Part shown: piece after piece, positions 1-43,271 of the stretch
Position numbering within the stretch: position 1 is the first letter of the stretch
Layout: every line of letters begins with the position of its first letter
Source of the DNA: Candidatus Hydrogenedentota bacterium
Lineage (GTDB): Bacteria; Hydrogenedentota; Hydrogenedentia; Hydrogenedentales; JAEUWI01
Length of the DNA stretch: 43,271 bases
Assembly: GCA_016182605.1 (NCBI GenBank)
Contig: JACPGE010000054.1
Coordinates: 1 to 43,271 of the forward strand
Direction: 5' to 3'
Notes under the pieces: model-generated
The model's database searches: none
The model's input: only the letters and a program-made list of their open reading frames with translations
Told to the model about the DNA's origin: nothing
Made by a program: the position numbers and the translations under genes

Positions 1-53
1 ATGAGTATCTCGCGTTCTTCGTCGCTGAGGGTAATCTGAGGGGCTATGCGCAT
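1..53 (-). CDS. IS630-family transposase, N-terminal fragment (runs off window)
   Basis: The reverse strand from the ATG at 53 reads MRIAPQITLSDEEREIL and leaves the window at base 1. This matches the usual beginning of IS630-family transposases (a P-x-I-x-LS-x-EER start ahead of the helix-turn-helix). Only 17 codons are visible, so the DDE domain and the outer inverted repeat cannot be checked. A TATAAT-like hexamer on the same strand lies at 80-85, about 30 bases upstream of the start. The identification rests on the N-terminal pattern alone. Confidence 0.55.
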   Translation of the reverse strand, partial: MRIAPQITLSDEEREIL

Positions 54-107
54 CGTTCTCTCTTTTCTGTTGGAAACCAATTATATAGAGAACACAGGCG
101 TTTTCCT

Positions 108-278
108 TTAAATTCCCTCAACTTCAAATCGAACGACTAGTTCCTTATCATTCATGAGGAAGACAACGGATCGAATGCGCCTGGCTTGGTCTTCGGCAAT
201 ATTGACCATTGCATGCTGGACCAATCTCCGGTATGTCGATGGCAATCGGGAATCTGCTCCCAATGAAATGATTTCCAT
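108..278 (-). CDS. Small hypothetical protein (56 aa)
   Basis: This is a short open frame starting at ATG 278, with a GAAGG Shine-Dalgarno-like sequence about 7 bases upstream; it ends 54 bases before the IS630-type transposase start. The product has a mixed charged/hydrophobic pattern ending in VVFLMNDKELVVRFEVEGI, which looks protein-like rather than random. Base composition is less GC-rich than the neighbouring genes. I do not recognise a family. It could be a passenger or remnant next to the insertion sequence, or a chance frame. Confidence 0.3.
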   Translation of the reverse strand: MEIISLGADSRLPSTYRRLVQHAMVNIAEDQARRIRSVVFLMNDKELVVRFEVEGI

Positions 279-378
279 GGCGACACCTTCGAAAGGAGAC
301 AAGGAGTGTCCCGATTGGAGCCGAAAAATTCGATGCCCATCCCCAAACTGGCGTGAGCATGGCCAACATGACCAGGAA

Positions 379-1161
379 CTAAAAATCCGTGTCTGCCTTT
401 TCGATCTCCAGCGCCTTGATCCAGATATTCCGGTAGCGGACGTCGTGGCCTTCGGCCTGGAGCTTGAGGGGGCCGGGGACGTCGGTGATGCCTTTGCCGT
501 CGTCGTTGCCGCCGTCGAGCCCGGAGAAGGGGCCGCCCCAGACCTGGGTGATGGGCTGGTTGACGTGAACTTTTTGTCCGTTGAAATAGAGGGTGACGAG
601 GGCTTTCTCAGAGCGTTTGCCGTCTTGGAAGCGGGCAGCGCGGAAGTTGATGTCGTAGGCGTTCCATTTTCCGATGCCGTTGTAGGCGTGGTAGGGGGAT
701 TCGGTTTCGTTGATGACGGCGCCCATGCCGTGGCTGGTCTTGTCGCCGTCGAGGATCTGGATTTCGTAGCGGTTCTGGAGGTAGACGCCGCTGTTGCCGC
801 CGGCCTCGGGGATGAGGAACTCGATGTGGAGGCGGAAATCGCGGTAGGTGTCTTTGGTGATCAGGTCGGCGGCGCCGTATTTGCCGCCGGCGGCGGCGGG
901 GTCATGGGTTTGGAGCACGGTGCCGGGGTCCACGGGGTCATTGACGATTTTCCATTTGATGGGGAGGGCGGAGGCGAATCGGGGTCCTTCCCAGTAGGTC
1001 CATTTGGCGTCGAGCATTTCGCGCGAACCGTCGAAGAGGACTTCTGCGCCGTCGACGGGTTTCGCACCCACGCCGATGTTTGCGGGGGCGTCCGCGGCGA
1101 GGGCGAGCGGGGCGCCGCAGAGGAGGAGGGCGATCAGGACGTGGGGGACAAAGGATTTCAT
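379..1161 (-). CDS. Secreted DUF1080 (3-keto-disaccharide hydrolase-like) protein
   Basis: This is a 260-residue exported protein. The start at 1161 is preferred because GGAGA lies six bases upstream; the open frame extends further but that part is not protein-like. Residues 1-23 form a classic signal peptide (MKSFVPHVLIALLLCG...ALA|ADA). The rest is the concanavalin-like beta-sandwich of DUF1080, with the family signatures LIPEAGGNSGVYLQNRYEIQI, YHAYNGIGKWNAYDI and a final VRYRNIWIKAL strand. Family members are periplasmic or surface proteins tied to glycan turnover, some acting on 3-keto-glycosides. They are expanded in Planctomycetota and related environmental bacteria. It is monocistronic and divergent from the next gene. 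The substrate is unknown. Confidence 0.85.
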   Translation of the reverse strand: MKSFVPHVLIALLLCGAPLALAADAPANIGVGAKPVDGAEVLFDGSREMLDAKWTYWEGPRFASALPIKWKIVNDPVDPGTVLQTHDPAAAGGKYGAADLITKDTYRDFRLHIEFLIPEAGGNSGVYLQNRYEIQILDGDKTSHGMGAVINETESPYHAYNGIGKWNAYDINFRAARFQDGKRSEKALVTLYFNGQKVHVNQPITQVWGGPFSGLDGGNDDGKGITDVPGPLKLQAEGHDVRYRNIWIKALEIEKADTDF

Positions 1162-1312
1162 GGTCATTCTCCAAGTGGCGGCGCGCCGTGGGGTCGGGGT
1201 TCGGTTCGGGATATCGTCGCAGAATCGGGTGGGAAATACAACGGGGTTTGGGGGAGGGAGGCACCGGGAACAGTCCAAGCAACACCATAGACAAAGAGCA
1301 GCCCCAACGCAG

Positions 1313-1349
1313 CGTCATTCCAAACGCAGTGAGAAATCCCCTATCATGG
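1313..1349. repeat. Short interspersed repeat-like motif
   Basis: The segment reading cgtcattccaaacgcagtga followed by gaaatcccctatcatgg resembles a short interspersed repeat commonly seen between genes in many bacterial genomes (cgtcattcc-gaacg-cagtgag-aatccc). It lies in the 229-bp divergent spacer between the DUF1080 gene and the NTF2-like gene. Only one clear copy is in the window, so the call relies on memory of the motif. Confidence 0.35.
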
Positions 1350-1390
1350 TAAGCAGGCCGCGCCCAGCGGCAAGCCCAGGAGCCGTACCC

Positions 1391-1774
1391 GTGCCCGAAG
1401 AAACCCTCGTCCAACAACTCATCGAACTCTACCGCGAAGGCGCCATCCTCAACGCCTTCGACCGCTTCTTCCACAAAGACGTCTTCATGATGCAGAACGG
1501 CGACATCTTCGCGCACAGCAAGGCCGAGGGCCGCGCCAAGCTGGCCGCCTTCTTCTCCAGCATCCGCGACCTCCAGGTCGACATCCGCGCCCACCGCATC
1601 GTGGAAAACGCTTCCCTCCTCGAAGTCTCCTACACCTTCACCGACAGCCACGGAAAACGCGTCCACTTCGACGGCGTCCACCTCCACGAATGGGAAGGCG
1701 ATCAGATCATCCAGGAACAATTCGCCACCGGCGATTTCATCGGGGAGTTGTTCGCGGAATTTGACCTGGAATAG
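1391..1774 (+). CDS. NTF2-like / SnoaL-like fold protein
   Basis: This is a 127-residue protein with the alpha+beta-barrel pattern of the NTF2-like superfamily. An N-terminal helix (ETLVQQLIELYREG) is followed by FDRFFHKDVFMMQNGD, a second helix (SKAEGRAKLAAFF), then long beta strands (VDIRAHRIVENASLLEVSYTF and KRVHFDGVHLHEWEGDQI). The start is taken as GTG 1391 because AGGAG sits eight bases upstream; an in-frame ATG at 1346 has no such site. Family members are small isomerases, hydrolases or ligand-binding proteins (SnoaL, ketosteroid isomerase), so the reaction cannot be assigned. It converges on thiD with 74 bases between them. Confidence 0.7.
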   Translation: MPEETLVQQLIELYREGAILNAFDRFFHKDVFMMQNGDIFAHSKAEGRAKLAAFFSSIRDLQVDIRAHRIVENASLLEVSYTFTDSHGKRVHFDGVHLHEWEGDQIIQEQFATGDFIGELFAEFDLE

Positions 1775-1848
1775 CCCCCGCAGATTTTATGACGTGGCAG
1801 TCCTCGCGATCTAGCCCCATCCCCAGTCCCAGACCTGTGATTTATGGC

Positions 1849-2661
1849 TTACAGCCCCCGCCACCCGTGCCGCAGCGGCCCGTGCCCGTGCCCCAGCGCC
1901 AGGCTGTGCCGGATCGCCCCGCTCAAATACGTCTTTGCCTCGCGCACGGCGTCGCTCAGCTCCAGCCCCCGCGCCAGCCCGCACGCAATGGCGCTCGCAT
2001 AGGCGCAGCCCGTGCCATGCGTGTTCTTCGTATCAATACGCGCCGCGTGATACGCCGTAATCCCACCCGGCGTCACCAGCCAGTCCGTCGCCTGCGCCCC
2101 GTCGAAATGCCCCCCCTTCATCAACACCGCCCGCGGACCCATCGCCAGTATTGCCTCGCCAGCCCGCCGCGCCCCGGCCTCGTCGGCCACCGCCTTCCCG
2201 CACAGCGCCTCCGCCTCGGGCAAGTTCGGCGTCAATACCGCCGCCAAGGGCAGCAGTTCCGCGATCAGCGCCGCGCGCGCCTCCGGCTGCAACAGCGCAT
2301 CCCCGCTCTTCGCCACCATCACCGGATCCACCACCACCGGAATCCCGGGGTAATCCTTCAATACGCCCGCTATCGCCACAATCGTCTCCCGCACTGACAC
2401 CATGCCGATCTTGATCGCGTCCGCGCCAATGTCCGTCAGCACCGCGTCGATTTGCCGCGCGACCGTCCCCGCGGGCACATCGTGCACCTCGAAGACCCCC
2501 ACCGTGTTCTGCGCGGTGATCGCCGTGATCGCCGACATCCCATAACACCCCAGCGCCTCCATCGTCTTCAGATCCGCCTGGATCCCCGCGCCCCCGCCCG
2601 AATCGCTCCCCGCAATCGTCAGCACGCGCGGCGGCATGCTCGCTGCCTTCGTTTCAACCAT
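1849..2661 (-). CDS. thiD: Hydroxymethylpyrimidine/phosphomethylpyrimidine kinase ThiD
   Basis: This 270-residue ribokinase-fold enzyme phosphorylates 4-amino-5-hydroxymethyl-2-methylpyrimidine (HMP) and HMP-P in the thiamine pathway. Visible signatures are LTIAGSDSGGGAGIQADLK near the N-terminus, GCYGMSAITAITAQNT, the VVDPVMVAKSG segment, LTPNLPEAEAL, and the anion-hole motif THGTGCAYASAIA with the catalytic Cys. Length is normal for ThiD. The start at 2661 has GGAAGGA upstream. It follows the nucleoside transporter by 21 bases on the same strand, so the two are probably co-transcribed. No TPP riboswitch is seen upstream of the pair. Confidence 0.95.
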   Translation of the reverse strand: MVETKAASMPPRVLTIAGSDSGGGAGIQADLKTMEALGCYGMSAITAITAQNTVGVFEVHDVPAGTVARQIDAVLTDIGADAIKIGMVSVRETIVAIAGVLKDYPGIPVVVDPVMVAKSGDALLQPEARAALIAELLPLAAVLTPNLPEAEALCGKAVADEAGARRAGEAILAMGPRAVLMKGGHFDGAQATDWLVTPGGITAYHAARIDTKNTHGTGCAYASAIACGLARGLELSDAVREAKTYLSGAIRHSLALGHGHGPLRHGWRGL

Positions 2662-2682
2662 TGCTGTTGTTCCTTCCTGCCG

Positions 2683-3963
2683 TCACCCGGCCGTCAACAC
2701 CCCCGCCACACACGCCGTCATAAAACACGCCAGCGTCCCCGCCGCATACGCCTGCAAACACATCCCCGCCACCTCGCTCCGGCGCGCCGGTATCAAGACC
2801 GCCAATCCACCGATCATGATGCCCAGGCTCCCCGGATTCGAAAAACCGCACAACGCATAGATCGTAATGGTCACCGAACGTGGCTCCAACGCGCCCGCCT
2901 GAATCATCGGCCCCAACTGCTGGTACGCCAGAAACTCATTGAAGACCGATTTCGTCGCCAGCAATTCCGAAACCACCCCAACGTCCTTCCACGGCACCCC
3001 CATAATAAATGCAAAGGGGCGGAACACCCACCCCGCCAACTGCGTCAATGTTTGCCCCGTCACCGCCACCGTCCCCAGATCGATCAGGTAAATCAGCCCC
3101 ACAAAAACCATCAGCATCGCACCCACGTTCAACGCCATCGTCAAGCCGCTGCCCGCGCCCCGCGCGGCCGCATCAAATATATTGTGGCTCTCCACCTCCA
3201 TCTTCACCCGAACCGTGCCGCTCGTCACCGGCTCCCCCGTCTCCGGCACAAACAGCTTCGCCATCACCAGCGCCGCAGGCGCACTCATGAGCGACGCCGC
3301 CAGCAGGTGCCCCGGCTCCGCGCCAAAATTCGCATACGCCACCATCACACTCGCCGCAATCGTCGCCAAAAAGCCCGTCATCAGCGTAAAAATCTCCGAT
3401 CGCGTCATGCTCTCCAGATACTTCCCCAGCGCGCTCACCGACTCGATCCCCAGAAAGACCAGCAACGCCGCCCCAAAGGTCTCCGCCCCCGACGTCTTCA
3501 GCGTCCGCCGCATGCACCACGCCATCCCCCGCACCACCACCTGAATCACCCCCAGGTGCTGCAACATGGCCGACAGGGCCGACACAAATATGATTACCGG
3601 CAACACATTAAAGGCAATCACCGCGCTGATTGGGAAAGGGCTCGTGCCCACCGGCTGCCCGTCGAAACCCACCACCGCGTCCGGACTCAACAGAAAAAAC
3701 TGGCTCAGGTTCCCAAACACAAAGCGCGCCCCCTCCCCGCTCGCCGCCGTGATCGTGTCAAAGCCTGTCTTCACCCCCGAAAAAAAGGCCGCACCAAAGC
3801 CCGTGCGCAGCACGATCAGCCCCAGCACAAACTGAAGCCCCACCCCCCAGGCCACCAGCGGCCACCGAACCGCCTTCCGATTCTCCGACAGTACCCACGC
3901 CAAGCCGATGATCGCCACCAAGCCACAAGCACTTAGGACGCGAAGCAGTATCGTCGACTCCAT
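2683..3963 (-). CDS. nupC: Concentrative nucleoside transporter, NupC/CNT family
   Basis: This is a 426-residue inner-membrane protein. The ATG at 3963 is chosen because GGGGAGA lies nine bases upstream. It has the CNT family layout: N-terminal hydrophobic helices, FVFGNLSQFFLL, FNVLPVIIFVSALSAMLQHLG (nucleobase-binding hairpin region), GIESVSALGKYLESMTRSEIFTLMTGFLATIAASVM, EPGHLLAASLMSAPAAL, and the C-terminal IYALCGFSNPGSLGIMIGGL motif. CNT proteins import nucleosides with Na+ or H+. The tight pairing with thiD (21-bp gap) suggests a role in pyrimidine or thiamine-precursor salvage. That substrate idea is inference; a plain pyrimidine/purine nucleoside carrier is equally possible. Confidence 0.93.
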   Translation of the reverse strand: MESTILLRVLSACGLVAIIGLAWVLSENRKAVRWPLVAWGVGLQFVLGLIVLRTGFGAAFFSGVKTGFDTITAASGEGARFVFGNLSQFFLLSPDAVVGFDGQPVGTSPFPISAVIAFNVLPVIIFVSALSAMLQHLGVIQVVVRGMAWCMRRTLKTSGAETFGAALLVFLGIESVSALGKYLESMTRSEIFTLMTGFLATIAASVMVAYANFGAEPGHLLAASLMSAPAALVMAKLFVPETGEPVTSGTVRVKMEVESHNIFDAAARGAGSGLTMALNVGAMLMVFVGLIYLIDLGTVAVTGQTLTQLAGWVFRPFAFIMGVPWKDVGVVSELLATKSVFNEFLAYQQLGPMIQAGALEPRSVTITIYALCGFSNPGSLGIMIGGLAVLIPARRSEVAGMCLQAYAAGTLACFMTACVAGVLTAG

Positions 3964-4017
3964 CCCGCAAGGTCTCCCCGGCAGCAAGCATGCCGTTAAG
4001 GACGCTAAAGTGGGGTA

Positions 4018-4047
4018 AGTGTATGCTACTCAGGCGCTTCGGGGCAA
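4018..4047 (-). promoter_or_regulatory. Candidate promoter for nupC-thiD
   Basis: On the minus strand TTGCCC (4047-4042) and TACACT (4023-4018) are separated by 18 bases. Each matches four of six consensus sigma70 positions. They lie about 55 bases upstream of the nupC ATG. This is a pattern match only. Confidence 0.35.
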
Positions 4048-4169
4048 GCGCTCCCACCCCGCCGCGATCACACTAACACAAAACTTACTCGACTGATCAA
4101 CGGCCACTAGATTTTCCGCCCCTTGCCCGGCAATCTAGCCTTTCCTAGGCAATCCACGCAGCCAACATC

Positions 4170-4189
4170 AACCACAATATATTGTGGTT
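4170..4189. promoter_or_regulatory. NrdR box 1 (perfect 20-bp palindrome)
   Basis: The sequence aaccacaatat/attgtggtt is a perfect palindrome. Its central 16 bases (4172-4187) match 14 of 16 positions of the published NrdR-box consensus acaCwAtATaTwGtgt. NrdR is the ATP/dATP-sensing repressor of ribonucleotide reductase operons. The box lies upstream of thyX-nrdJ, which fits that regulon. It is about 210 bases upstream of the best -35, so it may act with the downstream boxes or with a further promoter. Confidence 0.7.
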
Positions 4190-4397
4190 TTGTGTTTCAA
4201 TAATTCACAATAAATACAACTTGTAGAATAAATTCCAGATCCTTCCTTGGCCTTCCCAGCCGCTTCTGGCCCCCTACCGCTTCTCCCCCCCTCAACGCGC
4301 CTCAGGTTCCAAATATTGAACGTCCCAAAGTGCAATTGCCCCGTTTCTCCGCCCTAAGCCCCTGCTTTTGAATTGGTTAAATTGACTTTTCCCAGAC

Positions 4398-4426
4398 TGG
4401 ACAACTGAATTAATATATAGTATAAT
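4398..4426 (+). promoter_or_regulatory. Sigma70-type promoter for thyX-nrdJ
   Basis: TGGACA (4398-4403, five of six consensus) and TATAAT (4421-4426, perfect) are separated by exactly 17 bases. The spacer and -10 overlap an imperfect NrdR-like sequence at 4408-4423 (12 of 16 consensus positions), where a bound repressor would block RNA polymerase. Transcription would begin near 4433, about 325 bases before the thyX start. Confidence 0.65.
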
Positions 4427-4493
4427 GAATCGCGGGCGCGAAGGCCCCCTTGTGGTCCACATATTGAATATATGGTAGTTCAATTCTGAATAA

Positions 4494-4509
4494 CCACAAT
4501 AGGTTGTGG
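4494..4509. promoter_or_regulatory. NrdR box 2 (imperfect)
   Basis: The sequence ccacaataggttgtgg matches 12 of 16 positions of the NrdR-box consensus and repeats the CCACAAT...TTGTGG arms of box 1. It lies about 65 bases downstream of the expected transcription start of thyX-nrdJ, a usual position for a repressor site. Confidence 0.5.
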
Positions 4510-4756
4510 CTACCGATTCGTCTTGTGTATGTAAATTCTGCGAATTGGGCTACCCACTCCCCCAAATAAAAAGCACTGGACATTGAACCCGCCGCTTTCT
4601 ATAATTCACCACCTTGGCCTTGGTGTCCCGCGAAATCGAGGACGCCAGAAGCCAGCGTAGCGGAAGTCGAGTTTGACCTGCCACATCAGCGTTTTACGGG
4701 CGGCGGCGATTTTTTGGTCTTTATGCGGTGTGAATTCTAATTATAAGGCGGCAATT

Positions 4757-5539
4757 GTGAAATTCGTGAAACCCAAAGTCTTCCTCGTCGGGGAAACCCG
4801 GATCCATGAACCCGGGCTCCAAGCCTACCTCGAGCACGTGGGCGCACCGGCCTGGAAGTCGGACGCCCCCTCCGACAGCGAAACGCTCTGCGAAGTCATG
4901 GGGCGCCTTTGCTACCGCTCCTTCGAACCCGGCCTCAACCCCAACGTCACCCGCGTACGCCAGGGCAATGAGAACTACCTCCAGAATATCATCAACGTGG
5001 GCCATGGCAGTGTCATCGAGCACCCCATGCTCAACTTCATCTTCGCCGACGTCAGCCGCGTCGTCACCCACGAACTTGTGCGCCACCGCGCCGGCACGGC
5101 CATCTCGCAGGAATCCCTGCGCTTCGTGCGGCTGGACACCCTCTCCGCCTACGTGCCGGTGGAGATCCAGGAAAACACCGAAGGCATGACGATCTTCGCC
5201 AAGTCCTTCGAATACCTCGAAGAACTCCAGCGCACGCTCGCGCAGGTCTACAAGATAGACGACGAAAAACAGTTCGCCGTGAAGAAAAAGCTCACCTCGG
5301 CATTCCGCCGCCTCGCGCCCATTGGCCTGGCCACCACGATCGGCTGGTCCTGCAACTTCCGGGCGCTGCGGCATGTCCTCGAAATGCGCACCGACCCCCA
5401 CGCAGAGGAGGAGATTCGCTTCCTCTTCGCGGAGGTCTTCAACGTCGTGAAGGATCGCTACCCGAACCTCCTCGGCGACTACGAATCGGAAATGGCCGAT
5501 GGCCTGCCTTGGATCAAGACAGGCCACCGGAAAGTATGA
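4757..5539 (+). CDS. thyX: Flavin-dependent thymidylate synthase ThyX
   Basis: ThyX makes dTMP from dUMP using FAD, NADPH and methylene-tetrahydrofolate. Start GTG 4757 is chosen because AAGGCGG lies five bases upstream, giving 260 residues; the open frame reaches 4673 but that part is not family-like. Family signatures are present: CEVMGRLCYRS, VGHGSVIEHPMLNFIFADVSRVVTHELVRHR, SLRFVRLD, and a C-terminal AWxMRxEE-like region in the form FRALRHVLEMRTDPHAEEEIR. The flavin motif reads RHRAGTAISQES, so the Ser follows RHR after eight residues rather than the classical seven. It is followed by nrdJ after 78 bases; together they supply dNTPs. Confidence 0.95.
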   Translation: MKFVKPKVFLVGETRIHEPGLQAYLEHVGAPAWKSDAPSDSETLCEVMGRLCYRSFEPGLNPNVTRVRQGNENYLQNIINVGHGSVIEHPMLNFIFADVSRVVTHELVRHRAGTAISQESLRFVRLDTLSAYVPVEIQENTEGMTIFAKSFEYLEELQRTLAQVYKIDDEKQFAVKKKLTSAFRRLAPIGLATTIGWSCNFRALRHVLEMRTDPHAEEEIRFLFAEVFNVVKDRYPNLLGDYESEMADGLPWIKTGHRKV

Positions 5540-5617
5540 CGCAGCAGGGAAGCAGCGTTGCGATGTGGAAGGAACGGAGAAACGTGTTGGGGTTACAACT
5601 TAGCGGAGGCGCCAGAT

Positions 5618-7681
5618 ATGTTTGAAGTTAGAGAGAGGTTCCGGCTGGCCGAGGGGTTCCTGGCCCAGTTCCGGGGTCAGCAGCCCCATTGGGGGCCCCT
5701 GGGCTACATTTCCTTTAAGCGCACCTATGCGCGGCCCATGGGCGGCGGCGAAAGCCGCACCGAAGAATACTGGGAAACCATCAAGCGCGTGGTCGAGGGA
5801 TGCTACACCATCCAGATGAACCACTGCTTCAGCCTCAAGCTCCCCTGGAAACCCGACAAGGCACAGCGCTCCGCCCAGGAAATGTTCAAGCTCATGTGGG
5901 ACTTCAAGTTCCTCCCCCCGGGCCGCGGCCTCTGGATGATGGGCACCGACTACATCTATAAGCGTGGCAGCGCCGCCCTCAACAACTGCGCCTTCGTAAG
6001 CACCGAAGAAATCGACACCGATTTCGCCGAACCCTTCTGCTTCCTCATGGACCTCTCCATGCTCGGCGTCGGCGTCGCCTTCGACACCAAAGGCGCCGGC
6101 ATGATCACCATCGAAGATCCCCAGATCGGCGAATACACCCACGTCGTCGAAGACTCCAAAGAAGGCTGGTGCGACCTCGTGCGCGCCGTACTCAACTCCT
6201 ACGTCGGCCGCGCCAAGCGCCCCGCAAAGATGGACTTCTCCAAGATCCGCCCCATGGGCGCCCCCATCCAGACCTTTGGCGGCATCGCACCCGGACCCGG
6301 CCCGCTCATCGAGTGCATCGAAAACATCACCAAGATCCTCGGGCCCCGCGCAGGACACACCATCTCCTCCACAGACATCACCGATCTCATGAACGTCATC
6401 GGCAAATGCGTTGTCTCCGGCGGCGTCCGGCGCACCGCGGAACTCGCCCTCGGCAGCAGCAGCGACACGGAATACCTTCGCCTCAAGGATCCCAAGCTCC
6501 ACGCCGACAAGCTCACCGCCTGGCGCTGGGCCTCCAACAACAGCGTCGAAGCCAAAGAAGGCATGGACTACACCAAGCTCGGCCAGCAGACCGCCAAAAA
6601 CGGCGAACCCGGCTACTTCTGGGGCGACATGGCCCGCGCCTACGGCCGCCTCAAAGACGGCGCCACCTGGGCCGACGCCAAAGTACAGGGCACCAACCCT
6701 TGCGCCGAGCAGAGCCTCGAATCCTATGAGTGCTGTAACCTCGTCGAAACCTTCCCCTCCCGCCACGAGACCCTCGAAGAATACAACCGCACCCTCAAGT
6801 TCGCCTACCTCTACGCGAAAACCGTCACCCTCATCCCCACACACAACGAACGCACCAACGCCATCATGCTGCGCAACCGCCGCATCGGCCTCTCCCAGTC
6901 CGGTATCGTCGAAAGCTTCCAGCGCCACGGACGCCGCGAACACTTCCGCTGGTGCGACGAAGGCTACGCCTACATCCGCAAGCTCGACAAGATCTACTCC
7001 GACTGGCTCTGCGTCCCCGAAAGCATCAAGAAAACCAGCGTCAAGCCCAGCGGCACCGTCTCCCTCCTCCCCGGCGTCACCCCCGGCATCCACTACGCCC
7101 ACAACCAATACTACTTCCGCACCATCCGCATCGACAAGACCAGCCCCCTCATCGATCCCATCCGCAAGGCCAACTACCGCATCGAAGAATCCGTCTACGG
7201 CGACAACACCTGGGTCGTCTACTTCCCCGTCCGCGAAGAATACTTCGAACGCTCCAAGAACGACGTCTCCGTCTGGGAACAAATGGAAAACGTCGCCCAG
7301 ATGCAATACTACTGGGCCGACAACCAGGTCAGCGCCACCATCACCTTCACCCCAGACGAAGCCAAAGACATCCCCTTTATCCTCGAGCTCTATGAAACCC
7401 GCCTCAAGTCCATCAGTTTCCTCCCCATCAAAGACCACGCCTATGCCCAGGCCCCCTACCAGGCCATCACACGCGAGGCCTACGAGCTGGCCGTCGCCAA
7501 ACTCGAACCCCTCGACTTCGCCACGATCAACACCGACGAAGCTCAGGACATGTACTGCGACGGCGACAAATGCGTCATGATCATCCCCGAACACCTCCCC
7601 GAACAGCAGGAAGTCGAGTTCGACCGTCCCCAGGAAGTCAAACCCGGCCGGAGCCGTGAGGTAAGCACGCCCAGCCGCTAA
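5618..7681 (+). CDS. nrdJ: Adenosylcobalamin-dependent ribonucleoside-triphosphate reductase (class II)
   Basis: This is a 687-residue monomeric class II ribonucleotide reductase of the Lactobacillus leichmannii RTPR type. It reduces ribonucleotides with a B12-derived thiyl radical and needs no oxygen. The start ATG 5618 has GGAGG eight bases upstream. Catalytic residues can be mapped: Cys124 in NNCAF and Cys373 in ECCNLVE (the redox pair), Cys362 and Glu364 in NPCAEQSLE (radical Cys and Glu; the 11-residue gap to Cys373 equals that of RTPR 408-419). The C-terminal shuttle pair is Cys647/Cys652 in YCDGDKC. Other motifs are FLPPGRGLWMMGTDYI and KPSGTVSLLPGVTPGIH. It is transcribed with thyX under predicted NrdR control. 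Confidence 0.95.
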   Translation: MFEVRERFRLAEGFLAQFRGQQPHWGPLGYISFKRTYARPMGGGESRTEEYWETIKRVVEGCYTIQMNHCFSLKLPWKPDKAQRSAQEMFKLMWDFKFLPPGRGLWMMGTDYIYKRGSAALNNCAFVSTEEIDTDFAEPFCFLMDLSMLGVGVAFDTKGAGMITIEDPQIGEYTHVVEDSKEGWCDLVRAVLNSYVGRAKRPAKMDFSKIRPMGAPIQTFGGIAPGPGPLIECIENITKILGPRAGHTISSTDITDLMNVIGKCVVSGGVRRTAELALGSSSDTEYLRLKDPKLHADKLTAWRWASNNSVEAKEGMDYTKLGQQTAKNGEPGYFWGDMARAYGRLKDGATWADAKVQGTNPCAEQSLESYECCNLVETFPSRHETLEEYNRTLKFAYLYAKTVTLIPTHNERTNAIMLRNRRIGLSQSGIVESFQRHGRREHFRWCDEGYAYIRKLDKIYSDWLCVPESIKKTSVKPSGTVSLLPGVTPGIHYAHNQYYFRTIRIDKTSPLIDPIRKANYRIEESVYGDNTWVVYFPVREEYFERSKNDVSVWEQMENVAQMQYYWADNQVSATITFTPDEAKDIPFILELYETRLKSISFLPIKDHAYAQAPYQAITREAYELAVAKLEPLDFATINTDEAQDMYCDGDKCVMIIPEHLPEQQEVEFDRPQEVKPGRSREVSTPSR

Positions 7682-7718
7682 CAAGTTCCCACACACCTCC
7701 TCCTCGCAGTTCAGTACA

Positions 7719-7763
7719 TCGGGCGCCCGGCTTGGGTTCAGCTAACCAAGCCGCGGCGCCCGA
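7719..7763. terminator. Strong stem-loop after nrdJ
   Basis: A left arm at 7719-7735 pairs with a right arm at 7746-7763. Seventeen base pairs are interrupted by a single bulged base, with a 10-base loop (gttcagctaa). It lies 38 bases after the nrdJ stop and between convergent genes, so it may end transcription from both sides. Neither side has a T-run, so intrinsic termination is not certain. Confidence 0.6.
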
Positions 7764-7804
7764 CGGGCATAGGTGAAGCAAGTGGGTTCGGGCCGTGGGT
7801 ATAT

Positions 7805-7834
7805 GCATTCCCAACGGGGAATACGGAACGGGAG
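7805..7834. repeat. Degenerate copy of the CCCACGG-AGGA-CCGTGGG repeat
   Basis: The stretch beginning gcattcccaacgggg and ending ggaacgggag resembles, with mismatches, the palindromic repeat found three times at 25551-25771. It sits in the 209-bp convergent spacer between nrdJ and the OlsA-like gene. Confidence 0.4.
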
Positions 7835-7890
7835 TAAAAACTCCTGGGAAAGGCAACCGGAATCAATATGAAAGTGGCCGGGACCCTGGC

Positions 7891-8697
7891 TCACCCTGCC
7901 GGGCAGGGAGCGCCAGCCAATTCCGTGTGAAGTTCGCGCACGCGCTCCTCGATGATCGTGCCGAGTTCCTTGCGGTCCAGGCTCGCGGGCAGGACGGGAT
8001 CGCCGAAGTGGATGCGGGCATGGATGCCGGAGAGGCCGAGCATGCGCAGGATATGCGGGCCGAAGCGGTGGTCCTTCCAGTAGGCAACATCTTCCGTGAT
8101 GTCGATGCCGGGATGGTCCGCGTACCACTGGATGAGGGTGGGCACGACGGGCGCATTGATGTCGATGGCCGCCTGAAGCAGGGAGGTGCGGAAAGGCAGG
8201 ATGACGCCGCCGCCGCTGGAGGTGCCTTCGAGAAAGGCGCACAGCGTGAAGCCCGCGGCGAGGCGCGTCTTCATCTCGTCGACGGTGGACTGGATATCTT
8301 TGGAGCTTCCCCGCGTGACGAGGACATGGCGGGAGGAGCGCAGCAAGTAGCCGATGAACGGCCAACTGGCGATGTCGCTCTTCGAAACGAAGAAGCACGG
8401 CACGACGGAACCCACGGCGAAGATGTCCACGTAGCCCATGTGGTTCGGCGTGACGAGGGCGCCGGGCCGCGGTGGTGTGCCGGAGATGGTGACGCGCAGC
8501 CCCGCGCGCGGAATGATGCGGGTGAGCCAGTGGTGGGTGTCTGCCTGGCAGATCTGGAGATCGTGGTGGTTGTCTTTGGCGCGCGCGCGGCGAAGGAGCA
8601 CGGTGGCGAGATCGACGAGCGTGACGTGGAGCATGCGCGCGAGACGAACGAGGGCGAGGGGCAGACTGGCGCGGGCCCGCGCGGACGCAGCCTTCAC
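7891..8697 (-). CDS. olsA: OlsA-like 1-acyl-glycerol-phosphate-type O-acyltransferase
   Basis: This 268-residue PlsC-superfamily acyltransferase carries the HX4D catalytic motif in NHMGYVD and the substrate motif FLEGTSSGG (usually FPEGTRS). Start is GTG 8697, and its first bases overlap the stop of the upstream acyltransferase (GTGA), implying translational coupling. In ornithine-lipid synthesis OlsA adds a second fatty acid to the 3-hydroxyl of the lyso-ornithine lipid made by OlsB. The direct coupling to an OlsB-like gene makes this role more likely than ordinary phosphatidic acid synthesis, but sequence alone cannot exclude PlsC activity. It is the last gene of a seven-gene minus-strand run. 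Confidence 0.8.
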   Translation of the reverse strand: MKAASARARASLPLALVRLARMLHVTLVDLATVLLRRARAKDNHHDLQICQADTHHWLTRIIPRAGLRVTISGTPPRPGALVTPNHMGYVDIFAVGSVVPCFFVSKSDIASWPFIGYLLRSSRHVLVTRGSSKDIQSTVDEMKTRLAAGFTLCAFLEGTSSGGGVILPFRTSLLQAAIDINAPVVPTLIQWYADHPGIDITEDVAYWKDHRFGPHILRMLGLSGIHARIHFGDPVLPASLDRKELGTIIEERVRELHTELAGAPCPAG

Positions 8698-9539
8698 CGT
8701 AGCAGGTCCAATTGGGAGAGGGCGACTTCACGGCCGTCCATCATGGCGAGGAAGTCGACGGTGCCGAAGTCGCGGTCGATGGCGGGCTCGCTGATGACTT
8801 GGGTGCCGAGGCGCATGTAGGTGCGGAAGAGTTTGGGCAATGGAATGGCATCGCCCAGCGCGGGGTCGAATTCGAGGCCCGGATCGCCGCAGGAATTGGC
8901 GGGCAGGGCGCGCAGGTAGAGTTCCGGGTGGAGAAAGTGTTTCTCGCGCAGGGTCTTGAGTGCGCGCCAACCGTCGAGGGGATCGGCAGTGGTGATGGAG
9001 CAGCAGCCCATGAGGAAATGCAGTTCGTAGAGGTTCATGTAATGGCCGAGGCCGGACCAGAGGGTGATGATGGCCTGGAGCGCGCGGTGATCCTGTGCCA
9101 GGCAGGCGCGGCCGAGTTCGAGCGTTTTTTCGACATAGGGCCCGAGGGGCGCCAGATCGTATTCGATGGCGGAGTAGAGGCCAACGCCATGGTCCAACGC
9201 ATATTGGGCTGCCTGGATACGGTAGGTGCCGACGATGCAGCCCGTTTCATGTTCGAGCAGGACCAAGTGGGCCATGTGATCGTCGAACTCATCGCGATCG
9301 AGGCCGGTGAGGGCGGACTCGGCCAGGCCTTCGCCAAGCTCGACGTTGAAGACCTGATAGCGGAGTTTTTGCGTGGCTTCAATTGCGAGCGGAGAGACCG
9401 CATAGCCGGCGAGGTAGCGCGCGCCGGGCCGTCCAGGAAGGACGATGACGTCGGCGGCGGGGGATCGCCGATCCAGGTCGCCGATGCCCGCGAATGTTTT
9501 TTGAGTCAGGGTAAGTTGTTGCATTTCCATACTGTTCAT
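8694..9539 (-). CDS. olsB: OlsB-like N-acyltransferase (lyso-ornithine lipid synthase)
   Basis: This is a 281-residue GNAT-fold (hemolysin-like) acyltransferase. Diagnostic segments are KLRYQVFNVELGEG, DEFDDHMAHLVLLEHETGCIVGTYRI, TLELGRACLAQDHR and FLMGCCSI, as in OlsB proteins, which transfer a 3-hydroxyacyl group from ACP to the alpha-amino group of ornithine. About 45 N-terminal residues precede the core. Its stop overlaps the start of the OlsA-like gene, the classic two-enzyme route to ornithine lipids. The ATG at 9539 is used; ATGs at 9530 and 9524 are alternatives and none has a strong ribosome site. Other amino acids (Gln, Lys, Gly) are possible acceptors. Confidence 0.85.
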   Translation of the reverse strand: MNSMEMQQLTLTQKTFAGIGDLDRRSPAADVIVLPGRPGARYLAGYAVSPLAIEATQKLRYQVFNVELGEGLAESALTGLDRDEFDDHMAHLVLLEHETGCIVGTYRIQAAQYALDHGVGLYSAIEYDLAPLGPYVEKTLELGRACLAQDHRALQAIITLWSGLGHYMNLYELHFLMGCCSITTADPLDGWRALKTLREKHFLHPELYLRALPANSCGDPGLEFDPALGDAIPLPKLFRTYMRLGTQVISEPAIDRDFGTVDFLAMMDGREVALSQLDLLR

Positions 9540-9559
9540 GGCGCCGGTCTCGTGCAGCC

Positions 9560-11197
9560 TCAGGCGGTGGGATAGGTTTCGCGCAGTTTCCGGTAGTCGA
9601 TGCAGGCCTTGACGAATCGCACGGGCCCGAGGGCCTGGTAGCCGCGGCTTCGGTTCTCTGCACCAATGACAAACAAGATTCTGAATTGCTGAAAGAGGGT
9701 GGCATAGGCTTGCGTCAGCGTGGTGCGCGCATCCCAGATATGCGTCGCCTCCGCGCCCGCGCCATTCACCTCCACGATCTGAAAATCCGTGCCCCGGCCA
9801 AGAAGTTCCTCGTCTCTAAAGCGGATGTCGAAGCGTCCAAAATAGAAGCCGGGAATGGCGCGCGCAATGGTATCGATCTGCGCTTCCAGTTCGGGCGTCA
9901 GCAGGTGCATGCCGTTCTTGAAGATGGCGCCGCGCGCATGCGAACCCACAAAGATGAGCCGGAACGCCTCGCCTTTTTCGGGAATCCACTCCAGGCGCTC
10001 CTGATGGAGCGGGAGATACAGGTGCTGCAGGATGCGCGCCCGGGGATCCGCCAGGATCAGGTCGCGCAATGTGTGTTCGCCATCGCCGGTGACGATGGGG
10101 AAGTACTTGCGCGTGATGGAGAAGACGTGACCGCGCGACTCCGAGGGCCGGCGGTAGTAGAGGATGCCCACTTCATTTTCGAAGGGAACCCTGCGCTGGA
10201 TTTGGAGTCCCGTGCCGGAGGCGAACTGGCCGAGATATGCGATCATTTCCTCGTGGTTGTCCACGGGTTTTACTGCGGCGCCGCGCATGCCGCGATCGGG
10301 CTTCACCACGACGGGATAGCTGATGTTGGCGGCGGCCATGGCGGCCTCGGCCTGCGCTGCGGCGGTCCCGGGATCGCCGGCGAGGACGTAGGAGGCGTGG
10401 GGGGCAAACCAGGCGCGGATACCTGCGGGGATCATCGCGAGGATGTCGTTCTTGGATTCATTGATGAGGCCGCCGGCGAAGATGCCGGGATTGGCGGCGG
10501 TGGGGAGGGTGAAGCTGCGGAAGCGCAGCGTGAGCCAGGCGTAGTAAAACCCCACGGGGATGTAGAAGAGCCAGGGGGGCCAGAACTCAAAGAAGGAGAC
10601 GATGGGCTCGACGTTGTGGGCGGCCTCTTTCGCGGTGCGGCGGCGGCGGAAGATCCACTGGGTGGTGACAATGACAAAGAGCAGGCCCATGGCCACCGGC
10701 CAGCGCCAGGCGCCGAGCAACGGGAAAACCGCCTCGCCGATCTTGACGGTGAGCGCGAGCAAGACGGCGGTCCAGAGGAGCGTCGCCAAAATGGTGAGGC
10801 CGAGGAAGTGCAGGGGGTTGGCCTTGAAGAGTCCAGCGCCCAGATAGGTGGGCAGGCGCATGCCGGGCATGAAGCGCGAGCCGAGCACGGCAAGGATAAG
10901 ATTGCGGTCGAACCAGCGTTTGGCGCGGTCCATCTGGTTCTGGTTGAGCAGTCCCCAGACGACGGTCTTCGGGCCGAGCAGCATGCCGGCGGCGTAGAGG
11001 CCCATGTCACCGGCGGCAATGCCGATCCAGAGACCGAGGAAGGCCGTGGCCAGATGAATCTTCCCCTCGGCGACGAGGAGTCCCGAGCCGATGGTGGTGG
11101 GATCCTCCAGGATGAAGGTGGCGAGTCCGATGAGGATGGCCTGAACCACAGGGTTGTCCGTCCAGAGGGCGGCTATGGAATCGGGGAGGAAGTTCAT
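9560..11197 (-). CDS. DedA (VTT)-domain membrane protein fused to an ATP-grasp ligase domain
   Basis: This 545-residue protein has two parts. Residues 1-200 are a DedA/VTT membrane domain: GSGLLVAEGKIHL, FLGLWIGIAAGDMGLYAAG, and the motif LGSRFMPGMRLPTYLGAG, equivalent to the F/G-x-R-x-x-P-x-x-R motif of DedA flippases. After further membrane helices (about 225-250), residues 290-545 form an ATP-grasp ligase, with PVVVKPDRGMRGAAV (ATP-binding Lys), FYFGRFDIRF, and the metal-binding strand FQIVEVNGAGAEATH. DedA proteins flip phospholipids or undecaprenyl phosphate; ATP-grasp enzymes join a carboxylate to an amine. Next to OlsB/OlsA this suggests ATP-dependent modification or export of an amino-acid lipid. 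It overlaps the upstream gene by ATGA and precedes olsB by 20 bases. Confidence 0.8.
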   Translation of the reverse strand: MNFLPDSIAALWTDNPVVQAILIGLATFILEDPTTIGSGLLVAEGKIHLATAFLGLWIGIAAGDMGLYAAGMLLGPKTVVWGLLNQNQMDRAKRWFDRNLILAVLGSRFMPGMRLPTYLGAGLFKANPLHFLGLTILATLLWTAVLLALTVKIGEAVFPLLGAWRWPVAMGLLFVIVTTQWIFRRRRTAKEAAHNVEPIVSFFEFWPPWLFYIPVGFYYAWLTLRFRSFTLPTAANPGIFAGGLINESKNDILAMIPAGIRAWFAPHASYVLAGDPGTAAAQAEAAMAAANISYPVVVKPDRGMRGAAVKPVDNHEEMIAYLGQFASGTGLQIQRRVPFENEVGILYYRRPSESRGHVFSITRKYFPIVTGDGEHTLRDLILADPRARILQHLYLPLHQERLEWIPEKGEAFRLIFVGSHARGAIFKNGMHLLTPELEAQIDTIARAIPGFYFGRFDIRFRDEELLGRGTDFQIVEVNGAGAEATHIWDARTTLTQAYATLFQQFRILFVIGAENRSRGYQALGPVRFVKACIDYRKLRETYPTA

Positions 11198-11955
11198 GAT
11201 GGCAGTGACCCGTTACCGACGGGCGATTCGAGCGTGAAGGGTTGCATGGTCACGGACCTGTCGATAACCGGACTCCAGCGCAGGAGATGATGTGCGGTAC
11301 CCGTCTCGACACAGGCCTGGGTAATGCTGCGCGTGCTTGAGACGTCGCGTTCCATGAGGGGGGCCCAAGCGCCGCCGCCGGGCGGCTGGTACAGATTGAA
11401 TGCCGGCACGCCGTCCCGCATGGGGGTTGCATCCGCCAGCCACGCCTCGAAGGCTTCGCGCCGCAGTGCAAGCACCTCGTCTGCATTGAAGAACGAGGAA
11501 GACAACATGGTCCACGGGCTGGAATGGGTTTGTTCTTCCAGGGGGCCCTCGCCATGCCAGGTGAAGGACCAAACGCCCTCAAGCGCTGCGATGACCACCG
11601 TGAACGGGAGATAGGCCCCGGGCTGGAGGGTTTCGCGCACGTAGTCGAGGCAGGGGTGCAGCGGACCCTGGCCGAGAATTTCCGGGATGATGAGGCCGCG
11701 GCTGCTGAAGGTTGCGCGGGGCTGCAGGGCAGCGATGCGCCGCTGGTCGTCGTACTTGTTGAGCAGGCAGGCGACCACACCGTCCTCGTTCAGGGCCATC
11801 CAGGTGCCGCCCTGATCGGAGTCCTTGGGGGCGAGCAGGGAGACGCCGCCGTGCCACAATTGCGGCGGCACTTCGGGTCCGCGCGTGCGCGCTTCGTCCC
11901 GGTTCATGGTGACGAGCAGGCGGGAGCCGCTTCTATGGATGGTCAAGGTACACAT
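11194..11955 (-). CDS. NRDE-family (TANGO2-like) protein
   Basis: This 253-residue protein starts MCTLTIHRSGSRLLVTMNRDEARTRGPE, giving both the family-defining MCTL start and the NRDE motif. The start at 11955 is set by that motif; the longer open frame upstream is not coding. Further family pattern: GGTWMALNEDGVVACLLNKYD, SSRGLIIPEIL. Human TANGO2 and bacterial relatives have been linked to heme handling and lipid homeostasis, and the N-terminal Cys suggests an Ntn-hydrolase-like fold. Its neighbours are a heme/Rieske-type membrane protein and lipid acyltransferases, either of which would fit. It overlaps the DedA/ATP-grasp gene by 4 bases. Confidence 0.85.
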   Translation of the reverse strand: MCTLTIHRSGSRLLVTMNRDEARTRGPEVPPQLWHGGVSLLAPKDSDQGGTWMALNEDGVVACLLNKYDDQRRIAALQPRATFSSRGLIIPEILGQGPLHPCLDYVRETLQPGAYLPFTVVIAALEGVWSFTWHGEGPLEEQTHSSPWTMLSSSFFNADEVLALRREAFEAWLADATPMRDGVPAFNLYQPPGGGAWAPLMERDVSSTRSITQACVETGTAHHLLRWSPVIDRSVTMQPFTLESPVGNGSLPS

Positions 11956-11978
11956 GGTTTCGAAGGGCAATCCCCGGT

Positions 11979-12515
11979 TCAGGCCTGTTGGGCCTGGGAT
12001 TTCATGTGGGCCAGGGTGCTGTAGGCCATGCCAAGCTCCTGCGGGAGCCGAACGCCGATGCCCTCGGCGACGAGGTTCATGATGGTGATGTGATGGATGG
12101 TGTGGCTGGCGAGGAAAAGGAGCTCGCGCGCGAGGGTGGAATCCACTTCGACGGCTTCGGAGTCCACGGTGGGTATCTGACGCACGGCGATCGGTTGATC
12201 CAGTTCCGTATCGTTGAGGGACTCCAGCCATGCGTATATGCCGGCGAGCACCTCCAGCAATGCCTTGGGATCTTCCTCAATCTTGGGGTCGCGGTCCCGC
12301 CGATCGTAGTTGATCGTGCCGGACGCGAGATCGCGCTGGAGGCTCAGAAAATGGTCCACGCAGTGGCGCATGTGCGGGCCGGCGCCCTGATGATCGTTCC
12401 ACTTGCACCGGTACTGTTCCGGGCTCAGGGCCCGCGCGATTCGTTCACACCGCGTACAGGCTTCGAGGCAACCGGCAACGATACCGGCAGACGCGGTCAA
12501 GGAGGGAGAATTCAT
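11979..12515 (-). CDS. DinB-family four-helix metal-binding protein
   Basis: This is a 178-residue all-helical protein starting at ATG 12515. The expected metal-binding histidines of the DinB/YfiT fold are visible: HMRHCVDHFLSLQ in helix 2 and ASHTIHHITIMNLVAEG (H-x3-H) in helix 3-4. A small Cys-rich stretch (CLEACTRCERI) occurs near the N-terminus. Family members are metal-dependent thiol S-transferases or damage-inducible proteins of uncertain activity. It sits 22 bases after the Rieske fusion gene and 23 bases before the NRDE gene, so it belongs to the same transcript. Confidence 0.75.
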   Translation of the reverse strand: MNSPSLTASAGIVAGCLEACTRCERIARALSPEQYRCKWNDHQGAGPHMRHCVDHFLSLQRDLASGTINYDRRDRDPKIEEDPKALLEVLAGIYAWLESLNDTELDQPIAVRQIPTVDSEAVEVDSTLARELLFLASHTIHHITIMNLVAEGIGVRLPQELGMAYSTLAHMKSQAQQA

Positions 12516-12537
12516 GCAATCTGGGTCTTTCAGCCAG

Positions 12538-14346
12538 TCAGGCGTCAGATAGTTTGAGGTCCAGGACCCGCAGCACGGGGAGACCATTATGCCATTCAAG
12601 CATACCCCGAACGGTAATCCGGCGGGCTGCCCAGGCCACATTATACCCGAATGGCGCGCCGTTTGCCCCTGCGAGGAGCAGGACGGTCTCGTTGCCCAGG
12701 GCGTCACGGCACCAGAGGCCCGGGGGAACGCCTCCAGAGAGGCAGCGGATGGCGCAGGCGCGGTGCACTTTACCCGAGCCGGGGCGCATCACGCCCAGAA
12801 AACACTTGGTGTCCACCAGTTCTCCCGTGAGTTCCACCTCGCCCAGGGACGTGCTTGCAGGGCGCTTTTCGGCCTCTGCGGGCGGGCCCAGGAGGGTGAG
12901 CTGGTCCGCAGGGGCCACTTCGAGCATGGTCTGGCCCAGATGATGGATCAGGGTGCCCCGCAGGCGGACTTTCTGGCCTTCCGCCTCGCGGTAAGCCTCG
13001 GCCAGGCCGAACTTCCCCGTGCCTGTGAGCAGCACGGACGGACCGCCCACATAGAGGTGGGGCACGGGGGAAAAATACAGGACACCCTCCAGCGTGCGGG
13101 TTTCGCCAAACTCGAAGCGGCCCGGCTGGAGTGGCCATTGCGACCAGGCCAGCGCGGCCGTTGCCGCCAACGCCAGGGTGATGGCTGCCGCGACACGCCT
13201 GCGGTTGAAGCGTGCGAGGGCCGGCGGCATCTTGCGCAGGTAACCGATGTAGAAGGGCATATCGGGGGGAGAGGCGGGGGAGGTCTCTGGCACAAGGCGG
13301 GCACACTCGGCTTCCGCGCCGGGGGCATTCGCAACGGGGTGGACGTACACGGCGCTGTCGTGGAGGCGCACGTTGTAGGTGGCTATCTTCTCGTTGAAGG
13401 GCGGCGGGCTCGCGCCGTTGTGGGGCTGGTACTGCCAACCGTGCCAAGGGCAAGTGACACAGCCGTCGAGGATACGGCCTTCGCCAATGGGCCCGCCCTG
13501 ATGGCGGCAGACGTTGGAAAGGGCGAACACGCTGCCGTCGTGGCGGAAGAGGGCGATGCGCGATTTCCCCAAGAGGACGATCTTGCCGTAATCGGGCTGA
13601 AGATCCGCAGCCTTGCAGACGGCAACATAGCCCTCGCGCTGGGACTGGGTTTCTGCGCGATCCGTGGCGCGTTCCCGGAGAAAGGCGAGCCAGTGCAGAC
13701 TGGTTACGAGGAAGGCGCCGCCGATGAAGAGGGCGCTGTAGACCGGGCTCGGCTCGGATTGCACGAGGCCGTAGAAGACGTGGCCGAGGATTAGCGCATA
13801 AGCAATATAGACGCCCATATGGAGGAGCTTCCACGTGGAGGCGCCCAGGTTGCGCAGCCAGAAATCGTGGCTGGTGGCGGCCATGAAGAAGAGGATCAGG
13901 AGCGCGAAGAAACCCAGCGGCTCAAAAGGCAGATGGATGAGACCGGGGAGCGGGCCGGAGAAGAGCCACGTATCCTGTGCGTAGGCGGCGAAGAGGCTCA
14001 CGAGCGGAAAGGTGTCGCCGAGGGCGTGGAACTGAATGGTCGCGAAGATGGCGTGGATGGCGGCCAGAAGAAACATGGTGACGCCGAGATGGCGGCGGTT
14101 GTAGAGGAGCGGCAGAAAGCGCGCATCGAGCCGGGCGAGGGCACCGATACATAGGATGAAATGGAGGAGCAGCGTGGCGGCGAAGGCCGTGCTGCGAAGC
14201 AAGAGCGTTTCCGCCGTGACGTAGGGCTGCTGCCACAGCGTGATGCCCGTGAAAACACCCATGACCGCAAGCAGCGCGATGAACAGCGTGACGTCGTAGA
14301 TGCGCTTCTGCCGGTTCCAGTGGATAGGTTTGTAGGTGACGGACAT
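12538..14346 (-). CDS. Ferric-reductase-like membrane domain fused to a Rieske [2Fe-2S] domain
   Basis: This 602-residue membrane redox protein has three parts. Residues 1-220 hold about six membrane helices with histidines placed like the ferric-reductase/YedZ heme-binding domain (LLLHFILCIG, RRHLGVTMFLLAAIHAIF, WKLLHMGVYIAYALILGHVF). Residues 235-340 are a Rieske domain whose ligands are Cys280, His282, Cys299 and His302 (CRHQGGPIGEG...CVTCPWHGW). After one more membrane helix (about 395-412), the C-terminal part ends with a conserved-looking Cys motif (DTKCFLGVMRPGSGK...CAIRC). It probably passes electrons across or along the membrane. Its start shares one base with the stop of the preceding gene (TGATG), so translation is coupled. 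Confidence 0.8.
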   Translation of the reverse strand: MSVTYKPIHWNRQKRIYDVTLFIALLAVMGVFTGITLWQQPYVTAETLLLRSTAFAATLLLHFILCIGALARLDARFLPLLYNRRHLGVTMFLLAAIHAIFATIQFHALGDTFPLVSLFAAYAQDTWLFSGPLPGLIHLPFEPLGFFALLILFFMAATSHDFWLRNLGASTWKLLHMGVYIAYALILGHVFYGLVQSEPSPVYSALFIGGAFLVTSLHWLAFLRERATDRAETQSQREGYVAVCKAADLQPDYGKIVLLGKSRIALFRHDGSVFALSNVCRHQGGPIGEGRILDGCVTCPWHGWQYQPHNGASPPPFNEKIATYNVRLHDSAVYVHPVANAPGAEAECARLVPETSPASPPDMPFYIGYLRKMPPALARFNRRRVAAAITLALAATAALAWSQWPLQPGRFEFGETRTLEGVLYFSPVPHLYVGGPSVLLTGTGKFGLAEAYREAEGQKVRLRGTLIHHLGQTMLEVAPADQLTLLGPPAEAEKRPASTSLGEVELTGELVDTKCFLGVMRPGSGKVHRACAIRCLSGGVPPGLWCRDALGNETVLLLAGANGAPFGYNVAWAARRITVRGMLEWHNGLPVLRVLDLKLSDA

Positions 14347-15074
14347 CAGCGCGCCCCCTCCGCCGGCTGGATGCAGTGTGCGGCGCCGAGCGAGGCCTGC
14401 GTCTGGAAGGACCAGGCGATGATCGTGAAATCGCCGCCGCCGGTGGCGGGCAGGGCATAGGTGAGCGTGGCCGGGCCCCAGAGTCCGCCGAGGAAGAGGG
14501 CGTCCGCAGCGAGCGTGGAGGCTTCACCGGGCTGGAAATAGAGCACGGCCGGGACTGCGTCGAGCACCTGCGAGACCACCACTTCCACGGCGCATTCGCC
14601 CGAATCGCTGTAGCGCAGCTTGAGCGTGATGGGCAGCCCCTTGAAGGGCTCGGTGTGGTACTGGCCGACGCGGGGGTAGTCCGCGGAGATCAGGACGAGG
14701 CCCTGCGGCAACGCCTGCGGGGTGATGGGCGGCGCCTCACGATAGTAGACCGCGATCATGCTCAGCGGCAGCAGCGTGATGGCGAGCATGAGGATCAGCG
14801 CGCCGTGGGCCTTGCGCTGGTGGCGCGCGGAGAGCGGTGCTTCCAGCGGGCCTGCACTGCCGCCGTCCTGGTTGGTATCACGCCACTTCTTCAGTATCAC
14901 CGGCCACAGCGCGATCAGTCCCGGTGTGATGAGGAGGCGGAAGAAGATCGGTGCGCCCTTCGTGGCGGGATCGATGCGGGCGAGCGCGCGGGCATGAAAG
15001 GGCACGAGTAGGATCGCGCCGGCAAGGAGGTACGTGCCGGCGAGTGCCCAGAGGATTTGTACGAGAATCGTCAT
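14346..15074 (-). CDS. Membrane protein of unknown function, first gene of the redox/lipid operon
   Basis: This 242-residue protein has a signal-anchor or membrane helix at the N-terminus (ILWALAGTYLLAGAILLVPF), a second around residues 45-60, and a third at about 92-110 (GALILMLAITLLPLSMIAVYY). The remaining 130 residues are predicted to lie outside and are rich in beta strands (LITLKLRYSDSGECAVEVVV and TLTYALPATGGGDF). No cofactor motif is visible. Its stop and the Rieske-fusion start overlap as TGATG, so it is likely a partner subunit of that redox protein. I do not recognise a named family. Confidence 0.7.
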   Translation of the reverse strand: MTILVQILWALAGTYLLAGAILLVPFHARALARIDPATKGAPIFFRLLITPGLIALWPVILKKWRDTNQDGGSAGPLEAPLSARHQRKAHGALILMLAITLLPLSMIAVYYREAPPITPQALPQGLVLISADYPRVGQYHTEPFKGLPITLKLRYSDSGECAVEVVVSQVLDAVPAVLYFQPGEASTLAADALFLGGLWGPATLTYALPATGGGDFTIIAWSFQTQASLGAAHCIQPAEGAR

Positions 15075-15625
15075 GATGAGAGCAGATTACTTCCTGTTGC
15101 GGCAAGTATATTCGGCGCCTTGGACCGGTTCGTGTCATTACACCAGGCAATTCACGCGCGGCGGGGCGCAAGTTCAATGCTGGCAGGATGATAGCACGGG
15201 AAGCGCGGACGGTAAAGTGTGATTTTTGGGATACGTTCCTACGGTTCGTGTGGTGAGGGTTTGGGCGCCACGTTGACGCCAACGGTAAAACATCGAATTC
15301 TGACTGCAATGCTGGAATCAAGCATCGATTTGCACGTACCATTGGCACATGCAACGGGCAACTTTGGATTAAGTACGCGTTTAATGGCCGGTTGCGCACA
15401 GAACATTGTAAGCGAAATGCCTTCGTGAAGTTCGCCAGCATTCGGGGTGGCGGGCCATGGCGCTCTAATGCACGGATATCGTAAGTGCTGAAGATAAGGA
15501 CAAATGATTGTGCTTGATTGTCGAGTGCCAGGGTGTGCAGTGGTCTCCAGTATCAACCCAATGGCACCTGGTTACGGACCGATTTGGCAAAGTAGTGCTG
15601 GAGATGTATGTACCAAGGGGTACCA
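15075..15625. other. Divergent intergenic region without a credible gene
   Basis: About 550 bases between the redox/lipid operon (leftward) and the TIGR04255 cassette (rightward). GC content falls towards the right. Short frames on both strands (for example 15239-15556 minus) look random. Promoters for both operons must lie here, but I see no convincing -35/-10 pair. Confidence 0.6.
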
Positions 15626-16381
15626 ATGAGTGAGCCGCATCTAAAACTTGCCAGCCCGCCAATCATCGAAGCTGTATTGGATATCGATTGTGACTTGCCT
15701 CCCGATAGGGAGTTTACCGCTCTAGAGACCGAGGCACGTGAACGATATCATGCGAGCTACCCTGGTTTTGAAACCCGGTTTATGTTCGAACACGAATTCG
15801 AAACGCAGGCGGGTATACCATCGAAGACTTCCACTCGACATGGAATTCAGGGATACTTATTTCGCAGTGATGATGGGAGGCAGTTGGTGCAGGTGCGAAA
15901 CGAAGGGTTTACATTTAATCGATTGTCTCCCTATTCGAGCCTGGATGATTACATGCCTGAGATTGCGAGAACATGGCGAATATTCGTTGAGATAACGTCA
16001 CCAGTATCGATTCGCGTGATACGATTGCGGTTTATCAATCGGATTCTATTGCCACTCGAACTGGGAAAGGTTGAGTTGAACGATTATTTGACGGTGGGGC
16101 CAAGGCTTCCCAGTTCAAGTGATTTCACATTCACAGGTTTTTTAAATCAGTCACTGGCAATAGAGAAAAGTACAGGCAGTGAAGTGAAAACGACACTTAC
16201 TTCTCAGCCGATAGAAAATGGAAAATTGCCGGTAATATTCGACATTATTGTTGCAGGTGGCGGGCAGATGGATTGTGGCGACTGGTCAGCAATCGCGTCC
16301 AAGATTAGATTGCTCAGAAGCTTGAAGAACAGAATATTCAGGGATACTCTAACCGGCAAATGTCTACTGCTTTTTCAATAA
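15626..16381 (+). CDS. TIGR04255 family protein
   Basis: This is a 251-residue cytoplasmic protein. ATG 15626 has AAGGGG five bases upstream. Family features are the start ASPPIIEAVLDIDC, a GYLFRSDDGRQLVQVRNEGFTFNRLSPYSSLDDYMPEI core (the family's QxRxxGFxxNRLxPY pattern), and IRVIRLRFINRILLP. TIGR04255 is known only as a sporadically distributed family without assigned function. The gene overlaps the next one by 22 bases, so the two are co-translated. Codon use is less GC-rich than in the flanking operons, which suggests horizontal gain. Confidence 0.8.
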   Translation: MSEPHLKLASPPIIEAVLDIDCDLPPDREFTALETEARERYHASYPGFETRFMFEHEFETQAGIPSKTSTRHGIQGYLFRSDDGRQLVQVRNEGFTFNRLSPYSSLDDYMPEIARTWRIFVEITSPVSIRVIRLRFINRILLPLELGKVELNDYLTVGPRLPSSSDFTFTGFLNQSLAIEKSTGSEVKTTLTSQPIENGKLPVIFDIIVAGGGQMDCGDWSAIASKIRLLRSLKNRIFRDTLTGKCLLLFQ

Positions 16382-16884
16382 CGCCCGCGGTTTATGGCAC
16401 ATGTACCCTTCTCTTTCCCTCTGTGCGCCGAGGGAGTGCGGTATCGTTTGAAGCACAGGCCGTAACCCAGGCGGCACGGAAGATAGCCAATACCACGGAA
16501 AGTTCCCAGGCCTTATTTGGTGAAAAATCTGCTGCTTTATCGCAGTTGCGGGAACTTGCAGAGGAATGCGGCGAGGACAATTGGGATGCAAACGGTGCGT
16601 ATCGCATCGATGAGCTTGCAGTATTCCATGCCGAGTGCTTTCTAAGGGCTTTTCCGGAAGGCTTGCCGCTCCCGGAATTTGCGCCGGAGCCAGATGGTGC
16701 GATATCGCTGGATTGGATACAGTCGCGAAATCGTTTGGTCTCGTTAAGTGTGGGTTCGGGCAGTCGAATTGCCTATGCGTGGATCGACGGCACCGACAAG
16801 GGGCACGCCGTCGCGCGCTTCGACGGAGAACGCATTCCAACTCGAATCCTTGCTGTTATTCGCGAAATCGTGGGCAGTAATTGA
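16360..16884 (+). CDS. Conserved hypothetical partner of the TIGR04255 protein
   Basis: This 174-residue protein starts at ATG 16360 inside the end of the TIGR04255 gene. Its core reads LRELAEECGEDNWDANGAYRID, then AECFLRAFPEGLPLPEFAPEPDGAISLDW, LVSLSVGSGSRIAYAW and ARFDGERIPTRILAVI. I recall this pattern as a small conserved protein that follows TIGR04255 genes in diverse bacteria; it has no assigned function. It lacks membrane segments or obvious catalytic motifs. The order and overlap suggest the products work together, perhaps as a complex. Confidence 0.7.
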   Translation: MSTAFSITPAVYGTCTLLFPSVRRGSAVSFEAQAVTQAARKIANTTESSQALFGEKSAALSQLRELAEECGEDNWDANGAYRIDELAVFHAECFLRAFPEGLPLPEFAPEPDGAISLDWIQSRNRLVSLSVGSGSRIAYAWIDGTDKGHAVARFDGERIPTRILAVIREIVGSN

Positions 16885-16941
16885 GATTGCACGCCGAAGT
16901 CGAGCAATCTCGATCCCGGAATTCTTGACAGGAGCAACTCG

Positions 16942-17427
16942 GTGAAGTCATCGTTGGCGTTTGCGAAATCGCTGTGGCGACGTCTGGTCAAGAGGCTTTG
17001 GGCGCCCAAGTGAGTAGAAAGTCTTTCCTCCGGCCTGCCGCTGCAGGTTGATGATGACGAGAGTCTGGCGCGATTTCTCACTTCTTCCAGTCAATTCAAC
17101 TCCAAGATGGTCAAGCCAGCCGCATTCTTGCCAAATCCCAGGAACGATGAAACCTCCGTGTTCAGACATTGTGGCGAACCACTTTCGGAGCTTTGGGATC
17201 TCGGTGGAGAATACATTCGAGATGGCCGCTCATTACATGGCGTTGCGATTGTTACAGCGAAGGTTGTAAGAGCTGCCTCACTGGACGTGGCCGCGAGCGA
17301 GCCTCCACCGCGGCACGCCAACATTATAAACTGGCCGGCCTTTAATGCCGATCCCGAATTGACAAAAGCTGAGCGAAAGAAATTCGCCGCACTCATCGCC
17401 CAACATGCAACACTGGAAAGGTGTTAG
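16942..17427 (+). pseudogene. Third cassette gene, interrupted by an in-frame TGA
   Basis: A start at GTG 16942 has AGGAG seven bases upstream and reads MKSSLAFAKSLWRRLVKRLWAPK, then TGA at 17011-17013. The same frame continues without further stop: VESLSSGLPLQVDDDESLARFL, SSSQFNSKMVKPAAFLPNPRNDETSVFRH, then PPPRHANIINWPAFNADPELTKAERKK to the TAG at 17425. The part after the TGA is clearly protein-like before the first available ATG (17107), so the natural product should span the stop (162 codons in all). Other genes here use TGA as an ordinary stop, so a nonsense mutation is the simplest reading. A shorter product from ATG 17107 (106 residues) could still be made. Confidence 0.65.
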
Positions 17428-17430
17428 CCC

Positions 17431-17492
17431 GCATATTTCACCACTCTGAGGCCTCCAGATTAGATTCGGATTGGCCACGTGGTGAAATATGC
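17431..17492. repeat. 14-bp perfect inverted repeat after the cassette
   Basis: gcatatttcaccac (17431-17444) and its exact reverse complement (17479-17492) flank a 34-base spacer, beginning 4 bases after the stop of the third cassette gene. It may be a transcription-ending stem-loop or one boundary of a mobile cassette. Confidence 0.55.
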
Positions 17493-17525
17493 TCAGCGTG
17501 GCGATGGTGCTGGCGTTCACCGGGC

Positions 17526-17638
17526 AGGCTAAATCACGGGCTGTTTGGCATTCCCAGATTTGAAGTTGGGATAACGATATGTGCGAGTGGGTGTTAAGAC
17601 TACATTGTTAGGAGCCCGTGATTTATCCGGGTTAGCCT
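17526..17638. repeat. Nested inverted repeat between the cassette and oleD
   Basis: taaatcacgggct (17530-17542) pairs with agcccgtgattta (17613-17625), 13 bases, spacer 70. An outer aggctaa (17526-17532) pairs with ttagcct (17632-17638). The 284-bp gap between the cassette and oleD otherwise holds no gene. The element could be a small structured RNA, a MITE-like remnant or a terminator for the leftward ole operon. Confidence 0.5.
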
Positions 17639-17711
17639 ATTGCACGATGAGAGCATTGAGTGGGCTTCCCCCACGGACTTCGAATTGTTGCACCAAAGCC
17701 GGAGGTAGATT

Positions 17712-18701
17712 TCAGGCGTCCCGCAGGCTCTCCCGCAGCCGTTCGAGGCCTTCTTTGATGGAGACCTGGGGGACGTAACCGAAATCCCGTTTGGCCGCGG
17801 AGATATCGAACCAGTGGGCGGTGGCGAGCTGGCGCGCGACGAAGCGGGTCATCATGGGTTCGTCTTCGCGGCCGAAGAGGTGGTAGAGGCCCTCCATAAG
17901 GGCGCCGGCGTAGTAGGCGGCATTGGCGGAAATGCGCTTGGTCACGGGGGGCACACCGGCGGTATCGAGAATGGCATTGATCAATGCGGCCATGGCCATG
18001 GGTTCGCCGTTGGAGATGAAGTAGGCCTTGCCCGCGCAGGGCGCGTCTGGGGTGGCGGCGTCGAGTGCGAGCACATGGGCGAGGGCGGCATTGTCGATGT
18101 AGGTGGAGTCCACGAGGTTGTCACGGTGGCCCACGATGCGGATACGGCCCTGGCGGCCGCGATCGATGAGCCGCGGCACGAGGTGGTTGTCGCCGGGGCC
18201 CCAGATGAGGTGGGGGCGCAGCGCGACGGTGGTGAGATGGGGGCCATTGGCTTCGAGCACGGCCTGTTCCGCCTCCGCCTTGGTGCGCGCATAGTGGCAG
18301 AGAAAGTGTTCGGCATAGGGCGCGCGCTCGTTGACGCCGTCTTCGTCTTCTCCGCGAAAGGTGACGCTGGGCGTGCTGGTGTAGATGAGCTTTGGGATTT
18401 GGTGCGTCCGGCAGGCCAGCACGATGTTCCGGGTACCCACGACGTTCGGCTGGTAGTAGGCGTCGAGACTGCCCCAGACCCCCGCCTTCGCGGCCGTGTG
18501 CACGACAGCGTCGCAGCCTGCCGCGGCGCGTGCCACGGCCTCCGGATCGGCGATGTCCGCCTGCACCTGTTCGACAGTGAGGTTTTCGAGGTGGGGGTAG
18601 GCGTTTCTCGCAATCGTGCGGACCGTGTCTCCGCGCTCCACGAGCATGCGGGCAATGGCCGTTCCCAAAAAGCCGCCGCCACCGGTAATGAGCACTTTCA
18701 T
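17712..18701 (-). CDS. oleD: 2-alkyl-3-oxoalkanoate reductase OleD
   Basis: This 329-residue short-chain dehydrogenase of the extended/3-beta-HSD type reduces the beta-keto acid made by OleA to the beta-hydroxy acid with NADPH. The Rossmann motif is ITGGGGFLGTAIARML at the N-terminus; the catalytic YxxxK is HYARTK, with the Ser/Thr in YTSTPSVTF. Further features are VVHTAAKAGVWGS and LRPHLIWGPGDNHLVPRLI. Start ATG 18701 has AGGAG eight bases upstream and overlaps the oleC stop (ATGA). Its place directly after oleC, plus oleA and oleB on the same strand, supports OleD over other epimerase-like functions. Confidence 0.92.
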   Translation of the reverse strand: MKVLITGGGGFLGTAIARMLVERGDTVRTIARNAYPHLENLTVEQVQADIADPEAVARAAAGCDAVVHTAAKAGVWGSLDAYYQPNVVGTRNIVLACRTHQIPKLIYTSTPSVTFRGEDEDGVNERAPYAEHFLCHYARTKAEAEQAVLEANGPHLTTVALRPHLIWGPGDNHLVPRLIDRGRQGRIRIVGHRDNLVDSTYIDNAALAHVLALDAATPDAPCAGKAYFISNGEPMAMAALINAILDTAGVPPVTKRISANAAYYAGALMEGLYHLFGREDEPMMTRFVARQLATAHWFDISAAKRDFGYVPQVSIKEGLERLRESLRDA

Positions 18702-20356
18702 GGGAGCTTCTCCTGCGCCCAGACGGTGAGTTTCTCGCGGAAGATCTTGGCGTTGTGCCGCACGTCCACGGGGAAGCTGGGATGAAAGAGGAAGGTGTCG
18801 ATGGAGCTTGTAATGGCATGCTGCGCGGCAAGGGCACGCAATTCGGCTTCGATCTCGCTCTGTGGCGTGGTGTTTCCCTTCACGCATTCGACACACAATA
18901 CGGGCAGGACTTTGGCGTTCTTCACGATGCCCACGAGGGCGGTGCGCCGTACGGCGGGATGCGTGTTGAAGATGCGCTCGCAGGGAATGGTGAAGAGCGT
19001 GCCCGTGGCCGTGACCACGCGGTGCGACTTGCGGCCGCACATCCAGAGCCGGCCCTGCGCGTCGATATAGCCCACGTCGCCCATGCGGTGGTAGACGGCG
19101 CCGTCCTCGCCATAGATCTTGGCAAGCGCCGTTGCGCCGGGCTGGTTAAAGTATTCGCGGGTGACCATGGGGCCCTTCACGCAGATTTCGCCGATTGTGC
19201 CCTGGGGCAGCAGGAGGTCTTCCGACCATGCGGGGATGGGCGAATCGGTGATGCGCACGATGGCGACCGAGACGTCTTCCACGGGGCGGCCAACACAGAC
19301 GCCTGCTCCGTTGTCCGTGGCCGCGGCGGTGTCGTTGATCTGTTCGTCGTGCCCGATGAAGGAGACAGGCAGGGATTCGGTGGCGCCGTAGGAGGGGTAG
19401 ATCTGGACGCCGGGATTCAGCAGGGTGCTGAAGCGCCGCAGGGAGGGCAGATCGGCGGGGGCGCCTGCGCTGATGACGCGCCGCAGTGTGGGGAGCTTCA
19501 CGCCCTGCGCCTCCCCATGGCGGCCGACGATTTCGATAAGTGCGGGCGAGGCGAAGAGGTTGGTGGCCTCGTGGTCCTGAACGGCGGCGACGATGTTCGC
19601 GGGGTTGGCCGTGGCCGGTTTGCTCGCGTCCATGTCCGGAACGATGGCGGCCATGCCCAGCGCGGGCCCGAAGAGGGCAAAGAGCGGGAAGGTGGCGAGG
19701 TCTTTCTCACCCGGACGGATGCCGTAGTCCTTGCGCAGAATTTCGACCTGGGCGTTGAAGATGCCGTGGGTGTAGACGGCGCCCTTCGGGATGCCGGTGC
19801 TGCCACTCGTGAAGAGGATGGCCGCGAGATCGTCGTCGTGCATTGGCGCCATGGGATAGGGCGTGGCCTCGCGCGTCATCAGCGCGGACAGCGTGTGGCC
19901 GCCCCAGAGTTTGGGTCCGCCCACGGTGATGCGAATCTTGAGATGGCGTTTGGCCCAGCCAAAGAGTACGCGGGCCACGTGGGCCTTGGGAATGCCCACA
20001 AAGGCCTCCGGTGCGGCCTCATCCAGGCAGGTCTTTAGGTTCTTGATGCCCATGCCGGGATCGACCATGACGGGGATGGCGCCGGTCTTGAAGAGGGCGA
20101 AGGTAAGGGCAAAGAACTCCAGGCTCGGCTTCACCATGAGGACTGTGCGCATGCCGCGGGTGATGCCCGCACGGGTGAGGCCGTGGGCCATGCGATCGCT
20201 CTCGGCGTTCAACTCCGCCAGGGTCCACTGGCTGTAGGCGTGGCGGCCATTCGCGCCGCGCTTGCCCTGCACGATGACGGCGGCGTCATTCGGGTGTTCA
20301 AGCGCAACGCGGGGGAGTTGGGCGGCGATGTTTCGGTTGTCTGGTGTGGGATTCAT
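18698..20356 (-). CDS. oleC: Beta-lactone synthetase OleC (AMP-dependent synthetase fold)
   Basis: This 552-residue ANL-superfamily enzyme converts the 2-alkyl-3-hydroxy acid to a beta-lactone using ATP. Motifs in order are AAILFTSGSTGIPKGAVYTHG (phosphate loop), IYPSYGATESLPV (A5), YHRMGDVGYIDAQGRLWMCGRKSHRV (A7-A8 hinge region) and a C-terminal HNAKIFREKL with the adenylation Lys. The N-terminal NRNIAAQLPRVALEHPNDAAVI and MVDPGMGIKNLKTCLDEAAPEAFVGIPKAHVAR are typical of OleC rather than of fatty-acyl-CoA ligases. It is coupled to oleD by a 4-base overlap. It is separated from oleB by a 4.2-kb insertion of unrelated genes. Confidence 0.92.
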   Translation of the reverse strand: MNPTPDNRNIAAQLPRVALEHPNDAAVIVQGKRGANGRHAYSQWTLAELNAESDRMAHGLTRAGITRGMRTVLMVKPSLEFFALTFALFKTGAIPVMVDPGMGIKNLKTCLDEAAPEAFVGIPKAHVARVLFGWAKRHLKIRITVGGPKLWGGHTLSALMTREATPYPMAPMHDDDLAAILFTSGSTGIPKGAVYTHGIFNAQVEILRKDYGIRPGEKDLATFPLFALFGPALGMAAIVPDMDASKPATANPANIVAAVQDHEATNLFASPALIEIVGRHGEAQGVKLPTLRRVISAGAPADLPSLRRFSTLLNPGVQIYPSYGATESLPVSFIGHDEQINDTAAATDNGAGVCVGRPVEDVSVAIVRITDSPIPAWSEDLLLPQGTIGEICVKGPMVTREYFNQPGATALAKIYGEDGAVYHRMGDVGYIDAQGRLWMCGRKSHRVVTATGTLFTIPCERIFNTHPAVRRTALVGIVKNAKVLPVLCVECVKGNTTPQSEIEAELRALAAQHAITSSIDTFLFHPSFPVDVRHNAKIFREKLTVWAQEKLP

Positions 20357-20536
20357 GGATCGATCAGGCGGGTAAAGGTCCCAAAGTTATGCGGCGGTAG
20401 TTGAGGGAAGGTTTTACCCTATGCAGGGGGCGAGAGTCCAGCGGGAGGGAGAGGAGGTACGTGATGTGCGAGCGGGTGCGCACCGACGCTCGCGGGAGTA
20501 GACTGCAAGCGTCAATCTACTGCCATGCTGTTGGCA

Positions 20537-21047
<511 letters not shown>

Positions 21048-21220
21048 TTAATCCATTCTCTCATACCGGATTGCGAATTTGCCAACATGCCGCAGATCTC
21101 GCAACCATGTCCTGAGCCAGCACAAGTATCTCGGATTCTCTCCTCGGAAATTGGGCGGTAATCCGTATCCTACTGTCCCTCATTTAAGACTTTCGCTGAC
21201 AAGAATGGGCGCGATCAGCA

Positions 21221-22564
21221 CTATCCCTTCTTCTGATTGCATAGACGGTGAACCAATTGGGCATTCTCTGGAATGGTCTGTCCACCACGCCAATACTGTT
21301 CCGTATGGTCCAAAGCAGCGTCGTCTATCAGACGAATCTTCTGACTACAGAGCGCACAAGTCTGGTTCGCCTCGAACAGTTCCTTCTTAAGTTGCTGTGA
21401 AAAGACACGTTTTCCGTCGTTAGGAATAGAACTGGAATCAAGGACTGCTTTCAATCGCTCGTACCAAATGTCAAACGTATAAGCAAGTCGTGTGGCTTCT
21501 CCAGTTGCTCGTCGCACTCTATCAACCCACTGTGCGTCTGTATGGATCAGGTCAAGGTACTCTTCATAAATAGAATCTGCGGCACGAGTGATTTGTCCAA
21601 GATCATGATTGGCAAATGAGGTGGCGACGATCTGAAAAATAGCAGCATTCGGACGCGACGCCCACTCGCCCGAGCTCTTAGAGTTTGGCTTTGTGATCTC
21701 ACTTTTCAGTCGAAAGCCCCGTTCCCCAAAAACAGTTATGCAAGCTCGCATGGACTTTTCAAAAACTTTCCTGTACTCGTCAATTTTGTCGCCCCCAGCG
21801 TCTTTGTAAGTGTCCAAAAATTCGTTCAAAAACTTCTTGAGCCCAGATAGGCATTTATGGTGTGTTCTTTCATAGAATGCGAGAAAGCGAAGCACAAGCG
21901 CGCGATCCTGCATTCGCTTGTCAACATTGCTCAGATTGAGGCATCCACGGAAGTTTTCATTTGTGGCTAGAACTTTAATGAGTGCGTTGAGGGTTCCTCG
22001 ATACAGGCAATTTCTTATTTCCATATCATTCAACTTCACGCCACCGGTATTGAGCCGCTCAAACACTATGAAATGAATGTCAGGACTTGAACTGCTAGAG
22101 AGTTCAAATGATCGAAGGACGCAATCCTCAAGCTTATGCTGATATTTCTCCGGCAGATCTTTGAAATGTTTTTCATTCAAGTCTGTCAGTATGTCAAGCC
22201 TCGACAGCTTGTAGTGATTATCGAAATAGTTGAAGACGGATGTCAGGCGCTGAAGACCATCGATCACTTCATACTTCCCGTCCTCTGTCTTTGCAAGGTA
22301 GACGACGGGGACCGGTATATCCAATAGAAACGATTCGATCAATTTGGCTGCCCTGACCTTGTCCCAAACATAGTTTCGTTGCCACTCAGGGTCGATAATT
22401 ATTCTACCAGTCTTTTGCCAACGATGGAGCTCGGACAGGCTCCGGTCAGCTTTGTCGAGAGTGATTCTCTGATCCGGAGATGCATTCAGTTCCCCTTCGT
22501 CAAGTGACTCCAGATCATCGACTTCTTCTTGTTCGGTTTGTTCTGCAGATAGAGTTTCGTCCAT
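21221..22564 (-). CDS. DUF262 domain protein with C-terminal HNH nuclease motif
   Basis: This is a 447-residue protein; GGAG lies seven bases before ATG 22564. After an acidic N-terminus (EQEEVDDLESLDEGE), residues 40-220 form a DUF262/ParB-like domain: IDPEWQRNYVWDKVRAAKLIESFLLDIPVPVVYL and YEVIDGLQRLTSV (DGQQR-type motif), then FERLNTGGVKLNDMEIRNCLYRG. The C-terminus is a compact HNH finger: CALCSQKI...DHTEQYWRGG...LVHRLCNQKK. DUF262 proteins include the GmrS half of the GmrSD type IV restriction enzyme; in this protein the NTP-binding and nuclease parts are on one chain. A defence role against modified phage DNA is likely but inferred. Base composition is lower in GC than the surrounding ole/pfa genes. 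Confidence 0.85.
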   Translation of the reverse strand: MDETLSAEQTEQEEVDDLESLDEGELNASPDQRITLDKADRSLSELHRWQKTGRIIIDPEWQRNYVWDKVRAAKLIESFLLDIPVPVVYLAKTEDGKYEVIDGLQRLTSVFNYFDNHYKLSRLDILTDLNEKHFKDLPEKYQHKLEDCVLRSFELSSSSSPDIHFIVFERLNTGGVKLNDMEIRNCLYRGTLNALIKVLATNENFRGCLNLSNVDKRMQDRALVLRFLAFYERTHHKCLSGLKKFLNEFLDTYKDAGGDKIDEYRKVFEKSMRACITVFGERGFRLKSEITKPNSKSSGEWASRPNAAIFQIVATSFANHDLGQITRAADSIYEEYLDLIHTDAQWVDRVRRATGEATRLAYTFDIWYERLKAVLDSSSIPNDGKRVFSQQLKKELFEANQTCALCSQKIRLIDDAALDHTEQYWRGGQTIPENAQLVHRLCNQKKG

Positions 22565-22695
22565 CGGTTCTCTCCGTAAATCGTTTTGCCTATAAGGGCT
22601 ATATGTTTGCCACTCATTTACTCAGTTTCAGACTTTCAATGCATCAATGCAAGCTCAAAGCACGACGATGCAAAGGGCTTTCAGTAGGCGTGGCC

Positions 22696-23859
22696 TCAGA
22701 ACTCCTTCTCGATTGCCAAGAGATATGAGTATGGATTGTCTCTAAGAATATGGTTCTTCTCGCGATTATACAAGACGCCCGAAGCAACCAATGATATGCC
22801 GACACCAGCCAGAATTGCGTAGGGCGATGATAGTCCCATTAGCGCGAGAGCACCTGGCGGAGTTGATGAAAAAAAAGCTACTTTCAGGTAGTTCGTGGTG
22901 AGCCATTTGATTCGCTCATCCGTGAGGCACGCCTTTAATTCGTTGAAGGCGGGCAAGACTTTGTTTTCATGAGTATCGGAAACCTGCTGTCGGATCGCGT
23001 CAACCGGCATATCAAAGGAAATGTCCTTAGTAAGCGATTCGATCTCGACACGGAATCGCCGCAGTTGGTCGGCACGTTTCCGGCGGAACTTGATGATTCT
23101 TGAAATTGGCGTCTCCGGATCAATGTTCAGACTTTTGAATGCAAAATGAGATAAAATGCCTTGTGCAAGAGTCGAAGGCATCCCACGCATCATTGATCGT
23201 CCTTGTGCAAGAGTCGAAGGCATCTCGCGTTTCATTGATCGTCCGTGATGGAAACGGAAACCAATGCGATCTTCATATTCGGGGATAAGACTATGGAGCG
23301 AGCCATCCACCCTAAACGTAGTAGCCAGACGCCCCGCCGAAGGGGTTGACGTGAGTAAGCCTATTCCGCGACTCTCGGACAGTCTCGTTGCCAGTAGCGT
23401 CATGTAAAAATCCGCGAAATGCGTATCGACACGCAGGCGTTTATCATTCTCGGCCTGCGCCAATCCGATGACCTGAACTATGTGACGAACTTCATCTGAT
23501 AATTTTTCCGGATGCAACCGGGCAAGATGTAGAAGAGTGTCGGGCAGTTTCTCCGGGTGGAGATAAACATCATGGGATGAGTCTCCTGCGGAGAGAAGGA
23601 ATTCCGCCGCCTCAGTACTTGACAGATATCGCAGAACATCGTCGGCAAGGTCTTTAATGATTTCCATGCCCGAGTCAACATGCAACGGAATCAATATCTG
23701 TTCATCCGCGCAAGCAGTAGCGGCATCTGACGTGTATGGGCTTTTCAGTGACTGCGGCACGATTGTGTGAATCGTATCCCAGTAAAGAATTGCGTTTTTC
23801 AGCCAAGCGTCATCGCGGATATCGATCCACGGATAGTAGAGCGCCTTTGTGAAAGCCAC
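22696..23859 (-). CDS. DUF6236-like hypothetical protein
   Basis: This is a 387-residue protein starting at GTG 23859, with AAGGA eight bases upstream. The N-terminus (ALYYPWIDIRDDAWLKNAILYWDTIHTIVPQS) is typical of a family I know as DUF6236, found near mobile and defence genes, without known activity. Toward the C-terminus one hydrophobic stretch (GALALMGLSSPYAILAGVGISLVASGVL) could be a membrane segment. Residues 206-233 contain an in-frame tandem duplication of 14 residues (GRSMKREMPSTLAQ / GRSMMRGMPSTLAQ). GC is lower than in the ole genes. It is 131 bases from the DUF262 gene on the same strand, so the two may form one system. Confidence 0.6.
   Translation of the reverse strand: MAFTKALYYPWIDIRDDAWLKNAILYWDTIHTIVPQSLKSPYTSDAATACADEQILIPLHVDSGMEIIKDLADDVLRYLSSTEAAEFLLSAGDSSHDVYLHPEKLPDTLLHLARLHPEKLSDEVRHIVQVIGLAQAENDKRLRVDTHFADFYMTLLATRLSESRGIGLLTSTPSAGRLATTFRVDGSLHSLIPEYEDRIGFRFHHGRSMKREMPSTLAQGRSMMRGMPSTLAQGILSHFAFKSLNIDPETPISRIIKFRRKRADQLRRFRVEIESLTKDISFDMPVDAIRQQVSDTHENKVLPAFNELKACLTDERIKWLTTNYLKVAFFSSTPPGALALMGLSSPYAILAGVGISLVASGVLYNREKNHILRDNPYSYLLAIEKEF
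23160..23243. repeat. Tandem duplication of 42 bp inside the DUF6236-like gene
   Basis: Two adjacent copies (23160-23201 and 23202-23243) differ at only a few positions near cccacgca/ctcgcgtt. Because 42 is a multiple of three, the reading frame is kept and 14 residues are duplicated. Confidence 0.9.
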
Positions 23860-24213
23860 GTTCGTTTCCTTTGAGTTTGTGCGAAATTTCGCGCCGAACT
23901 TCCGGTTTCTGCTTTATGTGTCTGTCCAAGTCTCCGGGATCGAACCGTCACGCCCGGTCGGGGCATGGTCGTTGCGGGCCATCTGGTCAAGGGTAGACTT
24001 GCCGATCTGGCGACAAATATTTGCTTGCCCATAAATTACGCCAATACGATCATAGCAAGTAAATTAGGTGGAATGCAAGAGGAATGGGTAAGTAAGTGCA
24101 GCGTATGTATGCCATAATGCAAGAGGTAGCAAAGAACACTGAAGATGGGACGATGGGGTAGCCCGTGCAGCCCTTTTCAGGACATTCCACAGCATTGATC
24201 CGTTGCATGCGTC

Positions 24214-24296
24214 GCCCCTTCAGGGCTGAAGGTGTGTTGGGGATGGGGTTTTCCCAGGGCGTTGCCCTGGGCTGATATGGTTTGGCCCTTCAGGCC
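24214..24296. repeat. Three-hairpin interspersed repeat
   Basis: Three consecutive palindromes occur: gcccc-ttca-gggc (24214-24226), cccagggc-gtt-gccctggg (24253-24271) and ggcc-cttca-ggcc (24284-24296). The linker ggtgtgttggggatggggtt and the order of the hairpins match a repeat I have seen scattered in environmental genomes with many REP-like elements. It is non-coding. Confidence 0.6.
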
Positions 24297-24440
24297 AGTA
24301 ACGCAATGCCCTATCATGGTTGGGAGTGCTGGGTTGGTGGCGTGTTGGTTGGTCCCGGTCGCAGTGCTGCGTAGAAACTGGTGCGGAGCACCGAGGACGG
24401 CATTACCAAGGAGGACATTGATAATGAGTAAAGCTCCTGC

Positions 24441-24478
24441 TTCGTTCTTCGCGGACAGGAATGTCTGCGCCCCTTGGG
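24441..24478. repeat. Palindromic repeat with GGAA loop, copy 1
   Basis: The sequence starts ttcgttcttc and continues with arms gcggaca and tgtctgc around a ggaa loop, then gcgccccttggg. It matches in layout the copy at 36020-36060, which lies inside the pfaA coding sequence. Confidence 0.55.
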
Positions 24479-24550
24479 AATAGAACCAATTAAGTTCCGC
24501 TGGAGTGTTTGTGGGCAATGGGAAGGCAGCCGCGCAGGAAGGAGAAGAAT

Positions 24551-25435
24551 TCAGGTCAGTGGATGGGCATCCAGAAATTTTTCGATAAGCGGAATGACTT
24601 CGTCGCGTGCGTCTTCGAGGATGTAGTGGCCGCAATCGTCGAAGCGGTGGAACTCGGCGTTGGGGAAGTGTTTTTCCCAGAGGGCGAGGAAGTGTTTGTC
24701 GAAAACGAAATCGCGCAGGCCCCAGCAGACGAGCATGGGCACGCCGGTGAGTTGCTGCACGTTTTCCTGAACGTGCTTGACGATGGCGTAACTGCGATCG
24801 CCGGGGCGCAGGGGGATGTCCTGTACAAAGCGCAGGGTGGCGATGCGGTTGTCCCAGGAGTTGTAGGGGCTGCAATAGGCGTCGCGCACGGGCTTGGGCA
24901 TGGGATTGCGCGTGCAACACACGGTGGCGGCGATGCGGCTGAAGGCGTTGAAGCCGCGCACCATCAGAGTGCCCGCGAGGGTGTTGCGCACGATCCACAG
25001 GGGCCAGGGGAAGGGCTTGGTGTCCGGGAGGAGGAAAGCGGAGGTGTTGAGGACGACGAGGCGCTTGATGCGCTCGGGCTTGCGCATGGCAAAGGCGAGG
25101 CCGATCATGCCGCCCCAGTCGTGAACCACGAGGGTGATCCGCCCCTCGACGCCGCAGTGGTCGAGGAGGGCTTCCAAGTTGTCGACGCGCCGCTCCAGGG
25201 TGTAGTCGTAGCGGTCATCGCCGGGCTTGTCGGAATAACCGCACCCGATATGGTCGGGCACGATGCAGCGGTGCGTGCCGCGCAGGGCGAGCACGAGGTG
25301 GCGGTAGTAGTAGGACCACGACGGGTTGCCGTGAACCATGACGACGGGATCGCCAACGCCCTCGTCGAGGTAGTTCATCTTGACGCCGTCGATGTTGAAG
25401 GGCTTGCCTACGAAGGGGTAATCGGGGAGATTCAT
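24551..25435 (-). CDS. oleB: Beta-lactone decarboxylase OleB (alpha/beta hydrolase)
   Basis: This 294-residue haloalkane-dehalogenase-like alpha/beta hydrolase removes CO2 from the beta-lactone to give the cis-olefin. Visible elements are MNYLDEGVGDPVVMVHGNPSWSYYYR (oxyanion HGNPSW), PDHIGCGYSDKP, the nucleophile elbow VVHDWGGMIGLAFA with catalytic Asp, and the C-terminal His in RFDDCGHYILED. These features are shared by OleB and dehalogenases; the ole context decides for OleB. It starts at ATG 25435, 385 bases after oleA, across a spacer filled with palindromic repeats. The ribosome site is weak. Confidence 0.9.
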   Translation of the reverse strand: MNLPDYPFVGKPFNIDGVKMNYLDEGVGDPVVMVHGNPSWSYYYRHLVLALRGTHRCIVPDHIGCGYSDKPGDDRYDYTLERRVDNLEALLDHCGVEGRITLVVHDWGGMIGLAFAMRKPERIKRLVVLNTSAFLLPDTKPFPWPLWIVRNTLAGTLMVRGFNAFSRIAATVCCTRNPMPKPVRDAYCSPYNSWDNRIATLRFVQDIPLRPGDRSYAIVKHVQENVQQLTGVPMLVCWGLRDFVFDKHFLALWEKHFPNAEFHRFDDCGHYILEDARDEVIPLIEKFLDAHPLT

Positions 25436-25464
25436 GGTTTAGGGGCCTATGCGTGTTCACGGGG

Positions 25465-25516
25465 GGCCACATCCCCCTTAATCCCCCTTCGAAGGGGGAC
25501 CAAGGGGAATGTGGCC
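25465..25516. repeat. Long imperfect hairpin with CCCCCTTCGAAGGGGG core
   Basis: The 16-bp core (25483-25498) is a perfect palindrome. Outer arms ggccacatccccctt (25465-25479) and aaggggaatgtggcc (25502-25516) extend the stem with one mismatch. It lies 30 bases upstream of oleB and would form in the oleB leader. It resembles a dispersed CCCTTAATCCCCCTTCGAAGG-type repeat known from several environmental lineages. A gaatgtggccggtgcgg segment beside it recurs at about 25782 with two changes. Confidence 0.65.
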
Positions 25517-25550
25517 GGTGCGGGGTTGGTTGCGGGATTGTTGGCGTTCT

Positions 25551-25580
25551 GCATTCCAACGGAGGACCGTGGGAACGAGA
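25551..25580. repeat. CCACGG-AGGA-CCGTGG palindromic repeat, copy 1 (direct)
   Basis: gcattccaacggaggaccgt followed by gggaacgaga. One substitution breaks the left arm compared with copies 2 and 3. It is a REP-like, non-coding element in the oleA-oleB spacer. Confidence 0.75.
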
Positions 25581-25689
25581 CCGGAAGTCGAGGAAGCCAG
25601 AAGTCCGTCCGCTCAGGGATTGTGCATGCTGGGGGTGCGGGGGACAGTCCCTTTTCCTCGTGAAACTCGGATAGAGGACAGTCCCCTTG

Positions 25690-25718
25690 CTCGTTCCCAC
25701 GGTCCTCCGTGGGAATGC
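25690..25718. repeat. CCACGG-AGGA-CCGTGG palindromic repeat, copy 2 (inverted)
   Basis: ctcgttcccacggtcctccg followed by tgggaatgc is the exact reverse complement of copy 3. Arms ttcccacgg/ccgtgggaa enclose a 4-base loop. Confidence 0.8.
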
Positions 25719-25742
25719 ATAGGGAGTTCGCGTGCAATGTAC

Positions 25743-25771
25743 GCATTCCCACGGAGGACCGTGGGAACGAG
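25743..25771. repeat. CCACGG-AGGA-CCGTGG palindromic repeat, copy 3 (direct)
   Basis: gcattcccacggaggaccgt followed by gggaacgag. It lies 50 bases after the oleA stop. Together copies 2 and 3 form a larger inverted pair that could fold into one long stem. Confidence 0.8.
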
Positions 25772-25820
25772 ATCGGAACGGGGGATGTGGCCGGTGCCGT
25801 AACGTTGGTGTAGGGCATGC

Positions 25821-26867
25821 TTACCATTCGAGGGCGAGCATCATGCAGTTGAGGCCGGAGCCGATGCCGAGGAGGCCGACGCGATCGCCGGGACGGAGAA
25901 AGCCGCGCTCGGCGGCGATGGCCGTGGTGATGGGCAGGGAGACCGTGCCCATGTTTCCGAGAAAGGGGAAGGTGACAAAGTCTTTGGACTCCGGCACGCC
26001 GATGGATTTCAGAATGGCGTCTTTGTTCGCCTGTCCCACTTGGTGGCAGATCACCTTATCCACGTCTTCCTTTTTCCATTGCTGTTCGGCGAGAAAGGCG
26101 TTCCAGGTCTTGACGCCCAATTCCACACCGTACTTCAACACGTTCACGGCATCGGTGGTCATTTCCTGTTTGCGCAGGCCCTCGCCCAAATCGCGGAGCC
26201 CCCAGTGGCAAAGGCCGTGGTGTTCGGGCGCGGCACAGGCGGTGCCGCCACGAAGCCTGTGGGCAGGCGTGGGCAGTTCAAAGGACGCGTCGGTGAGGAG
26301 CACGGCGACAGCGCCCGATCCGCCGGTCATGGTCGCCAGGGATTTGATGAAGGTGTCCATCGTGCGGTGTTGCAGCATATGCGCGATGGTCTCTTCGACG
26401 ATGTCGCGCGCCGTCTCGCAGGAGACCACGAGGCCCGCGCGGATCTGGCCGAGTTCGATACGGTTCGCGATGTCGAGCATGCCGTTGAGCACCCCCAGGC
26501 ACGCGTTGCTGATGTCGTAGATGAAGGCGTTGCCCCCAATGCCCAGCTCCGCGGCAACGCGGCAGGCGGTGGCGGGCTCAAAGTTGTCGCGGCCGACGCC
26601 GGTGTAGACGACGGCGCCGATCTCCTCCGGGTGGATGCCGCTCTGTGCGAGGGCCTTGCGGGCGGCGGCGATGGCGCCGTCCGAAAGTCGGTGGCCATCG
26701 GGCCACCAGCGGCGCTCCAGGATGCCTGTAAGCGATTCCAACTGGCCGGGGGCAATGTGGAGCGATTCATAGACGGGACACAGTTGCTCCTCGAGTTCGG
26801 CAGAAGTCACGACAATGGGGGCCAGTTCATAGCCGATGGTGGCCACCTGTACACGGCTGTACTTCAT
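25821..26867 (-). CDS. oleA: OleA: head-to-head acyl-condensing thiolase
   Basis: This 348-residue thiolase-fold enzyme joins two fatty acyl thioesters to a 2-alkyl-3-ketoacid, the first step of long-chain olefin synthesis. The active-site Cys lies in YDISNACLGVLNGML; the His is in VICHQVGQANKDAI and the Asn in FLGNMGTVSLP. The N-terminal YELAPIVVTSAELEEQLCPVYE and LESLTGILERRWWPDG are typical of OleA rather than FabH. Start ATG 26867 has AGGA about eight bases upstream and shares ATGA with the pfaC stop. OleA is thus translated directly behind the PUFA synthase, which points to that enzyme as its substrate source. Confidence 0.93.
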   Translation of the reverse strand: MKYSRVQVATIGYELAPIVVTSAELEEQLCPVYESLHIAPGQLESLTGILERRWWPDGHRLSDGAIAAARKALAQSGIHPEEIGAVVYTGVGRDNFEPATACRVAAELGIGGNAFIYDISNACLGVLNGMLDIANRIELGQIRAGLVVSCETARDIVEETIAHMLQHRTMDTFIKSLATMTGGSGAVAVLLTDASFELPTPAHRLRGGTACAAPEHHGLCHWGLRDLGEGLRKQEMTTDAVNVLKYGVELGVKTWNAFLAEQQWKKEDVDKVICHQVGQANKDAILKSIGVPESKDFVTFPFLGNMGTVSLPITTAIAAERGFLRPGDRVGLLGIGSGLNCMMLALEW

Positions 26868-29800
26868 GGGGCGGTCCTGTGGTAACGGAGCGAGAAGTTT
26901 TTCATTTGATAGATGATGAGTCCGTCCACTTTCAGGAAACCTTCGGCACGGAGGGTGCGCGTGGTGTCGTCCACGGCGGTGATGACAGCATCCACCATGA
27001 TGCGCTTGTTCTTGGGAATGATCTGCCCGCGGTAGACCCACTCGTGGCGTTCGCCGAGTACGGGCGATTCGAAGGCGCCGTTCTCGTCCACGCCCCAGCG
27101 GTCGCACGCGACATGCTTCATCAATTGCACAAAGGATTCCAGCCCGAGCGAACCCGGACACACAGGATCTTGGTAGAAGTGGGCCTGAAAGAACCACGCC
27201 CCGGGGTCCACCTGGGCCTCGCCGCGGATGAAGCCCAGCCCATGGGGTCCTCCATCGGGAATGTAGAGCGCGATGGTGTCCACCATGCGCAGGGCGGTGT
27301 CCGGGTAGGGAGCATTCTTGGGATAGGGCAGGGAGTGGGCGCGCGCCACCTCGGCATCGGTCGGGCGGTAGGGGTTCACGCCCTGGACGCCCAGTTGGGT
27401 CGCGAGGGCCTCCGCGGTGAAGAAACCGAAGTAGGTGGTGCCTTCATAGACCGTGCCCGCGTCACTCTCAAGGCGCATGTGGAAGTGCTGGATGATCATG
27501 CCGCCCGACTGCGAGATGCCCGTGACCTTCACATGCATGGTGAGGGTGCCCGAGTTGCGCGTGATGGGGAGATGCTGGACGGCCACGCCGCCGAGGTTGC
27601 GGAATTTCAGGTCGACGTCACTGGTGAGGGCGGAGCCCATGTAGGCCGCGAACCAGCCGCAGGGCTGGAGGGCGATCTCGAGGAGCACGGCAAAGGGCAT
27701 CTCCGGTTGGCGGTTCGCGTCGAAATACCACGCGTCCACGGGAACCTCATATTCGCTCTCGACGGTGCCGCCTTCTTTCAGCATCCACGGCGCCGCATCG
27801 AGACCGGTGACGCGATCCATGAAGAGATAGGGCGGCCGCGGCAGGCGCGCGAGAACGCGGCCCTCATCGAAAATCGTGTAGGGTGCGCCGAAGGCTTCGG
27901 AAGGCTTGCCCTCTGCATAGGCGAGGATCTGTTCGTAGGTAAAGAGGACCGGCTTCGGCGTGTTCGCAGGCGCAGGAAGGGCCTGCCACAGGGCTTCCAC
28001 GCCTTCGCGGGTCTGGCCGCTGAGCCGCACCGTCATGTCATTGATGTCCACAATGGGCTTGCCGTCGGCATACATGCGCGCATCGGCGACCACCGAGGGC
28101 TCGGGCCCGTAGTAGAGCCGCTTGAGATGCACTTCGTAGGTGACGAGGCGGGTCGATTCCAGCACCTGGCCGCGGCACTTGAGGCGGCTCGTGACGCCCG
28201 GTATGGGTTCCCAGGCGCATGCGCCCTCCTCGCCGAGCCAGCCCAGGCGCATGAGATGGATGCGCAGGGTGTGGAGGCAGCACTCATACATGAGCGTGCC
28301 AGGCATGACCTTGTCGTCGACGAAGTGACACGTGATGAACCAGTCATCGGGGTGGATGTCGGCTTCCGCACGAATGACGCCCAGGCCATACTTGCCGCCG
28401 TGGGGATTCATCTCGATGACGCGGTGCACGAGTTGGAGCTTGCCGGAGGGGAGCGTCAGCGGCCGTTCGAGGGGCAGGCGGGCGAAAGCCTCGCCGAAGC
28501 AGGCGGCGAGCCGGCCCTGGCGGAGCGCTTCGATCTGGGGGGCGCCGTAGGACTCGATGTCGTTGCGCGGCGCCAGCTCGCGCCAATCGCCGGGAAGACC
28601 CGTCTCGCCCACATGCAGTTGAATCTTTGGTTCGACGACGCCCTGGCCCGCTTCGAGTTCCGCCGGCGTGAAGAAGCCCGCACACCCGTTGCGCATGGTG
28701 ATGTAGGGCTGGCCGTTGATGGCGCCGTCGTAATGAAAATGGAAGAACCACGGGTTTCCGTGGCGGAAAAAACGATCGATGCGTATGTCGTAGCGGATGA
28801 CTTCACCGGGGACGGGCAGTCCGCGATGAAAGGTTACTTCCGCGTCGAGCAGGCGGTACATGGCCAGGCCCTGGGTCTTGAAGTCGATCCCCAGGTAGCC
28901 CGAAAGGAAGAGGTCGGCCTGGCCCGCTTCCACCGAGAGGGCGGTGGGCATGCGTCCGCCGTCGAGGTACCAGCCCTGGTGGGGGACATCGTGCTCCGTG
29001 ACGACGCGGCCCGAACCCATGGAGCGCGGTTCGCCCTCAAGTGCGGTGATGCGATCGACAAACATGAGCGGCTCGTCGGGCAACCGCACGCGGGTGGGGT
29101 AGAGGTCGATGGGGGCAAATTCTTGGCCGAGCATCCTGCCGATTTTGCCGATGGCGAATTCCATGCAAGCATTGCGGTCAAAGACGACCTGGTCTCCCGC
29201 GGGGCGCTGCACGGTGTAGGCAGGTACGTGCGCGGGCGTAGCAATGGCCGGCAGGAAATCGCCGGAAAGTCCAGGTTGGGCCGCGACCTGCGCCAGGGTC
29301 TCGTAGAAGAGGGCGTTCAACTCCAGAAAGGCGTTGTGCGCGCGGCTGTTGGCGGCGTCGGTGCGTTCCCACTGGGTGATCAGGGCGGACTCGCCCGCCG
29401 TGGCAGCGTATGCAGGCTCGGGGGTGTACGGTATGGACGGCGCGGAAACGGGACGTGAAACGACACGGGCCACGAGGGGAGCGGCGGCCTCCGTCACGAC
29501 GGCTACTTTCCGGGGCAGCGGCGGCGTGAAGGGCGGCGCGCCCGTGGGGACCGAGACGACGATGCCGTGGGTGTCTGGTGCTTCGGCGTCGGATGCGTCG
29601 TAGAGCGGCGCGAGATCGATATTGACCCCCTCGACCGCGAGGGCGCCGAGTCCGCGGAGGACCTGGGTGAGCGCGGGCTGTCCCGGCGCGCAGAAGGCCC
29701 GGGAGAGATGGGGGGTATTGCCCAGAATGCGCGAGATCATGCGCGCGCAGGAGTTGCCGGGCCCCAGTTCGATGAAAAGGCGCGCGCCGTCTTTGTAGGC

Positions 29801-32800
29801 GCTTTCGATGACCGCAGGGAAATCCACCCCCTCAATGGCGTTCGCAAGAATAGAGTCCGCGGCGCTGTCGCGCGTGACCGTATAGGATTTGCCCCACGCG
29901 CCACTATAGAAGCGCACACCCTCGGGCGGGAAGCAGTCGAAGAGATGGAGGCCGCGATAGTCTTCTTTCACTTCCTCCACGATCTCGCAGTGCACGGTGG
30001 TGACGCCTTCCAGGGGAATGAACTGGCACTGCAATTTGGCAATGAGTTTTTCCACGGCCTGGCGGTTGCCTCCGATGACGGACTCGTGCAGTGTGTTTGT
30101 GATGAGGGGATACACCTTCTTCCGGTTCTTCAGGGCCTTGCGCGCCACCTGCATGGGCCGGTCAATGACACCAAGCACCCAATCGACCGCCTCACTGCCG
30201 GGCAATTCCCAGCGTTTCTTGGCCGCGGTGCATTCGCCGGCAAGTTCTTCGGTGAAGAGCGGTGAGCCCTTCATGCGCGTGAGCATGGCGTCGCGATCGC
30301 GCCACACGCGCAGGGAAAAGAAGCCCGCCGTTTCGCCCAGGCTGTAGCCGATGACGGCCTTCGGTTCGGCGCCAAAGAGACGCATGAGATCGCTCACAGC
30401 CGTGCCGAGAGTGACCTGGCCGAAGATCATGGCCATGTGATTCTGGTTGATGGCATCCATCGGCACGCCGTCCCAGAAGATGTTGGGCTGGAACTGGGAG
30501 CGGAGGTGCGCGTTCTCGTTGTCCTGGCGGTGCGCGATGGCCGGCCAGTGCAGGAGCAGTTCGCGGCCCATGCCCGGGAAGTGGTTGCCGGAGCCGGGAA
30601 AGACGAAGGCGATGTGACCGCTTTCCGCGAGCGGCGCGGGGGAGTAGAAGACGCGATCCTTGAAGGCGAGTTCTGGCTTGGTCTGGCCCGTGTTCAAGGG
30701 TTCGTCCGGCCGCTCTTCCAGGTGGGCGCGCGCCATGTCGAGCTGCTTGTTCAGTTCGTGGGCGCTCTGCGCCACGCAGGCCAGCCGGAGCCGTGCGGGC
30801 TGCGTGTGACGGTGCTTGCGCCACCAGGCGCGCGCGAGGCATTCAATGGAGCACGGCGTAAGGTTGTCCGCCATGTCCTGCAGAGCGCTGATCTGTTTGA
30901 GGAGCGTGGCGCCATCCTTGCCGGCAAGCACGAAGAGGGCCTCGGAGCGTTCCCCAAAGAGCGCACCGGTATCGCGTGGCGCGGTGGCATCCGCTTCAAG
31001 AAGCACTCCGCCCTGGCGGCCGCCGAGACCGGGTGTGAGTATGGCCGCCCTGCGTGGTCCCTGGGCGCGGTTGTGCAGCCAGTGGCGGGACGTGGCGGGT
31101 ACGTGGAAATAGGATTGGGACTGCGTCTCCATCTCCAGGAGGGCCGGCGCATTCATGGCGGGCTGCACGTGATGGTAGAGGGCCAGCGCGGACTTCAGGA
31201 CGGCGAAGAGGCCCGTGGCACAGCCTGCATGCCCGATGTCGAGCTTGTGGTTGCCCAGATAGCAGCGATCGTCCTCGGCGTGTTCACCGCTGGGGGGGAG
31301 GCTGTGGGCAGATGCGCGGCGGACTGCGTCCACGAGGGACTCCGAGTGCGTCGCGGCGATCTCCCAGTAGCCGCAGGTATGCAGCGGCAGATCTTCGGCG
31401 GCCTGGGTTGCTGCGAGCGCGACATCGGAAAGCAGCGCGTAGATGGGATCGCCCGCGGCCCGGGCATCGCTCTCGCGTTTGAGCACAAAGGCCACGGCGC
31501 CTTCCGCAAGGATCAGTGGCGTTTCAGCGCCATTGTCTTGTTGATGGGCCATTGCCGCGCGTGCGTCGCCGGGGAAATCCACGGCACCGGCAATGGCCGT
31601 GTCGATAACGCCTTCGTGCAGGAGCCGTGCAGCGGTTTGCAGTGCGGCGATGCCGGAGTTGTCCTCCGCGGATACGGTGAAACTCGGTCCGCCCAGGCGC
31701 AATTCCCGCGCGATGCGGCTGGCGACGACGCTGCCCAGATTGCCCATGACGCGGTTCGCATTGAGCGCCGGGCCCGCGGCATCGCGCAGTTCAGAGAGCC
31801 AGCCGGCGCGCGCCGTATCGTCGAGGTGGAGACCTTGTGCCTGCGCCCAATGATCCACCTGGTTGGCTATCTGCCAGCGCACGGAAAAGTTGGTGCAGTT
31901 GGGATCGAGTCCGAGGCCGATGAAGACCCCCGTGCGCGCTGCATCGTCTCCCGTGCCCCGGGCATCTTCCCACGCGTTGGCGGCAGTTTGCAGCATGAGC
32001 AACTGTTGCGGCAGCGCTTCTTCCAGTTCTTTTGGCGGAATGCGGAAGCGGTTGATGGGAACGTCCACGGTGCTGATGCCGAAGCCTTCGGGCAGGGCCT
32101 TGCCATGGTGTGCCTGGAATGCGGAGGAAGCGTCGAGTCCCCACCAATCCTGGAAGGGCTCGGGCTCGTGTCCGGTCTCGACGTTGAAGAGCCGTTCGCG
32201 AAGGGCGCGCAGTGAAGTCCAGGGACCTGCGGTGCCATCCATTCCCACGATGGCAATACGCTCCGGGACTTTCTTTGGAAGCGCTGTTCCTATCGATCCT
32301 CGGTTTGCCTCGGTGCCCGCGGGATCCCAGGATTCCAGCAGGATGTGGGCGTTGATCCCGCCAAAGCCGAAGGCACTCACGGCGGCCTTGCGCGTACGCT
32401 CGCCATCGCGCAGGGGCCACGGCGCGGAGTTCTTCGTCACGCGAAAAGGGCTGGTGGAAAACTGCGCGGCGTCTGCGGGGGCGCTGAAACTGGCGGTGGG
32501 AGGCAGGGTCTCGTGGCGCATGGCCAGGAGCACCTTGATCATGGCGGCGGCGCCCGCGGCAGTGAGGCAGTGGCCGATATTCGATTTTACCGAGCCGAGC
32601 ACACACTGACCGGGTTTCCAGTCGGCGGCCTCCCAGAGCGTGTTGAGGCTGGCGAGTTCGACAGCGTCGCCCACGGGCGTGCCGGTGGCGTGGCATTCGA
32701 TGAGGTCCACATCGTGGGGGGACCAGCCGGCCTCGGCATAGGCGGCGCGCATGGCGCGAAGCTGCCCCTCGGATGTGGGGGCCAGGAGCTTGCCGCCGAC

Positions 32801-33667
32801 GTCGTTCGAGAGGCCTGCGCCGCGCAATACGGCGTAGATGCGATCATGGGCTTGCAGGGCGTCGTCGAGGCGCTTTAGCACGAAGATGCCCGAGCCTTCG
32901 CCAACGATGAGCCCCTTGCCATCGTGAGAGAAAGGTGCGCAGCGGCCCTCGGGGGAGAGGGCGCGCAATTGGGAGAAGCCCATCTGGGTGAAGAGGGGGT
33001 CGGGACGCGACACACCGCCCGCGAGCATCATGTCGGCTTTGCCCGCCTGCAATTCGGAGGCGGCCAGCTTGATGGCATAGAGGGACGAGGCGCAGGCGGC
33101 ATCCAGGGTGAAGGCGGCGCCGCCGAGTCCCAGGGCGTTGGCGGCCACGGCGGCGGGCAGGCCGGCGCTGTGGAGATTGCGCAGGTCGGTGCGCGGTTGA
33201 ATGGCGGTCTTGCCGAGCAGGCGTTCTTCGAAGGCTGCGCCGAGGTATTCCCAGGCGATCCTGGAGGCCGATTCCGTGGGGAGCACGAGATTGCCGACGA
33301 TCAGGCCCGTACGATCGAGATTGCCCGTTTGCGCGCCCGCGTCGAGGAAGGCCTGTTGCGCGGCATAGAGCAGCACATGAAAGACGGGATCGAGTTGGGC
33401 CGCCGCTTCGGGGCTGATGTCGAGGATGTCATGATCGAGGGGGCACTGTGCCAGATCCAGAAAGCAGCCCTGCGTGGCATAGACCCGATCGGGCCGGGCA
33501 TCGCCCGGTGTGAAACAGCGATCGGGGGCCACGCTCCAGCGTCCCGGCGGCACATCGCGCGTGCTGACCCGTCCCGCCGCGATGTTCTCCCAGAACTGCG
33601 CCGCGCTGGGCGCATCGGGAAAAGCCGCGCCGAGGCCGACAATGGCGATGGGCGTACGTTTATGCAT
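26864..33667 (-). CDS. pfaC: PfaC-type PUFA synthase subunit: KS-CLF-AT-DH-DH
   Basis: This is a 2267-residue iterative type I fatty-acid/polyketide synthase. Domains: ketosynthase 1-450 (active Cys192 in DAACASS, His in ECHATGT and SNIGH); chain-length-factor domain about 465-900, where the Cys is replaced (FTVSAEDNSG, near 667); acyltransferase about 1030-1390 (Ser1109 in GYSLGE); and two FabA-like dehydratases with active His1781 (CHFVDDKVMPG) and His2163 (AHFYQDPVCPG). These dehydratases set the cis double bonds of polyunsaturated chains. The internal AT replaces a separate PfaB, as in the myxobacterial Pfa3 type, but I find no AGPAT (HX4D) domain of the kind reported there. It starts 26 bases after pfaA, and its stop overlaps oleA. 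Confidence 0.92.
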   Translation of the reverse strand: MHKRTPIAIVGLGAAFPDAPSAAQFWENIAAGRVSTRDVPPGRWSVAPDRCFTPGDARPDRVYATQGCFLDLAQCPLDHDILDISPEAAAQLDPVFHVLLYAAQQAFLDAGAQTGNLDRTGLIVGNLVLPTESASRIAWEYLGAAFEERLLGKTAIQPRTDLRNLHSAGLPAAVAANALGLGGAAFTLDAACASSLYAIKLAASELQAGKADMMLAGGVSRPDPLFTQMGFSQLRALSPEGRCAPFSHDGKGLIVGEGSGIFVLKRLDDALQAHDRIYAVLRGAGLSNDVGGKLLAPTSEGQLRAMRAAYAEAGWSPHDVDLIECHATGTPVGDAVELASLNTLWEAADWKPGQCVLGSVKSNIGHCLTAAGAAAMIKVLLAMRHETLPPTASFSAPADAAQFSTSPFRVTKNSAPWPLRDGERTRKAAVSAFGFGGINAHILLESWDPAGTEANRGSIGTALPKKVPERIAIVGMDGTAGPWTSLRALRERLFNVETGHEPEPFQDWWGLDASSAFQAHHGKALPEGFGISTVDVPINRFRIPPKELEEALPQQLLMLQTAANAWEDARGTGDDAARTGVFIGLGLDPNCTNFSVRWQIANQVDHWAQAQGLHLDDTARAGWLSELRDAAGPALNANRVMGNLGSVVASRIARELRLGGPSFTVSAEDNSGIAALQTAARLLHEGVIDTAIAGAVDFPGDARAAMAHQQDNGAETPLILAEGAVAFVLKRESDARAAGDPIYALLSDVALAATQAAEDLPLHTCGYWEIAATHSESLVDAVRRASAHSLPPSGEHAEDDRCYLGNHKLDIGHAGCATGLFAVLKSALALYHHVQPAMNAPALLEMETQSQSYFHVPATSRHWLHNRAQGPRRAAILTPGLGGRQGGVLLEADATAPRDTGALFGERSEALFVLAGKDGATLLKQISALQDMADNLTPCSIECLARAWWRKHRHTQPARLRLACVAQSAHELNKQLDMARAHLEERPDEPLNTGQTKPELAFKDRVFYSPAPLAESGHIAFVFPGSGNHFPGMGRELLLHWPAIAHRQDNENAHLRSQFQPNIFWDGVPMDAINQNHMAMIFGQVTLGTAVSDLMRLFGAEPKAVIGYSLGETAGFFSLRVWRDRDAMLTRMKGSPLFTEELAGECTAAKKRWELPGSEAVDWVLGVIDRPMQVARKALKNRKKVYPLITNTLHESVIGGNRQAVEKLIAKLQCQFIPLEGVTTVHCEIVEEVKEDYRGLHLFDCFPPEGVRFYSGAWGKSYTVTRDSAADSILANAIEGVDFPAVIESAYKDGARLFIELGPGNSCARMISRILGNTPHLSRAFCAPGQPALTQVLRGLGALAVEGVNIDLAPLYDASDAEAPDTHGIVVSVPTGAPPFTPPLPRKVAVVTEAAAPLVARVVSRPVSAPSIPYTPEPAYAATAGESALITQWERTDAANSRAHNAFLELNALFYETLAQVAAQPGLSGDFLPAIATPAHVPAYTVQRPAGDQVVFDRNACMEFAIGKIGRMLGQEFAPIDLYPTRVRLPDEPLMFVDRITALEGEPRSMGSGRVVTEHDVPHQGWYLDGGRMPTALSVEAGQADLFLSGYLGIDFKTQGLAMYRLLDAEVTFHRGLPVPGEVIRYDIRIDRFFRHGNPWFFHFHYDGAINGQPYITMRNGCAGFFTPAELEAGQGVVEPKIQLHVGETGLPGDWRELAPRNDIESYGAPQIEALRQGRLAACFGEAFARLPLERPLTLPSGKLQLVHRVIEMNPHGGKYGLGVIRAEADIHPDDWFITCHFVDDKVMPGTLMYECCLHTLRIHLMRLGWLGEEGACAWEPIPGVTSRLKCRGQVLESTRLVTYEVHLKRLYYGPEPSVVADARMYADGKPIVDINDMTVRLSGQTREGVEALWQALPAPANTPKPVLFTYEQILAYAEGKPSEAFGAPYTIFDEGRVLARLPRPPYLFMDRVTGLDAAPWMLKEGGTVESEYEVPVDAWYFDANRQPEMPFAVLLEIALQPCGWFAAYMGSALTSDVDLKFRNLGGVAVQHLPITRNSGTLTMHVKVTGISQSGGMIIQHFHMRLESDAGTVYEGTTYFGFFTAEALATQLGVQGVNPYRPTDAEVARAHSLPYPKNAPYPDTALRMVDTIALYIPDGGPHGLGFIRGEAQVDPGAWFFQAHFYQDPVCPGSLGLESFVQLMKHVACDRWGVDENGAFESPVLGERHEWVYRGQIIPKNKRIMVDAVITAVDDTTRTLRAEGFLKVDGLIIYQMKNFSLRYHRTAP

Positions 33668-33693
33668 GGGGCAAGAATTCCATCAGGCTCATA

Positions 33694-36600
33694 TCAGGAC
33701 GGCTGGGGCACGGGGGAAGGCGCCGGCAGCGTATTGTTCCGGAAGGCCTCATTGAGCGACGCGTTCAAGGTGCATTCATAGCCGGTGATGCGGGCGACCA
33801 GTTCCTGGCTCTGTGGATCGACGAATTCAATCACGGCGAAAGCCCGTTGAGCGTCGTGTTCCAGGACCTGCGCCGTGATCCGCACGCCCTCGCGGGGAAA
33901 GCTGCTCTTGAACTGGCGGTATGCGCCCAGTTGCGTGGGCAGCGATCCGGTGTTGTATTCCTTGAAGCTCCACAGAATCATCATCTGGAAGCTGCTGTCG
34001 ATTGCGAGGGGATCGGCGATCCAGGCGTTGCGGAGGGGCTGCTGTATCCACGACGCGGGGGCGGGCGCTTTCTTCACGCGGGCCGCGAGGATATCCGGCG
34101 CGCCGTCCACCTGATCGAGGGATTGAAACTCGGGCCCGTGGAAGAGGTGGCCGCTATCATAGAGTCCGCCATTGTTGTAGGCGGCCGCTTTCAGGGGCTG
34201 TTCCACGATCCGGGGAGCGTCGGTGGGCAGGGCCTCGCGCAGCACCACAACAGCCGCCGCATGGCGGAAGCGTTCGCCCTCCAGCGAGACGGGGACAAGC
34301 CATTGATCGCCGCTGCGCTGCGCCTTGCCGGTCTTGATATCGAGCGGCACGGTTTCATCTTGTGTGAGGGTCACCCCCTTGAGCACGCGCAGGTTGTCGA
34401 GGCCGTGAAAGCGCAGTCCCGGGTTCTCGTGGAGCGCGCCCTGAGCGAGCCATTCGAGCATGACCGCCACGGGCAACACGGCCTTGTTGTTCAAGACGTG
34501 GGAACGGAGAAAGGGATATTCCGCGACGGAGAGGCCCAGGCTGAAGGCGACTGTGGCGGCCTCCGCGCCCGGTTCACGCACGCCGGGAATGGGACCGCCC
34601 ATGACGACGAGTTCCGCGGGCGGTATGGATTCTTGTGCGAGGGTGTCGACGAGGAAACGTGCGCCGTCGTGCAGCCCGATGAGGCCCACGCCCTCCTTGC
34701 GGAAGACTTCGGCGAGGGAGGCATCCACCATGCCGCCCGCCCAGGGACCCCAGTTGAAGGCGCAAACCCGGCACTGGGGCCGGCGGCGCGACTCACGCTG
34801 GGCGATCTTGTTGAGGATTTCGTTGGCGGCGGCGTAATCCACCTGGCCCACGCGGCCGAAGCGTCCCGTGGAAGAGGAGAAGAGCGCGATAATGCGAAGG
34901 TCGTCGTCTTGTGTGGCGTCGAGCAGGAGTTGGATACCGTCGATCTTGGTGCCGAAGACAAAGGCAAACTGTTCGGGCGTCTTGTCGGCAATGTGCCGGT
35001 CGGCGAGCACGCCCGCGCCGTGGACGAGGCCGCGGATGGGGCCGTAGTGTTCGCGGACGGTGGCAACGGTCTGCGCAACAGCGTTTGCATCGCGGATGTC
35101 GGCTTGCAGATAGACGGCGCGTGCGCCCGTGCCTTCGATGCGCGCCAGGGTCTGCAGGGCGGCGCGGTTGTTCATGGCGCGATCATAGGCCGCCTGCAGG
35201 GTCTTCGGTGTGAGACCGGATTCCTGCTGGAGCAGGGCCTGCTTGATGGCTTTCTCCTCGTCCAGCGCGGCGAGCCACGCGGGTTCCGCCTCGGGCGCGG
35301 CGCTGCGGCCTAGCAGGACGAGCGTGGGCTGGGCGGCTTCCGCGAGGGCAATGGCCGTTGCCGCCGTGACCCCGCGCGCGCCGCCCGTGACGATGACCAC
35401 ATCGCCCTTGTCGAGGGGGAGACGGCTTGCGCCTTCCGGCTGCCATGGAAGCAGGATCAACTGGCGAAGACCGTCATTCGTGAGTGCGAGTTCCACCGGG
35501 CCCGTGGCCAGACAGGTGTCCAGTATCTGGTCCGCCGGTGCGCCGGCGGTGGTGTCCAGGGCGCGGCAATGCAAATGGGTCCACTCCAGCGCGGCCGTCT
35601 TGGTGAGGCCGGCAAGTCCGCCGCCCATCGGCGAAGCGCCGCAGTCTTCCAGTGCGAAGGAGCCGCCCTGCAGCGTGATCGTGATCCACGCGCCCTCGCC
35701 TGCGGCCTGGCGGACCGCGCCAAAGTTCTTCAGGAGTTGAAAGGCGTCTTGCATGAAGGAGGCGCCGGGATCTTCCGGGGCGACCAGGATTACCGTGTCC
35801 GCCTTGGGGGTGGAATGGGTCAACGCGTCCGTCAGGGACGCGCAATGGACCAGTATCTCACGCTGTTGAAGTGCCAGGGCGAGATCCGCGCTCAGAGAGG
35901 CTGGCCCGCCCACGAGCAGCACGGCGCCGGGGGTGAACGCGGGCGCGGCTGCGGGCGCGAACGGCACAAGCGTAAGCTGTGCGGCATGGATGGGATCGCC
36001 CAACCCGGCGGCGCTGGTGTTCGTTTGAATCACAGGCAGGAATGCCTGTGTCCCTGCGGGGGCCGCCTGTGCTTTTGCGTGGGTGCTTGCAAGATGGGCA
36101 GCGACCTGACGCAGGGTCTGAAGGCGTCCCAGGTCTTCCGGCCCAATGGCCGGCAATTCGGGCATGCGATCCTTGATGGCGGAGAGAATCTCGACGCGCT
36201 TGATGGAGTCGATGCCGAGATCGGCATCCAGCGCCATGTCGAGTTCGAGCATGTCGACGGGATAGCCGGTCTTTTCCGCGACCGTGTTCAGGAGGACTTT
36301 CTCAATGCGGCTGGCATCCACTGATGGTGCGGCCTGAGATGCTGCGGGTGCCGGTGCGGACGGGGTCATGCCTTTGGCAAGATGTTCGACGACCTGCCGC
36401 AGGGTTTGGAGACGGCCGAGCTCTTCCGGCCCGATGGCGGGCGCTTCTGGAAGCTGATCCTTGAGCGCGGAGAGAATTTCCACGCGCTTGATGGAGTCAA
36501 TGCCGAGGTCGGCATCGAGGGCCATATCGAGTTCAAGCATATCGACGGGATAGCCGGTCTTGTCCGCCACGGTGGCCAGGAGCACGCCTTCGATCTTGTT

Positions 36601-39600
36601 GGCATCGGCGGCGGGTACGCTGTGCGGGGAGGCGGCCTGTGCCATGCCACGGGCAAGGTGTTCAACGACCTGGCGCAAGGTCTGGAGGCGTCCCAGTTCC
36701 TCGGGCCCGATGGCGGGCGCCTCCGGAAGCTGATCCTTGAGCGCGGAGAGAATTTCCACGCGCTTGATGGAGTCGATGCCGAGATCGGCGTCGAGGGCCA
36801 TGTCGAGTTCGAGCATGTCGACGGGATAGCCCGTCTTGTCCGCAACGGTGCTCAGCAGGACAGCCTCGATACGCCGGGTGTCCGCTCCACGCGGTTCCGT
36901 TGCCACGGGCGCAACGGTTGGCGCGATCGCTGGTGCGGCGGCCGGGGCCTGGGGCGCGGGCTGCGGGGCGAAAGCTGCGGGTGCAGCAAAGGTCTGTGCC
37001 ACGGGGTGGCCGAGCAATTGCCGGAAGGTTTCGAGCGCGGCCTTCTGTCCCTGAAGGAATTGTTCATGCAACGCGGCGGTGCGCTCCTGCATCTGTTGCA
37101 GCAGGAGCAGGCCTTCATGCATGGACGCGGACGCGTGCGCGGTCTGCGGCGCCGCAGTCGCCATGCGCGGGGCCGGGCTCGCAGGCTGCTGGGGAGTTGC
37201 CACAAACGGTGGCGTTGCGGCGATGGGCCTGGGGGCCGCGGGCGCTTTGGGTTTACGCGGTGTCACGTAGTTGGCACCAGATATCTTGTAGGTGAGCTTG
37301 GGCTTCGCACCGGGTACGGGAAGGGGTGCGAGCGCGATGCCTTCGTTCCACGTTGTGAGCGTGAGGGCGTGGCCCAGCGCGCTGAGTTCTGCCAGGGCGC
37401 GCCCAAGGTCTTCGATGCCGTGGCGCTTGCCCGCGGACGCATCCAGGGAAATCATGGCCACATCGTCACCGGGCAGAATGGCCTTGACCAGTCCGGCGAG
37501 GCGTTTGCCTGGGCCCACTTCCACGAAGGTGCGGATGCCCGCATCGTACATGTGCTGAATCTGATCGACAAAAGCCACCGGGTTGGCGAGTTGCTGGGCG
37601 AAGAGGGTCTTCGCGGCCTGGGGATCTTCGGGATACGGGGCGCCGGTCGTGTTGGCATAGACGGTGGTATGCGGCGTGCTCCACGAAACGGGCTTCATGG
37701 CTTCGAGGAGCGGCGCGGCAGCTTGGGCCACGGCGGCACTGTGGAAGGCAGCTGCAACGGGCAGGCGCGTGAAGGAAAGCTTCTGCTCCTTGAGTACGGC
37801 CTCCACCTGCGCCAGATCGTCCAGCGTTCCGGAGATCACCACCTGATCGGGCGCATTGTGATTGGCAATGACCACGCCCGTCTTTGCGGAGTCGAGCACT
37901 GCGGCGACGGCTTCCTTGCCCGCCTTTACCGCGGTCATTCCAGAGCCGCTGCCGGCCTGGGCCGCCATGAGTGTGCCACGCAGCCGCGCGAGCATGAGAA
38001 AATCCGGACGCGTGAGGGTGCCTGCGGCATGGAGGGCGGTGAGTTCACCGAAGCTATGTCCCGCAACGGCGTCGGCGTGCAGTCCAAAGCGGCGAAGCAC
38101 TTCGAGTGCGGCGAGCGAAATGACGCCAATGGCAGGCTGGGCCACCTGGGTCTGTGTGAGGTGGGCCTCTTGGGCCTTGCGCGCACTGTCGTTGAAGGCC
38201 GGTGGCGGGAAGATGGCGTTGCAGGGACGATCGGCGCCGGGAACGCCCGAGCCGCGCGCGACGTCTTCCGCGTTTTGGAGGGCCTGCAAGGCCTCGGGGA
38301 ACTGGCAGGCGAGATCGCGCAGCATGCCCACGTATTGGGCGCCCTGACCGGGGAAAAGCAGGGCCACGGGACCTGGGGCCGGTGTCGCATCGTAGTAGAT
38401 GCCCGCAGGGAGGGACCAGCGCAACATGGCGCTGTTCTTGGCCAGCGCGTCCAGGGCCGTCGCAATCTGCTTCGCGGAATTTTCTGCGGTGGCGGTAAAG
38501 GCGAGCCGTGCGCCTGCGCGCGGATCAAAGGACTCGCGTGCGGCGCGCGCGCGGTGCTGAAAGGCATTCCAGTCCGGTGCTGCGGCGAGTTGCTGCAACT
38601 GGGCCTGCAACGCGGCATTGGTTGCACCGGAAATCGCGACGAGTTCGATGTTGCCTTCCCAGTCGGGGGCGCCCTTCACGGGCGAGGCCTCTTCCAGCAC
38701 GCAGTGAAAATTGCTGCCGCCAAAGCCCAGGGCGGAGACTGCCGCGCGGCGTGGATGATCGGGCGTGGCGAGCCAGGGCCGTTTCGCAGTGTTCACGTAG
38801 AAGGGGGTAGCGTCTTCCCGGAGAATAGGCAAGGGCTCCTGCACCTTGATGGTGGGGGGCAGGGTCTTGTGGTGCAGCGCGAGGGCGGCCTTAATGATGC
38901 CTGCGGCACCTGCGGCAGCCTTGGTGTGGCCAATCTGGGATTTCACGGAGCCGAGTGCACACCACGGGCCTGCATCGCTCTTGCCGTAGACTTCGTTCAG
39001 GGCCTTAATCTCTGCGGCGTCTCCCGCGGCGGTACCCGTGCCATGGGCTTCGACGAGTTCAATGCTTGCGGGGTCCACCTGGGCGTCGTCGTAGGCGCGG
39101 CGGAGCGCGCGGGTCTGACCTTCGGCGCTGGGCGCATAAATGGCATCGCCCTTGCCATCGCTGCTGGATCCGATGCCCCGCAACACGGCGTAGACCTGGT
39201 CGCCGTCCCGTTCCGCGTCTTCGAGGCGCTTCAACACCACCATGCCCAGGCCCTCGCCCAGTATGGTGCCGTCGCCCGCGGCGTCGAAAGGTTTCGCGTT
39301 GCCCGTGGGGGAGAGGGCGGGCGTTTTGGAGAAACACATGTACATGAAGATGTCGTTGAAGGTGTCCACGCCGCCGGTGACGACGAGATCGGACTTGCCC
39401 GTGGCGAGTTCCATCGCGGCGAGGTGGAGGGCACTGAGCGAGGACGCACATGCGGCGTCGACGACACAGTTCGTGCCGCCAAGATTGAGGTGCTTGGTAA
39501 TGCGGCCTGCGACCACGTTGCCGAGAAGACCCGGAAAGGAATTTTCCTGCCAGGGCACATAGGATTCACCGATGCGATCGAGAACGTCCTGCGTGGTGCT

Positions 39601-40080
39601 TTCGTCCACGCCGGCATCGCGCAGGGCCTTCTTCCACTTGGGGTGGCCGAGGCGCGCGCCCAAGGGAACGACGAGTTCGAGGGCGCCGGTCACCCCGAGC
39701 ACCACGCTCACGCGCTGGCGATCGAATTCTTTTGTGGCGCCATAGCCCGCATCGTCCAGGGCCATTTCCGCCGCGAGCATGCCGAAGAGCTGGGCCGTGT
39801 CTGTCGCTTCGAGGGTGTTGGGCGGCATGTTGTAGTGCATGGGATTGAAGTCAACCGGATCGAGAAAGCCACCGCGCTTGCCATAGGTGAAATCGGGCCG
39901 TTTGGGATCTTCATCGAAATAGTCGCCGACGGCCCAATGGGTTTCGGGGATCTCCGTGATGCCGTCCACGCCATTCTTGATGTTGGCCCAATAGGCGCCC
40001 AAGGACTGGGCCTTCGGGAAGAGGCATCCCATGCCGATGATGGCGAGGGGCGCCGGCGGCTGTTTTTTGGAAGTACTCAA
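33694..40080 (-). CDS. pfaA: PfaA-type PUFA synthase subunit: KS-AT-ACPx3-KR-DH
   Basis: This 2128-residue protein has a ketosynthase at 1-450 (Cys211 in DAACASS, EAHGTGT, SQIGHTKAAAG) and an acyltransferase at about 580-900 (Ser676 in GHSFGE). A Pro/Ala linker is followed by three acyl carrier protein repeats with phosphopantetheine Ser1104, Ser1196 and Ser1292 (LGIDSIKR). Then come a ketoreductase at about 1558-1800 (VTGGARGVTAATA, catalytic Tyr in GQVDYAAANE) and a C-terminal product-template/dehydratase-like domain (SHVLNNKAVLPVAVMLEW, GHLFHGPEFQSL). ACP1 and ACP2 are nearly identical. Start is TTG 40080 with AGGAG eight bases upstream, overlapping the pfaD stop as TTGA. The layout is that of PfaA/Pfa2 in PUFA synthases. 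Confidence 0.93.
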   Translation of the reverse strand: MSTSKKQPPAPLAIIGMGCLFPKAQSLGAYWANIKNGVDGITEIPETHWAVGDYFDEDPKRPDFTYGKRGGFLDPVDFNPMHYNMPPNTLEATDTAQLFGMLAAEMALDDAGYGATKEFDRQRVSVVLGVTGALELVVPLGARLGHPKWKKALRDAGVDESTTQDVLDRIGESYVPWQENSFPGLLGNVVAGRITKHLNLGGTNCVVDAACASSLSALHLAAMELATGKSDLVVTGGVDTFNDIFMYMCFSKTPALSPTGNAKPFDAAGDGTILGEGLGMVVLKRLEDAERDGDQVYAVLRGIGSSSDGKGDAIYAPSAEGQTRALRRAYDDAQVDPASIELVEAHGTGTAAGDAAEIKALNEVYGKSDAGPWCALGSVKSQIGHTKAAAGAAGIIKAALALHHKTLPPTIKVQEPLPILREDATPFYVNTAKRPWLATPDHPRRAAVSALGFGGSNFHCVLEEASPVKGAPDWEGNIELVAISGATNAALQAQLQQLAAAPDWNAFQHRARAARESFDPRAGARLAFTATAENSAKQIATALDALAKNSAMLRWSLPAGIYYDATPAPGPVALLFPGQGAQYVGMLRDLACQFPEALQALQNAEDVARGSGVPGADRPCNAIFPPPAFNDSARKAQEAHLTQTQVAQPAIGVISLAALEVLRRFGLHADAVAGHSFGELTALHAAGTLTRPDFLMLARLRGTLMAAQAGSGSGMTAVKAGKEAVAAVLDSAKTGVVIANHNAPDQVVISGTLDDLAQVEAVLKEQKLSFTRLPVAAAFHSAAVAQAAAPLLEAMKPVSWSTPHTTVYANTTGAPYPEDPQAAKTLFAQQLANPVAFVDQIQHMYDAGIRTFVEVGPGKRLAGLVKAILPGDDVAMISLDASAGKRHGIEDLGRALAELSALGHALTLTTWNEGIALAPLPVPGAKPKLTYKISGANYVTPRKPKAPAAPRPIAATPPFVATPQQPASPAPRMATAAPQTAHASASMHEGLLLLQQMQERTAALHEQFLQGQKAALETFRQLLGHPVAQTFAAPAAFAPQPAPQAPAAAPAIAPTVAPVATEPRGADTRRIEAVLLSTVADKTGYPVDMLELDMALDADLGIDSIKRVEILSALKDQLPEAPAIGPEELGRLQTLRQVVEHLARGMAQAASPHSVPAADANKIEGVLLATVADKTGYPVDMLELDMALDADLGIDSIKRVEILSALKDQLPEAPAIGPEELGRLQTLRQVVEHLAKGMTPSAPAPAASQAAPSVDASRIEKVLLNTVAEKTGYPVDMLELDMALDADLGIDSIKRVEILSAIKDRMPELPAIGPEDLGRLQTLRQVAAHLASTHAKAQAAPAGTQAFLPVIQTNTSAAGLGDPIHAAQLTLVPFAPAAAPAFTPGAVLLVGGPASLSADLALALQQREILVHCASLTDALTHSTPKADTVILVAPEDPGASFMQDAFQLLKNFGAVRQAAGEGAWITITLQGGSFALEDCGASPMGGGLAGLTKTAALEWTHLHCRALDTTAGAPADQILDTCLATGPVELALTNDGLRQLILLPWQPEGASRLPLDKGDVVIVTGGARGVTAATAIALAEAAQPTLVLLGRSAAPEAEPAWLAALDEEKAIKQALLQQESGLTPKTLQAAYDRAMNNRAALQTLARIEGTGARAVYLQADIRDANAVAQTVATVREHYGPIRGLVHGAGVLADRHIADKTPEQFAFVFGTKIDGIQLLLDATQDDDLRIIALFSSSTGRFGRVGQVDYAAANEILNKIAQRESRRRPQCRVCAFNWGPWAGGMVDASLAEVFRKEGVGLIGLHDGARFLVDTLAQESIPPAELVVMGGPIPGVREPGAEAATVAFSLGLSVAEYPFLRSHVLNNKAVLPVAVMLEWLAQGALHENPGLRFHGLDNLRVLKGVTLTQDETVPLDIKTGKAQRSGDQWLVPVSLEGERFRHAAAVVVLREALPTDAPRIVEQPLKAAAYNNGGLYDSGHLFHGPEFQSLDQVDGAPDILAARVKKAPAPASWIQQPLRNAWIADPLAIDSSFQMMILWSFKEYNTGSLPTQLGAYRQFKSSFPREGVRITAQVLEHDAQRAFAVIEFVDPQSQELVARITGYECTLNASLNEAFRNNTLPAPSPVPQPS
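36020..36060. repeat. Palindromic repeat with GGAA loop inside pfaA, copy 2
   Basis: ttcgtttgaat is followed by cacaggca-ggaa-tgcctgtg (36031-36050, perfect 8-bp arms) and tccctgcggg. It matches the layout of the intergenic copy at 24441-24478. It lies in frame within the linker between ACP3 and KR, where it encodes a GTQAFLPVIQTN segment. Confidence 0.5.
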
Positions 40081-41741
40081 GCGAACAACTCCTCTAATTC
40101 CTCAGCCCGTTTGGGTACGATGGTGAACAGGTCGTGGGGGACGGGGACGTCCTGAAGGCGCAGCAGGTGGGCGCGTTGCAGGACGGCAGCGCCGAACAGA
40201 ATGTTCCGGGCAACGGTGGCAATGCGGCGCTCTCCGGGCGCTTCGAGGAAGGAGCCCTTGACCCATTCGTTGAAAGCGCCCATGGCCGGTCCGCACCAAA
40301 CCTGGAAGTCGATCTTGCGGCTGGCGTCGCCCGCGTTGGCCCAGCGGGAGGCCTGTCCAAGATAGGAACGGAAGAGCAGCGCCATTTTGTGTTTGGGATC
40401 GGCCTCGGCGAGGGTCACCTGGCGCGGGTCGCGCTCCAGGAAGAAGGCCCGCGTGCTCTGCCAGGTTTCTTCGAGGGTGGCGCGGAAAAATTGTTTCTCC
40501 AGCTTGGCGCGTTCCGCCGCAGGGATCTCTTCGAGGCTGCCGCAACTGCGGTACAGTTCGTAGAGGCGCGCGCCGCGCATGGAGAACATGGTGCCCCGTT
40601 TGAGCACCTGCACTTCCACGCCCATCTCAAACATGTCGGCGGCCGGCGCCATGGCCACGTCGGCCTGCCCGGCTTCGGCGAGCATTTGCCGCACCAAATC
40701 GGAGGAACCCGATTCCACGCAGGCCTGATTGACCGTTCCGGTCATGATGAAGGCCGCGCCCATGCTGAAGGCGGCGAGTGCGGACGCGGGCGTGGAGATG
40801 CCCCCGGCCAGGCCCACGCGTGGCGGCGTGGCGTAATCAAAGCGCTGCTGGAGGCGATCGCGCAGGGCCATGATTGTGGGCAGCAAGGCAATGGCGGGGC
40901 GGTTGTCCGTGTGGCCTCCGGAGTCGGCCTCGGCGGTGAGGTCCTCCGCCATGGGAATCTGCCGTGCCAGTTCTTTTTGTTCCGGCGTGATATGGCCCTG
41001 CCGCAGCAGTTCGTCAAGGAGGGCCTCCGGGGGCGGCGAGAGGAACCTAGTGGCCACTTCCACGCGGGAGATTTTGGCCACGACCCGGTTTGGCGCCACG
41101 ATGCGGCCTGCGGCGTCGCGATGTATGCCCGCCACCCGGTACTTCACGATGGCCAGGGTCAGATCGAGATAGGCGGAGGCCTCCACCAAGTGCAAACCGT
41201 GGGCCAGGTACAGATCGGCAATGGCCAGTTCGTGGCTGGCCTCATTCGGACTGTGAATCAGGTTGAACCCGTAGGGGAGCGATCCCAGCGATGCGGCCAG
41301 GTGCTTCAGTGCGCGTTCCACCCGCTCCGGGGAAAGCCCCGCCGCGCCGAAGAAGCCCAGGCCCCCGGCACGGGCCATGGCCTCCACCACCGCCTCCGAG
41401 GCAATGCCGTTGGCCATGGCACCGGTCACATAGTTGTAGCGCAGACCATGGGTCCCGCGAAACTGGGGATCGCCAAACTGGGCGGGATGAATCGGCGGAA
41501 TCTGCGCGTGGACGGGTAAAGGCTGCGCGGCATCCCCGGGCTCCACGCCCGAAAGCTCCAGCAGTTCCCACGCGCCGCCCCGCAAGCTCAAGTAGAGCGG
41601 ACGGTTAAGCTGGAGAATGCATGCCCGCGCCACGTCATTGGTCCAAGACATGGCACGGCCCCCCGGCAGCAGGGGCAGCGTCCCGCCCTCGATACCGGGG
41701 GCAATCCAGGAGCGCAGCGATTTTTCTGAGGAAAGCGCCAT
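40077..41741 (-). CDS. pfaD: PfaD: enoyl reductase of PUFA synthase
   Basis: This 554-residue FMN-dependent enoyl reductase (nitronate monooxygenase-like TIM barrel) reduces double bonds during chain extension. Signatures are GLRYNYVTGAMANGIASEAVVEAMARAGGLGFFGAAGL, VKYRVAGIHRDAAGRIVAPNRVVAKISR, a GGHTDNRP motif, RVGLAGGISTPASALAAFSMGAAFIMTGTVNQAC and APAADMFEMGVEVQVLKRGTMF. Start ATG 41741 gives the usual PfaD length; the open frame further upstream crosses an insertion sequence and is not native. The stop overlaps the pfaA start. As the first gene of the Pfa-Ole run, its upstream DNA controls the locus. Confidence 0.93.
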   Translation of the reverse strand: MALSSEKSLRSWIAPGIEGGTLPLLPGGRAMSWTNDVARACILQLNRPLYLSLRGGAWELLELSGVEPGDAAQPLPVHAQIPPIHPAQFGDPQFRGTHGLRYNYVTGAMANGIASEAVVEAMARAGGLGFFGAAGLSPERVERALKHLAASLGSLPYGFNLIHSPNEASHELAIADLYLAHGLHLVEASAYLDLTLAIVKYRVAGIHRDAAGRIVAPNRVVAKISRVEVATRFLSPPPEALLDELLRQGHITPEQKELARQIPMAEDLTAEADSGGHTDNRPAIALLPTIMALRDRLQQRFDYATPPRVGLAGGISTPASALAAFSMGAAFIMTGTVNQACVESGSSDLVRQMLAEAGQADVAMAPAADMFEMGVEVQVLKRGTMFSMRGARLYELYRSCGSLEEIPAAERAKLEKQFFRATLEETWQSTRAFFLERDPRQVTLAEADPKHKMALLFRSYLGQASRWANAGDASRKIDFQVWCGPAMGAFNEWVKGSFLEAPGERRIATVARNILFGAAVLQRAHLLRLQDVPVPHDLFTIVPKRAEELEELFA

Positions 41742-41894
41742 GTATACGTCGTTACCCGCATTAAAGCTCAAGGGGATTTTCCAGACGCTCTCCCGTTCCG
41801 CGTGCCCCCCATAAATTGCCCAAGGAAGGGAGAAGCGGGCCGGCGAAAACCTCGAAGGGAAATCCCAAAATGCCAGAGAGACAAAAAGCCCCTT

Positions 41895-41903
41895 ATAGTA
41901 GCA
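41895..41903 (-). promoter_or_regulatory. Candidate extended -10 upstream of pfaD
   Basis: On the minus strand TGCTACTAT (followed by AAGGGG) resembles an extended -10 (TGnTATAAT), about 155 bases before the pfaD start and 40 bases inside the IS border. No good -35 is present. Confidence 0.25.
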
Positions 41904-41942
41904 TTTTTGCTGGCGGAGAACGAAACGTAGAAGCCGGCGCCG

Positions 41943-43269
41943 CAGGGCAATCGCATTAAAACTTCCCGTGACCGGCACCTCGTAGCCTAACGCCAGCCCT
42001 GTTTACTCTGCAATTTTCCCGAGGAGGAAGGGTCTTGCTAAGTAATAGTAGTTTGATATGTAAATAGCCATAAAGATACAATCTCCCATGGATACCACCA
42101 AACCAGGGAGTTTGAAATAACATGAAGACAACTGAGAATCTGTTTGTGAAGTGCTTTGGCGTTCTTGAGGACCCCAGAATGGACCGCAGAAAGCGGCATA
42201 ACCTGCTCGACATCATCGCAATCACCGTCTGCGCCGTCATTGCTGGCGCGGACGGGTGGACCGATGTTGTTCGCTTCGGACGCGCCAAGGAAGATTGGCT
42301 GCGTTCATTCCTCGAGCTGGAAAACGGTATTCCCTCCCACGATACCTTCGGCCGCTTTTTCAGCCTCTTGGACCCCAGTGTCTTTCAGGGCGCCTTCCAG
42401 TCGTGGGTCGCCGCCATCCAGCAGCACGTCCAGGGTGTGGTGGCCATCGACGGCAAGACCGTGAGGCGCTCCCATGACCGGGCCAATGCAAAGCAGGCCA
42501 TCCACATCGTCAGCGCATGGGCGGGTGATTGCGCGCTGGCCCTGGGGCAAGTCAAGGTGGAGGACAAGTCCAATGAGATCAAGGCAATCCCCCAATTGCT
42601 AAAGCTCCTCAACCTCAAAGGCTGTCTGGTCACTATCGACGCCATGGGATGCCAGCGCGATATCGCCAAGAACATCATTGAGGCCCATGCCGGCTATCTG
42701 CTCGCCCTCAAGGGAAACCAGGAGCTTCTCGCTGAAGACGTGGAGCAGGAGTTCAAGCACGCCATGGCTGAAAACTTCGCCCACATGGAGCATCACTACC
42801 ACGAAACCATCGACAAAGCCCACGGCAGGGTCGAGCGGCGTCAGTATTGGTATACCCAGGACATTCATGGCCTGGGTACTGCCGGGCGATGGCCGGGGCT
42901 TGCAGGCATGATCATGTGCCGCGCCACGCGCACCGTGAACCAAGAGACATCCATCGAAGACCGCTACTACATCACCAGCGAAAGGCAGGACAGCGCAATC
43001 AAGCTGGCCGCCGCCGTTCGGGCACATTGGGGCATTGAGAACAGTTTACATTGGGTACTGGACGTAACCTTCAATGAAGACCAATCGCGGGTACGCATCG
43101 GACATGCCGCCGAAAATCTGGCCACCATACGGAAAATGGCACTCAACGTCATGAAAAACGACGGCTCCAACAACGACAGCATCAGAGGAAAACGAAAACG
43201 GGCCGGATGGGATGACCGCTATCTGGAGCAACTGCTGCTAAAAATGTGAGTTTTAATGCGATTGCCCTG
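41943..43269 (+). mobile_element. Complete ISAs1-family insertion sequence
   Basis: The element is 1327 bp with 21-bp perfect terminal inverted repeats: 41943-41963 begins cagggcaatcgcatt, and 43249-43269 is its exact reverse complement. It contains one transposase gene. The window ends two bases (gc) beyond the right end; these two bases equal the first two of a 10-bp left flank gccggcgccg, consistent with the 8-10 bp target duplications of this family but not proof. It lies about 200 bp upstream of the pfaD start. Confidence 0.92.
42122..43249 (+). CDS. ISAs1-family DDE transposase
   Basis: This 375-residue transposase appears intact. The N-terminal FGVLEDPRMDRRKRHNLLDIIAITVCAVIAGADGWTD is the DUF4372-like/N-terminal H-repeat-associated region typical of the ISAs1 family. 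Acidic residues of the RNase H fold are in VVAIDGKTVRRS, LVTIDAMGCQRDIA and the Glu in HWGIENSLHWVLDVTFNEDQSR. GGGAG precedes ATG 42122 by 11 bases. The stop overlaps the first base of the right terminal repeat. It is transcribed away from the pfa genes. Confidence 0.95.
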   Translation: MKTTENLFVKCFGVLEDPRMDRRKRHNLLDIIAITVCAVIAGADGWTDVVRFGRAKEDWLRSFLELENGIPSHDTFGRFFSLLDPSVFQGAFQSWVAAIQQHVQGVVAIDGKTVRRSHDRANAKQAIHIVSAWAGDCALALGQVKVEDKSNEIKAIPQLLKLLNLKGCLVTIDAMGCQRDIAKNIIEAHAGYLLALKGNQELLAEDVEQEFKHAMAENFAHMEHHYHETIDKAHGRVERRQYWYTQDIHGLGTAGRWPGLAGMIMCRATRTVNQETSIEDRYYITSERQDSAIKLAAAVRAHWGIENSLHWVLDVTFNEDQSRVRIGHAAENLATIRKMALNVMKNDGSNNDSIRGKRKRAGWDDRYLEQLLLKM

Positions 43270-43271
43270 GC

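What the first reader, a model, noticed from the sequence alone, without database searches (positions are those of the whole stretch)
26855..26880. pfaC and oleA share ATGA: translational coupling of synthase and condensing enzyme
The pfaC stop and oleA start overlap by four bases. In related myxobacterial Pfa3 proteins an AGPAT domain is reported to release the fatty acid into phosphatidic acid; I see no such domain here. OleA occupies the next position instead. It may take polyunsaturated acyl chains directly from the synthase ACPs, rather than from the CoA pool.
Basis: partly seen in the sequence, partly recalled or inferred. Interest (0 to 1): 0.78.

Follow-up and report, generated by a model that had tools for sequence, protein, structure and literature searches.

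The report
Known fatty-acid synthase and hydrocarbon operon
In a Hydrogenedentota bacterium, the gene for the last polyunsaturated-fatty-acid synthase subunit overlaps by four bases the gene for the enzyme that joins two fatty chains into a long hydrocarbon; this gene arrangement, and the idea that the chains pass straight from one enzyme to the other, are already in the literature.

Summary
On the minus strand pfaC (33667-26864) and oleA (26867-25821) share ATGA at 26867-26864, and Pfam detects no AGPAT or thioesterase domain in either synthase. The overlap is ordinary: five of fifteen same-strand junctions listed in this window are -4 overlaps. In 57 related loci with pfaC directly upstream of oleA the spacing runs from -4 to +1976 nt; 17 are exactly -4, but the four nearest relatives have 149-687 nt. 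Gene order is conserved; the overlap is not.

Allemann et al. 2019 (PMC6463001) concluded from E. coli co-expression that Shewanella OleA takes acyl chains from Pfa ACPs rather than from CoA. Tandem pfa-ole clusters, and 'Type I' clusters with a pfaBC fusion, are described in Geobacter and a planctomycete (PMC3098273, PMC4882568).

The 'no AGPAT, so OleA instead' argument is weak.

Verdict: an ordinary new member of a known cluster type.

The parts
40077..41978 (-). pfaD-like enoyl reductase gene (homology begins about residue 165, so the true start is probably downstream of the listed GTG)
   Evidence: TIGR02814 pfaD_fam 618 bits, above its cut-off of 449
33694..40080 (-). pfaA: KS - malonyl AT (GHSFG, Q and R selectivity residues present) - 3 ACP - KR - DH; TTGA overlap with pfaD
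   Evidence: Pfam; motifs; junction
26864..33667 (-). pfaC as a pfaBC fusion: KS - CLF - AT - FabA-like DH repeats; no AGPAT or TE
   Evidence: Pfam; AT best match PfaB 9ry8 E=1.4e-28; no myxobacterial-type C-terminal extension in 56 PfaC sequences
29678..30700 (-). PfaB-type AT domain of PfaC (about residues 1015-1330), catalytic Ser1109 in GYSLG
26864..26867 (-). ATGA: pfaC stop / oleA start overlap
25821..26867 (-). oleA, head-to-head acyl condensing thiolase; E97, C123, H275, N305 conserved
   Evidence: best PDB match 3fk5 and the other OleA entries (E about 1e-59); NCBIfam PRK09258 496 bits
24551..25435 (-). oleB, alpha/beta hydrolase (beta-lactone decarboxylase of the pathway)
   Evidence: Pfam Abhydrolase_1, haloalkane-dehalogenase-like; synteny in relatives
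18698..20356 (-). oleC, olefin beta-lactone synthetase
   Evidence: NF045785 767 bits against a cut-off of 850
17712..18701 (-). oleD, 2-alkyl-3-oxoalkanoate reductase; ATGA overlap with oleC
   Evidence: NF042423 475 bits against a cut-off of 580; junction
21221..23859 (-). insertion between oleB and oleC: DUF6236-like gene and GmrSD/HNH (DUF262) gene, unrelated to the pathway
   Evidence: Pfam, PADLOC; lower GC

Best explanation
This is a pfaD-pfaA-pfaC(BC fusion)-oleA-oleB-(insertion)-oleC-oleD locus for a polyunsaturated long-chain olefin. The Pfa synthase builds a polyunsaturated acyl chain on the tandem ACPs of PfaA; OleA takes two chains, most likely directly from the ACPs, and condenses them head to head; OleC, OleD and OleB finish the alkene. 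The four-base overlap is an ordinary operon junction that probably lets ribosomes ending pfaC reinitiate on oleA. It helps expression but is not the cause of channelling. Shown here: gene order, domains, catalytic residues, the overlap and its non-conservation. Inferred from published work on relatives: ACP hand-off and product type. Inferred only: actual coupling in this organism.
For: Domain and family assignments; OleA catalytic Glu/Cys/His/Asn conserved; OleC and OleD match olefin-pathway models, OleD and, among the olefin models, OleC scoring highest on the Shewanella-type ones; conserved pfaC-oleA adjacency in 57 of 92 OleA loci; the closest named relatives are Hydrogenedentota MAGs and Geobacterales; published pfaDABC-oleABCD tandem in G. 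bemidjiensis, which makes C31:9 (PMC4882568); pfaBC-fusion Type I clusters proposed to feed Ole (PMC3098273); OleA-ACP hand-off inferred in vivo (PMC6463001); reinitiation at -4 overlaps is common (PMC10666635).
Against: I found no reported product for any Hydrogenedentota. OleC and OleD fall below their NCBIfam olefin-equivalog cut-offs. The 385-nt oleA-oleB gap and the roughly 4.2-kb stretch before oleC mean that oleBCD may be expressed separately or poorly. Published in vitro descriptions of other OleA proteins used acyl-CoA (cited in PMC6463001). The acyl-ACP evidence is one in vivo study and indirect.
Confidence: 0.82

Rival explanations
1. Release-then-reactivation: the PfaB-type AT in PfaC (or a separate thioesterase) off-loads the chain, a CoA ligase reactivates it, and OleA uses acyl-CoA from the pool.
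For: PfaC has a PfaB-type AT; PMC12895367 cites hydrolase activity reported for some PfaB homologues; 4HBT-type proteins exist elsewhere in the genome; X. campestris OleA was described with acyl-CoA (cited in PMC6463001).
Against: The 31:8 ketone forms in a fadD-null E. coli and a catalytically dead OleA lowers EPA equally (PMC6463001), although not tested for this protein; no thioesterase gene was found by Pfam in the pfa-ole segment.
Confidence: 0.12
2. The pfa synthase makes ordinary membrane PUFA (EPA or DHA type) and OleA is only an incidental neighbour working on type II FAS chains.
For: Standalone PlsC-type acyltransferases exist in the genome that could esterify PUFA. Some OleA proteins act on type II FAS chains (cited in PMC6463001).
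Against: pfaC-oleA adjacency is kept across Hydrogenedentota, Geobacterales and Planctomycetota; the OleA is 60-62% identical to Shewanella and Psychromonas OleA but only 42-45% to the OleA of order-mates without pfaC beside it.
Confidence: 0.05

Closest known systems
Type I pfa-like cluster with linked ole genes (Geobacter bemidjiensis, other Geobacter, Gemmata; PMC3098273, PMC4882568)
   Same: Gene order pfaD-pfaA-pfaC-oleA-oleB-oleC-oleD, pfaBC fusion, no AGPAT reported; -4 pfaC-oleA overlap recurrent in Geobacterales loci
   Different: Host lineage (Hydrogenedentota); defence-like insertion splits oleB and oleC; no pfaE next to the cluster; product unknown
Shewanella/Photobacterium Pfa plus OleABCD hentriacontanonaene pathway (PMC6463001)
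   Same: OleA 60-62% identical; OleD best matches the Shewanella-type model, and OleC scores higher on the Shewanella than on the Xanthomonas olefin model
   Different: In the Shewanella loci fetched, no pfaC lies upstream of oleA; pfaB is a separate gene in those lineages; pfaT thioesterase not found in the pfa-ole segment here
Myxobacterial PUFA synthase Pfa1-3 (Type L, AGPAT-bearing Pfa3; PMC6731297, PMC4882568)
   Same: ER gene, pfaA-like gene, pfaC-like gene; AT inside the pfaC-like protein
   Different: No C-terminal AGPAT; ole genes follow directly

Membership tests
OleA (head-to-head condensing thiolase) | Catalytic Cys143, Glu117, His285, Asn315 (X. campestris numbering; identities from my own knowledge of that enzyme) | tested here: met
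   C123, E97, H275, N305 align and are invariant in 16 OleA sequences
OleA (head-to-head condensing thiolase) | Linked oleB, oleC, oleD | tested here: met
   All three present downstream, interrupted by two genes
OleA (head-to-head condensing thiolase) | Non-decarboxylative condensation of two acyl thioesters | not testable with these tools
   Needs an assay
Type I pfa-like cluster (Shulse and Allen 2011) | pfaBC fusion | tested here: met
   KS-CLF-AT-DH repeats in one 2267-aa protein
Type I pfa-like cluster (Shulse and Allen 2011) | KS domain grouping with Type I in the KS tree | not tested
   No KS tree built; full-length PfaC is about 47-51% identical to Geobacterales and planctomycete homologues
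Type L / myxobacterial Pfa3 | C-terminal AGPAT domain | tested here: not met
   No PF01553 in PfaC; 56 PfaC sequences end 2-12 residues past window residue 2261
PfaB-type terminal acyltransferase | Tyr before the catalytic Ser (GYSxG); malonyl-selective Gln/Arg pair absent | tested here: met
   GYSLG at 1107-1111, no Gln at -28..-26 and Gly at +25, against Gln and Arg in the PfaA MAT; 38 of 41 aligned hits have GYSLG
PfaB-type terminal acyltransferase | TIGR02816 pfaB_fam above its curated cut-off | tested here: not met
   84 bits against 144.3; still the best AT-family model for this stretch. The match covers profile positions 175-532 of 534
Translational coupling by termination-reinitiation | Intergenic distance between about -8 and +10 nt | tested here: met
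   -4 in the window; 31 of 57 linked loci fall in this range
Translational coupling by termination-reinitiation | Spacing conserved in closest relatives (a sign of selection for coupling) | tested here: not met
   Four same-family loci have 149, 287, 469 and 687 nt; overlap needs at least 12 changes on the OleA tree
Translational coupling by termination-reinitiation | oleA translation depends on pfaC termination | not testable with these tools
   Needs reporter fusions

The most novel reading that the evidence does not exclude
In this lineage OleA is a dedicated, stoichiometric subunit of the Pfa synthase: coupled synthesis with PfaC places it on the complex, so that nearly all polyunsaturated chains go to hydrocarbon and little or none to phospholipid, with the PfaB-type AT of PfaC serving loading or proofreading rather than release.
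Probability: 0.15. Interest if true: 0.5.

Novelty: new member of a known kind. Interest (0 to 1): 0.2.

Why it matters
It adds a full pfa-ole hydrocarbon locus in Hydrogenedentota (pfaA KS amplicons assigned to Hydrogenedentes were already reported, PMC11837533), and it gives a comparison of 57 pfaC-oleA junctions showing that gene order is conserved while the overlap is not. Direct hand-off from Pfa ACP to OleA remains worth testing in vitro, but the idea is not new.

Tried and rejected
Overlap as evidence for channelling: rejected, because spacing is labile and nearest relatives have long gaps. AGPAT hidden in residues 1390-1560 or the C-terminus: not found. PfaC-OleA fusion in relatives: none, the reading ends in a pfaC stop separate from oleA in all 57. 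Sequence signature of ACP versus CoA use in OleA: I compared the region aligned with the FabH ACP-docking Arg by eye on the alignment; no discriminating residue, inconclusive. PlsC-type gene inside the window (7891-8697): real, but about 9 kb downstream of oleD and paired with a GNAT gene, so not taken as part of the pathway. No structure prediction was run, since sequence matches were already decisive.

Full report
Observation. The window is one whole contig of a 6.76-Mb genome. On the minus strand the order is pfaD (41978-40077), pfaA (40080-33694), pfaC (33667-26864), oleA (26867-25821), oleB (25435-24551), two unrelated genes, oleC (20356-18698) and oleD (18701-17712). The ATGA shared by pfaC and oleA is real. 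The oleA start is where homologues start, and AGGA lies 7 nt before it.

Organism. The window is therefore inferred to be Hydrogenedentota.

Domains. PfaA is KS-MAT-3xACP-KR-DH. PfaC is KS-CLF-AT-DH repeats, i.e. a pfaBC fusion. The second KS-like domain lacks the DACASS-type cysteine motif. No AGPAT or thioesterase domain is found by Pfam in either protein. Fifty-six PfaC sequences end 2-12 residues after window residue 2261, so an AGPAT-bearing extension is absent from the whole set, not lost here. The AT inside PfaC is PfaB-type: the best solved structure is PfaBs (9ry8, E=1.4e-28, next best 2.6e-9), the PfaB of Shewanella baltica described in PMC12895367; the motif is GYSLG instead of GHSFG, and the malonyl-selective Gln and Arg of the PfaA MAT are absent. 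Lofeudo et al. 2026 (PMC12895367) propose PfaB as the terminal acyltransferase and discuss hydrolase activity reported for some homologues.

OleA. Best matches in the PDB are the OleA entries (3fk5, 3row, 3s21 and others, E about 1e-59), with the catalytic Glu, Cys, His and Asn conserved. OleD scores highest on the Shewanella-type model, and OleC scores higher on the Shewanella-type than on the Xanthomonas-type olefin model, both below the equivalog cut-offs.

Is the overlap special? In this window five of fifteen listed same-strand junctions are -4 overlaps. Of 92 related OleA loci, 57 have pfaC directly upstream within 3 kb; the gap is -4 in 17, zero or negative in 20, 1-20 nt in 12 and over 20 nt in 25. 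The four same-family loci have 149, 287, 469 and 687 nt. On an OleA tree (quick method, SH-aLRT support) the overlap state needs at least 12 changes, and the window groups with the same-family long-gap loci (support 85, not starred). In the same clusters -4 overlaps are more frequent at oleC-oleD (30/56) than at pfaC-oleA (17/57). Huber et al. 2023 (PMC10666635) report that -4 and -1 are the commonest spacings in prokaryotes, that coupling is nearly lost at about 20 nt, and that overlaps are enriched among complex subunits. Coupling in this organism is thus plausible, but it is not required for the pathway.

Mechanism in the literature. Allemann et al. 2019 (PMC6463001) co-expressed pfaA-E with Shewanella oleA in E. 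coli and obtained the 31:8 ketone in a fadD mutant; wild-type and active-site-mutant OleA lowered EPA equally. They concluded that the in vivo substrate is acyl-ACP and that OleA contacts the Pfa ACPs. Shulse and Allen 2011 (PMC3098273) described Type I clusters with a pfaBC fusion and proposed that they feed olefin synthesis; Yoshida et al. 2016 (PMC4882568) describe pfaD, A, B, C, oleA, B, C, D and pfaE in tandem in G. bemidjiensis, which makes C31:9, and state that AGPAT occurs only in myxobacterial Type L clusters.

Assessment. Remaining unknowns are the product in Hydrogenedentota, the PPTase used (a single PF01648 hit lies on another contig), and whether the insertion between oleB and oleC leaves the pathway functional.

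Noticed in passing
window 21221-23859: The ole operon is split by a lower-GC insertion with a DUF6236-like gene and a GmrSD_N/HNH (DUF262) gene; the latter matches PADLOC NsnA (E=3.5e-85) and PD-T4-2_A, so a defence-type gene appears inserted between oleB and oleC.
   Followed up: partly
window 7891-9539: A GNAT Acetyltransf_5 gene (8694-9539) overlaps by 4 nt a PlsC-type acyltransferase gene (7891-8697); this looks like an OlsB/OlsA-type ornithine-lipid pair.
   Followed up: partly
window 25696 and the oleA-oleB gap 25436-25820: Palindromic repeat CCCACGGTCCTCCGTGGGAA and similar inverted repeats in the 385-nt oleA-oleB gap.
   Followed up: no
window 42122-43249: DDE transposase (DDE_Tnp_1 with DDE_Tnp_1_assoc) divergently placed just upstream of pfaD at the contig end.
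   Followed up: no
L090, L108, L112, L113, L088: Desulfuromonadales loci with 1.5-2.0 kb between pfaC and oleA; the content of these stretches was not examined.
   Followed up: no
window 40077-41978: The pfaD ORF has about 160 residues before the PfaD homology; the true start is probably internal.
   Followed up: no
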